This document shows positions 1-64,000 of a DNA stretch of 64,000 nt, in pieces. This DNA comes from Synaphobranchus kaupii (Eukaryota; Chordata; Actinopteri; Anguilliformes; Synaphobranchidae). Position 1 is the stretch's first letter. Every line of letters starts with the position of its first letter. Below the pieces are notes generated by a model. That model searched no databases. It had not been told where the DNA came from and saw only the letters and a list, made by a program, of their open reading frames with translations. Location: contig CM056378.1 in NCBI GenBank assembly GCA_029718625.1, positions 60,783,027-60,847,026 of the forward strand, given 5' to 3'. The translations under genes and the position numbers were made by a program.

Positions 1-676
1 AGCTCCTGATGCACATCCCACTGGCATTTTCTGGAGCCCCTTGTGGTTTTATAAAAACCTTGCAGTTGACAGTCCAAGTTGTCTGAATCTTGCCTTGTTT
101 TCTAAGTTGTCTCGCTTTCCATGCTATATCCGCATTCTTCTTAGTGAGGTGCTCATTAATAAAAACATTTGTGCCCTTCAGTTTCCTCCCCTGCTTAAGT
201 AAATCAACTTTATGTTTTCTATTAACAAAACGGATTATTATGGTTGGCTTGACAGGCTTGTCTTTTTGTTTTCTAGCAGGTAGTGTGTGGCAGGCCTCAA
301 TGTTGTTCATATCAATGTCAATGTTTTTTCCACGTAGGAATGCCGTTACCTGTTCTTCTGTTGTCTCCTCGTGATCCGGACTGGTCTCCGACTCGGAGCC
401 TTTCACTGCGTGAAGGTAGCTCCGTGGTTTAATAGCCAGACCAGATATCAAAACATCGTTCAGTCTCGAATATTGCTCCAAGTCACTTACGCGAGTTTCT
501 AGGGACTCGATTTTCTTTTCCTGCTCCATGTTCCGCTTTTTGAGTAACTTGATTTCCTTCAGCAGATCCGTTATGACGGTCTGTTGCTTCGACATGTCAG
601 CCAAATCAGTTGACATCATATTCACTGACGTTTTTAATTCATCCATGTCCTTTTGCAGTTGTTTCATAGCCGCCAT
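1..676 (-). CDS. LINE ORF1-like protein (coiled coil + RRM-like), 3' end cut by window edge
   Basis: Read on minus, the frame is open from a stop at 851-853 to the window edge. The first Met in it is at 676, leaving 225 codons in the window. Residues 5-65 are a heptad-rich, charged coiled coil ending in the motif LEQYSRLNDVLISGL. Then come an acidic spacer, a basic segment (NRKHKVDLLKQGRKLKG) and a segment with FINEHLTKKNADIAWKAR, which resembles the C-terminal domain of many non-LTR retrotransposon ORF1 proteins (related to the baculovirus FP domain). Such proteins trimerise through the coiled coil and bind element RNA as a nucleic-acid chaperone. The 58 open codons upstream of Met 676 also look coding, so the true start may be lost or spliced. 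No partner ORF2 lies inside the window; it would be to the left. Family assignment is by recognition only. Confidence 0.7.
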   Translation of the reverse strand, partial: MAAMKQLQKDMDELKTSVNMMSTDLADMSKQQTVITDLLKEIKLLKKRNMEQEKKIESLETRVSDLEQYSRLNDVLISGLAIKPRSYLHAVKGSESETSPDHEETTEEQVTAFLRGKNIDIDMNNIEACHTLPARKQKDKPVKPTIIIRFVNRKHKVDLLKQGRKLKGTNVFINEHLTKKNADIAWKARQLRKQGKIQTTWTVNCKVFIKPQGAPENASGMCIRS

Positions 677-853
677 CCTGGATAACGTCCCGTAGCCGAT
701 ATTTGCTTGGGGTTCAAAAAGTTTGCGTCCATGCAGTGGTCGGTCCCCCGGCCGCTGGTTGTTTTCACTACGTTCAATGAAACCTTGCCGTCTTTTGATC
801 AAAGGCACTTCCACTGGGTCATTATCTCCGGCCCCAGTGGCTCCGCTGCACTA

Positions 854-1364
854 GCTTCAACACAGTGACTCCGTTGCTAATTTCTTAATTTAAGTTACAA
901 CCCGTCGTAGAACTCTTGCTTACAACATGGATTTTAAAAAATTCTAACAAATATCATTCACACATTTGAAAGCACAATACAATCAACCACCAAACTTTCC
1001 AAACTCCGACAAAAACTCAACCACCAAAAACAGGAAGCTTAATCAAGACTTTGATTTACAACTTTCAATATAAAAAAGATTTTACTTAAAAAGTTGCACC
1101 ACTAATAAGTTTAACATGTCCGCTTGCATATTAATACTAACCTTAAAACATGTTTGCATGATTATGTAAAAAAATTTTTAAAAAATTATAATAATTTAAA
1201 TGTTGTCCCCAAATTCCAGTCAACCCTGTTATAATGATGGGAAAAACTGCAGGAAATTATGGCATCACAGCTTGAGTGTTACACCTTGAGGAATTTACAT
1301 TATTTCTTCAAATAGATAAGACAGCGTGCAAGAAGAGGTTTGGCATAAGGGGACAAGCACAACT
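854..1364. other. AT-rich non-coding stretch
   Basis: AT-rich sequence between the ORF1-like frame and the L2 tail. It is probably untranslated sequence of the flanking LINEs. I see no ORF, RNA gene or terminal repeat. Confidence 0.5.
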
Positions 1365-4045
1365 CATCATTTACATTTCATTTTACATTTTAGTCATTTG
1401 GCAGACGCTCTTATCTAGAGCGACGTACATTAGTGCATTTTCCAACTTGAAACAAGTGCGTTAAAACAACCATAAAAGGTAAATACGATTTCAAACACCA
1501 GGCACAGTCAGTGTGATTTATTTTATTTTTTTGGGGGCGGGGGGGAACCACACGATATCAATCATTGGCGTGTACAACAGTAAGCCAATAAGTAACCTTA
1601 AGTATTAAACTAGCAGCTTGAATCACTTAAACAAGGATTCAGAAAAACACAATCAAGGGAGGTCACAAGGAGGTAGGGAGGGGTGGAGAGAGGTGCAGCT
1701 TGAAGAGGTGAGTCTTCAATCTGTGCTTGAAGGTGGTCAGACTTTCTGTTGTTCTGACCTCCACGGGGAGCTCATTCCACCACCGTGGGGCCAGGACAGA
1801 CAGACGTCGAGACCGGGTGCTAGTATGAAGTGGGGGGGGGGGTACCAGTCGTCCTGAGGAGGCAGAACGCAGGGATCTGGTAGGTGTGTAGGGTCTGATG
1901 AGCTTTTGGAGGTATGGAGGGGCTGATCCTCGGACTGCCTGGAAGGCGAGCACCAATGTTTTGAATTTGACGCGAGCCATCACAGGTAGCCAGTGGAGGT
2001 CAATGAGCAGGGGGGTGACATGGGAGTGTCGGGGGAGGTTGAAGACCAGGCGCGCTGCTGCGTTCTGGATAAGCTGAAGGGGTCTAATGGCCGATGCTGG
2101 CAGGCCAGCCAGGCAGAGTTGCAGTAGTCCAGGCGGGACAGCACCATCGCTTGGACCAGGAGCTGGGTTGAGTGGGTGGTGAGGAAGGGGCGGATTCTCC
2201 TGATGTTGTACAGGAAGAACCCGCACGCCCGGGTTACCACTGCGATGTTCTCGGAGAGGGACAGCCTGTTGTCCATCACCACTCCGAGGTTCCTGGCACA
2301 GGGCGTTGGGGTCAGTGGAGTGTCCCCTAGGGAAATGGAGAGATTGAGAGGGGGAGAGGTTAGAGTAGGAATGTAGATGAGCTCAGTCTTGCCTGGATTG
2401 AGCTTCAGATGGTGGTTGTCCATACAGCTCTGGATGTCTCTCAGACAAGCGGAGATGCGGGCAGACACCTGAGTGTCAGAGGGTGAGAAGGAGAGAAAGA
2501 GTTGAGTATCGTCAGCATAGCAGTGGTAAGAAAGACCATGAGCAGTGATAACAGGGCCAAGGGATTTGGTGTAGGTGGAGAAAAGGAGGGGACCAAGGAC
2601 TGAGCCCTGGGGGACTCCTGTGGTAAGGGGACGGGGTGCCGATACTTCACCAGCCCAGGCAACCTGGGAGGAGCGCTCCGAGAGGTAGGACTCAATCCAG
2701 GCCAGGGCCGAGCCGCCGATCCCCGCTGCAGACAGGGACGACAGGAGGATGGAGTGATCTACGGTGTCGAAGGTGGCAGAGAGGCTAGGAGTATTAGCAC
2801 AGAGGAGAGGGAGGCTGTCCGAGCTGCATGAAGCATCTCGCTGACGGAGAGGAGTGCGGTCTCCGTTGAGTGGCCAGGTCTGAAGCCGGACTGGTGGGTG
2901 TCTAGTAGGTTGTTCTGGGTAAGGAAAGAAGACAGTTGGTTAGAAACAGCACGTTCAATAGTTTTGGAAAGAAAAGGAAGAAGAGAGTCTGTAGTTTTGG
3001 ATGTTGGAGGGGTCCAGCGTGGGTTTTTTCAGGATTGGGGTGATGTGGGCTCTCTTGAAGGATGAGGGGAAGCAGCCAGAGGTCAGGGAGGAGTTCACCA
3101 GAGAGGTCACAAACGGGAGGATATCTGGGGTGATTGCCTGGAGGAGAGATGAAGGGATAGGGTCGAGGGCACAGGCAGTGGGGCGATGAGAGAGTAGGAG
3201 GTGGGATACATCGGTATCAGACAGGGGAGAAAAGGTGGAGAAGCAGGGGGGGGACACGGATGTCCGTGAGGGGAGGGGGGGAGTGGGGAAACGGGGGGGG
3301 GGGGGGGGGGGGGGCATAGAGAGAGGGGCTGAAGGAGCTGCGGATGTCTGCGATCTTCTCATCAAAGAAATCTGCGACGTTGTCGGCAGTGAACGAGGAT
3401 TGAGGAGCAGGAGGGGATTTGCTGAGGAGGGAGAAGATGGAGAACAATTGACGGGGTAAATCTTTTAGTGTGATAGTAAGTTACCTTGGCAGCGGTGACT
3501 GCTGTAGAGAACGCCGCTAGGAGAGACTGGTAGGAGGAGAGGTCCTCCACATCCTCTCTGCTGCGCGAAGACCGGCCCTGGAGGTGCGCAGGGCTTCGGA
3601 CATCCACGGACAGGGAGGAGATGGGCGTGTGGGCCTAGAGACAAGAGGGCAGAGAGAGTTAAGTGATGTGGAGAGAGCTGTGAGCAGGGTGCAGGGTGTC
3701 GGATGCAGAGTCGATGGGGAGTTGAGAGAAGGATTTGAGAGGGGGGAGGGAAGCAGTGACACAGGGAGCAAGAGAGGAGGGTGTGAGGGAGCAGAGGTTA
3801 CGGCGGACAGAGACAGTTGGGGGTGGGGGGAGGGGGAGGGGGAGGGGGAGGGCGGTGTGGAACAAGAGGAAGAGAGAAAGAAATTAAGTGGTGATCAGAG
3901 GTATGGAGAGGGGTAACAGTGAGATCAGAGCAGGGGCTGTTCCTCTGGAAGACCAGGTCTAGGAGGTTGCCAGCCTTGTGGGTTGGGGGGAGGGTTGGAG
4001 GGTGAGGTCAAAGGAGCGGAGAAGTGGTAGGAAGTGGTCATCACC
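1365..4045 (-). mobile_element. 5'-truncated, degenerate L2-clade LINE
   Basis: Minus-strand non-LTR retrotransposon. Its 3' end at about 1370-1430 carries the tail typical of fish L2 elements (CAGACGCTCTTATC..AGAGCG followed on minus by repeats of the TGTAAA type). Going 5' on minus one meets the post-RT region, the reverse transcriptase and the end of the endonuclease domain. The element stops within the endonuclease near 4045, as expected for 5' truncation during target-primed reverse transcription. The sequence is GC-rich and purine/pyrimidine skewed, including a G run of about 24 at 3291-3314, unlike the AT-rich surroundings. No clear target duplication was found. Confidence 0.85.
1663..4030 (-). 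pseudogene. L2 LINE ORF2 (endonuclease-reverse transcriptase), multiply frameshifted
   Basis: Fragments in several minus frames line up in the order of an L2 ORF2. The endonuclease C-terminus is at about 3900-4030 (NLLDLVFQRNSPCSDL, then SDHH). The linker is near 3330-3447 (FFDEKIADIR). RT begins near 2955-3200 (CALDPIPSSLL, FKRAHITPILKKPTLDPSNIQNYR). The RT active-site box YADD is encoded at 2508-2519. The 3' third at 1663-2468 includes LDYCNSAW, LIQNAAARLVF, LHWLPVMARVKFKTL and WNELPVEVR, all highly conserved in L2/CR1 proteins. At least three frameshifts, and a probable deletion around 2780-2830, make it non-functional. It would have nicked the target and copied its own RNA. Confidence 0.85.
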
Positions 4046-4346
4046 CCTGTTACGCTTAATTCATGCAGAAAAGAACATGGGTTTTGTAAAATTATAGCCT
4101 ATCTGTTAAAATGTAATAAAAATCTGATATGAATGCAATTATCTTTCCATTTGTTTCACCAGCTATAACCAGCTAGCTATAAGTTTTAGGGCACTCAACC
4201 CAGTTAATTCTGTTATAACAGGGCTGACAAACAAGGTTGACGACATAGGACAGAGCACAGTAGTCCCCCCTGAGACGCAAAAACTTCATTTGTCAGACAT
4301 ATGAATTTATTTGACCTTATTTACACACAGGGACCCTATCAAAACT
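4046..4346. other. No recognisable feature
   Basis: AT-rich unique-looking sequence between the truncated L2 LINE and the hAT MITE. I see no ORF or repeat structure. Confidence 0.4.
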
Positions 4347-4354
4347 ATTTAATC

Positions 4355-4557
4355 CAGGGGTGTCAAGATCCGGTCCTGGAGGGCCGCAGTGTCTGCTGGT
4401 TTTTGGTGCGTTTAAGCACAAGTGATTAATTTAAGTCACTAATTGGCTAAGAAGTCCACACACCTTGTTCTCAATGCTTTAACTGGGTGCTGATTGAAAG
4501 GAAACCACAAATACCTGTGACACTGCGGCCCTCCAGGACTGGAGTTTGACACCCCTG
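4355..4557. mobile_element. hAT-type MITE, 203 bp
   Basis: Terminal inverted repeats begin CAGGGGTGTCAA and end TTGACACCCCTG; the subterminal GGTCCTGGAGGGCC / GGCCCTCCAGGACT is also inverted. It is flanked by a perfect 8-bp direct duplication ATTTAATC at 4347-4354 and 4558-4565. An 8-bp duplication and CAGGG..CCCTG ends are hAT hallmarks. It has no coding capacity. Confidence 0.9.
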
Positions 4558-4565
4558 ATTTAATC

Positions 4566-4975
4566 ATTAATACACTTGAATATCTGATATGAATTCATTT
4601 AAATGATTGTGTGACTATGTTAATGCGTGTTACAGGCAAAAAGAAACAGGAAGTAAAATATCAAAAAAGGAAAGGGAAAAGGCTTCATTTAGGCCTATTT
4701 CATTTACAAATCAATGAGCTAGAAATTATTATGATTTAAAAAAAAAAAAGATATAAGATATAAGAGATTCCTTCAGTTGCTCAAGAAATCAGTTTCTCCT
4801 ATATCACAAAGCAGCATACCTTAAGCTCATACTGCCCTAAACTAACAACAAAAATACATATAACCTACTTAGTTTGCAACACCATATTAATTCAGTATAA
4901 CAATATTTTGTATTTATAAAGAACGTTCCTGAACAAATAACTTATTTATGAAATATTAAATAAAAGATAATAGAG
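4566..4975. other. No recognisable feature
   Basis: AT-rich spacer with a short A run at 4738-4749. Nothing coding was recognised. Confidence 0.4.
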
Positions 4976-4983
4976 TTTAACAC

Positions 4984-6154
4984 TAGGGGTGTCACGATAC
5001 CGATTCGAAATCGAAAATCGATCGAAATGAGCGTTCGATTTCGAACTTCGAAATCACAAGCTGGTTCGCGATTCTCCCAGTTTTTTTTTTCTCTCCACCC
5101 CCGCCCCCCGCGCGCTCTTCTTAGCCTTTCATGTGATGGGTAAAATGTAAAAAAACGTAGCCTACTTGGTCATCTCTAATGTAAGTGTTTCCGACAAAAC
5201 GAAACTGACTCCTTCCACTGCATTTTGTTCGTCCACGCAGGCGTGCGTCCGAAGAAAAAAAAACAACGATATTTCAAAGAAGACACAGCTGCTAGTTAAC
5301 GTTAGCTTACCGGTAGCCTGCATTACTTTTCGACACACCATGGCCACTGCCGGAGTCGGAGATGGAGAAACAGAACTGGAAAATCCTCCTGCTTCCCTCA
5401 AGTCAACATGGCAACATTTTGCCTTCCCCGTGAGTTATATAAACAACGAACGCGTCATTTACAAAAAAACGACAGTTTGTCGGCTATGCTACACGCGAGT
5501 ACCATACGCCACCTCAGGCAACACGTCAATTATGGCAGGACACATTCGCAGGCATCACAAAGAAATAGATTTGACTGGGAAAAAAACATTGACACAGGCA
5601 ACTCTTCCATTCTCATTTAGAATTTGAAAATGTAAATGACAGTTGTCAGGGCATGAAAAAAAATGTGTAAATAGTTAATAGCGTGGTACATGTTCAACTG
5701 TTTATTATTTCAGATATTAGTTTGTTAAAGCTCTTAACTGTTCAAAGAATGTGAACACGCTCATCTTTTTAAAGAAGAATTTGAAAATGTAAATGACCGT
5801 TGTCAGGGCATAAAACCAATGTGTAAATTGTTAATAGCGTGGTAAATGTTCAACTGTTTATTATTCTAGTCTAGTTTTGATAAAGCTCTTAACTGGTTAG
5901 GTGTGTTTAAATATTATCATATTTTTGTTATTATTTATAATTGTTATTATTCAAATAAAAGTTACTTATTGAGAAACAAGTATTTTTCTTTACAAATCAA
6001 GACTCGATAGTCTAACAATGGCATAAGCCATTAGTTAGACTATAGTGCTGGGGGAAAAAATAGTGCTGGAAAAAAATCGAAAATCGAATCGAATCGTGAC
6101 CTTAAAATCGAAAGTCAAATCGAATCGCGGATTTGGAGAATTGTGACACCCCTA
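4984..6154 (+). mobile_element. Internally deleted hAT transposon retaining a BED zinc finger
   Basis: Ends are TAGGGGTGTCAC and GTGACACCCCTA, followed inward on both sides by repeated ATCGAAAATCGA / AATCGAATCG subterminal motifs. The flanking 8-bp duplication TTTAACAC (4976-4983 and 6155-6162) is perfect. It carries the 5' coding part of a hAT transposase but no catalytic core, so it needs a transposase in trans. About 95 bp is directly repeated inside it (5619-5712 and 5773-5867, sharing GAATTTGAAAATGTAAATGAC). Confidence 0.9.
5340..5627 (+). CDS. Truncated hAT transposase N-terminus with BED-type zinc finger
   Basis: Ninety-five codons from ATG at 5340 (context ACACCATGG, good for initiation) to TGA at 5625. 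After an acidic leader of about 25 residues comes a BED-type zinc finger: STWQHFAFPV supplies the aromatic W..F, then CRLC, then HIRRHH as zinc ligands, with the KTTVCRLCYTRVPYATSGN core typical of ZBED/hAT proteins. BED fingers bind transposon ends. The frame stops about 20 residues after the finger, where a full transposase would continue for some 500 residues to an RNase H-like core and a hAT dimerisation domain, none of which is present. The frame is also open upstream to 5166, but the weak context and transposase conventions favour 5340. Confidence 0.8.
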   Translation: MATAGVGDGETELENPPASLKSTWQHFAFPVSYINNERVIYKKTTVCRLCYTRVPYATSGNTSIMAGHIRRHHKEIDLTGKKTLTQATLPFSFRI

Positions 6155-6162
6155 TTTAACAC

Positions 6163-7640
6163 CTATTAATGCAAAACAATATTTTAATGGACAGATAATA
6201 GTTTCGAATAAAAAATATATGTTTCAAAAATAGAACAGAGCCTGGAAAAATTTAATTGTTGTACATAGCTTATTTGTTTTCATTCATAGTCTCTTTTTTT
6301 TTTTTTCAAAATACAAAATGAGTTATTTATCAAATAGGGACTCATTATATACTAGAAAAGGCTATTTTCTATCTCATTAATGCATTACTAGACATTTGCA
6401 AAAGCAACGAGTAAAAAAAGGCAACCAGTATTATAGATTTGACTTTTTACTTCTATTCTCAAAAGGAAATATGTGAAGGGAGCTAGGGGATTCATTTGCC
6501 CCCAGTTTTTTTTTAACTAACGTTCATGGTAGCGAACAGAAATTGAGTTGGATCGATTTTGAGGTTTACAACCGTTATTATATCTGCTACCTCGTTCTAA
6601 ACCAACTGACAAGTATACGAACAACATATTGTAAATCATATTTCAAACAATACACTGCCCTCAAAATATGTATGTATAAACTTTATTGCAGCGGCCTCAG
6701 ACAAAAAACATTGACTGAACTGATTAACTGAAAAAATCTCTGACTGAACTCCATGGGCACACTGCTCGAACCAACTACTTTACGCTGTATCGTAATTACA
6801 TTTCGTTCAACTTTTTCATGTTGGTAGATGGTCTTTGTAGGCTCTTCATCATCACGTGTTCAGTACGACCAACCAGAGAGTCGAGTGTTGACTCGCGAAG
6901 AGTAAAACAACGGAGGCTATACCTTTGTTATCGAGTCGCGTCAAGTAAAATCACGCATTGATTCGTATTCTTATATGTATTACGGCCGGGTATAACTGGG
7001 TTGAAAATATGACTGTAATTTAGTAACTTAGTTTGATATAAAAAAGGCAGGAGTTTCTCCATTATAGCCTATGGGGAAACTGAGTGGTGCGGTGCACTGG
7101 ACGCCATATTGGTTGCTGCAACTCCTGGCTCCTCCCGCCTCTCCAGTTCTATATACGCTTTATGCTCCAGCCCAGTATCAGAAAGTTTTTGCTGCAGACG
7201 TGCGGAGGTGTATTATTGCATCATAGGGGTACTATATCGCGAATATAGACACAGCTTTGAACGCCTCTCAACCAATCATAATGCGTGGACAGAATTACCC
7301 GTTTTATACTATAGGCTACCATAGACAATCGCATGTGTGAACTCTCGCTATTGTTGATCAAAGATGGCGTGCATTGTTCATTAGCAACCCGTATGCTGCA
7401 CATGCGCTCTAACAATTTTGCGTGGTGGTCGATAGAGGGCTAGGCCTAGTGGATCGGATAGGATCTCCTAGTGCGGTGTGAGTACGATTTTCTATCCAAA
7501 TGGCTTAGAAATAGGATTTCCCTGTGTTTTCTGCAACTTCTGGCCATCGTCACGAAAAAATAAAAAATAAAATAAAAAAGTCGTCGGGGCCTTTTTCGGA
7601 TGTCGGGCGGGGACGATCAACAACTTTTTTTTTTTACATG
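6163..7640. other. Gene-free AT-rich stretch with a shared repeat at its end
   Basis: No supported gene. The last part (about 7555-7640), with AT-rich A runs followed by ACGATCAACAAC, a T run and ACATGGCC, reappears inverted at about 27165-27250. That marks a dispersed repeat of unknown class. 7020-7140 has the compact look of a dispersed fish repeat, but I cannot name it. Confidence 0.4.
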
Positions 7641-8175
7641 GCCTTACGGATAGCCAGGTGCAGGTGCCCCCGCCAGGAGTAATCTATGGCTGCATAGCTA
7701 TGAAGACAGAGTTTGAGGAACCATGCAGTCATGAGAGGGAAAACAGTCCTACCCACCTATCAAGAGCCAGCCCAGGAAGATGGGGTCACAGCTGTTGACA
7801 GGTGACAGTAAGGAAAGGATGCCACCCCACATTACTCTATGGCTAAATGCTTCTCTGGTCCTGTCTCCAGACTATAGCTCATTATAAGCCTGATCATAGA
7901 GGTGCGTTTTTAATCTAGACTTAAATATTGAGACAGTGTCTGATTCCCTTATAAGTTTTGGTAGGGTGTTCCACAGTAGTGGCGCTCTGTAAGAGAAAGC
8001 TCTACCACCCGTCAAGTTTTTAGATATTCTTGGGACTACTAGGTAGCCTGCGTCTTGGGAACGGAGTGATCTTTTTGGCTTATATGGTAAAGCAGATTAC
8101 ATATATACACTGGCGCAAGTCCATTTAAGGCTTTAAAGGTCAGAAGCAAAATCTTAAAGTCTATCCTAAACTTAA
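7641..8175 (-). mobile_element. 3' part of a second L2-clade LINE, split by a transposon
   Basis: The minus-strand 3' coding end and probable 3' UTR of an L2 LINE. The rest of the same element lies at 9970-11427 beyond an inserted Kolobok-like transposon. The 3' UTR (about 7641-7870) lacks an obvious simple-repeat tail, apart from the T run at 7626-7636 on plus (A run on minus). Confidence 0.8.
7877..8171 (-). pseudogene. L2 LINE ORF2 C-terminal fragment
   Basis: Translating minus gives FKILLLTFKALNGLAPVYI, then after one frameshift VPRISKNLTGGRAFSYRAP, LLWNTLPKLIRESDTVSIFK and SRLKTHLYDQAYNEL followed by a stop near 7877. This is the conserved tail after the RT thumb in L2 proteins. The RT palm that should precede it is missing from the window, both here and at the far side of the insertion. 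Confidence 0.8.
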
Positions 8176-8639
8176 AGGGTAAGTTCGCTATTTTGGACCT
8201 TGGACCCTATTTGCGGTCCGTCTTCCATGAACCTGACCCATGAAGTCCATTTTTTCGCTGATCGGTCCAGTATTGAGTTCGGTACAGATTTCCTGTAGGC
8301 TCTCACTGGGCTACAATGGAAGTGAACGGGGCAACCAGAAATGTTCGATAAATGTGCTTTCATGTACAATAAATGAGACGGGAAGCTCAGGGTGTATTGT
8401 TACCGGTCTCAGTATGCTCTCCTGTGAAATGTATCTCAATCCGAACATTTTTACGTGCTTGGCATGGCTTGGAAGTAAGCATTTCTCTGTTGCTTGTTTT
8501 CGCTGCTCCCGCGGAGTACTATGTGTCGGGGGTAGGGGAGCGGGAAGGTGTGCCGGCCGTTTACGAAACTATCTAGCTGAGCAGTCTGCGTTTGTTTACC
8601 TGCATCAACGTAGGCTACAATTTCCACAAAAAAACTTGG

Positions 8640-8999
8640 ATGATGGATGACTATAATGATTACGAAGACGAAGAATTCGATTTTGACTTTGACGTTACTG
8701 GCTACAGATTTGAGCCAGAATACACGGACACGGAACTACAAGAGATGGATGATAAGAGAGCAAGAGAAGAGAGAGAGGCTGAAGTTGCGCAGGTAATGTT
8801 ATCCGAAGTCGCTGCCGAGGCTAGACCAAGAATTTCGGGGGACTTTTGGTGTTCTTGCAAGAGGTGTAAGCAGATGCCCAGAGAGGAGGAAAGTTTGTGT
8901 TGTAGGGAGTGGGATCTGTTGCTACCGAATGCCATTGAAAACCTGGATGTATCCGTGGATGACACTGGATCATCTCCATTGATTACCATTACACTATGA
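8640..8999 (+). CDS. Cysteine-rich protein resembling the P2X7 receptor C-terminal (ballast) domain
   Basis: A 119-residue ORF starting at the first of two consecutive ATGs. It has a very acidic leader (DDYNDYEDEEFDFDFD), then YRFEPEYTDTELQEMDDKRA, a charged helix, and at residues 78-103 the cysteine cluster WCSCKRCKQMP..ESLCCREW. The spacing CxC-x2-C-x9-CC and the motif YRFEPEYT match the family of fish proteins annotated as P2X7-like, whose cysteine cluster resembles the C-terminal ballast of P2X7 receptors. There are no membrane segments and no P2X ectodomain, so this is not an ion channel. The ORF ends soon after LDVSVDD, earlier than the family domain, so it may be truncated or continue by splicing; AATAAA follows at 9062. 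Its function inside a transposon is unknown; zinc-mediated nucleic-acid or protein binding is a guess. Confidence 0.65.
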   Translation: MMDDYNDYEDEEFDFDFDVTGYRFEPEYTDTELQEMDDKRAREEREAEVAQVMLSEVAAEARPRISGDFWCSCKRCKQMPREEESLCCREWDLLLPNAIENLDVSVDDTGSSPLITITL

Positions 9000-9238
9000 C
9001 TGCCAACAGATATGTGATAGATGAGAACTTTGGACAGGACACCATGCGTCAAGCATTTGTAAATAAAACATTATAGAATTGTAAAAAGTTATAGTTGATG
9101 AACGTTTCCGACAGTTTTGTTACAAGAAAACAACTTATGTCAAGCTCGGATTTTGTTAGTTGGTATTGAGTGCTGGGTCAGAGGACGCGCTCAAAAAAAA
9201 TAAAAATGTTAGTAACGTTATAGCTAAATATAACTTAC

Positions 9239-9520
9239 CTCCGCTCCGGTGCTTGATAGTGCTGCAGGTCCGACACGAGGAACAGCTGTGTTCTTTAGAA
9301 ACCAGTGTTTTGCTTCTGATTTGCGGTTACAGAAATCAGTAGCGTCGAAATGCGCTCCACAAACTCGCGAGTCTGCCAAACGGAGTTGATTGACGATCCG
9401 TAAGACAACCAGCCAAAGTCTCAATCTTTCTGGGTCAGAGAACGGAAGCCTGTGAAAACTGGTATTTGAGCGTCCAGACATTTTATTCCCACAACCGGGG
9501 ACTGCACATTCGCGCACCAT
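9239..9520 (-). CDS. THAP-domain first exon, probable Kolobok-like transposase DNA-binding part
   Basis: The minus-strand ORF begins ATG at 9520 (MVRECAVPGCGNKMSG) and shows the THAP zinc finger: C-x4-C near the N-terminus (CAVPGC), FHRLP, then W in LRLWLVVL, and CGAHF (C-x2-H) followed by F. THAP domains recognise transposon ends in P and Kolobok elements. The reading frame leads into GAG|GTAAGT at 9233-9239, a strong splice donor, so this is exon 1 of a spliced gene. I could not identify the downstream catalytic exons, so the element may be internally deleted. It is convergent with the plus-strand cysteine-rich ORF. Confidence 0.75.
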
Positions 9521-9969
9521 TGCTGTGATGAATTATTACAAATGATGATTACAAAAACTGCGTTACAAATATTTCTGCTGTAGGCTACTAGCTAGTAAAC
9601 TCCAACGGGAGGTCAGGATTTGTGATAAACTGCTTTTCAAGCGCCCCCCCCCCCCCCTCTCTACAACGTAGCTAGACTGCGGAAGTTTACAGTGCGAGGT
9701 AGTGCGGTCGGAGAAATAGTTCTGTTTCAAATGGAACTGTTGTTTCAACGTTCGGTTTGCGTTTGCGTTTGCGTTTGCGATAGCCTACATTTCACACACT
9801 GAGCTATAAAAGCACATTTATCGTTGTTTTTCCATAACATTTCTGGTTGCCCCGTTCACTTCCATTGTAGCCCAGTGAGAGCCTACAGGAAATCTGTACC
9901 GAACTCAATACTGGACCGATCAGCGAAAAAATGGACTTCATGGGTCAGGTTCATGGAAGACGGACCGCA

Positions 9970-11426
9970 CAGTCCAACACAGCCCTGGAGTCTGTTTAGT
10001 AGAATTTTGTGATCTATTGTATCAAAAGCTGCACTTAGGTCAAGAAGTACAAGAACAGACACAGAGTTTTGGTCGGCTGATAATAGTAAATCGTTAATAA
10101 CTTTAACAAGTGCCGTTTCAGTGCTATGGTAGGGTCTAAATCCTGACTGGAACATTTCATGGATATGGTTTGAGCTAAGGTATGCACCAAGTTGCTTAGC
10201 AACAGCTTTCTCTAATATTTTTGATAGAAATGGAAGATTTGAAATGGGTCTATAGTTTTCCAGTTTGTCAGATTCGAGGTTTGGTTTCTTTAGTAATGGC
10301 TTAATAACCGCCATTTTTAGTGGCTCTGGTACATATCCTGTTACTAAGGATGTGTTAATAATTTTTAACATATGCTGGCCTAGTATGGGGAAAAGTTCTT
10401 TAACTAATTTTGTAGGGATTGGGTCGAGTAGGCAGGTAGTCGGTTTTGAGGACATAACCAGTTTAGACAGCTCCTCCATGTCAATTGGCTTAAAACAGTT
10501 TAGTGCCACTGTTGATACATCTTCCTGTGTTAACCAGGATTTGGGCTGTTCATTGATTAAGGGAGGAGTGATGCCTAGAGGAGGAGGCAATTTGGAGATC
10601 TGGTCTCTAATAGCTTCAATCTTTTGATTGAAATAATTCATGAAATCATTACTGCTGTAAACGCTGGGGTAGGATGAAAATTTTAATGATGGTTTTTTAG
10701 TCAAGTTGTCCACAGTGCTAAACAAGAATTTTGGGTTACATTTGTTTTGTTCAATTAATTTAGAGAAAAAGGCAGATCTAGCTGATACAAGAGCTTGCTT
10801 GTACTGGAGGAGGCTATCTTTCCATGCAAGACGAAATACTTCTAGTTTAGCTGACCGCCATTTTCGCTCTAGTTTTCTTGTGGACTGTTTCAGGGCACGG
10901 GTAGTGTCATTGTACCAGGGAGTACGGTTTTTCCGACAAGACTTTCTTTTTAGAGGGGCAACCATATCAAGGGTGCTTCTGAGAGTAAAACTTAACTGGT
11001 TAGTCAGTTCGTCCAGCGATACTTCAGTGGTATTTCCTTTGTTTGAAAGGAATGATTCCGGAAGCATATCTATAAACTTTGGAATGACGTCAGAGTTTAA
11101 CGACCGGCTGTAATAGTGTCTTGGCTCTGATATAGAAGTGGTCGTTGCCTCGATTTCAAAAGTAATAAGGAAATGATCAGATAATACAGGGTTATGGGGT
11201 GCAATAGTAAGATTAATAACATTGATACCATAGGATAACACTAAGTCTAGGGTATGGCTATGGTAATGAGTGGGTCCACAGACATTTTGTTTGAACCCAA
11301 CAGATTCAATAATAGAGGCAAAAGCTGTTCCTAGGGGATCACCTGGTTTATCCACATGTATGTTAAAGTCACCAACAATCACAACCTTGTCTGCCGAAAT
11401 AGCAAGGCAAGACAAAAACTCAGCGA
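9970..11426 (-). pseudogene. L2 ORF2 fragment: endonuclease C-terminal half, linker and N-terminal RT
   Basis: One uninterrupted minus frame of about 485 codons. It reads ISADKVVIVGDFNIHVD and THYHSHTLDLVLSYGI, then SDHFLITFEI (endonuclease), a linker with KKPSLKFSSYP..FNQKIEAIRDQI, and RT blocks TCLLDPIPTKLVKELFP, MAVIKPLLKKPNLESDKLEN, YRPISNLPFLSKILEKAV, FQSGFRPYHSTETALV and LVLLDLSAAFDTIDH. The frame ends as an RT at QGCVGL, exactly where the inserted transposon starts; the next residues are read from the transposon's inverted repeat. RT blocks with the catalytic F/YADD are absent, so it is dead although its reading frame is still clean, suggesting a fairly young copy. Confidence 0.85.
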
Positions 11427-11427
11427 A
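9970..11427 (-). mobile_element. 5' portion of the split L2-clade LINE
   Basis: Continuation on minus of the LINE at 7641-8175, separated by the Kolobok-like element. It covers the second half of the endonuclease, the linker and the N-terminal half of RT. At 11428 it is abruptly joined to a palindromic MITE, so the 5' end is truncated or interrupted there. Confidence 0.85.
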
Positions 11428-11660
11428 TCACTCTGCTGCCAGATATGCAGTAGATATGGATGGATCACTTTAAGGGTTGTTTCTCCTGACAAATTTTTTT
11501 TTTGAACTCTATGGAAAAATAAGTCAGGAGAAGAAACCCTTCAAGTTATCCATCCATATCTACTGTATTTCTGGCAGCAGAGTGATGGTTTAAGGCGTGT
11601 TTGATACGTCAGACCCTTGATGACTTAGAGCCATTTAGCCAAATGACATGGAATGATCCT
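11428..11660. mobile_element. Palindromic MITE copy 1
   Basis: The inverted arms run about 11428-11490 (CACTCTGCTGCCAG..AGTAGATATGGATGG..TCTCCTGAC) and 11520-11587 (GTCAGGAGAAGAAACCC..CATATCTACTGTAT..CAGCAGAGTGA). An outer segment GTCAGACCCTTGATGACTTA lies at 11609-11630. Related copies sit at 13620-13945, 19173-19270 plus 26176-26195, and 30250-30665. It is non-coding; I cannot name the superfamily. Confidence 0.75.
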
Positions 11661-11857
11661 GTTACAAAGGCAGCCTACATCTTCAAGAAAATTTCCCTTA
11701 AATTGCTTCATCTAATATATCCATTCATACATTTATTTGTAAATCTGTAGATTTTAATAAATGGTAATATGTCTCTAGGAAAGGTAGAGAAACGAATTGC
11801 ATTAAGATTTATTTTCTTGAAAGGTTCACGATTGGACTCAAGTAAAATATTTAGCAG

Positions 11858-11985
11858 ATCGTTGGCTGTAGCCATATGGGGCTCCCTGACACTAAAAGAC
11901 AGGAGTGTGACAGCGTCCAGAATGCAACTCTGCAAAAGGCTCTGGAAAATACCCGCTTGACACCACAAAGTTACTGCCATCAAAG
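11858..11985 (+). CDS. Exon-like open frame, unrecognised
   Basis: Between an acceptor (AATATTTAGCAG) and a donor (CAAAG|GTAGAC) lies a 128-nt frame with no stop in phase, ending in phase 2. It reads as a mixed, protein-like peptide with GLPDTKRQECDSVQN and NTRLTPQSYCHQ. The minus strand over 11708-11983 is also open for 91 codons, so coding sense is undecided. No family is recognised. Confidence 0.25.
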
Positions 11986-12115
11986 GTAGACAACAAGATA
12001 AATTAATTATTTTAAAATTGACGTAGTATCTAACTCATAACTCATGCTGTATATTGAAACTGTTTAAAACATTTTTGATACATTTTGTGTTTTGAATTTT
12101 GTTACTTTTAACCAG

Positions 12116-12231
12116 AGTGCCTCAAGGACTTCAAAGGAGAGGAAAGGGAGGCTGTTGAAGACAACTTGTCTCTGGTGTGGCGTTTTCGCTCAGAGAAAAT
12201 TAGCGATATCAATAAAAAGAAGACATGTTGA
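12116..12231 (+). CDS. Exon-like open frame ending in a stop, unrecognised
   Basis: After a pyrimidine-rich acceptor (TTACTTTTAACCAG) the frame reads CLKDFKGEEREAVEDNLSLV and WRFRSEKISDINKKKTC, then TGA at 12229-12231. The balance of charged and hydrophobic residues looks like a terminal exon. Its phase does not join simply to the open exon at 11858-11985, so either another exon intervenes or one of the two is spurious. No family recognised. Confidence 0.3.
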
Positions 12232-12262
12232 AAGTAGAGGTATGTTAATATTTTCGAATCCT

Positions 12263-13250
12263 ACCAATGTAGATAATGTGATCAGCGTTCAACTAGGTCT
12301 AATTAAAATCACGCAAACAGCGGCCAGTACGCTTAAAAACGACACTACCTTACGCGGGACGGTTAAAACAGCTCTTGATGCGGAGGAAAGATGCAGCACT
12401 CTGATAAGTTAACGTGTAACTTCAGTCTATATAGTGTCGCTCTTCCAGCCGTCTTTTGAAATGCACACAGCTGATTGCAAGTGGTTAACAGCTGTGTGAG
12501 ACACTTCGCAAGCACGGATCAATAAGGACTACCAGTTAAAAAGTACAATAACACAAAACTAACAGCCTAGTCAATCTAACAATCTAGCAAACAGCCAATC
12601 GCGGAACAAACACAAACTAGCAAAGCAAATAATATGATCAGCGTTCAATCTAACAATCTAACAGCCAATCGCGGAACAAGCACAAACTACCAATGTAGAT
12701 AATGTGATCAGCGTTCAACTAGGTCTAATTAAAATCACGCAAACAGCGGCCAGTACGCTTAAAAACGACACTACCTTACGCGGGACGGTTAAAACAGCTC
12801 TTGATGCGGAGGAAAGATGCAGCACTCTGATAAGTTAACGTGTAACTTCAGTCTATATAGTGTCGCTCTTCCAGACGTCTTTTGAAATGCACACAGCTGA
12901 TTGCAAGTGGTTAACAGCTGTGTGAGACACTTCGCAAGCACGGATCAATAAGGACTACCAGTTAATAAGTACAATAACACAAAACTAACAGCCTAGTCAA
13001 TCTAACAATCTAGCAAACAGCCAATCGCGGAACAAACACAAACTAGCAAAGCAAATAATATGATCAGCGTTCAATCTAACAATCTAACAGTCGCGGAACA
13101 AGCACAAACTACCAATGTAGATAATGTAATCAGCGTTCAACTAGGTCTAATTTAAATCACGCAAACAGCGGCCAGTACGCTTAAAAACGACACTACCTTA
13201 CGCGGGACGGTTAAAACAGCTCTTGATGCGGAGGAAAGATGCAGCACTCT
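12263..13250 (+). repeat. Tandem repeat, unit about 424 bp, about 2.3 copies
   Basis: Unit starts ACCAATGTAGATAATG at 12263, 12689 and 13111 (spacing 426 and 422); the last copy breaks off at 13250 after GATGCAGCACTCT. Each unit contains a nested short repeat (CAATCTAACAATCTA, AGCCAATCGCGGAAC twice per unit) and a hairpin-prone ACAGCTG..CAGCTGTG. The copies are only slightly diverged, so the expansion is recent. Confidence 0.9.
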
Positions 13251-13619
13251 CACAACACTTTCTGAACCTGGATTTTCCACCTCGCAGGTTTGACCTATAG
13301 CCTACACAGCATAGCGCTGGCTAGCAAGCTCCGTTTCTTTCATAAAACAAGAATACTTTATAACACTGCTCAGATTCTTCATCATTTCATCCATTAAAAT
13401 GTACGAGTGCCCTGAGAGCATAGTATCAAGCATAGACTGTTACCCATCCCTATGCTATGCTCCCCCTAGTGTTCATTAAGTGCTACTGCACCAAACCTGT
13501 ATGAGGCCCACCCTGCTTGCTTGACCATACCCCCTAATTTACATAGATATAGTTCGAAAATGAAAATGAATAATCCTCCATTTTCATTTTCATTTTGGGT
13601 TGAATAATCCTCCATAGGA
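13251..13619. other. Non-coding spacer with a short palindrome
   Basis: No gene seen. 13560-13615 holds an inverted pair (GAAAATGAATAATCCTCCA / the same motif after TTTTCATTTTCATTTT) with a short loop. Confidence 0.4.
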
Positions 13620-13945
13620 AACACATGGTTGGCTAAATGGATCAAAGTCATCAAGGGTCTGACGTATCAAACAAGCCTTAAATCATCACTCTGCTGCCAG
13701 AAATACAGTAGATATGGATGGGTAACTTGAAGGGTTTCTTCTCCTGACTTATGATGGTTTGACCCTTGATGACTTACAGCCATTTTACCAATCATGTATT
13801 CCATACTGTTCCACCATAATTTACAGCTAAATCTAGTCCCACCCCCCAATTCCCATAGAGATCCATTCAAATGCAGAGACATTATAGTATCACTTGTAAG
13901 AGTACCAGAAAATAAGATATCAAGAGTCTTTTGATGTTGTTGGGT
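13620..13945. mobile_element. Palindromic MITE copy 2, partly deleted
   Basis: Contains GTCATCAAGGGTCTGACGTA, the inner arm CACTCTGCTGCCAGAAATAC..GTAGATATGGATGG..TCTCCTGACTTAT at 13687-13752, then GACCCTTGATGACTTACAGC and the outer arm CTAAATCTAGTCCCACCCCC. The second inner arm present in copies 1 and 3 is missing, so half of the central hairpin has been deleted. Confidence 0.7.
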
Positions 13946-13975
13946 CACAGACATCAGAAAGGATATGCAACCAAA

Positions 13976-14227
13976 TATTAAAAATTTAAAGGCACAGTCA
14001 ACTTAGTGGAGGTAAACTTCTGACCCACTGGAATTGTGATATAGTGAATTAAAAGTGAAATAATCTGTCTATAAACAATTGTTGGAAAAACTTGTGTCAT
14101 GCACAAAGTAGATGTCCTAACTGACTTGCCAACACTATAGTTTGTATATAAACATATAAATCTGTGGAGTGGTTAAAAATGAGTTTTAATGACTTCAACC
14201 TAAGTGTAACTTCCGACTTCAACTGTA
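13976..14227. mobile_element. Sleeping Beauty-like Tc1 terminal fragment
   Basis: Reading inward from 14227, CAGTTGAAGTCGGAAGTTAC, ACTTAGGTTGAAGTCATTAA and ACCACTCCACAGATTT match the long terminal repeat of Sleeping Beauty-type fish Tc1 elements. The inner direct repeat (GTAAACTTCTGACCCACTGG) is at 14010-14029. Only one terminus is present, with no transposase. Another copy lies at 39230-39800. Confidence 0.85.
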
Positions 14228-14306
14228 TATACTGTATAATACAGGTTAATGTCTTCCGACTATATCTCTAACATTTAACCAACAAAAAACGTATAATATA
14301 ACTCAC

Positions 14307-14398
14307 TTGAAGATGCTGGTCAACCCTCTTATCCTCAATGAAGCGGACAAGTTTCTCTTTTAATACACGCCGTGCATTCCTAGCCAGCCTTGCCTTTT
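14307..14398 (-). CDS. Internal exon of an unrecognised gene
   Basis: On minus the exon is bounded by a T-rich acceptor (GTTTTTTGTTAAG) and a consensus donor (CTTCAA|GTGAGT, 14301-14306). The only open phase encodes KARLARNARRVLKEKL and VRFIEDKRVDQHLQ, a basic, probably helical segment with good protein-like composition. It joins in phase to the upstream candidate exon at 14609-14638. No homologue is recognised; it could be a host exon or part of a transposon gene. Downstream sequence on minus is occupied by a Tc1 fragment, so the gene is probably broken. Confidence 0.45.
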
Positions 14399-14608
14399 CT
14401 TAACAAAAAACATTTGAGCAAACACAAGCTATTACATTTGCTATTACAAAAAAAAAATTTTTTTTAAGTGCATGACAAGAAATTATTTTAAATCAACGGT
14501 TCATGACTATGACATATTATTCTAATCTAGAGTTCAGTGTTGAATTTTATAAAAGCTTTTTGAGATTGTTTTGGCTATTCCTTCAAGTATTTTTCCTTTC
14601 TCATTTAC

Positions 14609-14638
14609 CTGAACATCGCCGTCTGCCCTCAGACTTCT
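14609..14638 (-). CDS. Small upstream exon, in phase with the exon at 14307-14398
   Basis: A 30-nt frame between AAACAG and CAG|GTAAAT on minus reads KSEGRRRCS with split codons at both ends. Its end phase matches the start phase of the next exon (joining codon GAA). Small size makes it weak on its own; the phase match and two splice sites raise it. Confidence 0.3.
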
Positions 14639-15206
14639 CTGTTTATTAAGTGACAAGTATATATACGCCATATCCTATATTATGTACGATAACATAAAAA
14701 TAAAATAGTATTCCACCATCTGCAAAATGCTGCCAAATGTTCTATCTTCAATAAAAATCAATGATTGCACTCCAGTATGTGAAATGCACACAAAATGCGA
14801 AAATAACAATAGGCCTATCAAACATATTGGAAAGAAATTGCTCGAGTGGAAAAACGAACGTAGGCTACATGTAGCCAGCGAGACCAATAGCATTTTAGAC
14901 GCGAAAATACTTACATATCGATAAAGGGAAACTCCCCTCCCTAATGCGTTATTTATAGAGCTTGCCGAACTTTTAAACAATTATTTTCTGTGATTCAAAT
15001 TTTAAAAAGGGATTGAATATGTGCGCTTCCGAAGGGGGTGAATTCATTTCAGCCCAGTGGTGCATCCAGCAGCCACACTTGGTCAATGGACATGAAGTAA
15101 ACAAATAAATAATGACAGTTTAGTGTCTTCTGAGCCAGATGAGTGACGTGAGGATAACTGAAACTAATTTAAACTGCACGTGAAACAATCTTCTCCCTGA
15201 GACAGA

Positions 15207-15447
15207 ATGAAGCGCACAGTCGGGTAAGTAATTGGCCAAGTTTCTTTTATTTAACATTAACATAACCAAATTTTCACGTTCCATTTAAATTTGATAGTTT
15301 ATAGTAATTTAAGATGTAGCTATATCTATATCTAAACACGTTTATTTTCTGGTTGTCTTGATGTTCACCAAATTCAGGAAAACATTAACGTTAGCTAATT
15401 ATCTGTCTTTCAGAACTTGTCTTGACCGTTTTCTGCCTGGTTCTGAG
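15207..15447 (+). pseudogene. First two exons of a small split gene, copy A (frameshifted)
   Basis: Exon 1 (15207-15223) starts ATGAAGCGCACA and ends at a consensus donor GG|GTAAGT. Exon 2 (15414-15447) lies between TTTCAG and GAG|GTAAAT. Compared with copy B, exon 1 lacks 2 nt, which changes the frame of exon 2 and destroys the hydrophobic signal-peptide-like reading seen in copy B. Gene identity unknown. Confidence 0.3.
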
Positions 15448-16070
15448 GTAAATTAACGGAAGCGACAGCTAACGTTAACTCAGCTTGCTAGGTTGGTTTT
15501 CTATGGTTAAGGTAATATTTAAATGCCAAATAAAGGTAACGGTAAACTGGCTGTAAGGATAACGTTAGTGAAATGTATTCCGAGAGAATTTAACAATATA
15601 AATTTTCGTCTCATTTCTTCACTTGGTCGTTACTAACGACGTTAGCTACATGCTAGCTGCTAGAAACATACACGCCAATAACAGCTATCGGCAGCTGGCT
15701 AGAGCGAGCTTGACGTTAGGTGGCTACCGTTAATTATATAATACTATCAATGATTAATAACTTGTTAGCTTATGGACGAGGGAAAAGTTTACTCTGGTGA
15801 AGTTTACTCTACTGCCAACGTTAGCATAGCCAACAGTTCAACGCGAGGTGGAAGCTATCGTTGCCTTCTCAGCCTTAACCCAGCAGCTGAGTCAAGGTAA
15901 ACCAGCAGCTGAGCTGACGACGGGATAAACATACTAACAACTAACGTTATTTACGTTAAAACAACATCGTTTTAACGTAGAATAACATAATTGATTTGAA
16001 TACCATTTACACGTCTGTTATGGTAATGGTCATAGATAGAGGAATGTTATATAATAATCTCTCGCCGCAG

Positions 16071-16188
16071 TCAGGAAGAACCAGCCAAGGCCACAGATGG
16101 GGAGATCGGAAAACTGATAAAACAGTGGCTCCAACTAACGCTGGAGACTGAGCGGGAGGAACAAGGCAGAGACCCAGCAAACACATAA
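16071..16188 (+). CDS. Terminal exon of the small split gene, copy A (open)
   Basis: After the acceptor CTCTCGCCGCAG the frame reads QEEPAKATDGEIGKLIKQWL and QLTLETEREEQGRDPANT, then TAA at 16186-16188: 38 codons, acidic, probably helical. The stop lies inside the CCCAGCAAACACATAA motif that elsewhere begins the AACGTTGTGACAACGTT-rich sequence. Copy B has about 8 nt of net deletion here and hits a TGA after about a dozen codons. Exon 1 is damaged in this copy, so neither paralogue is intact. The product, if real, would be a small secreted peptide; this is inference. Confidence 0.35.
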
Positions 16189-16349
16189 CATTGTCACAAC
16201 GTTTTCTGCATTCCAACAACGTTGTGACAATGTTGCCAGAAGGTTCAACTTCATATCATACATCAATAATTTTAAAACTGAAGGAAATACTTTGACAAGA
16301 AGAAACATCTCATAATCCACTGAGGCACATTGTTTTTCTACACTACAAA

Positions 16350-18884
16350 CAGGCCCGGTTCTAGACTGTTTTGATTGGGGGGGCATGAAGAGATGTTGGT
16401 GGGGCACAAAGGGGAACGAAGTAGCGGGGGGTCTGGGGGTCCTCCCCCAGAAAATTTTGAGCCTTTTAAAACTTATTTCCTGCATTTCTACACAACCTCA
16501 CACAGGGTATTTTCTAAAATAAAATGTTTAATCTATCGGAGAGAATCGCTGTGCATATAGCTGCCCTGGGCGAGTTGGAATCACGGTCGGGCTTGGAAGA
16601 GTTGCGCCCTGAATAAGGACATGATGACCTCTGTCTACCACCGGCTGACGGGGTTGTGCAGCGGTGATTCTCTAGCGGTTGCTACACGGGGGAATTGAAT
16701 TAGAATAGGGGTTCAATTGGGGGGGGGGGGGGGGGGGGGGAAATCTGAAACAATTTTTTTTTTTTAAAACACGTAGGCTAGCCTACTTTAATCCATATCA
16801 AGAGCCGATGTAATGGCCTTCTCATGAGCAAGAATAACCAGGGTTTGCTTTCGCCCATGCAACATGGTATGGTGGAAGGGGTTAAAGATGCAAGATAACT
16901 TGGAGAAATAACTTGTTGCAGATGAAACCGATAATATCCAACCGATAATATCCAACGGTCACCTGCACATTTTCTCCTCTCGCTGAGATTACTGTTTTTG
17001 TACATAATCCCTGACAAAAATAAGCGCAATAAACAAAAATGTAACTAAAGTTAAACTAACATTTAGAACACTAATTTGCTTTGCCCTATGTGTGTGCAAT
17101 CTGAGCCATCAGAGTTCATAGTTGTCATGCCCCCCCCCCCCCCCTCGGCATGACACTGAAGCTGCATCCCAAATCAGTTTTTGCTCCACCCTCGTAAACT
17201 TCACTTGCAAACTTCACTTGGGGGAATCCCTTTTGAGACCAGGATGTACCCTCGGTCTCCATTTTAAGTGTGAATCCAATCCGTTAGAAAGCCAAGTGAA
17301 GTTTGTGACATAGCCCCTCCACCCTGAACTTTTTTCAAGGGAACGAGTCTGCAAAAGAGTAGACTCTGCAAGCTCATATTACCCACAATTCACATCGAAC
17401 GTCCTGTTCAGTGATAATCACGTCAATGTATAAACATTAAAAGCGCATACAGAATGGAAAAAGGCTAATAAATACAGGTTAATCAAGTAGTAGTTTGCTA
17501 TTTTGTATTTCATGGTTTAGCAAATTGTTTTATGCAGCAACAGTGTAGCGTACTGTGTGATGTAGGCTACCAGGTTCTCTATCTTAATCTTGCTTTTAAA
17601 CGGATTATTAGGCTACTCGTGTCTAAATATTTTTCCGTAGCCTATAATTTCCCAGATAGCCAAACAATTTAATTTCGCAATAACCAAGACGAATAGGTAA
17701 ATAAACTTGTACAGCATTTTACTAGGCTTTATCCACATTTGTGCTGACGCAAAATGCGTTAATTGACTATGTCATGCGAAGTGATCAATGAACAGCACAT
17801 ATTTAGGTAAATTCGTTTTTCTAGCTTGAAAGCATGCATTGCGCTAAACGCTGGTTCCAGCAATTTAAGAGGTTTTTCTTTCTTAAGAGGTATGCTTTCT
17901 AATGTATAAATCGTTTTGACCAAATCGAAAGTCTTAAATTACATTCTTTAACGTGATGAGGAAAAACGCAATGCTAACGTGCAACTCACAGAAAACGCTG
18001 GGATTTTTTGCCAGTCAATTATTCAGAATTATTGCCACCCTTATTAAACAATCTCACGTTAGTAATCTCTTTGTCATTGTCATTTGTTAATCATTAGCCT
18101 ATATATAATTGATTCAGGGACTTTGTTTGATTGACATAAGCAAGCAAAATGAACGGAAACAGGTTGAGAATATGTTCGGTTTAAATGCTTTATTCCAGCG
18201 CACGGACTGTCCTACATATGTAAATGCTACACGAATTTATGACATAAAGAAATATGCTTCCCACAAAACTTGCTGTATTTATTGATATTTGTTATTCAGT
18301 AAATCAATTGCTTGACTGATAATTAATGTAAACAGGTTGAGAGTTTCATCCGTTTAAATGTAGTCTACGGTGACAGGCGTTTTACATGATCCGAGATCCC
18401 ACGATACGCCACTGTGCAGCAGCGCGGTTACTTCCGAGTATAGATGGGGGTGAAGTGCGTCTCAATTCAAATAACCCGCTCCGCCCTCGCTCCCTCCCAC
18501 TCGCTAAACGCAAGTGTATACTCTTGTTTTATTGGTATGTGCGTCACATCCTCCCAAGTGAAGTTTGCAAGTGAAGTTTACGAGGGTGGAGCAAAAACTG
18601 GATTGGGACGCAGCCTGAGACTCCGAGAGACACGGTGCAGCGGACGGGTCTGCTTCAGAGCTCTGTGTGTTTGTGCCTGAACACGACGAGAAGAGGGGGA
18701 GACTTTGGAGGCGGGCTGTAGGCTGCCCACCCAATCAGAAGTTAGAAACGGTACTGGTATTTTCTGTGCTATTTTTTCATTGGCTGTACAAAATTTATTT
18801 ATTTTCTTAACTTTTGATTGGGTGGGCAAGACGCACGTTTGGGTGGGCTGAGCCCACCCCTGCCCATAGCTACCGCCGGCCTTG
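16350..18884. mobile_element. hAT element, 2.5 kb, with empty-site paralogue
   Basis: Starts CAGGCCCGGTTCTAG and ends GCCGGCCTTG, with an 8-bp duplication ACTACAAA at 16342-16349 and 18885-18892. Unit B at about 38349 shows the uninterrupted site with a single ACTACAAA, a direct empty-site proof. The interior has no transposase ORF. It contains a G run of about 18 (16721-16740), a C run at 17131-17144 and a second inverted-repeat element at 17161-18614. Confidence 0.9.
17161..18614. mobile_element. Non-autonomous element with 60-bp inverted repeats, nested in the hAT
   Basis: GCTGCATCCCAAATCAGTTT..CTCCACCCTCGTAAACTTC at 17161-17223 recurs inverted at 18551-18614 (GTTTACGAGGGTGGAGC..GATTGGGACGCAGC). 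The target duplication is unclear. No ORF is convincing. A direct pair AACAGGTTGAGA.. / GTTTAAATG occurs near 18160 and 18332. Superfamily not assigned. Confidence 0.7.
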
Positions 18885-20631
18885 ACTACAAATAATGCGT
18901 TTCAAGGCTTGCAGGTAAGATGTAGCAATGACTTTATCATGTATTTTTGGATAACCACGAATTAGGCTATATACAAACCCCAATTCCAAAAAAGTTGGGA
19001 CAGTATGTAAAAGGCACATAAAAGCAGAAAGCAGTGTTTTGTAAATTCTCTTTTACATATACTTAATTGAAAACAGTACAAAGAAAGGATATTTAATGTT
19101 TTACCTTATCAGCTTTATAGATTTTTGTAAATATACGCTAATTGCGAATTTGATGCATGCAACACGTTCCACGTGCATTTGAATGGATTTCTGGGAATTG
19201 GAGGGTGGAACTAGATTAAGCTGTAAATTACACGGGAATAGTATGGGACCCATGGTTGGCTAAATGGCTGTAACGCTGCGTTCACACAGCGAGCAACTTG
19301 ATTGCTGGGTCGGTCAAGTCTACTAGGCTGGGGGCGGGGCAAGAGCTTCCCGTTGTGTCATCCAAGTCTGCTCGTACAGCTACAATTTTTTGATGAAGAG
19401 AAACAACGGCGGTAGCCTACATATAAGAAAGACATATTTACGATGCAGCCTATTCTTTATAGTTATGTCATGACACTGATAATTATGTGTTCTCGCTAGC
19501 TAGCGATAGGCTATATCCATCTTCGTTGCGAGCTGGCGATCTTTATCTATTATTCGGTTTTACAGTAAATGCTGGGCCAGTTTGGAGTGAGGGCATGTTA
19601 GACTGGAAAGCTGACCAACATCATGCTGAACAAATAAAGAAGCTATACCGTCTTTCATCATCGAAATCGATTCAAGACCCTTTTATTTCTCGAACGTAAT
19701 TGCAAGTAGGCTACCGGCGGTTTTGTACATAAATCTATCAATCTAGATAGATTTATGTAGGCTAGCTATAAAACTCAACACGTAGTTTGGGATCAATGTG
19801 ATATTGGTAAAACAAGCCACATATATCCTTTAAGGTTATGTTATGACACTGATAATTATACAATGATAATATATAAATTATTCACTGTTACCGCTGCTAA
19901 CCCTATTTCGCCTAGCTTAGTTTGATAGGCAATATTAGGCTACGTAGCTAGCGTAGGCCTACCTGTTATCGGGCGGAAACCAGACATTTTTGTGATCAAC
20001 ATACGATACTGATATGATTCTGGCACATACCATTGAACATATTATATTTATTAGGTTCACAAAACGATAAGCTAACTTTTAAGCCAATAACCATGTAGAT
20101 GTGACCGGTAGTTTTTTTCGTTTTAACGTCTTTTAGATGAGAAAGTAGGCCCTACTGTCAAAAAAGGGGAGACAACTATCGTTTATTGGCTTAAAAGAGA
20201 TAGGCTCAATCGCATTGGATTTATTTCTTTACAAAAACGATGTTAACTTTTAAGCCAATAACGTGTTTTTTTTCTTTCGTTTTAACGTCTTTAAGATGAG
20301 ACGAGACTGCCAAAGAAAGGGCGCCCATTATCGGGCGGCTGTTGTAATCCATAAACAAGCTCATGATTATTGTTGTTTTAAGAATCAATTAATAGTTTAT
20401 TTCATCAAGAAAGATACCGTTTGAATAACCGATATATTGGCTAAATAGCTGGCTAACTGGATTCCTATCTCGAGGAAGTTCAAATATGGTCGAACGAGGA
20501 CGTGCCCGATAAAGGGCGCCCTGTAGCTAGCTTCTTCTTCTTCTTCTTTGGGGTTTTACGGCAGCTTGCATCCTTAGTGTTGCACTACTGCCATCTTCAG
20601 GAGTTAGTTAACTCCTACATTGTCCGGTTTG

Positions 20632-23600
20632 CTATATTTTCCCTATTAGTCCTGTTCTCTTAAGATATCTGATCAAACATTTCCTGCCTTGTCCACTTTC
20701 ACCACACTTCAGTATGCCCTTTACATCTCCTCCTGCTAGTCCTGCTCTTTCCATTCCCTCCATCATGTCCTTACGTTCTATTATGTATTTTCTGCAGTTA
20801 ACAAGTACATGTTGTACTGTTTCTGGTGTCTGACAATGGTCACATAATCCATTTAGGTGCTTCCCTATAATGTGGAGAGTCCCGTTCAGGTTGCTGTGTC
20901 CTATTCTTAGTCTGGTCATCACTGCCTCCTCTCTTCTATTTCCTCCCCTGCTTCTCCCAGTGCCCACTCTACTCTGTATTGCATGTAGCTGTCTTCCTCT
21001 TAACTCCTGATCCCATTGTTGCTGCCACTCTTCATTAATTTTCTTCCATGCAATACCCTTTCCTTCTGATTTTGAAAGTTTTATTATAGTGTCTATGTTT
21101 TCTTTTTTAACAGCTTGTTTGGCTAGGTTGTCCACTCTCTCATTACCCATAATGCCCGTGTGCGCAGGAACCCAAATAAATGTGATCACAATGCCTTGTC
21201 TTATTACTCTCGAGTGCATTCTTATTACTTCAAATAGTAGGTCTTGTCGTTTTTTGGATGTGCCTAGCTTTAGGCTGTATAGAACAGATGCTGAGTCGCT
21301 ACAGATCAGAACTCTTTGAGGTTTGACTTGCTCAACCCACTCTAAAGCCATCCAAATGGCATACAACTCCACAGTATATACACTTAAGGAGTTTGATGTC
21401 CTTTTGCATACTGCAACTCTGTGGCTAGGAACTGCAACTGCAGAGCCAGTGCTGTCTGTTATTGGATCTTTTGATCCGTCCGTAAACACCTGAACATACC
21501 CTGTGTATCTACTTTCTGTATAGCTATAAAACTCTTGTACTAAATCTACATTTTTCTTTGCCTTATCTTGAAGCAGCTCTAAATCTACCACCAGTGTCTC
21601 CATTTCCCACACAGGGGTTGGAGGCCACATCACCGTCGGGCAGAACTCCATCCCATACACTCCCAGGTCTCTTGCTGCTGCATCCCCTGTCCAACCAAAA
21701 CTTGATTTTACTGTACCCTCCCTTTCCCAGCAGGTCTGTAGTACTTTTTTGGTTGGGTGGTTATCTCCATGCTCCTTCAAATTCATCCAGTAGTTGACTC
21801 TGAGCTGCTTCCTGCGTAAATTCAGCGGCATTTCTCCTGTCTCAATTTGTATGGCACACACAGGTGATGTTCTTGTTGCCCCTATGCACAATCTGAGAGC
21901 CCGGGCCTGGATCACATCTAATCCTGCAAGTGCAGTTTTTGCTGCAGATCCATACACAACACTCCCATAGTCCAGCCTTGATCGAATTAGTGCTACATAT
22001 ATATATTTTAAGGCTGCTACATCAGCTCCCCAATCCAAGCCTACAAGGCATCTCATCACATTTATTACTTTTTTACATTTATCCATAATACATTTAATGT
22101 GTTCCCTCCATGTTAGTCTGGAATCAAAATACACTCCTAAGAATCTAAATGATTCTACTGTCTCTAAATTGTTTCCATATATTTTTAAATGAGTGTTTCC
22201 TCTAATCCTCTTTCTTGTGAAGAACATTACTTTAGTCTTTTCAACTGAGAACTTAAAGGCCCATTTCTTCCCCCACATCTCAACTTGATTTATTCCTTCT
22301 TGTAATTTCCTAATTATGTGGTTCAAATTTCTACCTCTTTTCCACATAGCGCCATCATCTGCAAATAATGATCTTCCCATATTTACTGATACATTTCCAA
22401 ATATGTCATTTATCATAATAGAGAATAATATAGGACTTATCACACTCCCCTGCGGTGTCCCATTTTCAATCTCATATTTATTGGACATTTCAGCTCCTAC
22501 CTTAACCTGGATGGTTCTTTTATTCAAAAAGTCCTTTACCCAGTTAAAAACCTTACCTCCAATTCCCATTGCATGTAACTTTATCAGCAGCCCCTCCTTC
22601 CATAACATATCATATGCTTTTTCTACATCAAAGAAAACTGCTGCTACTGTTTCTTTATTAATTTGCGCTTTCCTTATTTCATCTTCTAGACATACTATTG
22701 GATCCAAAGTACCCCTCCCTTTCCTAAATCCACTTTGACACCCTGAAATTATATTCTCTTTCTCTAGAGAATATATCAATCTTTCATTTACCATTCGTTC
22801 CATCAGTTTGCATATGTTAGAAGTTAATGCAATTGGTCTATAGTTTGTAGGTTTGCTTGCATCTTTCCCTGGCTTCCTTATAGGAACAATGACTGCCTCC
22901 TTCCAACTCTCAGGTATTCTACCTTCATCCCACACCTTGTTATACAGCAATAACAATTTGTTCAGACTTTCTGCACTTAAGTTCTTTATCATCACATAAC
23001 ATATTTCATCCTTCCCTGGTGCAGTCATACCAGCTTTAGCCAGCGCCCTTTTTAACTCCCCCAAAGTAAATGGCACACTCTGTTCATCTCCAGTGTTTTC
23101 CTTTCTCCTTACAACCTCCATGTTTTCAGCTTTTGTTTTCTCCCTGCCCCTTCTTCCCTCCTCCGATAAATTATTTGAACTGTGTACCTTAACAAACGTG
23201 TTGGCCAATAACTCAGCTTTTTCTTTATTAGTTACTGCTACTTCATTTCCATCTGTTAACACTGGATAACTCCACTCCCTTCTGTCCCCTCCCATTTTTC
23301 TGATCATCCCCCACACCTCTCCTACTGGGGTTGTGTTCCCAATCGAATCGCAAAACTTTCTCCAGTATGTCCTTTTTGCCTGCCTTATTGTCCTCCTTAC
23401 CACCGCCTGAGCTTTTTTGTACTCTATCATATGTTGAAAGTTATGGGTTCTTTTCAATATTTTAAACAACTTATTTCTGTTTCTCACAGCTTTTTTACAG
23501 TTCTCATCCCACCATGGTACTGCCTTCCTCTTTACTCTGCCTTTACTCTTAGGGATGGATCTCATTGCAGCTACTCTAATACCTTTTTCTATTTCTTTAT

Positions 23601-24393
23601 CCAGGATTTCTATGGTCATATCAACATTAATCTGGCTCAGACACTCTTCACTTACTTCCTTAAACTTCTCCCAGTCAGCTTTCCCAAACACCCATTTTCC
23701 TCCCCTGTCTATTTCAGTCACTGTTGCATTAATGTTTATCGTACTTAAAATTGGATAATGGTCACTACCTATAGTTCCCTCTTGGTACACTTTCCAATCG
23801 CATATGTGAGCAATGTTATTTGATACCAATGTAAGATCCAGCGTTGACTCCCTTCCTGTGTTAATGTCTATTCTTGTTTTATTTCCATCATTTAAGCAAA
23901 CTAAATTTCTCTCATCTAACAGGTCTTCTATTTCCTGGCCATTAACATCTGTTTTCTCACTCCCCCATAATGTGTTATGTGCATTGAAGTCCCCACACCA
24001 CACAATACTTGCTCTATTTTGCCCTTCTATTTCTTCAAGCTTGCTCAATTCTATTTTCTTGCAAGGGTTATAATAATTCACTATCACTAATTCCTTCCTT
24101 CCCACCCATACTTCCACTACCACATACTCCAGTTCCTTTCCAATACCCAGTACTCTATAAGGAGTCCCTTTTTTAATAAACGTGACACAGCCCCCTCCTC
24201 CCCCCTCTTTCCTATCTCGCCTAACTGCCTCATACCCATACATAACAAAGTCTAAGTGGGGTTTCAGCCATGATTCCTGAACACACAAAATGTCCGGTTT
24301 CTCCCTCCGACTGTCTATAAATTTCTTAAAATCCTGCCCATTAGCAATAAGGCTCCTTGCATTCCATTGTAGGATTAACATTATCAATATCAT
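20632..24393 (-). CDS. I-clade LINE ORF2: endonuclease, reverse transcriptase, RNase H
   Basis: A 1253-residue uninterrupted protein. Residues 1-220 are an APE-type endonuclease: LQWNARSL, ILCVQESWLKP, WCGDFNAHNTLWGS, TLDLTLVSNN and SDHYPI near 210-215. Residues about 490-770 are the RT: YRPIALTSNICKLMERMV, SGFRKGRGTLD, FFDVEKAYD, NGTPQGSVISPILF, and the catalytic FADD at 677-680. Residues 968-1095 are RNase H with FTDGS (D972), VELYAIWMALEW, ICSDSASV and NERVDNLAK (D1088). A C-terminal knuckle CDHCQTPETVQHVLVNC starts at 1184. All catalytic residues I can check are present. The start codon overlaps the ORF1 stop as ATGA, so translation probably depends on termination-reinitiation. It nicks target DNA and copies the element RNA at the break in the nucleus. 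Confidence 0.95.
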   Translation of the reverse strand: MILIMLILQWNARSLIANGQDFKKFIDSRREKPDILCVQESWLKPHLDFVMYGYEAVRRDRKEGGGGGCVTFIKKGTPYRVLGIGKELEYVVVEVWVGRKELVIVNYYNPCKKIELSKLEEIEGQNRASIVWCGDFNAHNTLWGSEKTDVNGQEIEDLLDERNLVCLNDGNKTRIDINTGRESTLDLTLVSNNIAHICDWKVYQEGTIGSDHYPILSTININATVTEIDRGGKWVFGKADWEKFKEVSEECLSQINVDMTIEILDKEIEKGIRVAAMRSIPKSKGRVKRKAVPWWDENCKKAVRNRNKLFKILKRTHNFQHMIEYKKAQAVVRRTIRQAKRTYWRKFCDSIGNTTPVGEVWGMIRKMGGDRREWSYPVLTDGNEVAVTNKEKAELLANTFVKVHSSNNLSEEGRRGREKTKAENMEVVRRKENTGDEQSVPFTLGELKRALAKAGMTAPGKDEICYVMIKNLSAESLNKLLLLYNKVWDEGRIPESWKEAVIVPIRKPGKDASKPTNYRPIALTSNICKLMERMVNERLIYSLEKENIISGCQSGFRKGRGTLDPIVCLEDEIRKAQINKETVAAVFFDVEKAYDMLWKEGLLIKLHAMGIGGKVFNWVKDFLNKRTIQVKVGAEMSNKYEIENGTPQGSVISPILFSIMINDIFGNVSVNMGRSLFADDGAMWKRGRNLNHIIRKLQEGINQVEMWGKKWAFKFSVEKTKVMFFTRKRIRGNTHLKIYGNNLETVESFRFLGVYFDSRLTWREHIKCIMDKCKKVINVMRCLVGLDWGADVAALKYIYVALIRSRLDYGSVVYGSAAKTALAGLDVIQARALRLCIGATRTSPVCAIQIETGEMPLNLRRKQLRVNYWMNLKEHGDNHPTKKVLQTCWEREGTVKSSFGWTGDAAARDLGVYGMEFCPTVMWPPTPVWEMETLVVDLELLQDKAKKNVDLVQEFYSYTESRYTGYVQVFTDGSKDPITDSTGSAVAVPSHRVAVCKRTSNSLSVYTVELYAIWMALEWVEQVKPQRVLICSDSASVLYSLKLGTSKKRQDLLFEVIRMHSRVIRQGIVITFIWVPAHTGIMGNERVDNLAKQAVKKENIDTIIKLSKSEGKGIAWKKINEEWQQQWDQELRGRQLHAIQSRVGTGRSRGGNRREEAVMTRLRIGHSNLNGTLHIIGKHLNGLCDHCQTPETVQHVLVNCRKYIIERKDMMEGMERAGLAGGDVKGILKCGESGQGRKCLIRYLKRTGLIGKI

Positions 24394-25592
24394 CCCACAT
24401 TCGTTGTCTCTTGACTTGACTGTGCCTTGAGTTCATCATTTACTTCTTCCCATTTTAAACCAATCATACCCAAATGGTGTTCTGCAGCTATCACAATTAC
24501 CCGAATCCTTTCAGTTTTAGATTTAATCTCATGTGTTGCATTTAGTACTCCAGCTATAAAGGTCACCAATTTCTTCTTCTCTATCCATGCTTTCTTCTTA
24601 TCTTGCTGTTCTTTTTCTGCCACTTGTTCTTTGTTATATCCTCCCTCCTTATTCTGTTTTTCCTGTCCTGCCAATTTAACTGCCTCAGCATATGATATTT
24701 TTTCCTTCACCTTTATCTGTTGTACTTCCACCTCTTTTTTCATCATTTTACATCCCCAATAGGCTACGCTGTGATCACCTCCACAATTACAGCACTTTGG
24801 TCTCACTCCCTCTCCACATTTCCCATATTCATGCTCCCCACTACACCGAGCGCATCTTCTCTTTTCTTTACACACTTTGGCCACATGCCCAAATTTCTGA
24901 CAGTTAAAACATCTCATAGGTTTTAGTATGTATTCTCTTACACTATATTTTATAAATCCAAAATATACCTCCTTTGGAATCACCTTTTCCTCAAACTCTA
25001 TCAATATGGTTTCAGTCTCCTTTTTCTCTATTCCCCTTGTCATTCTTTTCACATTTTTCACATTACTATTCCTCCCCTTCAAGTTTTCCTTTAATTCCCC
25101 CATATTAACACCGAGGGGAACCCCAGAGATCACCCCCTTGCTACCATTGAACCTCTGTTCTCCAACTCTTACAACCCTGGACACTTTGATTTTCCCAATA
25201 ATAGTCATCTTTTTTGCCTTCTCTACCTGCGCTTCCATCTTACATCCTATTAACAAGTTTCCATCTCCTAAAACTCTCGCATGATTTACTTCCCCAACTT
25301 CCCTCCTAATGATTTTTGTTAATTTAAGCGGATCTAACTTCTTTACTCCCCCTTCCCCCTCGAATCTTACCACTACATGTATTAATCCTGTCTTCGGGAC
25401 TTTCTCCTCACCTTCTCTTCCCTCGCTTTCCGATCCACCTGCGCTAGATGTATTTTTCTTTCTTTTGCGACTTTTCGCCCTCTTGGTTTTACTACACCCC
25501 GCCTCTTCCCACTCACTCTCCCTCCTCTCATCTTCCCCACTTAACTCCATGCTGTTATTATCATCATCCTCATCCGTCTCCCTCCCTGCCAT
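24390..25592 (-). CDS. I-clade LINE ORF1: nucleic-acid-binding protein with three zinc knuckles
   Basis: A 400-residue protein, also intact. Residues 1-65 are acidic with a Ser/Lys-rich patch. A central region of about 150 residues (IHVVVRFEGEGG.., ISGVPLGVNMGELKENLKGR) looks RRM-like. Then come three zinc knuckles at 228-241 (CFNCQKFGHVAKVC), 247-259 (CARCSGEHEYGKC) and 267-281 (CCNCGGDHSVAYWGC), and a lysine-rich tail. This is the ORF1/gag-like protein that packages the element RNA. The first ATG follows about 320 nt of 5' UTR. The stop TGA shares two bases with the ORF2 ATG, giving a compact bicistronic mRNA. Confidence 0.93.
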   Translation of the reverse strand: MAGRETDEDDDNNSMELSGEDERRESEWEEAGCSKTKRAKSRKRKKNTSSAGGSESEGREGEEKVPKTGLIHVVVRFEGEGGVKKLDPLKLTKIIRREVGEVNHARVLGDGNLLIGCKMEAQVEKAKKMTIIGKIKVSRVVRVGEQRFNGSKGVISGVPLGVNMGELKENLKGRNSNVKNVKRMTRGIEKKETETILIEFEEKVIPKEVYFGFIKYSVREYILKPMRCFNCQKFGHVAKVCKEKRRCARCSGEHEYGKCGEGVRPKCCNCGGDHSVAYWGCKMMKKEVEVQQIKVKEKISYAEAVKLAGQEKQNKEGGYNKEQVAEKEQQDKKKAWIEKKKLVTFIAGVLNATHEIKSKTERIRVIVIAAEHHLGMIGLKWEEVNDELKAQSSQETTNVG

Positions 25593-26407
25593 CCTGTCAG
25601 AGTGTGTAAGGAACAGCGTAAAAATATCGTTCCGGACCTATACAGGCCGTCGGTCGATATTCTCACAACCGCTCCCCACAATACCCAATTTAATAAGTCC
25701 CGATGTCCGCAAATCCTAAGTCAAACGTCGTTTTATTCCTAAATTAAAGTCAATCAATCAAACAAATAAACAAACAAATAAACAAATAAACAAACAAACG
25801 AAATGCCCAAAATGGCGTTTTTCAGCTCCTCTCCTCTCTCACTCTCCAACTAACGATACCGCTCAGTGACCCGGAAGTCCTCCGCTTTTCCGCATTTCAC
25901 TTTAATCGCCGCTCCCTGTAGCTAGCTAGGTTACGGAACAATTATTCACGAAATGGTTTCGTGTCGGTTGGAGAAATATGAAACGCGGAATTCTGATTGG
26001 CTGTTACGGCCGACGTCGGCCAAAAAGTTAAACTGTGGGCAACATTTATCGGCCGATTTTGGTCGCTCAGTTTTCTAGTTGCTCAGGTCGCTGAACGTCG
26101 CTCAGCTTCATAGAGAATGAATGGACTTCCGGCAACTGGGCGACCGAAGTTGCTCGCTGTGTGAACGCGGCGTAAGTCATCAAGGGTCTGAGGTATCCCA
26201 ACCTTTTTGGAACGCGTTGAAGGCATCACATTTGGAATTGGCTATATTTACAAAAATCAATAAAGTTGATAAGGTAAAACATTAAATATCTTTTCTTTGT
26301 ACTGTTTTCAATTAAATATATGTAAAAGAGAATTTACAAATCACTGCTTTCTGCTTTTATGTGCATTTTACATACTGTCCCAACCTTTTTGGAATTGGGG
26401 TTGGTAT

Positions 26408-27440
26408 AAAAATTTTAATTGGATGCTAAACAATTTGATAAAATTGTGTGCTATGCTGTTTTGGGTGGGTGATTTCTCAGCCTCATTTCTTTGATATTTT
26501 CACTAACTTTCCTCATAATTCCCCTAAAAATACAATTTGATTTTATTTTACCCAAAAGATTAGGAACTGGAAGCCTACAGAATATCTATGGCTACCTCCA
26601 ATGGAAAGTGAGGATGATGAAAGAGACACCAGAGTGCAAAATAAATGGTACAGTATACTTCTTGCTATTATCATGTCGACTTCAGGTCATTACATATGGA
26701 GGGTTATTTGTGCCATAATTAAATACAATACACTCATGAATCTGATCCTGAACATTTTTGGATCTTCAGCCACTTTAAAATTGTACATATCAGTTTGATT
26801 GGCTAAAGAACAGTTTTATGATAAACACATTGTTATGTTATCTTTACCCTACATGGATATTAATCATTTTTGGATTTCATAGGAAATTTGCAGCAAACAA
26901 TTTGGATCTGTAGTTTAAATACATCGGAAGTAGGATTTCTTGCATGCTCATTGAGTTGTCATTTCATAAAGCAGTCTTATAAAGACATAGCTGCTTGGTC
27001 TCCGGGATAGCTGCTTCCAGAGGTATTTTTAATTAAGTTTTTCTTCTAAAAGAGTAAAGAAAAAGCAGATGTGGCACAGAGTAAAAGCTTATTTTAAAGT
27101 TTAATTTATTGTGTCCCTTTTTAGATAGAGCTAAACAATAGCTATCCAGCTGACATCCATTAGGCCATGTAAAAAAAACAAGTTGTTGATCGTCCTTTTT
27201 AACAAAAAAAAGTCGTAGGGAGGGCGGTTTTTATTTTTTTTATTTAAGCACCAGGTACAGCGGACCGTAGAGAGAAATAAAGAGGACAGAATATATAGAA
27301 CATTGCGTCTCTCGACCAAATTGCTTCTGTTTAATTGTAGCCTGTCAACATCAGTTTTGCTCATATTGATTGTAATGTTTCATGTATTTTTGGTCAATAA
27401 ATGTTCCTTGATTGAATTCATCAAACACCTGCGTTAAAGT
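26408..27440. other. Gene-free stretch
   Basis: AT-rich sequence with no supported gene. 27165-27250 is an inverted copy of the repeat at 7555-7640 (GGCCATGTAAAA.., GTTGTTGATCGTCC). An AATAAA lies at 27397, but I found no gene to go with it. Confidence 0.4.
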
Positions 27441-27585
27441 ACTGCGGTCAGGCCAGCCTCCACTTCGAAAAAGACGGTCAAGCCAGCCGCCGCGAATTTA
27501 TTTGGTTCGCAATATACTACGCATTCTACGGTAAGAGCGTGTAAGAATTGATTTCAAAATAAAAGTAAAGTTCTTCTAAATTCAG

Positions 27586-28866
27586 ATTGATATTAAAAGG
27601 AAACCTCCTGTTTTCACGGAACCATTTCTCTTCAGAACGATAGAAGAACACCTCAGAGTGTCACTCAGGTAACCTCAGGACATTCTGATGTGGAATTTCA
27701 AAATTAAAGCCCTCTAAAATGTCATATAAGAGCTGTTGTTCTTCTATATTCAGATTGATATTAAAAGGAAACCGCCTGTTTTCACAAAACCATTTCACTA
27801 TAAAATGATAGATGAACACCTCAGAGTGTCACTCAGGTAACCTCAGGACATTCTGATGTGGAATTTCAAAATTAAAGCCCTCTAAAATGTCATATAAATG
27901 CTGTGTTTCTTCTATATTCCGATTGATATTAAAAGGAAACTGCCTGTTTTCACAAAACCATTTCACTATATAATGATAGAAGAACACCTCAGAGTGTCAG
28001 TCAGGCAATCGCAAGACATTCTGATGTGGAATTAAAAAATTAAAGCGCTCTAAAATGTCATATAAATGCTGTGTTTCTTCTATATTCAGATTGATATTAA
28101 AAGGAAACCGCCTGTTTTCACAAAACCATTTCACTTCAGACTGATAGATGAACACCTCAGAGTGTCACTCAGGTAACCTCAGGACATTCTGATGTGGAAT
28201 TTCAAAATTAAAGCCCTCTAAAATGTCATATAAGAGCTGTTGTTCTTCTAAATTCAGATTGATATTAAAAGGAAACCGCCTGTTTTCACAAAACCATTTC
28301 ACAATACAATGATAGAAGAACACCTCAGAGTGTCACTCAGGCAATCTCAGGACATTCTGATGTGGAATTTCAAAATTAAGGCCCTCTAAAATGTCATATA
28401 AGAGCTGTTGTTCTTCTATATTCAGATTGATATTAAAAGGAAACCGCCTGTTTTCACAAAACCATTTCACTTCAGAATGATAGATGAACACCTCAGAGTG
28501 TCACTCAGGTAACCTCAGGACATTCTGATGTGGAATTTCAAAATTAAAGCCCTCTAAAATGTTTATATAAATGCTGTGTTTCTTCTATTCAGATTGATAT
28601 TAAAAGGAAACCGCCTGTTTTCACAAAACCATTTCACTTCAGAATGATAGATGAACACCTCAGAGTGTCACTCAGGTAACCTCAGGACATTGTGATGTGG
28701 AATTTCAAAATTAAAGCCCTCTAAAATGTCATATAAATGCTGTGTTTCTTCTATATTCAGATTGATATTAAAAGGAAACCGCCTGTTTTCACGGAACCAT
28801 TTCACTTCAGAATGATAGATGAACACCTCAGAGTGTCACTCAGGCAATTTCAGGACATTCTGATGT
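27586..28866. repeat. Left arm, 168-bp tandem array, 8 units
   Basis: The landmark ATTGATATTAAAAGG occurs at 27586, 27754, 27922, 28090, 28258, 28426, 28593 and 28761, spacing 168 (once 167). Units differ by a few substitutions. The array ends at GACATTCTGATGTG (28866), where single-copy sequence and the Tc1 ORF begin. Confidence 0.95.
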
Positions 28867-28897
28867 GTTTGAGTTTGTGTGTGCTCCAAGCATAAAC

Positions 28898-29897
28898 ATG
28901 CCACGTTTGTCCCTTCAGGATAAGGCCCGTGCAATAGGGCAAGTGGAAGCTGGTGTTCCGGTACGCAGAGTGGCAGCATTATTTGGTGTCAGCCCTGGTA
29001 CCATTTCCAAACTTAGGACCAAGTTCTGTGAGACTGGTGAAGTCAAAGACAGACCACGAAGTGGCCGTCCCAGGAAGACAACACCCCACCCTTGCTTCAC
29101 TGAGGAACCGTAGGCTTTCTTCCAGAGATTTACAGGCAAGATTTGCACAACGATACCAGAGACAGATCTCTGATCAGACGGTGAGGAACAGACTGCACAT
29201 GGCCGGTCTTCGTGCTTATAAGGCTGCCAGGAAGCCTGCAATGACTGCCCTTCACCGTCAGGCCCGTTTGCGCTGGTGTCGACAGCACCGACAGTGGAAC
29301 CTAAGAATGTGGGGCAACGTCATGTTCAGTGATGAATCAAGGTTCTGTCTGCGGAAGCTGGATGGCAGGATCAAAGTATGGAGACGGTGTGGAGAACGCT
29401 ATGCAGATTGCTGCACAGATCGCGTGACACCTTTCAATGGGGGCAGTGTCATGGTGTGGGGCGGTATCTCTCTCACAGGCAAAACAGAACTTGTCATCAT
29501 TGAAGGCAATCTCAATGCAGTGAGATATCGGAATGAGATTCTGGAGCCAGTGGCGATCCCATATCTCCAGAATCTGGGACCTAACTCCATCCTCCAGGAT
29601 GACAACGCTCGCCCCCACAGAGCCAGGATCATCACAGAGTACCTCCAGAATTTGGGAGTGGAGAGGATGGAATGGCCTGCCGTGAGTCCAGACCTCAACC
29701 CAATTGAACACCTGTGGGATCAGCTTGGGCGTGCTGTACGTGCCAGAGTGACCAACGCAACCATGTTGGCTGACTTGCGGCAAATCCTGGTTGAGGAATG
29801 GGATGCCATCCCACAGCAGTGTGTGACCAGGCTGGTGACCAGCATGAGGAGGAGGTGCCAAGCTGTTGTGACTGCGTATGGATCCGCACGCTACTGA
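28898..29897 (+). pseudogene. Tc1-like transposase with one frameshift
   Basis: The first frame from ATG 28898 (MPRLSLQDKARAIGQVEAG) holds the paired-like HTH (VPVRRVAALFGVSPGTISKL) and GRPRKT. Near 29095 the frame shifts, and the rest reads LRNRRLSSRDLQARFAQRY, the second HTH (ISDQTVRNRLHMAGLRA), VMFSDESRFCLRK (first D), ILQDDNARPHRA (second D) and [15 protein letters not shown] (E), giving a DD34E triad. Termination is at 29897. A single indel is the only lesion seen. No Tc1 terminal repeat was recognised directly upstream: the 168-bp array ends 32 bp before the ATG. So the gene may belong to the foldback element itself, or be a Tc1 whose 5' end was replaced. Confidence 0.85.
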
Positions 29898-30249
29898 GGT
29901 CCCTGACAGTGTAAAATGAATAAAGTGTAAAAATGGCCAATATGTGTTGTTTTTTCCTTATTACTGTGGGAGAGTGCAATCATCCAATCCACCAAGCAAC
30001 TCAAAACGAGAGTGAATACCAACAGCAGAATATTGCAGGGGATTTTGGCACATTTTTTTGGCCCGCTACCCACACGGTTAGCTGTGTTGCTCATTCCACA
30101 AATGCATGATCCTTACAAGTTGTACCTCGTTGTAAAGGTGACTAATCAGGCTTTCCAGTGATATAAAATACAATACCAATTGGTATTATTAAAGGGGAGG
30201 AATAATCGACCGAAATAACGTTTCCAAACTTTTTTTGAGGAGTTTATAA

Positions 30250-30665
30250 CCTCTGCATTTGAATGGATCTCTATGGGAATTGGGGGTTGGGACTAGATTT
30301 AGCTTTAAATTACACTGGAACAGTGTGGAACACATAGTTGTATAAATGGCTCTAAGTCAACAAGGGTCTGACGTATCAAACAAGCCTTAAAACATCACTG
30401 CTGCCAGAAATACAGTAGATATGGATGGGTAACTTTAAGGGTTGTTTCTCCTGACAATTTTTCCTATTGAACTCTATGGAAAAATAAGTCAGGAGAAGAA
30501 ACCCTTCAAGTTATCCATCCATATCTACTGTATTTCTGGCAGCAGAGTGATGGTTCAGTGTAATTGTTCCAGTGTAATTTAAAGCTAAATCTAGTCCCAC
30601 CCCCCAATTCCCATAGAAATCCATTCAAATGCAGAGGTTATAGTATCGCTTCTAAGAGTACCTGG
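30250..30665. mobile_element. Palindromic MITE copy 3, most complete
   Basis: The outer arms ATAACCTCTGCATTTGAATG (30247 on) and its inverse (ending GCAGAGGTTATA, about 30650) enclose an inner hairpin at 30392-30548 (GCTGCCAGAAATACAGTAG..TCTCCTGAC / inverse). It contains the uninterrupted CTCTAAGTCAACAAGGGTC site that is occupied by the Harbinger-type element in the copy at 19.2 kb. Confidence 0.8.
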
Positions 30666-30893
30666 AAATAAGATATCAGAAGTCTTTTGATATCCTTTTA
30701 TATATTCTACTTTGAAGAATCTAAAATATAAGACTTTTTTAAAATTTGTTTAACACTTTTTTGGTCTTTGCATAATTTAATTTGTGTTATCTCATAGTTT
30801 TGATTTCTTTACTATTCCAAAATGTGGAAAACAGTAAAAATAACGGAAAAAAACCTTCTATGAGTAGGTGTGTCCAAACTTTTGACTGGTACT
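30666..30893. mobile_element. Tc1/mariner right-terminal fragment
   Basis: Ends GAGTAGGTGTGTCCAAACTT then TTGACTGGTACTGTA, a terminus common to one fish Tc1/mariner family, preceded by its usual AT-rich subterminal sequence. No transposase and no matching left end were found nearby. Confidence 0.7.
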
Positions 30894-31490
30894 GTATTTA
30901 AACTTTGAATTCACAATACAGAAATGTTTTCCTATTTAGTTATTGTCATGCGGTGAGTGCGAATGCGAGGCAACGGAGAAATGCAGACAACATAGTGATG
31001 TCAAGGATGAAAAGGGTTTAAGCGCACAAGCAGTAATTCCAGCTGTCTTCCCTGGCTTGTTCCAGGTCCTCTGTGTCCATGTCCAGGCACTGTTCATGGA
31101 ACCATCTTTCACATTTGTCACATTGGATCTATAAAATCACAAGGTGGAAATCTCTTAGATGATTTTCAGGCTACTTTCACAAATTTCGACCTGTCCGTAT
31201 TTTTCAACAAATGTTACCCACTATGTAACTACAGTATGTGGGTTCATATAATTTGTATGAATAGTCACAATGAAGAAATTTAGTTTACTGTCAATATGTC
31301 GGTGTATCTAAATACTCAGCTTCACAGTTTACAATTTCTACAGCTTTCATCTACAAATTATGCTTTCACAACACCAGCAGAGCTACTGCAAATGCTACTA
31401 CGTCAGAGTGTAAAGGGAATGGAACTAATATGATGATGCAGCTTCCCAGTTTAATCCAAGCCCATTTGGCCACCTCTAAACACCTTAAAG
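30894..31490. other. Unassigned centre of the foldback element
   Basis: Single-copy-looking sequence with short open frames on both strands only (30936-31134). Nothing recognised. Confidence 0.4.
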
Positions 31491-31499
31491 CAGCTTGCC

Positions 31500-32764
31500 T
31501 TGTCCTGAGATTGTCCTGAGTGACACTCTGAGGTGTTCTTTTATCATTCTGAAGTGAACTGGTTTTGTGAAAATAGGAGGTTTCCTTTTAATATCAATCT
31601 GAATTTAGAAGAAACACAGCATTTATATGACATTTTAGAGTGCTTTAATTTTGAAATTCCACATCAGAATGTCCTGAGATTGCCTGAGTGACACTCTGAG
31701 GTGTTCTGCTATCATTGTATTGTGAAATGGTTTTGTGAAAACAGGAGGTTTCCTTTTAATATCAATCTGAATATAGAAGAAACACAGCTCTTATATGACA
31801 TTTTAGAGGGCTTTAATTTTGACATTCCACATCAGAATGTCCTGCGATTGCCTGAGTGACACTCTGAGGTGTTCTTCTATCATTCTGAAGAGAAATGGTT
31901 CAGTGAAAACAGGAGGTTTCCTTTTAATATCAATCTGAATATAGAAGAAACACAGCTCTTATATGACATTTTAGAGGGCTTTAATTTTGAAATTAGACAT
32001 CAGAATGTCCTGAGATTGTCTGAGTGACACTCTGAGGTGTTCTGCTATCATTGTATAGTGAAATGGATTTGTGAAAACAGGAGGTTTCCTTTTAATATCA
32101 ATCTGAATATAGAAGAAACACAGCATTTATATGACATTTTAGAGGGCTTTAATTTTGAAATTCCACATCAGAATGTCCTGAAATTGCCTGAGTGACACTC
32201 TGAGGTGTTCATCTATCATTCTGAAGTGAAATGGTTCCGTGAAAACAGGAGGTTTCCTTTTAATATCAATCTGAATATAGAAGAAACACAGCATTTATAT
32301 GACATTTTAGAGGGCTTTACTTTTGAAATTCCACATCAGAATGTCCTGAAATTGCCTGAGTGACACTCTGAGGTGTTCATCTATCATTCTGAAGTGAAAT
32401 GGTTTTGTGAAAACAGGCGGTTTCCTTTTAATATCAATCTGAATTTAGAAGAAACAGCATTTATATGACATTTTAGAGGGCTTTAATTTTGAAATTCCAC
32501 ATCACAATGTCCTGAGGTTACCTGCATGACACTCTGAGGTGTTCATCTATCATTGTATAGTAAAATGGTTTTGTGAAAACAGGCGGTTTCCTTTTAATAT
32601 CAATTTGAATTTAGAAGAAACACAGCATTTATATGACATTTTAGAGGGCTTTAATTTTGAAATTCCACATCAGAATGTTGACACTCTGAGGTGTTCTTCG
32701 ATCATTCTGAAGAGAAATGGTTCCGTGAAAACAGGAGGTTTCCTTTTAATATCAATCTGAATTT
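31500..32764. repeat. Right arm, 168-bp tandem array, 8 units, inverted
   Basis: The landmark ATATCAAT occurs at 31591, 31759, 31927, 32095, 32263, 32431, 32597 and 32749: spacing 168 five times, then 166 and 152 where small deletions occur. It is the reverse complement of the left-arm unit. Each unit is open in one plus frame except for a single TGA (GAGTGACACTCTGAG). Confidence 0.95.
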
Positions 32765-32864
32765 AGAAGAACTTTACTTTTATTTTGAAATCAATTCTTA
32801 CACGCTTACCGTAGAATGCCTAGTATATTGCGAACCAAATAAATTCGCGGCGGCTGGCTTGACC

Positions 32865-33530
32865 ATAGAACTATATATTAACTAGACAGGAAGAAGCCTT
32901 CTCAAAACGGCACCGTTTCCACGGCCCAAAGTTTTTTCTCTGATTGGCCAACGTGACCTGTCACGTGAAGATGATCATTTTCTCCCTTTTTACAGAGTAA
33001 TGGCTGCCGTTGTAACTCTAGTTAGCGACCATATACATGTATAGCGACGACTGCAAAGTTATGCTACCGAATAAAAAAGCTAAATGAAAGGTAACTTTGT
33101 TAGCTACCGTTAGCTAAGTTAGCTCGCAGTAGCAGCCAGAGGCCTAGAAAGGACATGCTATCACAAAAGCCTGTTGATAATACACCAATAGTAGCTCGAT
33201 GCACATTTAAAAGAAAATAAGCCAGGTATAGCATAACGTTAGTTATACTTTAGAACACATTTGGCTAATCTTACCGTAACCCCCTCGAAACTGCAATGGA
33301 CATAGCTAGCTAACGTTATTACGATAACCTTCCAATATCAACGTTATAGACTACTGCACTTTAGACCGCATAAACGGGCACAAGTGTCCGCTATGCATTA
33401 AGATAACTATATATATATATATAAAATGTATGTTATATAGCCTGTGTCTATGTTCATAGACATCCTATATATAGCTACGCTGTATGTGTAGCCTATGTGG
33501 TGAGTGAATAAATTTTTTCTTGCCCTACAA
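32865..33530. other. Gene-free stretch
   Basis: No gene or recognised element. A short (TA)n run is at 33409-33422. The sequence is rich in the GCTAACGTTAGC-like words common in fish non-coding DNA. Confidence 0.4.
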
Positions 33531-33531
33531 A

Positions 33532-33935
33532 CACACGACGTTGTGACAACGTTGCCAGAAGGTTGTGACAAGGTTGGTCGTGACATTACCACGTGACGAC
33601 GTTGTGACAACGTTGTGTTGAAGTTATGAATTTGTTGGTGTCGAGGTAACGTTGTGACAACGTTGTAGAAATACGTTGTATATTTGTAATTTCAGACGTG
33701 ATTGGGTGACGTTGTGACAACGTTGTAGAAATACGTTGTATATTTGTAATTTCAGACGTGATTGGGTGACGTTGTGACAACGTTGTGACAACGTTGTAGA
33801 AATACATTGTATATTTGTAATTTCAGACGTGATTGGGTGACGTTATGACAACGTTGTAGAAATACGTTGTATATTTGTAATTTCAGACGTGATTGGGTGA
33901 CGTTGTGACAACGTTGCTACAACGTTGTTTAAATA
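33532..33935. repeat. Minisatellite of AACGTTGTGACAACGTT-type units, period 60 bp
   Basis: Four fairly complete 60-bp units (GAAATACGTTGTATATTTGT..TTTCAGACGTGATTGGGT then GACGTTGTGACAACGTTG) with one 71-bp step, preceded by partial units. Each unit holds the palindrome AACGTTGTGACAACGTT. The left flank CCCTACAAACACACGACG resembles CCCAGCAAACACATAAC at 16174. Related words recur at 16190-16240, 38035-38085 and 41605-41790. Confidence 0.9.
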
Positions 33936-34154
33936 GACTAGGCTACATTGACCACGTTTCTATACATAGGCCTACATATTTGTAATTAGATGTGTTTGTG
34001 AAAAAATAAAACAATTTCCGATTAAACATTTGTCTACGTTTGATCCATCTTTCAATCAATTAGCAGGGAAGTGATCCTAGTTATGTAACCTATTTTTATT
34101 GATGTATGTGCGTATTTATTTAAGAAAATCAAAGATTGCTTAACCTTTAAACGG
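33936..34154. other. Short spacer before duplicated unit B
   Basis: AT-rich, no feature recognised. Confidence 0.3.
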
Positions 34155-34411
34155 CCGAACTTTTAAACAGTTCTTTTCCGTGATTCAAATTTTAAAAAGG
34201 GATTGAATATGTGCGCTTCCGTTAAGGGGGTGAATTCATCTCAGCCCAGTGGTGCATCCAACAGCACAACTTCAGCAGTTACACTTGGTCATGAGGTAAA
34301 CAAATAAATAATGACAGTTTACAGTGTCTTCTGAGCCAGATCAGTGACGTGAGGATAACTGAAACTAATAAACTGCACGTGAAACAGTCTTCTCCCTGTG
34401 AGACTGACAGA

Positions 34412-34647
34412 ATGAAGCGCACACAGTTGGGTAAGTACTGGCTAAGTTTCTTTTACTTAACATGAACATAACACAATTTTCACGTTCAATTGAAATTTTA
34501 TAGTTTACAGTAATTTAAGATGTATATCTATAGCTAAACACGTTTATTTTCTGGTTGTCTTGATGTTCACCAAATTCAGGAAAACATTAACGTTAATTAT
34601 CTCTCTCCTTCAGAACTTGTCTTGACCGTTTTCTGCCTGGTTCTGAG
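34412..34647 (+). pseudogene. First two exons of the small split gene, copy B
   Basis: Exon 1 (34412-34430) is ATGAAGCGCACACAGTTGG followed by GTAAGT. Exon 2 (34614-34647) lies between CTCCTTCAG and GAG|GTAAAT. Spliced, they read MKRTQLELVLTVFCLVL, a basic start followed by a hydrophobic core like a signal peptide. A hAT inserted 67 bp downstream of exon 2, and the exon-3 counterpart (37917 on) is frameshifted, so this copy cannot make the product. Function unknown. Confidence 0.35.
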
Positions 34648-34713
34648 GTAAATTAACGGAAGCGACAGCTAACGTTAACTCAGCTTGGTAGGTTGGTTTT
34701 CTATGGTTAAGGT

Positions 34714-35837
34714 CAGGGCCGGCCCAAGGCATAAGCGAACTAAGCGGCTGCTTAGGGCCCCGTGACCACCAGGGGGCCCCCAAGAGCAATTAACTTAAAA
34801 AAAGAAAAACGTAATTAATTATTTTTTTTCCATGTGTGAGTGATGATGATTCATATATTATCAAATGTACGTTATTGTACAAAAAAAAAAAAAAATATAT
34901 ATATATATGCATTATGTTAACAGAGTGTCAAATGTGAGAGGTCAGAATGTCAGAGGTCAGAGCTCCGCTCTAGAAACGTTAACAGTGCGCTTCCAGGAGA
35001 TAGCAGGTGAAAGGCCTAATCATGTCGCAAAAAAGGACATACCCTTCAGGGGCAGAGAAAAGAAAAAGGAAGAAAGAAGAAGAGGAGAAAAAACATCAAG
35101 ATAAAGGTATGTTTGCATGTCTTGGTATAACATTTGGTGTCAAGGAGATTTTGCAAAGTTTCCTCAAATTAGGAAAGTCCCTAATTATAGTTGAAATTAC
35201 GTTAGCATATAATTAGTTAACAGTTTGCTAACGTTAGTTCAAAACGAGAGAAATGTCTCTTTTAACTGGTAGGTTAGATAGCTTACTATTCAAGTTAACG
35301 TTTTGTATGTTTGTATAATACTTTGAATAAGTTGATTCTCAGTGTGTATATTATTCTGGGTCGATTTTTGGCATTAAAAAAAAACGTTTTTGATAACAAT
35401 GTTTGATAGTAACATTAAATGTTTAATAATTAACGTTAATTACAAACGCGGTGGCGTTTGCTAGCAATATGTTTTTGCATTAACGTTAATGAATTAACTT
35501 AGTTAACGTATAGTTTGAGGTATGTTGTTTGCAATTGTTTGCTGCAGAGCATAGTAATTTATGTGAGTAAATAAACATAGCGTTATTAATTGAAAGATTT
35601 TTCTGCAAGTTTGCAAATCTGGCTTCCATGGCATTAATCACTGTGGATTACAATCTAACTACAACAAAAAAGTTCTCACATTTAGTTTTACAAGTGTATT
35701 CGTAATGACAGAGTAGAATAAGTAGAATAGGTTTATAGTAGGTGTGTGAATGATCAATAATCAGTATTATTGGCAGTAATAGAGGGCCCCAAAATCAAAT
35801 TTTGCTTAGGGCCCCATGGAGGCTTGGGCCGGCCCTG
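34714..35837 (+). mobile_element. hAT element with GGGCCGGCCC ends, 1124 bp
   Basis: Starts CAGGGCCGGCCCAAGG and ends TTGGGCCGGCCCTG; perfect 8-bp duplication GTTAAGGT at 34706-34713 and 35838-35845, with the unoccupied site visible in unit A near 15507. Subterminal AGGGCCCC motifs are inverted. It retains the first transposase exon only. A related degenerate copy is at 47206-47755. Confidence 0.92.
35022..35106 (+). CDS. hAT transposase first exon (N-terminus)
   Basis: ATG at 35022 begins MSQKRTYPSGAEKRKRKK, followed by EEEEKKHQDK and a donor G|GTATGT at 35107. The SGAEKRKRKKEEE leader is the recognisable N-terminus of a fish hAT transposase family, usually followed by a zinc finger and catalytic domain in later exons. 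Those are missing between here and the right terminus, so the element is non-autonomous. The basic stretch is probably nuclear-localising. Confidence 0.75.
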
Positions 35838-36285
35838 GTTAAGGTAATATTTAAATGCCGAATAAAGTTAACGGTAAACTGGCTGTAATGATAACGTTAG
35901 TGAAATGTATTCCGAGAGAATTTAACAATATGAATTTGTTTCATTTCTTCACTTGGTCGTTACTAACGACGTTAGCTACATGCTAGCTGCTATAAACATA
36001 CACGCCAATAACAGCTATCGGCAGCTGGCTAGAGCGAGCTTGACGTTAGCTGGCTACCGTTAATTATATAATACTATCAATGATCAATAACTTGTTAGCT
36101 TATGGACGAGGGAAAAGTTTACTCTGGTGAAGTTTACTCTAGTGCCAACGTTAGCTAGCCGTTCAACGCGAGATGGAAGCTACTGTTGCTAAGTTACCGT
36201 TAGCTAAGTCGATGTAAACCAGCAGCTGAGCTGACGACGGGATAAACATACTAACAACTAACGTTATTTACGTTAAAACAACATA

Positions 36286-37816
36286 CACTACTCACAAAAA
36301 GTTAGGGATATTTGGCTTTCGGGTGAAATTTATGGAAAATGTAAGTTCACGCTACAGTGATATTATACGTATCATGAAAGTAGGGCATTTAAGTAGAAGC
36401 ATGCAATGGTGATTTCCTCATCTCAAACAATTTATTGAAACAAAAGCCAACAACAGTGGTGGGTATACCACAACAAAAATGTCAATGTCTCAATAACTTG
36501 TCATGTGCCCTTGAGCATCAATTACAGCTTGACAACGACGTCTCATGCTGTTCACAAGTCGACTTATTGTCTGCTGAGGCATGGCATCCCACTCTTCTTG
36601 AAGGGCGGCCCTCAGGTCATTGAGGTTCTGGGGTACAGAGTTACGAGCCTCTACACGGTGAGTCAGCTGATCCCATAGGTTTTCTATGGGATTCAGGTCT
36701 GGAGAAAGTGCAGGCCACTCCATTTGAGGTACCCCAGTCTCCAGCAGCCTTTCCCTAATGATGCGACCTCGATGAGCTGGAGCATTGTCGTCCATGAAGA
36801 TGAAATTAGGCCTGTGTTGTTCATGCAGGGGCACAATGACTGGATTAATGATGTTATTCAGGTAGTATGGGCTTGTCACTGTACCATTCACAAAGTGTAG
36901 GGCAGTTCTGTATTGACTAGACACACCTGCCCACACTGTAACACCGCCACCACCAAAGGGTCGTCTGGTGACAACAGTGGCTGATGCATAGCGCTCTCCT
37001 TGACGTCTCCAACATCGTTGGCGGCCATCATTTCTGCTCAACGTGAATCGACTTTCATCAGAGAACAGCACTGAGGCCCACTGGTCCCTCGTCCAGCGTA
37101 AATGCTCCCTGGCCCATGCAAGACGATGACGCCTGTGCCTGGTGGTGTGGTCAGGTACCCTTGCAGGTCGTCTAGCACGCAGACCACGCTGATGTAAACG
37201 GTTTCGAATGGTCTGACGTGACACTTGGGTGCCTCTCACCTCCCTTAAATGTGCCTGGAGTTGAGTGGCATTCATCATCCGGTTCCGCAGGGCACTGTTC
37301 ACAATGAAGCGGTCATCAGTGTGGGATGTGGCCAAAGGACGTCCACTTCTATGCCTTTCTGTGACTCTTCCAGTCTCTCTGTATCTCTGTTGCAACCTGC
37401 TGATGACACTCTGTGACACTCTAAGCTCAGTGGCCACTTCCCTCTGAGAACATCCTGTTTGAAGCCTCGCAATGGCGAGGTACTGTTGATCAATTGTTAG
37501 GTGTCGTCTTGGTCTCATGATGTCAAAATGTGAACAGCATGATGAAGAGGACTGTTTAAATACCAATTCTAATTGAACCAGGAAATTTATTGGTCGATTC
37601 ATGGATCAAACACCTGTTGTGAATTTTGCCGTTCAGCTCCTTGTTAGAGAACAGCAAGTTGTGCAAAAAGTACTGAAACATTGAATAGTTGGACATGTGC
37701 ATTCAAAAGTTTAGAGAAGGTCAAATTAATTTCACCTGTAAAGGTTATAATGCATTTTAGGTTCATCCTGAAATTTCACCCGAAAGCCGAATATCCCTAA
37801 CTTTTTGTGAGTAGTG
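36286..37816 (-). mobile_element. Complete Tc1-like transposon, copy 1 (1531 bp)
   Basis: Terminal inverted repeats CACTACTCACAAAAAGTTAG and complement, bounded by TA at 36284-36285 and 37817-37818. Inside is one intact transposase gene on minus. Inserted in unit B; unit A lacks it (ACAACATCGTTTTAACG). Same length as the copy at 58460-59990. Confidence 0.95.
36490..37518 (-). CDS. Tc1 transposase, DD34E, intact (copy 1)
   Basis: 342 residues from [20 protein letters not shown]; the frame is open 28 codons further upstream, but this Met gives the usual Tc1 length. Bipartite DNA-binding region: first [26 protein letters not shown] hinge ([10 protein letters not shown]), second [23 protein letters not shown]. 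Catalytic core: first D in [13 protein letters not shown], second D in [14 protein letters not shown], and E in [14 protein letters not shown], exactly 34 residues after the second D. The [12 protein letters not shown] glycine-rich box is present. No stops or frameshifts, so it may still be active. Cuts and inserts at TA dinucleotides. Confidence 0.95.
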
Positions 37817-38131
37817 TAGTTTTAACGTAGAATAACATAATTGATTTGAATACAATTTACACGTGTGTTATGGTAATGGTCATAGAGGAATGTTGTATAA
37901 TAATCTCTCGCCGCAGTCAGGAAGACCCAGCCAAGATGGGGAGTTCGAAAAACTGATAAAACAGTGGCTCCAAATAACGCTGGAGACTGAGTGGGAGGGA
38001 CAAGGCAGAGACCCAGAAAACACATAACAATCATTGTCACAACGTTTTCTGCATTCCAACAACGTTGTGACAATGTTACCAGAAGGTTGAACTTGAACTT
38101 ACTATTCATACTATTCATACTATTCTTACTA

Positions 38132-38388
38132 TTCATCTTACCTGCAAGCCTTAAAATGTATTATTTGTAGTGTAGAAAAACAATGTGCCTCTGGATTATG
38201 AGATGTTTCTTCTTGTCAAAGTATTTCTTTCAGGTTTAAAATTATTGATGTATGATATTAAATCATACATCAATAATTTTAAACCTGAAAGAAATACTTT
38301 GACAAGAAGAAACATCTCATAATCCACTGAGGCACATTGTTTTTCTACACTACAAATAATACATTTTAAGGCTTGCAGGTAAGATGAA
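38132..38388. repeat. Near-perfect palindrome, arms about 125 bp, 5-bp centre
   Basis: The left arm starts TTCATCTTACCTGCAAGCC and the right arm ends with its complement; the centre is ATGATATTAAATCAT near 38251-38265. The right arm is the sequence shared with unit A (16245-16349 plus 18885-18915). It is preceded by a (CTATTCATA)n microsatellite at 38102-38130. It would form a long hairpin. Confidence 0.9.
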
Positions 38389-38435
38389 GCAATGACTTTA
38401 TCATGTATTTTTGGATAGCCATGAATTAGGCTATA

Positions 38436-38585
38436 TACAAATTCCAAAAAAGTTAGGACAGTATGTAAAAGGCACATGAAAGCAGAAAGCAATGATTTGT
38501 AAATTCTCTTTGATATATATATATTTAATTGAAAACAGTACAAAGAAAATATATTCAATGTTTTAGCTTTATTGATTTTTGTATA
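38436..38585. mobile_element. Left half of the CCCCAATTCC-type element, copy in unit B
   Basis: CTATATACAAATTCCAAAAAAG then TTAGGACAGTATGTAAAAGG and AATTGAAAACAGTACAAAG match the left arm at 18971-19090. It lacks the right half and the nested insertions. Confidence 0.75.
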
Positions 38586-39229
38586 ATAATGTAGATACCA
38601 TTGCAGTTAGCATTAAAAATCACAGGAAATGGCAGAAATGTGAGCTTTAAAATGTAAATTATGAAAACATTAACCTCAGCTACATGTTTCAGTGTAATGT
38701 CGCCCCTTGGCCTTTGCATACCCCATACCTATACAGCACAGAGCTTGCCACTTTTCAGGTTTTCCTACAGAAATAACCGCAATGACCACAGACTCTCAGC
38801 CGTTAAAAACAGTAACTTCTGTACCTTCTGACCTCATGTAACTAATACTATCTACATACCCCGGGGTCTACACAAATTATTCTATTTACAAATATTAACA
38901 ATGGCAATGCTAACAATAATGTTATAGAATAACTATAAAAATGTGAATCAATGAATTCTAGCTAGCTTTTATTAACACAGCATGTTCGTTTTCTTTTCCG
39001 GTACTGCTACTTCAGTGCTGCTACTCCGGTGCTGGGGGCGCTCCAACACCGGCACTGCAGGTAAGTGTTTAAACAAACATTTACAAAGGAATATGGTAAT
39101 GAACAAACGAGTGTGTGTGTGTAGCAAAACCATTTCCAAAAGCCTTGTGATGCCTGCATCACAGGTATCTTCTTGCCCACTCCAAAAATTTGGGATGCAC
39201 CAATATGACAATATCAGTACAATACAGTG
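38586..39229. other. No supported gene
   Basis: 38983-39060 is open from an ATG to a consensus donor (CTGCAG|GTAAGT), but its composition is serine/threonine/leucine-rich without a recognisable domain, so I do not call it. Confidence 0.35.
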
Positions 39230-39800
39230 GGGTGCTAAGTCGGAAGTTTACATACACTTAGGTTGAAGTCATTAAAGGGATAGTTCGGAATTTTGGACAT
39301 AATGTCTCAATTACGACTTACCCATGATGTAGTTGATTGATGGAAACCATTTTCAGCTAATTCCATGCTGTCCCTTCTTTTGGACATACACACGTTGCTA
39401 ATGCTAGCGCAACTCTAAGGTAACCGGTAGAATCCACTACCAAACGCATTAAAACACTCCACAGTGCACCCAAAGCAAATAAAATACGACGGCAGTATTT
39501 TAAAATTTTTAAAATGGTTTCCATCAATCAACTACATCATGGGTAAGTCGTAATTGAGACATTATGTCCAAAATTCCGAACTATCCCTTTAAAACTAATT
39601 TTTAACCACTCCACAGATTATATCCAAATATTAAAAATTTAAAGGCACAGTCAACTTTGTGTATGTAAACTTCTGACCCACTGGAATTGTGATATAGTGA
39701 ATTAAAAGTGAAATAATCTGTCTGTAAACAATTGTTGGAAACATTACTTGTGTCATGCACAAAGTAGATGTCCTAACTGACTTGCCAACACCATAGTTTG
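39230..39800. mobile_element. Sleeping Beauty-like Tc1 terminus, split by a TTAA MITE
   Basis: AAGTCGGAAGTTTACATACA then CTTAGGTTGAAGTCATTAA at 39237-39275, continuing after the insertion with AACCACTCCACAGATTATAT and an inner part GGCACAGTCAACTTTG.. / GTAAACTTCTGACCCACTGG to about 39800. No transposase. Relative of 13976-14227. Confidence 0.85.
39276..39588. mobile_element. Kolobok-like MITE, 313 bp
   Basis: Between TTAA copies at 39272-39275 and 39589-39592. Ends AGGGATAGTTCGGAATTTTG and complement, inverted arms about 77 bp (to GATGGAAACCATTTT). The end resembles the left end of the larger element at 8176 (AGGGTAAGTTCGCTATTTTG), suggesting the same superfamily. No ORF. Confidence 0.88.
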
Positions 39801-40290
39801 CTAACATTAAATTCTTTATTTTCCACGGCGAATCCATGGCTGCTTTATTACTGGAGCTCTTACAAAGTAGAGCCATGACTACTTCCGTGATGTTGATGGA
39901 CATGACTTTCCCGTTACGTTTATTATGTTTTTCTTTGTTTTATGACAGTGATCAAATGAAATTGATGTTAAGTATTAATCAAATAATTGGACGCTCAAAA
40001 TACAGTGTGCTTTGAAGGCGGCACCTATTGCTCACACCTGTGGCTAACACATGTAATCTACTAGGGGTATGAACTACAACAAAAAAGTACATGTGATGGG
40101 CCATCTACTCATGGCAGGATGTAAAAATAAACCATTCATTCATCAATATGAAAACCCAAGTCCTCATGACTTAATACTTTAAAATATGTACTTCATTCAT
40201 TTCAACAGATTTAATAACTTTTATGTTTCATTCTTGATCCATCTATAATTCTGACCAGATTCATTAGTATTTGCATACCTCAGCACCCTA
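39801..40290. other. No recognisable feature
   Basis: Unique-looking AT-rich sequence; no gene recognised. Confidence 0.35.
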
Positions 40291-40295
40291 GTGCA

Positions 40296-40440
40296 GTGGT
40301 TCTCAACCCAGGTCCTGGAGTACCCCTGTGTATGCTGGTTTTCATTCCAACCACAATTGCAATCCTAGATGTATAACAAGCTGTTAATTTTTCTTAATTA
40401 GGTGTTTTTAATGTTTAGATGGATTATTTACCATCTTAAG
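40296..40440. mobile_element. hAT-type end fragment (CAGTGGTTCTCAACC)
   Basis: CAGTGGTTCTCAACCCAGGT then CCTGGAGTACCCC..GCTGGTTTTCATTCCAACCA is the left end of a widespread vertebrate hAT MITE type. I do not see the opposite end, so this is probably truncated. Confidence 0.55.
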
Positions 40441-40500
40441 TCACATTATGTTAGCAATAGCTATGCATGCCATGAAGAATAAAAGTCCAATATTCACATT

Positions 40501-40758
40501 GTGCCGAGACTGCAGCGCTCCATGCCTGCAGCTAGGTGGATCTCCGAAAATCTAGCATTTCAAATGAGAAAAGGGTTATCTGTCCGCTGTACAGACAGTG
40601 ACACAGAATGGTCCATTTACCGCAGTAAATTATTTTCGTTTCTAGGTTGGCAGTCAGGAAATGAAGATCAGCCAAATTTGAGTAATTTTAGTTTTGTGAC
40701 ATTAGAAACGGTGAACGTGAAAAGGCCAATTTCTTGTTTTTCGAGCCTAAATGGATAG
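40501..40758 (+). other. Open frame of 85 codons, unrecognised
   Basis: It begins with a GTG rather than an ATG; the first ATG is at 40522. The peptide (RWISENLAFQMRKGLSVRCT, EWSIYRSKLFSFLGWQ) has no family resemblance that I can name. It lies about 100 bp upstream of the exon-like frame at 40855-40929. Confidence 0.2.
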
Positions 40759-40854
40759 CTAACTTTACCGTTAACGTTAGCCTAGGCTACTTAAAATGGT
40801 TATGCAATTTACACGGACCTTCCTACTTTATAACAATTGCACGTTTGTTTTCAG

Positions 40855-40929
40855 AATAAACGCATCCGGCAAGAGGATGGTGACAAGAGCGGTGAAGAGA
40901 CCACGGATGACACGATTTTGCTTTTTTAG
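40855..40929 (+). CDS. Terminal exon-like frame, unrecognised
   Basis: After a good acceptor (TTTGTTTTCAG) the frame reads NKRIRQEDGDKSGEETTDD then TILLF and TAG at 40927-40929. It is highly charged, as in disordered C-termini. No donor exon could be assigned. Host or transposon origin is open. Confidence 0.3.
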   Translation, partial: NKRIRQEDGDKSGEETTDDTILLF

Positions 40930-41600
40930 AGATTTTAAAAAACGTGTCTTTTTTTTTGTGTGAATATGAAAATTAGTCGCTATGCCGGTTCATCATCGTT
41001 AGCATATAGCCTACTACCTTGTTCTTCTGAGCTGAAAAAAATGTAATAAAATATATGTTCCCTATTGTTAATGAAAGTCTAAGTTGTATTTATTTTTCTA
41101 TATAAAAAAATGACCATCAATGTAGCCTAGCCTACGACTTTTTATATTGCCGATAGAGAGCAATACTCGGTAGGCGTGCCTGCGTTCGTATCTCAAACTG
41201 GTAAGCAGAGCAATCGGTCTTGAGTTGTGCACCCCATTGTGGATGTATTTGGTATTCTGTAGCGACTATTGCATTTTAGACTACTGGGTTCCAGATAATA
41301 GGATAAATATCCAAAGTGTGTATTTCTACCAAAAAATGGCAATTTGTGTAGGCTATTTCTGTCTTTCTTTAAAAAAAAGTATTGGACGAAATTAAACCAC
41401 TACCGACAGTTTAGAAATGATTGTTTATTATAAACGTTTCTTTTTCCATGTTACTTCATTTTAATATTAGTAGGCTATAACTTTATATTCTTTTTGTAGA
41501 TTAGTAGGCCACAATGTAGCCTATATAGTGACATAAGAACTGTCACCATACCACGAAATTGTTTTTAAAATTGCATACATAAAAATGTTGTCAATATGTG
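40930..41600. other. No recognisable feature
   Basis: AT-rich; no ORF or repeat identified. Confidence 0.35.
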
Positions 41601-41803
41601 CAAACTATAACGTTGTCACAACGTATTTATACAACTTTGCTACAACTTATACAACGTTGCCACAACGTCGTATTATAACGTTGTCACAACGTATCTGGGA
41701 ATTACACTTTTACGTTGTCACAACGTAATGATGCAACGTTGTGGCAACGAAAACATGACGTTGCCACAACGTTGTACCAACGTCATTTTGTTTGCTGGGT
41801 GGT
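41601..41803. repeat. Cluster of AACGTTGTCACAACGT motifs ending GTTTGCTGGG
   Basis: Six or more copies of AACGTTG[TC][CG]ACAACGT spaced 25-40 bp. The right boundary CATTTTGTTTGCTGGG at 41787-41803 is the complement of the CCCAGCAAACA motif that opens the similar clusters at 16174 and 38013. Probably subterminal repeats of one DNA element family; which left end pairs with this right end is unresolved. Confidence 0.7.
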
Positions 41804-42989
41804 TGGTTCAGTTCAACAAGTTACTATGACAAGGGTGATGCAGGAAAATAAACAGACCTAACAGCAAAGCATATTTGTGGTTAATGCTAATTTAGCTCAA
41901 GCAGGACGAAGAAGACAAGCAGGCTAACCTAACGTTGTCAAAAAAAGATTTCTTACCGTGAAAATATTTAATTTTTCCCCCCAGGGTTTCTGCGCTGTTA
42001 TGGTTTAGAAAGCTCCGCGCTATAATTCAGGTTTGGCAAAACTGGACTGCGGTAAAGTTAGTTTTATATTCGATGTTCGATATTCGATTTTCGGACGTCA
42101 ATAGCTCTTCAACAGAACAAGCCAATGAGCTGAAAATAACAGCTCTAAATCAAAGGAGCTCAGAGAACGCAGCAAACGCTTCGTTTGATCTTTCATCGTT
42201 ATTTTAATATTACGGAAAATCTCGTCAATAACTTCGAAATTACAAAGGTGATACAACCCAGAACAACTGTGTTATAATGTGGGGGCTTTCAGCACCAGGC
42301 CACAACATTTAATTTATCCATTAGGCCTAAGATTTATTTTTAAACAATATGTATGTGTTCGCAACGATTATTCTTCATTTTGAGGCTCGGACTGCTCAAG
42401 CCAACACGTAGGGACCGTCTAAAAAGTGCGTAATTGTTTCAGTTAAAATGTCAATCGCTTTTTTGTACGAACCATTTGTTTTAGGGTAAAGGAGATATGG
42501 AGTTACGGGCACAAGCTTTATTTTCGCGTTAATTTGGGTTCATTTAATTTTTATAAAGTTTTTTTTGTTGTGATATTACACCTACAGAAAAAGGTCAGTA
42601 GTTCTGATATGACAGCACGAACATGCTGAAAACCAATTGCATATTGATCAGGGAACTCTCTTTTTCAGATTTCCACAATAGGAATTATTAGGAATTAACT
42701 GCTGTTACCATATCAATAGATCTTAGATTAGAGATAAATGTTTCTTAGGTTATAATGTGTATACCAGTTAACTTTACCGCAGCCTATTAAGGTATGTATT
42801 GAGAACCAAAAAGCATGAGCAAAGAATTCCATTGCAATCTCGTTCAATTTCAGTTTATCTACATCTATATATTCCTGAATGCTGAGAAAAATGGTGGAGT
42901 CGAAAAGGGTTCAAGTTGACGACAACCCATGACGATACATATTTTGATCTCTTTACATAACTCTTAATCTTAATCTGTGGAAAATAATA

Positions 42990-45900
42990 GAAAAATAGGA
43001 GACTTGTGTTCAATAGCTTCCAGGACACATGGATAATAATTTAACTTCTAATCCCTCATGGGGCACACCTCTTGTAATTTTCACTATGTGCATATTTATT
43101 TTTTAATAAATATTCATGGAAATTATAATTATATTATAATGGAAAAATTATAGATGTCTATTGTTTTAACAGGAAAATAATGGATTCTTTTCAATGGATT
43201 CCAAGTCACATGGTCCAATGCCATAACAGTGATAGTAATAAATGCTACTCTTAATCCCATTTAGGGCACACGTCTTGTAATTTACACTTTGTGTATACTT
43301 ATTCTTTAATGAATATTTTAATGTAAATACTTTCTTTTCAGTAGATTCCAGGTCACATGACCCAGTGAGTCAAATCCAATGCCACATAATTCTACTCTTA
43401 ATCCCACTTCGGGCACACGTCTTGTAATTTTCACATTGTGCATGGTTGTTTTTTTATAAATATTTTAATGGAAAAGTTATACTTTCTTTTCAATAGCTTC
43501 CAGGTCACATGACCCAGTGACTAAAATCCAATGGCAAATAATTGTACTCTTAATCTCACTTCGGGCACACTTCTTGGAATTTTCACGTTGTTTATATTTA
43601 TTTTTTAATAAATATTGTAATGGAAAAATAATAGATTTCTGTTGTTTTAATAGGAAAATAATGGATTATTTTCAATAGCTTCAAAGTCACATGATCCAAT
43701 GACATTATGCTAATAGTAATAAATTCTACTCTTGATCCCACTTCGGGCACACTTCTTGTAATTTTCACATTGTGCATGGTTATTTTTTAATAAATATTTT
43801 AATGGAAAAGTTATACTTTCTTTTCAATAGCTTCCAGGTCACATGACCCAGTGACTCATATCCAATGGCACATAATTCTACTCTTAATCTCACTTCGGGC
43901 ACACTTCTTGGAATTTTCACGTTGTTTATATTTATTTTTTAATAAATATTGTAATGGAAAAATAATAGATTTCTGTTGTTTTAATAGGAAAATAATGGAT
44001 TATTTTCAATAGCTTCCAAGTCACATGATCCAATGACATTATGCTAATAGTAATAAATTCTACTCTTAATCCCACTTCGGGCACACTTCTTGTTATTTTC
44101 ATATTGTGCATGGTTATTTGTTAATAAATATTTTAATGGAAAAGTTATACTTTCTTTTCAATAGCTTCCAGGTCACATGACCCAGTGACTCATATCCAAT
44201 GGCACATAATTCTACTCTTAATCACACTTCGGGCACACTTCTTGAAATTTTCACGTTGTTTATATTTATTTTTTAATAAATATTTGAATGGAAAAATAAT
44301 AGATTTCTGTTGTTTTAATAGGAAAATAATGGATTCTTTTCAATAGCTTCCAAGTCACATGATCCAATGACATTATGCTAATAGTAATAAATTCTACTCT
44401 TAATCCCACTTCGGGCACACATCTTGTAATTTTCACATTGTGCATGTTTATTTTTTAATAAATATTTTAATGGAAAAGTTATACTTTCTTTTCAATAGCT
44501 TCCAGGTCACATGACCCAGTGACTCAAATCAAATGGCATATAATTCTACTCTTAATCACACTTCGGGCACACTTCTTGTAATTTTCACTTTGTGCGTGTT
44601 TATTTTTTAATAAATATTTTAATGGAAAAATAATAGATTTCTGTTGTTTTAATAGGAAAATAATGGATTCTTTTCAATAGCTTCCAAGTCACATGATCCA
44701 ATGACATAACAGTGATAGCAATAAATACTACTCTTAATGCCTCTTCGGGCACACTTCTTGTAATTTTCACATTGTGCATGGTTATTTTTTAATAAATAGT
44801 TTAATGGAAAAGTTATACTTTCTTTTCAATAGCTTCCAGGTCACATGACCCAGTGACTCATATCCAATGGCACATAATTCTACGCTTAATCACACTTCGG
44901 GCACACTTCTTGTAATTTTCACTTTGTGCGTGTTTATTTTTTAATAAATATTTTAATGGAAAAATAATAGATTTCTGTTGTTTTAGTAGGAAAATAATGG
45001 ATTATTTTCAATAGCTTCCAAGTCACATGATCCAATGACATTATGCTAATAGGAATAAATTCTACTCTTAATACCACTTCGGGCACACTTCTTGTAATTT
45101 TCACATTGTGCATGGTTATTTTTTAATAAATATTTTAATGGAAAAGTTATACTTTCTTTTCAATAGCTTCCAGGTCACATGACCCAGTGGCTCAAATCAA
45201 ATGGAATATAATTCTACTCTGAATCCCACTTTGGGCACACTTCTTGGAATTTTCACGTTGTTTATATTTATTTTTTAATAAATATTTTAATGGAAAAATA
45301 ATAGATTTCTGTTGTTTTAGTAGGAAAATAATGGATTCTTTTCAATAGCTTCCAAGTCACATGATCCAATGACATTATGCTAATAGGAATAAATTCTACT
45401 CTTAATCCCACTTCGGGCACACTTCTTGTAATTTTCACATTGTGCATGGTTATTTTTTAATAAATATTTTAATGGAAAAGTTATACTTTCTTTTCAATAG
45501 CTTCCAGGTCACATGACCCAGTGACTCAAATCAAATGGCATATAATTCTACTCTTAATCACACTTCGGGCACACTTGTTGTAATTTTCACTTTGTGCGTG
45601 TTTATTTTTTAATAAATATTTTAATGGAAAAATAATAGATTTCTGTTGTTTTAATAGGAAAATAATGGATTATTTTCAATAGCTTCCAAGTCACATGATC
45701 CAGTGACATAACAGTGATAGGAATAAATACTACTCTTAATCCCTCTTCGGGCACACTTCTTGTAATTTTCACATTGTGCATGGTTATTTTTTAATAAATA
45801 GTTTAATGGAAAAGTTATACTTTCTTTTCAATAGCTTCCAGGTCACATGACTCAGTGACTCGTATCCAATGGCACATAATTCTACTCTTAATCACACTTC

Positions 45901-46690
45901 GGGCACACTTCTTGTAATTTTCACTTTTTGCGTGTTTATTTTTTAATAAATATTTTAATGGAAAAATAATAGATTTCTGTTGTTTTAATAGGAAAATAAT
46001 GGATTATTTTCAATAGCTTCCAAGTCACATGATCCAATGACATTATGCTAATAGGAATAAATTCTACTCTTAGTCACACTTCGGGCACACTTCTTGGAAT
46101 TTTCACGTTGTTCATATTTATTTTTTAATAAATATTTGAATGGAAAAATAATAGATTTCTGTTGTTTTAATAGGAAAATAATGGATTATTTTCAGTAGAC
46201 CCAATGATTTAAAGCCAATACCAAATAATTCTACTCCTTATCCCACATCAAGCACACCTCTTTATATTCTCACTATTTACTTCTTTATGTTTTTATAAAT
46301 ATTTTAATGTCACATAGGAAAATGTTGGATTCTTTTCAATATATTCCAAGTCACATGACCCAATGACTTACAACCAATACCAAATAATTTGACTGCTAAT
46401 ACCACATAGGGCATAACTCTTGGAATTGTCAATATGTACATACTTATTTTTTAACAAATATTTGAATGGAAAAGTAATAATTTATTTTCAATAGTGTCCA
46501 GGTCACAAGACAAAGTGACTCATATACAATGGCATATAATTCTACTCTTAATCCCAGATAGGGCACATCTCTTGTAATTTTGACCGTGTATAATCAATAT
46601 TTTAATTGAGAAATAAAAGATTTCTGTTTTCTTAATAGGAGAATAATGGATTATTTTCAATAGCTTCCAAATCACATGACCCAATGACAT
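42990..46690. repeat. Left-arm satellite array, 334-bp dimer
   Basis: The landmark GAAAAGTTATACTTTC recurs at 43471, 43805, 44139, 44473, 44807, 45141, 45475 and 45809, always 334 bp apart. Each 334-bp unit is a dimer of two related monomers of about 152 bp (CAGGTCACATGACCCAGTG type) and 182 bp (CAAGTCACATGATCCAATG type). The two edges of the array are more diverged than the middle. Confidence 0.95.
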
Positions 46691-46698
46691 ACTGTATA

Positions 46699-46931
46699 CA
46701 GTCAAGCCGGAAAGTCTGCACCTTCTCCACGTTTTATTACATTACAGACTTATACTACAATAGATTGAGTTCATTTTTTGCCTCAAACATCTACACACAA
46801 TAGCCAATAATGACAAAGTGAAAGCAGGTTTTTAGAAAATATGCAAAAAATTAACTCTATTGTAGAATAGGTCTGTAACATAATAAAACGTGGAGAAGGT
46901 GAAAGGGGTGTCAGACTTTCCGGCTTGACTG
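46699..46931. mobile_element. Mariner/Tc1-type MITE, 233 bp
   Basis: CAGTCAAGCCGGAAAGTCTG at the left and complement at the right, TA on both sides (46697-46698 and 46932-46933). Short palindrome-like arms, no ORF. Inserted in the satellite edge of the giant element's left arm. Confidence 0.9.
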
Positions 46932-47090
46932 TAACTTATAATAAAAAATGCTACTCTTAATTCCACATAGGGCACAGCTCTTGGAATTCTCAATATGTGC
47001 ATATTTATTTTTTTATAAATATTCAAATGGAAAAATTATATATTTCTGTTTTAATAGGAAAATAATGGATTATTTAATATAACGCGGACA

Positions 47091-47197
47091 GAAGGAGAAC
47101 ATGCAAACTCCACACAGAAAGGCCCTCGGCCGGGATTCAAACTCAGTGCTCTCTTGCTGTAGGGCGACAGCACTATCCACTGCACCACCGTGCCGCA
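47091..47197 (-). mobile_element. tRNA-derived SINE fragment
   Basis: On minus: GCGGCACGGTGGTGCAGTGG (box A region GGTGCAGTGGATAG) and GAGTTTGAATCCCGG (box B), then GTGGAGTTTGCATGTTCTCC. This is a familiar fish SINE head, not a functional tRNA: no acceptor-stem pairing was seen. Confidence 0.75.
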
Positions 47198-47205
47198 CGG
47201 GCACC

Positions 47206-47755
47206 CAGGGCCGGCCCGTCCTATAGGCCATATAGGTGGTCGCCTAGGGCCCCTGAAAGGGTTAAGGGCCCCCTCATAGTTAAAAAAAAAAAATTTAATA
47301 AAAATGTATATTAAAAAATATATATTTTTTTTACAAATAATAATCGCCACGTTGCTCAACGTCCGAGAGAAACATTGTGACTGGTGAAATGAGGTGTCTG
47401 CAAAGATGATTGAATGATGTCTGGCGAATCACCTAATTTCACCAGTCACCTGACTGGGGTGTGCGTGGGCTGGGCTGGGTGGGCTAGATCGTCAACTGAG
47501 AAATATACTGTGATTTATACTGAGAAATATACTGTGATTTATACTGAGAAATATACTGTGATTTATACTGAGAATTATACTGTGTGAGCTATACTGAGAA
47601 ATATACTGGGAACTACTGTGGGCTATACTGCCAAATATACATTATAGCACTATAAATAAATATTTTAAAAGTAATATCATTGTTGCCTGTCCGATTTTAT
47701 TTGTATTATTATTTGCATTTTCAAGATCTCGCCTAGGGCCGGACCCATGGGCCCC
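47206..47755. mobile_element. Degenerate hAT element of the GGGCCGGCCC type
   Basis: Starts CAGGGCCGGCCCGTCC with AGGGCCCC repeats inside, like the element at 34714. The right part (CGCCTAGGGCCGGACCCATG, about 47727-47746) is a diverged terminus. The interior has a 24-bp tandem repeat (ACTGAGAAATATACTGTGAT..) at 47503-47600 and no ORF. Confidence 0.6.
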
Positions 47756-48111
47756 TATCAAATCCTCTAATCAGGGAGCGCAGGCTTTGAAGAAAAATAT
47801 AAACGTTAGTCTTATGGATATGTCGGCTAAGTGAGGATTAGGTACAATGTGTATTTTCTGAATCCAGTGGTTTCAACAGTCAATGCCCTTGTTAAAACGT
47901 TCGGCACTCTGAATACTGAACATAAGCGATATTGTGTGCTAAAACCCCTCACTTAACCTACATTCAAAATATATTTTACGTTATTTCATTTCATAATTAT
48001 TATTAAAAATGACAATCATCAATTAAATCATCAAATTCTCTGATAGTTAAATCAAAAAGTAACCTGGTGGATCAACCAACAAGTCAAAACAAAACAAGTC
48101 TAAATCAGTTC
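47756..48111. other. No recognisable feature
   Basis: AT-rich spacer; no ORF or terminal repeat seen. Confidence 0.35.
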
Positions 48112-48115
48112 TTAA

Positions 48116-48715
48116 AGGTTGTATCAGCGATTTTGGGTGGAAACATAAATGATTTTTTTTTTCCCTCACGATCCGCTAGCTGCCCGCCCCATAAGCAGGC
48201 CGTCAAAAAACCGCGTCTCTGTAGGCAGCCTATGCTCCGAGATCGTACACAAAAACAAATGGTACTACCAACCACTCAAAACCAAAATAAACAGTATTCC
48301 AACCAATCACAATGATCTGCACAAACGCTAATACTCTTATCTCGCTGAAATCTTGACGGATTTACAAACGGTTTGGTTTCTTACAAACGTTATTAACGTG
48401 GTTATAATTCTGGATGCTTGAACACTATTTTTTTAAAACATAACATAATTATTCATAAGTATGTTTGTTTGGGATTTCGCTTCAGAAGTGACGTCACGTT
48501 TGTGCAGATCATTGTGATTGGTTGGAATACTGTTTATTTTGGTTTTGAGTAGTTGGTAGTACCATTGTTTTTGTGTACGATCTCGGAGCATAGGCTGCCT
48601 ACAGAGACGCGGTTTTTTGACGGCCTGCTTATGGGGCGGGCAGCTAGCGGATCGTGAGGAAAAATCAGATGAATGTGATCATTTATGTTTCCACCCAAAA
48701 TCGCTGATACAACCT
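48116..48715. mobile_element. TTAA-type MITE, 600 bp, with inverted arms over 200 bp
   Basis: TTAA at 48112-48115 and 48716-48719. Ends AGGTTGTATCAGCGATTTTG and complement. The arms match for about 210 bp (GCTAGCTGCCCGCCCCATAA.., CACAATGATCTGCACAAAC). Fits Kolobok or piggyBac-type TTAA targeting; no ORF. Confidence 0.9.
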
Positions 48716-48719
48716 TTAA

Positions 48720-49830
48720 GGTTAAATAATTTTATTAAATGAAAAAACAGTCAATTAGAATAATGACTTAAAATCATACATTCAATAATGAATGTAGGCT
48801 GACTACTTATAATTTACAAAAAGGAAGACATTAAACCCGACATTATTTAGAAGATACCAGTAAAGAGAGACTGATAAGCCAGAAATTGCCAAAGTATTTA
48901 CCCTCCTCCAGCTGAACAGGAACAAAAGGAAATGCACAAGGAACCACCACCACAAAATAAAAGACAAACTTAATTCACCAACTCCAGACTGAACTGAGGC
49001 TTCTTTCCTTCGGCCCCCATAAATACCTTACTCTACAGGAAGGGCATCCCTGCCCTGATTGGGTTAATGCGTGAGAAAGGGGGGGGGGGTGTTATTTAGG
49101 ACAAAGACTTGAGGATTCCCTTTGATATTTGTGGGGGTGAGTGAGAGAGAGAGACAGAGACAAACATAAGGTGAGGGGGGAGAGGGAGCAAGAGATGGAG
49201 GAGCCAGATAGTTTTACCTATATCTAAACATTAGATATCCTACAGGTATATACACACATGTTACATATCATTTTCTGTAAAAAACTGTCTAATTTCTTCC
49301 TTTGAGTAGCTTTGCCATGTAGCGATAAAACTCCCATTACAATTTCTGAGTTTTGTTCTGTTATTGTGCATTGCATTTTCTCATTGTTTACTAAATTGGG
49401 TTTTCCCGCCAGTCATCAATAAGTTGATTTTAACCAATAACTGAGTGAGTGTGTTATTACACAGGAAAGGTCACATGTATGAGTTTAGTACATAAAATAA
49501 ATAAAATAGAGTAAAATATCACTCTGAATTCAAAGAAATAGATAATCATTGAGTCATTGATAATCAAACCACCCACTTTAGTTTATGGTACTTGATTGTT
49601 TTGTGTTGTGTTAACTATTTCAAGGGTTTTGATTATAATTCACTCTATTCTTATGAATGTGCTATACTATTGGGGTTCACAGTGTATATAGTCACTTTTT
49701 GTAACGAAAACACCATTGCATGAAATATTGGGGTGTATGGATCTCCATACCAAATTGCATGCTAATCTGATCTGATTAGTCTTATTGTCTAACACAGAAG
49801 TAATGACAGAATGATGTTCATTGTGTGGGT
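48720..49830. other. Unassigned part of the giant element's centre
   Basis: No supported ORF. A G run at 49080-49089 and a GA-rich tract at 49137-49200 stand out. If the element encodes a transposase, earlier exons of the PHD gene would be expected here, but I could not identify them. Confidence 0.4.
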
Positions 49831-50171
49831 CTATAACATTGACTGAGGGTGATCAAGCAACTATTTGGGTAAGTGGTGTTGTATTCACTGATTTGAACAC
49901 ATATAATAATAAAAGTAAGAAGCAATAATAAAACTCTGGTGAAGCAAATTGTGCATTTGTAAAGTGTACAAGTGCATCGAATAAAACAGTCTTTAATAAC
50001 AGTAATACCTTCCTGGATCAGTTACTCTGGATTTTTATGGTAATAAATTGTATAACATCATGACTAGTCATGCTAGCCAAACCACTGTTGTACTGTAGTT
50101 TCCCAGTAAACACACTATTCTTTGATGTAGAATAATGTTAAACTGATGAAATCTCTGCCGTGCCTTTACAG

Positions 50172-50282
50172 GTTGCTTGTGATCACTGCAACAGGTGGTT
50201 CCATAGACTATGCATCGGCATGAGCCTGGAGACTTATGTCCATGTGAAAAGAATGAAATGGGAGTGCAGATATTGCACATGA
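50172..50282 (+). CDS. Terminal exon encoding the second half of a PHD finger
   Basis: After the acceptor TGCCTTTACAG the exon encodes 36 residues and a stop: VACDHCNRWFHRLCIGMSLE, TYVHVKRMKWECRYCT. CDHC, HRLC and CRYC with W-F-H and the WEC near the end are the C-terminal ligands and aromatic core of a PHD zinc finger, normally a histone-tail reader. A consensus donor at 49869 (ACTATTTGG|GTAAGT) precedes it in matching phase 0, so QATIW|VACDHC would join; the first CxxC pair must lie in an earlier, unidentified exon. A C-terminal PHD finger suggests a transposon-encoded protein that targets chromatin. That role is inference; the finger itself is clear. Confidence 0.7.
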   Translation, partial: VACDHCNRWFHRLCIGMSLETYVHVKRMKWECRYCT

Positions 50283-51240
50283 AATGACAAAAAAAAAATA
50301 GTTGTCACTAACTTTCTTGTGTAAAATATGTCAAAATGGAACTAATTAATGTAAATGGAAGTGGATTAATGGAAGTAATGGAAGTGGATTACAATGCAAG
50401 CTTACATGTAACATTGTTATTCACTTGCATTACTTCCAACAAAGTTAAAGCTGGAGTAGGCAACTTTCTCAACGGTCGCAAATGTTGTGAAAACATTTCG
50501 CAATTCATAACACCCATCAGAGTTAGCTATCTAACGTCACCTGATGGTTCACAAAATATTTTTTATTCATGTAAATTGTTGAACAAGGCTACCATCTATC
50601 CCAGACAACATTACAGTTGCCTGATACGCCTAGCCTCAATTCGGTACTCTGCTGGACGTTTACAATAGGATGTTTTCATAACTGATAAATAAAGTAGAAA
50701 ATAAAATGAAGGAGCTCATCTCTCAGTGAGCCAGTTTTACTGAAAAAATACAATTGACAGTGATGGCTAGCGAAATTAAATAGAAAGCCAATTTTATAAA
50801 GACCTCAGATTCTGTATATAAACTTATGCCAGGCTGTAGTCCTGCTCGGCGATGCAGATAGGATTGGAAAGTCTCTTATAACCCTAGCTGTAGGCCTACT
50901 GTTATGTGAATGCGCAAAGTCAATGTCATTGTTGGATTGGTTCACGACGGGAACAGGCCTCTCTCTTTGATTGGTTCACGTCATGAGCCACTTTGTTTTG
51001 AAAGCAAGAATTTGGGCCGAATTTTTTCCCTATATCTGCCATTTAAACTACCAAAGTTTAAATGTGCACTATGCAAGATTTTTAGCCTTGTTGTGATCCT
51101 GTGTTTACAATCAAATAAGTCCTCCATTCTAAACCCCGCCCACTCACCTCCGTTGAGAGCAAGAAAAGCTTTCTACAGTCTAAGCTATGCAAGAAACACA
51201 CTTGAACACAGCAAGAAAAATGTTAAGCGAAGTTAAAATG
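50283..51240. other. Unassigned centre of the giant element with a dispersed repeat
   Basis: Contains TTTAAATGTGCACTATGCAA then GATTTTTAGCC at 51057-51087, the start of a common fish repeat, and a direct pair of GATTGGTTCACG words near 50936-50985. No gene supported. Confidence 0.4.
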
Positions 51241-51414
51241 AAAATAACATTTTTAGCTGTATATGCATTTTTCTACATGCATTGTTCCTCTCCGACAAAC
51301 GCAGTTGTAATTGGGGATTCTATCATTCGCAACCTAAATGTTGCCAGTGGTTTTAACCCCTTTGCGCAGATGCCTAGTGACCAGGGTGCCAGGGCCAAGA
51401 TTTTTCTCAACTGA
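51241..51414 (+). pseudogene. LINE ORF1-type SGNH (esterase-like) fragment
   Basis: The frame contains SSPTNAVVIGDSIIRNLNVA. The GDS motif after a hydrophobic strand, followed by IIRN, is block I of SGNH hydrolase-like domains found in ORF1 proteins of fish CR1/L2-type LINEs. The frame ends after about 35 more residues without further SGNH blocks, so this is a scrap. A hydrophobic stretch precedes it (ITFLAVYAFFYMHC) and could be coincidental. Confidence 0.4.
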
Positions 51415-52560
51415 AACATTTGTTGCTCCTGCAGCCAAACTATGAGTGGAAACAAGAAACTCCATGTTGTAGCTTTATTAGTATATGATTAGTGACAATT
51501 CTGCCGAATATGGAGTTTACAAGTGTCACTACTTTTGCATAGCCAGTCCATTTAACAAGCAACCCCCCAACCAGTCTTGCCTGCAACTATACCTACCCAT
51601 GCGTGACACAATGGACAATAGCATTTGTGTGAGTTCATAAAAAAAAAATTATAATTTTACCACCAAAAATTGGAATCCGTCATAGCAACAAGATAAAGCC
51701 AACAATAGCCCGTTCGTTTGCCAAAATAGCTGTGAAAAACCAAAATGCTAAATAAACCTGTGCAATTATTGTCATTATCATTATACCACATCATTCTATA
51801 TCAATATCTGCGACGAGATATGAAATAAATATACAATCCTATCCTTGGTTTTTCACAGAGATGTTCCTTTCAAAATTCAGTGGTCATTTATTGTCTTGGA
51901 CAAGCTGTTTGAGATATACACACCAGTTTAGAACGCAATTAAACTATCTGGAACGTCTGCACGCAGAACCCCATATACTGTACCTACAGCTCTGAAGTAT
52001 TTCACATCATTCCAGTTTTATTCACAATTTTCTTATCCGAGGACAGTATATCCTTCTCAACAAAGTTTGCAATTTCTTATTGGATGCTTTGAACAATAAA
52101 TTACAGCCCAGCATAACAGCATTTAAAATTTTATCAGTGTATGATGCAAACAGCTACAGAAAACGCATCCTCGTCCTCGAGATGAAAGTAATACTACTTG
52201 TATTATGCGGTTCTTCTCGCTGGATACGTACTGTATGTACGTTAGTTTTTCCACTGAATCACTGTCTTGTCCAGTAGGCTATGTTAGATATTATGTTCGC
52301 ATTTTGAGTGCATTTCACACATTGTAGTGTATGCATTCGTTGGTGGTTCAGTCATGTTTTATGTTTGATGTACCAATTTTCATTGAAGCTAGAACATTAG
52401 GCAGAATGAACATTGGAATGGAATTAGAACATTCCAATTTACTGTGTGCTGATATGTGCTAGATGAATGTAAATTCATCTTCAATCAACTCCCATAAATA
52501 AAGGCTGATAAATACTTAAATATTATTATTATATTAGTGTATTAGTATATACGATTCAAT
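51415..52560. other. Unassigned, no gene
   Basis: AT-rich sequence leading into the right satellite arm. No feature recognised. Confidence 0.35.
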
Positions 52561-52574
52561 GATTGTAAATTATT

Positions 52575-55500
52575 TGCAATTGCTTTCGAGTCATTGGGTC
52601 ATGTGACATGGAATCTATTGAAAATAATTTATGATTTTTCCAGTAAACTTTTTTGAAAAATGTATAAAGTAAAAAATGTACTATGTATAAAGAAGCAGAT
52701 ATTGAGAATACAAACAGCGGTACCCTATGTGGGATTAGCAGTAGACATTTTTATTATTCGTTTTATGTTATTGGATCATGTGATGTGGAAGCTATTGAAA
52801 ATAATCCATTATTTTCCAATTATTAAAAATAAAATGTACAAATAGTCAAAATTACAGCATGTGTGCCCTATGTGTGATTAAGAGTAGAATTATGTGCCAT
52901 TGGATTTGAGTCACTTGTTCTTGTGACCTGGAAGCTATTGAAAAGAAATTATAACTTTTCCATTAAAATATTTATTAAAATATAACCTTGCACAATGTGA
53001 AAATTACAAGAAGTGTGCCCGAAGAGGGATTAAGAGTAGTATTTATTCCTATCACTGTTATGTCATTGGATCATGTGACTTGGACGCTATTGAAAAGAAA
53101 CCATAATTTTCCTATTAAAACAGCAGAAATCTATTATTTTTCCATTCAAATATTTATTAAAAAATAAATCTAAACAATTGAAAATTCCAAGAAGTGTGCC
53201 CGAAGTGTGATAAAGAGTAGAATTATTTGGCATTGGATTTTAGTCACTGGGTCATGTGACCTGGAAGCTATTGAAAAGAAAGTATAACTTTTCCATTAAA
53301 CTATTTATTAAAAAATAACGATGCACAATGTGAAAATTACAAGAAGTGTGCCCGAAGAGGGATTAAGAGTAGTATTTATTCCTATCACTGTTATGTCATT
53401 GGATCATGTGACTTGGAAGCTATTGAAAAGAATCCATTATTTTCCTATTAAAACAACAGAAATCTATTATTTTTCAATTCAAATATTTATTACAAAATAA
53501 ATATAAACAACTTGAAAATTCCAAGAAGTGTGCCCGAAGTGGGATTAAGAGTAGAATTTATTACTATTAGCATAATGTCACTGGATCATGTGACTTGGAA
53601 TCTATTGAAAAGAATCCATTATTTTCCTATTAAAACAACAGAAATCTATTATTTTTCCATTAAAATATTTATTAAAAAATAAACACGCAAAAAGTGAAAA
53701 TTACAAGAAGTGTGCCCGAAGTGTGATAAAGAGTAGAATTATTTGGCATTGGATTTTAGTCACTGGGTCATGTGACCTGGAAGCTATTGAAAAGAAAGTA
53801 TAACTTTTCCATTTAAATATTTATTAAAAAATAACCATGCACAAGGTGAAAATTACAAGAAGTGTGCCCGAAGTGGGATTAAGAGCAGAATTTATTACTA
53901 TTAGCATAATGTCACTGGATCATGTGACTTGGAAGCTATTGAAAAGAATCCATTATTTTCCTATTAAAACAACAGAAATCTATTATTTTTCCATTAAAAT
54001 ATTTATTAAAAAATAAACACGCAAAAAGTGAAAATTACAAGAAGTGTGCCCGAAGTGTGATAAAGAGTAGAATTATTTGGCATTGGATTTTAGTCACTGG
54101 GTCATGTGACCTGGAAGCTATTGAAAAGAAAGTATAACTTTTCCATTAAACTATATATTAAAAAATAACCATGAACAATGTGAAAATTACAAGAAGTGTG
54201 CCCGAAGAGGGATTAAGAGTAGTATTTATTCCTATCACTGTTATGTCATTGGATCATGTCACTTGGAAGCTATTGAAAAGAATCCATTATTTTCCTATTA
54301 AAACAACAGAAATCTATTATTTTTCCATTAAAATATTTATTAAAAAATAAACACGCAAAAAGTGAAAATTACAAGAAGTGTGCCCGAAGTGTGATTAAGA
54401 GTAGAATTATGTGCCATTGGATATGAGTCACTGGGTCATGTGACCTGGAAGCTATTGAAAAGAAAGTATAACTTTTCCATTTAAATATTTATTAAAAAAT
54501 AACCATGCACAACGTGAAAATTACAAGAAGTGTGCCCGAAGTGGGATTAAGAGCAGAATTTATTACTATTAGCATAATGTCACTGGATCATGTGACTTGG
54601 AAGCTATTGAAAAGAATCCATTATTTTCCTATTAAAACAACAGAAATCTATTATTTTTCCATTAAAATATTTATTAAAAAATAAACACGCAAAAAGTGAA
54701 AATTACAAGAAGTGTGCCCGAATTGTGATAAAGAGTAGAATTATTTGGCATTGGATTTTAGTCACTGGGTCATGTGACCTGGAAGCTATTGAAAAGAAAG
54801 TATAACTTTTCCATTAAACTATATATTAAAAAATAACCATGAACAATGTGAAAATTACAAGAAGTGTGCCCGAAGAGGGATTAAGAGTAGTATTTATTCC
54901 TATCACTGTTATGTCATTGGATCATGTCACTTGGAAGCTATTGAAAAGAATCCATTATTTTCCTATTAAAACAACAGAAATCTATTATTTTTCCATTAAA
55001 ATATTTATAAAAAAATAACCATGCACAATGTGAAAATTACAAGAAGTGTGCCCGAAGTGGGATTAAGAGTAGAATTTATTCCTATTAGCATAATGTCACT
55101 GGATCATGTGACTTGGAAGCTATTGAAAAGAATCCATTATTTTCCTATTAAAACAACAGAAATCTATTATTTTTCCATTACAATATTTATTAAAAAATAA
55201 ATATAAACAACGTGAAAATTCCAAGAAGTGTGCCCGAAGTGAGATTAAGAGTAGAATTATTTGGCATTGGATTTTAGTCACTGGGTCATGTGACCTGGAA
55301 GCTATTGAAAAGAAAGTATAACTTTTCCATTAAAATATTTATTCAAAAATAACCATGCACAATGTGAAAATTACAAGAAGTGTACCCGAAGTGGGATTAA
55401 GAGTAGAATTTATTACTATTAGCATAATGTCATTGGATCATGTGACTTGGAAGCTATTGAAAAGAATCCATTATTTTCCTATTAAAACAACAGAAATCTA

Positions 55501-56960
55501 TTATTTTTCCATTAAAATATTTATTAAAAAATAAACACACATAAAGTGAAAATTACAAGAAGTGTGCCCGAATTGGGATTAAGAGTAGAATTATGTGCCA
55601 TTGGATATGAGTCACTGGGTCATGTGACCTGGAAGCTATTGAAAAGAAAGTATAACTTTTCCATTAAACTATTTATTAAAAAATAACCATGCACAATGTG
55701 AAAATTACAAGAAGTGTGCCCGAAGAGGGATTAAGAGTAGTATTTATTCCTATTACTGTTATGTCATTGGATCATGTGACTTGGAAGCTATTGAAAAGAA
55801 TCCATTATTATCCTATTAAAACAACAGAAATCTATTATTTTTCAATTCAAATATTTATTACAAAATAAATATAAACAACTTGAAAATTCCAAGAAGTGTG
55901 CCCGAAGTGGGATTAAGAGTAGAATTTATTACTATTAGCATAATGTCATTGGATCATGTGACTTGGAAGCTATTGAAAATAATCCATTATTTTCCTATTA
56001 AAACAATAGAAATCTATTATTTTTCCATTAAAATATTTATTAAAAAATAACCATGCACAATGTGAAAATTACAAGAAGTGTGCCCGAAGAGGGATTAAGA
56101 GTAGTATTTATTCCTATCACTGTTATGTCATTGGATCATGTGACTTGGAAGCTATTGAAAAGAATCCATTATTATCCTATTAAAACAACAGAAATCTATT
56201 ATTTTTCAATTCAAATATTTATTACAAAATAAATATAAACAACTTGAAAATTCCAAGAAGTGTGCCCGAAGTGGGATTAAGAGTAGAATTTATTACTATT
56301 AGCATAATGTCATTGGATCATGTGACTTGGAAGCTATTGAAAATAATCCATTATTTTCCTATTAAAACAATAGAAATCTATTATTTTTCCATTAAAATAT
56401 TTATTAAAAAATAAACACGCACAAAGTGAAAACTACAACAAGTGTGCCCTAAGTGTGATTAAGAGGAGAATTATATGCCATTTGATTTGAGTCACTGGGT
56501 AATGTGACCTGGAAGCTATTGAAAAGAAAGTATAACTTTTCCATTAAAATATTTATTTTAAATAAATATGCACAAAGTTAAAAATTACAAGAAGTGTGCC
56601 CTAAGTGGGATTAACAGTAGAATTATTTGCCATTGGATTAGAGTCACTGGGTCATGTGACCTGGAAGCTAGTGAAAATAAAGTATAACTTTTCCATTAAA
56701 ATATTTATAAAAAAATAAACATGCACAAAGTTAAAATTACAAGAAGTGTGCCCGAAGTGGGATTAAGAGTAGAATTTATTACTATCACTGTTATGTCATT
56801 GGATCATGTGACTTGGAATCCATTGAAAATAATTAATTATCTTCCTATTAAAAAAATAGACATCTATAATTTTTTCATTATAATATAATTATAATTACCA
56901 TTAATATTCATAAAAAAATAAATATGCACAAAGTGAAAATTACAAGAGGTGTGTCCTATG
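52575..56960. repeat. Right-arm satellite array, inverted, irregular dimer pattern
   Basis: The landmark AGTATAACTTTTCC occurs at 53281, 53797, 54131, 54465, 54799, 55315, 55649 and 56529. Spacings are 516, 334, 334, 334, 516, 334 and 880, which equal 152 + n x 182 with n = 2, 1, 1, 1, 2, 1 and 4. So the same two monomers as in the left arm are present in reverse orientation, with extra copies of the 182-bp monomer. Confidence 0.93.
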
Positions 56961-58008
56961 TGGGATTAGAAGTAAAATTATTATCCATATGTCCTGGAAG
57001 CTATTGAAAACAAATATACTATTTTTCTATTATTTTATATTTTCTACAGATTAAGATTAAGATAAGGAGTTATGTAAAGAGACCAAATATGTATTGCTTG
57101 TCGGTTGAGGTCCCAAGTCAACTTTAGTCCTTTTCGACTTCACTCTTTTTCCCACCATTCAGGAATAAATAGATGTAGATAAACTGAAATTGAACGAGAT
57201 TACAATGGAATTCATTGCTCATGCTTTTTGGTGCTCAATACATACCTTAATAGACTGCGGTAAAGTTAACTGGTATACACATTATAACCAAAGAAACATT
57301 TATCTCTAATCTAAGATCTATTGATATGGTAACAGCAGTTAATTCCTAATAAATCCCTGTTGTGGAAATCTGAAAAAGAGAGTTCCCTGATCAATATGCA
57401 ATTGGTTTGCAGCATGTTTGTGCTGTCATATCAGAGCTATTGACTTTTTTCTGTAGCCTAGGTGTAATATCACAAAAAAATTACTTTTTATAAAAATTAA
57501 ATGAACCGAAATTAACGCGAAAATAAAGCTTGTCCCCTTAACTCCATATTTCCTTTACCCTAAAACAATTGGTTCGTACAAAAAAGCGATTGAGATTTTA
57601 ACTGAACCAATTACGCACTTTTTAGACGGTCCCTACGTGTTGGCTTGAGCAGTCCGAGACTCAAAATGAAGAATTATCGTTGCGAACATCTAAATATCGT
57701 TTAAAAATAAATATTAGGCCTAATGGATAAATTAAATGTTGTGCCCTGGTGCTGAAAGGCCCCACATTATAACACAATTGTTCTGGATTGTGTCACCTTT
57801 GTCATTTCGAAGTTATTGACGAGATTTTTTGTAATATTAAAATAACGATGAAAGATCAAACGAAGCGTTTGCTGCGTTCTCTGAACTCCTCTGATTTAGA
57901 GCTGTTATTTTCAGCTCATTGGCTTGTTCTGTTGAAGAGCTATTGACGTCCGAAAATCGAATATCGAACATCGAATATAAAACTAACTTTACCGCAGTCA
58001 AAAACTGG

Positions 58009-58457
58009 TAGGCCTATGCAGTAACAACAATGCTATCACATATTTTATAACTCTAGAGATGTAGGCTATACCTTGCCAAAAATCACAAGAGCATTATTCC
58101 CCTCAGATGGTACCGACCAACCCTACTGGCTCACGGACTACTAGGTGTACGAATTATATATTATAATTTTTGACGTAAAAAATTATACCTAACACATAAA
58201 AGAGAAAACCTCTGTATCTCTTTGTATGTCTGGTGCACAGCAGCCAGCAGATGGCACGCAATGTACCCACACGCACGCACGCATTAATTAGGTATAGGGC
58301 CGACTAAATGGCCAATTCAATTAGTGATTGTGTGCTCCAACGGGTATCAGAACTAGTCCATCTGATTATCAACTCATCACCCATGGTAAGGATAAGCCAC
58401 AAATCAGCTGTGGAGACTGCCACCTACAAGTTCATAACAGTGTCATCTTCAGAGATA
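58009..58457. other. Flank of the giant element, no gene
   Basis: Short low-complexity CACACGCACGCACG at 58268-58282; otherwise nothing recognised. Confidence 0.35.
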
Positions 58458-58459
58458 TA

Positions 58460-59990
58460 CACTACTCACAAAAAGTTAGGGATATTCGGCTTTCGGGTGA
58501 AATTTCAGGATGAACCTAAAATGCACTATAACCTTTACAGGTGAAATTAATTTGACCTTCTCTAAACTTTTGAATGCACATGTCCAACTATTCAATGTTT
58601 CAGTACTTTTTGCACAACTTGCTGTTCTCTTACAAGGAGCTGAACGGCAAAATTCACAACAGGTGTTTGATCCATGAATCGACCAATAAATTTCCTGGTT
58701 CAATTAGAATTGGTATTTAAACAGTCCTCTTCATCATGCTGTTCACATTTTGACATCATGAGACCAAGACGACACCTAACAATTGATCAACAGTACCTCG
58801 CCATTGCGAGGCTTCAAACAGGATGTTCTCAGAGGGAAGTGGCCACTGAGCTTAGAGTGTCACAGAGTGTCATCAGCAGGTTGCAACAGAGATACAGAGA
58901 GACTGGAAGAGTCACAGAAAGGCATAGAAGTGGACGTCCTTTGGCCACATCCCACACTGATGACCGCTTCATTGTGAACAGTGCCCTGCGGAACCGGATG
59001 ATGAATGCCACTCAACTCCAGGCACATTTAAGGGAGGTGAGAGGCACCCAAGTGTCACGTCAGACCATTCGAAACCGTTTACATCAGCGTGGTCTGCGTG
59101 CTAGACGACCTGCAAGGGTACCTGACCACACCACCAGGCACAGGCGTCATCGTCTTGCATGGGCCAGGGAGCATTTACGCTGGACGAGGGACCAGTGGGC
59201 CTCAGTGCTGTTCTCTGATGAAAGTCGATTCACGTTGAGCAGAAATGATGGCCGCCAACGATGTTGGAGACGTCAAGGAGAGCGCTATGCATCAGCCACT
59301 GTTGTCACCAGACGACCCTTTGGTGGTGGCGGTGTTACAGTGTGGGCAGGTGTGTCTAGTCAATACAGAACTGCCCTACACTTTGTGAATGGTACAGTGA
59401 CAAGCCCATACTACCTGAATAACATCATTAATCCAGTCATTGTGCCCCTGCATGAACAACACAGGCCTAATTTCATCTTCATGGACGACAATGCTCCAGC
59501 TCATCGAGGTCGCATCATTAGGGAAAGGCTGCTGGAGACTGGGGTACCTCAAATGGAGTGGCCTGCACTTTCTCCAGACCTGAATCCCATAGAAAACCTA
59601 TGGGATCAGCTGACTCACCGTGTAGAGGCTCGTAACTCTGTACCCCAGAACCTCAATGACCTGAGGGCCGCCCTTCAAGAAGAGTGGGATGCCATGCCTC
59701 AGCAGACAATAAGTCGACTTGTGAACAGCATGAGACGTCATTGTCAAGCTGTAATTGATGCTCAAGGGCACATGACAAGTTATTGAGACATTGACATTTT
59801 TGTTGTGGTATACCCACCACTGTTGTTGGCTTTTGTTTCAATAAACTGTTTGAGATGAGGAAATCACCATTGCATGCTTCTACTTAAATGCCCTACTTTC
59901 ATGATACGTATAATATCACTGTAGCGTGAACTTACATTTTCCATAAATTTCACCCGAAAGCCAAATATCCCTAACTTTTTGTGAGTAGTG
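58460..59990 (+). mobile_element. Complete Tc1-like transposon, copy 2 (1531 bp)
   Basis: CACTACTCACAAAAAGTTAG ends and complement, TA at 58458-58459 and 59991-59992. Same length and nearly the same sequence as copy 1, opposite orientation, 20.6 kb apart. Inserted about 450 bp outside the giant foldback element. Confidence 0.95.
58758..59786 (+). CDS. Tc1 transposase, DD34E, intact (copy 2)
   Basis: 342 residues, with the same start reasoning as copy 1. The only amino-acid difference I see is near the C-terminus, MRRHCQAV here versus MRRRCQAV in copy 1. The two HTH motifs, GRP hinge and the D, D, E triad ([24 protein letters not shown]) are unchanged. Both copies being intact and almost identical implies that the family moved recently, or that one copy derives directly from the other. 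Confidence 0.95.
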
Positions 59991-59992
59991 TA

Positions 59993-62040
59993 TGTAGGAA
60001 ACTTCATCCGTACACAGAGGGATATTGAAGCTACAACATTATATAATCCTGACCATGTAGGACTATTCAGGAGGTTTGGGGGAGGGGCTAAAGCGCTTCA
60101 AAAACAGCATGTTATCTAACCCTAACCCTCATATGACAACAATCCAGATGTATTTGGTAGCTAAAATAAGGTCTACACTAGTGCAAATCCAAACACAATG
60201 ACTGTGATTAGGAAAAACATCAATACCTTGAAGGATTTTTTTCCACCAAATAAGCAAAAAAATCAAAAGACTTAATTTTATCCAGGCTGGAGTCTCAAAG
60301 GGTCTCAGAAACTACACCTCAAAGAGGCTCTAACCAGACAGAGGTGAAAATTAAACTTTGTCGTAGGACAAAACTAAAGACGTTTTTGGAAAGGCCTTGA
60401 CCTGGAGAATAACGTTTGTCAATTATTTTGCCCTGACACCCCAGGGGACTCAGTAGCGCCCCCTAGAAGGGCAAAACTGGCCAAACTTCAAATGCTTCTA
60501 ATTCTGGAACCAATGGACATATCGGGTAGATATTTAACAGGATGATTAACTAACTAGTCTTTCATAAATAATGTCAGAGCCAGCCTTCAAGCTCTAACAG
60601 AAGGGCCTGAATAAAACGTTTGATACTTAATCATTTGATACTTTGATGATTCAATTATATGATCAATTGGGATCTTAACTGATGCTATATTGAACATAAA
60701 TTCAGGTCAATAGGATTAGTATTTTTTTCGTTATTGGTACTAATAGTTTAGAACTACAATTCCCCAAAAACCAGAGCTCTACGTAATGATGGCCTGTGAA
60801 AAGATGGCGCCGTCTGTAGTCCGTTTAGGGTTAGGGTTCGGATAATAAATATATAGCCTACGGCTAATCTGGGTCGCCCCATGTAGGGGACAGTATTAAA
60901 ATGAATTGAGATTGTGGGATTTTGACCATATCCGACATAAACTGTTTGCTTTTTTTGTGACTGAATAAACCTTTCCACATGTTTTTTGTGTCCCTAACAT
61001 ATTTAGCGGTTATCGCCATCAACCAGTAGCTACTCAAAAGTCACTCGTCTGGTAAACAAAATTCACTAGCCGGCTAGCTAGCTAACAACCGAAAAGTAGC
61101 ATAGTAGCCAAGCCCACAGTAACACCTCTAAATTTCGTTCTATGTAGCACGAAAACAGTCTGAGAAATGCTAGCATTGAAAATGCATGGGTTTAAATTTC
61201 GTTCTGTGTAGCACGATAAAAGTCGGACAATCGTGCTCCGGGTGACGATTCAATAGATTAATTGTCGTGACTATGAGCATGAAAAAGCGTGAGACCGGGT
61301 TGATTTTTCACCTAACATAACAAAGTGTAGGCTACCATTGTGCTATTGTGTGGTAAATTTATTAAACATCCTCACATAAATTTTTGGAAATACTGACTTA
61401 TTTCTTTGTGATGGAGTTCATTTCACCCCTAGGGGAAATTATATTTTTCTAAATGCTATTTTACAGTCCCTTAAATACTGAATTCAGGGGAGGAGACGCT
61501 GCCTTTACGGTTTTCCCTGCCCAATTCTGGCAGTTTCTCCAATCCTGGATTTGGCTTTTAACGGAACAGGGTTTTTTTAATGAACTAAGTCAGGTTTTCA
61601 AAATTTATGTGATTATTTTTAAATTTAATTTGTAGCCATGACATTGTTCACCCAACGCCCTCTGCTCTTCTCCTCACCCCTGTCCCTTATCTTCCCTACA
61701 AACACCCCCCCCCCCCCCGCACATCTTGTCCTCTCCAGCCATGCCAATCCATGGCCTTCTTTGCGTATTTCTCCCCACGCTGGATGTAGCTGTCTAGTAT
61801 GTACATTTTGGGGAAACAGTAATAAAAAGTTTCAATTAATTATAAAACTTGTTTTTTTATTGAAGGGTTCATTGTTTGCATATGTCATACAGTGGTATAA
61901 GGAGAAATTGCTAATTTTTTTTCGTTTGTAAAGACTAAATAATCAAATGTACACCATTCAAAATTATGAATCATGAATAAGGGAAACATTTTTATTCTTC
62001 GATATGCTGCGTTTCATTCACAGCAAGTTTAATCACCGTC
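59993..62040. other. About 2 kb without a supported gene
   Basis: 61131-61215 has a direct repeat of AAATTTCGTTCT[AG]TGTAGCACGA. 61689-61700 is a C run. 61637-61931 is open for 97 codons but proline-rich and low-complexity. Telomere-like GTTTAGGGTTAGGGTTCGG at 60824-60842 is too short to matter. Confidence 0.4.
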
Positions 62041-62295
62041 TCCAACGTTGTCCTGGACGATAAGGGAAAAAAAACGTAGAGACGTTAGGAGTTTGTTATG
62101 ACACAGCAAAGTTCAGCAGCCTGTCTCAGTTTAAAGCCCACTCACCACATCAAGGTGCAGGCTGAACGTGAGAACACAGGATAAGACGCACATCCACAAG
62201 ACAAACCCTGACAAGACACATTAAAATGACAAGGTCACATTAAGGAAAAATGTACACGTTTATGTGGGCTCTAAGTGGTAGCCTACTAGCAAAAC

Positions 62296-62443
62296 TCATC
62301 CAGGGGTGTCTGTAAGCAAAGACACTTCGTTTATGCGCTGTTAAAAGTGCATTACCGTATCTGGTTTTGATGCGCAACTTCAGTTCCTCAATCCAGTTGA
62401 TTTCTTTTGAGCGATGAGAGGATGCACACGTGTAAATCGACAT
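62296..62443 (-). CDS. Two exon-like frames of a possible small gene, unrecognised
   Basis: On minus, 62443-62356 reads MSIYTCASSHRSKEINWIEE then LKLRIKTRY, ending at a donor G|GTAATG. After an acceptor (TTTGCTTACAG) at 62310 the frame continues DTPG and stops at 62296. Upstream of the Met the same frame is open through a hydrophobic stretch (AAFTSLLCCFC), so a signal or anchor segment may precede it. Further along minus, MCVLSCVLTFSLHLDV (donor GTG|GTGAGT near 62145) and DNVGDGD plus stop (acceptor TCGTCCAG near 62056) could form another short spliced frame, followed by AATAAA at about 62000. All weak; no family recognised. Confidence 0.22.
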
Positions 62444-62479
62444 ACAAAAGCAACATAATAGGCTAGTAAACGCAGCCAC

Positions 62480-64000
62480 AATAACTTAATGTAATGTTAT
62501 GTAAAACTACCATGTTCTATAGCCTAGATGGGCTATAGACAACGGGGAGCACTCGCTGTTCTTCGCAAACATTTACCGCATAGCCTACTGTGTCACGCGG
62601 TTACACAAAATAGGCTATTTCGAAAAATATAACCAGCTAATGACATGTTGGATCCACCAACCTTACCCTTATATTAAAACAAAGTTCTTTCCAGCCCGCT
62701 TTCCTGGGTCCAGCGCCTACCCCACTCTAACCGTAGAGTGGATGTCGTGATTATTATAGTATTATGTGAAAAGCAAAACAATAAATACATAGATACAATC
62801 TTAAATAGGTCTATGATACGATTACGTTCACATAATTAAATAACGATTATTGCATCTGCTTGTTTATTTTGTTTAATCCGTAACGTTAGTCTGTGGTATG
62901 GCTAGGCAGTAGCCTAGCTCCAGCGGTAACATTACATTACATCCGGACCGGCTGACTCAAGATTTCCGTAAACCAGCCTTGCGCGGCTAGCTAATAGTGT
63001 GGTGTGGCCATGTAACTGTAGCCTAAATAATTAGAAATCGCGACCACAGTGAAACTTGTCGCCTATTTTTCCAGGTATAGCCTCTCATGAATGTCTGTTA
63101 TTGTTAGACTGTTAGAATGAACTATGGTGATCTTGTAGTGTTATCGTAACGTTAGACAGATTAATGGCTAGGCTATAGGCCACGGATATCTTGTTGAAAT
63201 ACCTCAGCCTAACGTGAGCAAAACTGCAAATCCAGATAAACGAGCCACGAATAGTTACTAAAAATCTTTAATAACTGTCTTGTTAACTAGCGTTATTAAC
63301 AAGCATAATACGCCGGGAGCCGGACAACATTTCTGTAGCCAACCCGATGTTGACCCGCTACCGTTAGCGTCTTGCTATCCGGGCGGCTTTTCAGACTTCA
63401 ACACTAACATATTCACTGGGTGTGTTACTAATTAGTGTAATCTAACAACACCCATCTTGAGATATGAAGTATGACCTTAGAAATATTACACGCGCGAAAG
63501 CATTTGAAAACCATTTCATTATTATGCACAAGATAGCTGGTAGCTAAGCGAACTTCATGCTACAGCAACGGAAGCAGTTAGCTGAATGCTCATAGCAAGT
63601 CAGCTAACCATAGAGTTCAATAGAGGTTGAGAGAATGGATTTGAGGCGAAAATGCCAATAGGCCTCCTCACGTGATTGCCCTGTGACGTAACTAAAATTA
63701 CCACGTGACCATGTTCTTAACCAATCACAGTTCAGTGCGCTTACTAAACACTCACCGATGAGTATTTTTAAATCATGGCTCTCTTTTTTCTGTGTAGGCT
63801 AAAAAAAAATTTAACCCAGGAAAAATGTAAAATGTGATTGCCTGCTTCTATTGACTACAATATTGTGAACTTTTGATACCTAGATTGCGCTGGGGCCACT
63901 ATGTTGACTTTCACAACGCACCATTGGAAATACATGGCAGAGCTCATAATAATACTATTTCCGGGCCATGGCAGCCATCTTGTGGCGGTGCCATTGCGGA
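62480..64000. other. About 1.5 kb without a supported gene
   Basis: Moderately AT-rich, with several GCTAACGTTA-like words and no long ORF or terminal repeat. The last 400 bp include CACGTGAC motifs (63671, 63702) that could be promoter-like E-boxes of a neighbouring gene, but this is not supported further. Confidence 0.35.

Follow-up and report, generated by a model that had tools for sequence, protein, structure and literature searches.

A satellite-armed inverted-repeat unit enclosing a PHD-finger gene tail, possibly a Rehavkus-related foldback transposon of a teleost

Results

Architecture of the inverted-repeat unit

The window (the whole 64,000-nt stretch of DNA analysed) contains an inverted-repeat unit of 15,955 bp at 42045-57999 (Table 1), with arms of ~5.03 kb on the left, including a 0.23-kb nested MITE, and ~5.41 kb on the right. 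Self-BLAST and reading of the flanks bear out the inverted repeat of the original prediction and place its ends within 1 bp of the predicted 42046..57998; weaker satellite homology runs inward to ~47075 on the left and to ~52590 on the right. Each arm consists of a non-tandem terminal domain of ~1.1 kb on the outside with satellite behind it. The arm plan of foldback elements, in which a middle is enclosed by long inverted arms that contain tandem repeats, is present, here in a single copy.

By self-BLAST, 42045-43824 matches 57999-56187 in inverted orientation (90.1% identity over 1,817 columns). Over the outer ~1.2 kb, the arm-to-arm alignment comprises 1,119 identities, 74 mismatches, and 33 gap columns, and identity drops inward: the first 108 bp are free of substitutions, followed by 93.5-95.4% up to 740 bp and 91-92% on to ~1.2 kb. 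Random placement of the 35 substitutions that occur within 740 bp of the end left the first 108 bp clear in 0.37% of 100,000 trials. The subterminal 7-bp triple repeat has only two sites in the window (up to 2 mismatches allowed) and none in 100 shuffles. Self-BLAST and a terminus scan found no further copies with the same ends in the rest of the window. Exact-pattern searches with the terminus and satellite in viral contigs, and with a subterminal 32-mer in prokaryote contigs, gave 0 matches, which has little bearing on a fish sequence.

Table 1. Coordinates of the unit and its parts (positions in the window)
Feature	Position	Strand	Remarks
Left flank CAAAACTG, candidate target-site duplication	42037..42044	.	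1 mismatch to right flank
Left terminal (flanking) domain	42045..43114	+	108 outermost bp identical to right arm; satellite-like from ~43026
Left terminus GACTGCGGTAAAGTTA	42045..42060	+	16-bp motif scan
Subterminal 7-bp direct repeats ATTCGAT GTTCGAT ATTCGAT	42068..42088	+	right-arm copy 57956-57976
Left-arm inner inverted terminus copy	42769..42784	-	1 mismatch; closes 740-bp outer module
Left satellite array	43115..47075	+	near-strict 152/182 alternation (334-bp double unit), degenerate inner edge
Nested MITE in left satellite	46697..46933	.	TA at both edges, ends CAGTCAAGCCGGAAAG
Middle domain	47076..52589	.	nested MITE, repeats, PHD gene tail; no Pfam transposase domain
Nested palindromic MITE in middle	48111..48720	.	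TTAA at both edges; inverted repeat over 225 columns, 94.7%
Candidate exon, first PHD half (CSLCGSITLTEGDQATIW)	49798..49868	+	followed by GTAAGT; start inferred from AG acceptor
Terminal exon, second PHD half and stop codon	50172..50282	+	Pfam PHD match
Two AATAAA poly(A)-type signals (50688, 50700)	50688..50705	+	3' of PHD exons
Right satellite array	52590..56886	-	same two unit classes, other order
Right terminal (flanking) domain	56887..57999	-	self-BLAST and arm alignment
Right-arm inner inverted terminus copy	57253..57268	+	perfect; closes 747-bp outer module
Right terminus, 16 bp	57984..57999	-	motif scan
Right flank AAAAACTG, candidate target-site duplication	58000..58007	.	compared with left flank

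Four copies of the 16-bp terminus are present in the window, two of them marking the ends and one lying inverted within each arm; shuffling gives an expectation of 0.40, and four matches were reached in 0 of 100 shuffles. No flanking duplication of its own was seen by eye at either outer module. The bases next to the inner copies, also judged by eye, do not repeat the outer flanks, and the modules thus do not look separately inserted. The satellite units were rejected as copies of the terminal motif, as only the four terminus copies match it within 3 mismatches.

Flanking sequences

With the terminus set at GACTGCGG, the flanks CAAAACTG and AAAAACTG are 8 bp long and differ by one mismatch; with the terminus set at ACTGCGG, the flanks CAAAACTGG and CAAAAACTGG are 9 and 10 bp long and differ by an indel of one A. 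One register outward, a perfect 6-bp repeat, AAAACT, adjoins the ends, but the outermost bases (G and A) are left unpaired. When 200,000 pairs of positions were drawn at random, 0.07% gave an 8-bp match with no more than one mismatch at a fixed register; over nine registers and lengths of 8-10 bp the figure was 0.86%, and for the one-indel form 0.3%. No perfect 5-bp direct repeat adjoins the ends at registers -4 to +4.

The inner terminus copies have a G ahead of (A/G)CTGCGG, so that GACTGCGG is slightly preferred as the real terminus, and with it a duplication of 8 bp that carries one substitution. Just as economical is a duplication of 9-10 bp in which one A was gained or lost. The near-duplicate flanks of the original prediction are present, but its length of 9-10 bp is not the only fit, 8 bp with one substitution serving as readily.

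Composition of the satellite arrays

Each arm holds ~20 satellite units, mostly of 152 and 182 bp, the two classes being ~80% alike. The right array has runs of 182-bp units, whereas the left alternates almost strictly. Units were compared over 40 of the 43 anchor intervals (those of 326, 333, and 409 bp were dropped), with two 203-bp units put in the longer class. Mean identities by class were 0.916 and 0.923 between arms and 0.915-0.923 within arms; for the longer class, the values were 0.923 between arms, 0.923 within the left arm, and 0.920 within the right. Of the 40 units, 28 are most similar to a unit of their own arm (a count given without a chance expectation), indicating that any exchange between the arms is incomplete, and the outermost units of both arms are mutual nearest relatives (0.911).

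This pattern fits arrays already in place when the arms turned into inverted copies of each other, with local duplication and some exchange thereafter, and speaks against the artefact of a copied contig. The near-duplicate flanks and the differing unit order together argue for transposition of the unit rather than for inversion in place or duplication of a contig. With the shared, bounded ends, they support the earlier view that this is probably a transposed unit and not a chance satellite inversion.

A split PHD finger in the middle domain

The middle domain contains fish-type repeats. The MITE nested in the left satellite is presumably of the Tc1/mariner type. Six-frame read-through of the middle against Pfam, a collection searched without a Rehavkus profile, gave no transposase domain, including none of Mutator or P type, in agreement with the original prediction and as is to be expected of a non-autonomous copy. 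Apart from a PHD finger, only sub-threshold matches were obtained (EF-hand_2, DUF2949, Fz, and DUF3099).

The terminal exon alone scores 33 bits in Pfam PHD. A scan of the 3.1 kb on its 5' side for C-x2-C stretches that run into an in-phase splice donor gave one candidate, 49815-49868, with Trp as the last codon before GTAAGT. Such a candidate appeared in 18% of 2,000 first-order Markov sequences, and in 0.6% when Trp was required, a condition set only after the candidate was known. Joined at consensus splice sites, the two exons, which would be spliced together, cover positions 1-47 of 47 in Pfam PHD (E 8e-10, 39 bits). The exon for a chromatin-reader domain originally noted in the centre is thus a PHD exon, though one that encodes the second half only, the finger being completed by the candidate upstream exon. 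An in-frame TGA at 49812-49814, immediately 5' of the first Cys codon, indicates that this copy is broken.

Among solved structures, those closest to the joined PHD finger are host chromatin proteins, KDM5B (E 8.7e-07) first, and KAT6A, with 43 sequences at E <= 0.01; such a set would not be expected to contain Rehavkus-type transposases. Two protein searches with the second exon (1 candidate each, none scoring) found no relatives. The PHD exons may be the tail of a transposon's own gene.

Other elements in the window

The window is dense in transposable elements. A second satellite-armed palindrome, at 27476-32864, has inverted arms of ~1.38 kb (92%) in which a 168-bp unit is repeated ~7.7 times each; they enclose an open frame of 319 codons for a Tc1-type transposase (28938-29897). 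It shows no clear TA flanks, and ~30 bp beyond the left arm there is a near-copy of the end motif. Across 84% of its length, the Tc1-type frame shares 95% identity with a protein of the eel Synaphobranchus kaupii, and the other named matches among the 120 listed (of 4,292) are from fishes and arthropods. Tc1 elements can pass between species, so that this match is only an indication of the host. The fish-type repeats point in the same direction, and the window is probably teleost DNA.

Two further Tc1-type elements, 36281-37818 and 58458-59995, lie in opposite orientation and each hold an open frame of 371 codons (stop to stop); their identity of 99.74%, together with the open frames, suggests recent activity. 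Another repeat is present in two copies, 14964-16349 and 34154-38356, in pieces 90-98% alike, and the copy lacking the Tc1 element, at 15967/15969, looks like the empty site of 36281-37818. A LINE on the minus strand (20632-25637) has long open frames: one of 1,266 codons encodes endonuclease, reverse transcriptase, and RNase H, and the one ahead of it, of 415 codons, has no Pfam match. An open frame at 8577-8999 encodes a domain like the P2X7-receptor C-terminus (Pfam P2RX7_C, E 1.9e-05) among the mobile elements, and a 426-bp tandem repeat at 12261-13250 comprises 2.3 copies, 98% alike.

Comparison with described elements

Long modular inverted repeats with tandem subrepeats, shorter than those found here, are known from the TU elements of sea urchin and the FB foldbacks of Drosophila. 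Both Drosophila and sea urchin are named among foldback hosts in the accessible part of one account (PMC4079207). In the same account, Tetris is described as a flanking domain, ~220-bp tandem repeats, and an inner domain, with 8-10-bp duplications (PMC4079207). Tetris/DAIBAM elements of the Drosophila virilis group share with the present unit this three-part arm (with a flanking domain of up to 866 bp there) and the lack of a transposase in the described copies, and their 8-10-bp duplications have an imperfect candidate counterpart here. The Tetris tandem repeat also shares a stretch with the flanking domain (PMC4079207), and the terminal domain here turns satellite-like toward its inner end. 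The arms of Tetris/DAIBAM reach at most 1,735 bp, in contrast to ~5 kb here, and the accessible Tetris descriptions do not mention a PHD finger. Galileo, of the P superfamily in Drosophila, likewise has long TIRs with internal repeats, including ~210-bp tandem repeats in one subfamily and short internal inverted repeats in some groups, but is described with 7-bp duplications and a P-type transposase, again with no PHD finger mentioned in the portions available.

The long TIRs that characterize Mutator-like elements are found in the present arms, and the candidate for their 8-11-bp duplication is imperfect. Plant Mutator-like elements with multiple TIRs, as far as the available account goes, have, like the present unit, inner terminal copies without recognisable duplications, and some hold gene fragments (PMC3310237); their inner TIRs differ in being mostly tandem and alike over at least 100 bp (PMC3310237), where the unit described here has a 16-bp inverted copy.

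Rehavkus elements, a group allied to Mutator, are characterized, in the accessible text of a survey, by 9-bp duplications, TIRs of 26-400 bp, a PHD finger, and a minisatellite, and are recorded from arthropods and annelids only (PMC6446971). Among the closest likenesses is Rehavkus-1_TC of Tribolium: according to the available description, both have inverted termini with satellite arrays (a 164-bp unit there, 152/182 here) and a PHD finger, both are long (9.5 kb there, 16 kb here), and a 9-bp duplication there corresponds to an imperfect 8-10-bp one here. Rehavkus-1_TC has mostly five and eight units, compared with ~20 per arm here. The TIRs listed for Rehavkus are much shorter than the present ~5-kb arms, the hosts are insects and annelids instead of a probable teleost, and the transposase core is missing here, the likeness being one of description only. 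The descriptions used do not give the position of the PHD finger within Rehavkus transposases, whether C-terminal or other. In one paper, as far as available, Mutator and Rehavkus are tallied jointly as occurring in animals.

The Rehavkus literature covered, which took in few subscription papers and not Repbase, describes no fish element, and a search for vertebrate Mutator-like elements or satellites in fish transposons, likewise covering few subscription papers, had no such element among the matches listed. The statement in the original prediction that arms made mostly of a tandem array are rare is weakened, as satellite-bearing inverted termini are published in Tetris, Galileo, and Rehavkus-1_TC (as far as their accessible descriptions show) and another palindrome in the window is built likewise.

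Discussion

The conserved outermost ends, the symmetric tandem-repeat arms, and the near-duplicate flanks make 42045-57999 look like a foldback transposon. With roughly even confidence, we interpret it as a decayed, non-autonomous foldback DNA transposon, probably of a teleost and most likely related to Rehavkus/Mutator. A Rehavkus-like origin is the leading reading, at about even odds, its affiliation drawn from published descriptions; it is suggested by the combination of inverted termini filled with satellite, a gene whose 3' end encodes a PHD finger, and a candidate 8-10-bp duplication. The single known copy, the imperfect flank duplication, and the missing transposase domain count against it, as do the likeness of the PHD finger to host proteins among solved structures, the protein searches that gave no relative, the incomplete exchange between the arms, the shorter TIRs and non-vertebrate hosts listed for Rehavkus, and the doubt cast on vertebrate Mutator-like elements (PMC6446971). 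The original suggestion that the unit is non-autonomous and belongs to a little-described superfamily is plausible; Rehavkus is one candidate. In such an element, a transposase supplied in trans would have bound the matching ~100-bp ends, and a cut-and-paste insertion would have left the 8-10-bp duplication. The satellite would then have expanded within the arms through unequal exchange, and exchange between the arms may have kept them alike, as the similarities among units suggest. The PHD exons would be left over from the 3' end of a gene that the element once carried, probably as the tail of its transposase, the catalytic part of which was presumably lost, with later insertions now sitting in the middle.

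The main alternative, a possible but less probable one, is that the unit belongs to a different superfamily of non-autonomous foldback elements (Mutator-like, P/Galileo-like, or one more that makes 8-bp duplications) and acquired its PHD exons by capturing the 3' end of a host gene. The arms are laid out as in Tetris and Galileo, going by the available accounts, Mutator-like elements are reported there to be prone to take up host gene fragments (PMC6446971, PMC5225508), and the nearest solved PHD fingers belong to host proteins; against capture, the sole coding domain recognised in the middle is the very one reported, in the portions available, from Rehavkus, and it stands alongside satellite-filled inverted termini. 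Among particular superfamilies, hAT agrees with an 8-bp duplication but was rejected on its ends. These are of the CAG type in hAT, unlike those found here. P elements also make 8-bp duplications. Zisupton occurs in fish and, by the available account, makes 8-bp duplications; it was rejected on a middle that holds no supporting Pfam transposase, and the word PHD is absent from that account. A RAG-like/Transib transposon, in which a RAG2-like partner carries a PHD finger and the duplication is 5 bp, was rejected because no 5-bp duplication fits the ends.

Readings that dispense with a single transposed unit fare worse. It is unlikely that a stretch of chromosome with satellite, surrounding part of a host gene, was duplicated in place and inverted without transposition: only one copy is shown, the flanks are one base apart, and palindromic satellites can form by other routes, but the arms stop at a 16-bp sequence that recurs inverted within each arm, the ends are more conserved than the remainder, and the flanks are near-duplicates. 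Independent insertion of two ~740-bp miniature elements that share their ends, facing opposite ways and flanking a segment of satellite and gene, would account for each outer module having its own inverted ends; this is very unlikely, given that the arm homology extends far inward of both modules and that the modules lack a flanking duplication by eye, the outermost flanks alone matching. Long tandem arrays are hard to assemble, and one arm might have been copied in reverse; we consider such an artefact highly improbable, as the arms, once past the 108 identical bp, differ by ~5-9% within their outer 1.2 kb and the order of units is unlike, near-strict 152/182 alternation on the left as opposed to runs of 182 on the right.

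On the preferred Rehavkus-like reading, a wider proposal, which we hold only tentatively and doubt more than we credit, is that a vertebrate (teleost) branch of Rehavkus/Mutator exists, with PHD-tailed transposases and termini that are largely satellite, and that it supplies fish genomes with dispersed satellite. Whether Mutator-like elements are truly absent from vertebrates was left open by a survey of 2019, in its accessible text, which considered the vertebrate Repbase entries probably misidentified (PMC6446971). A Rehavkus-like fish element, if the reading is true, would be a counterexample to that absence. Such an element would, in addition, extend the growth of satellite inside transposon termini to a vertebrate. 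The exact ends (GACTGCGGTAAAGTTA and the 108-bp terminus common to both arms), together with the gene tail, make the vertebrate question searchable in fish genomes.
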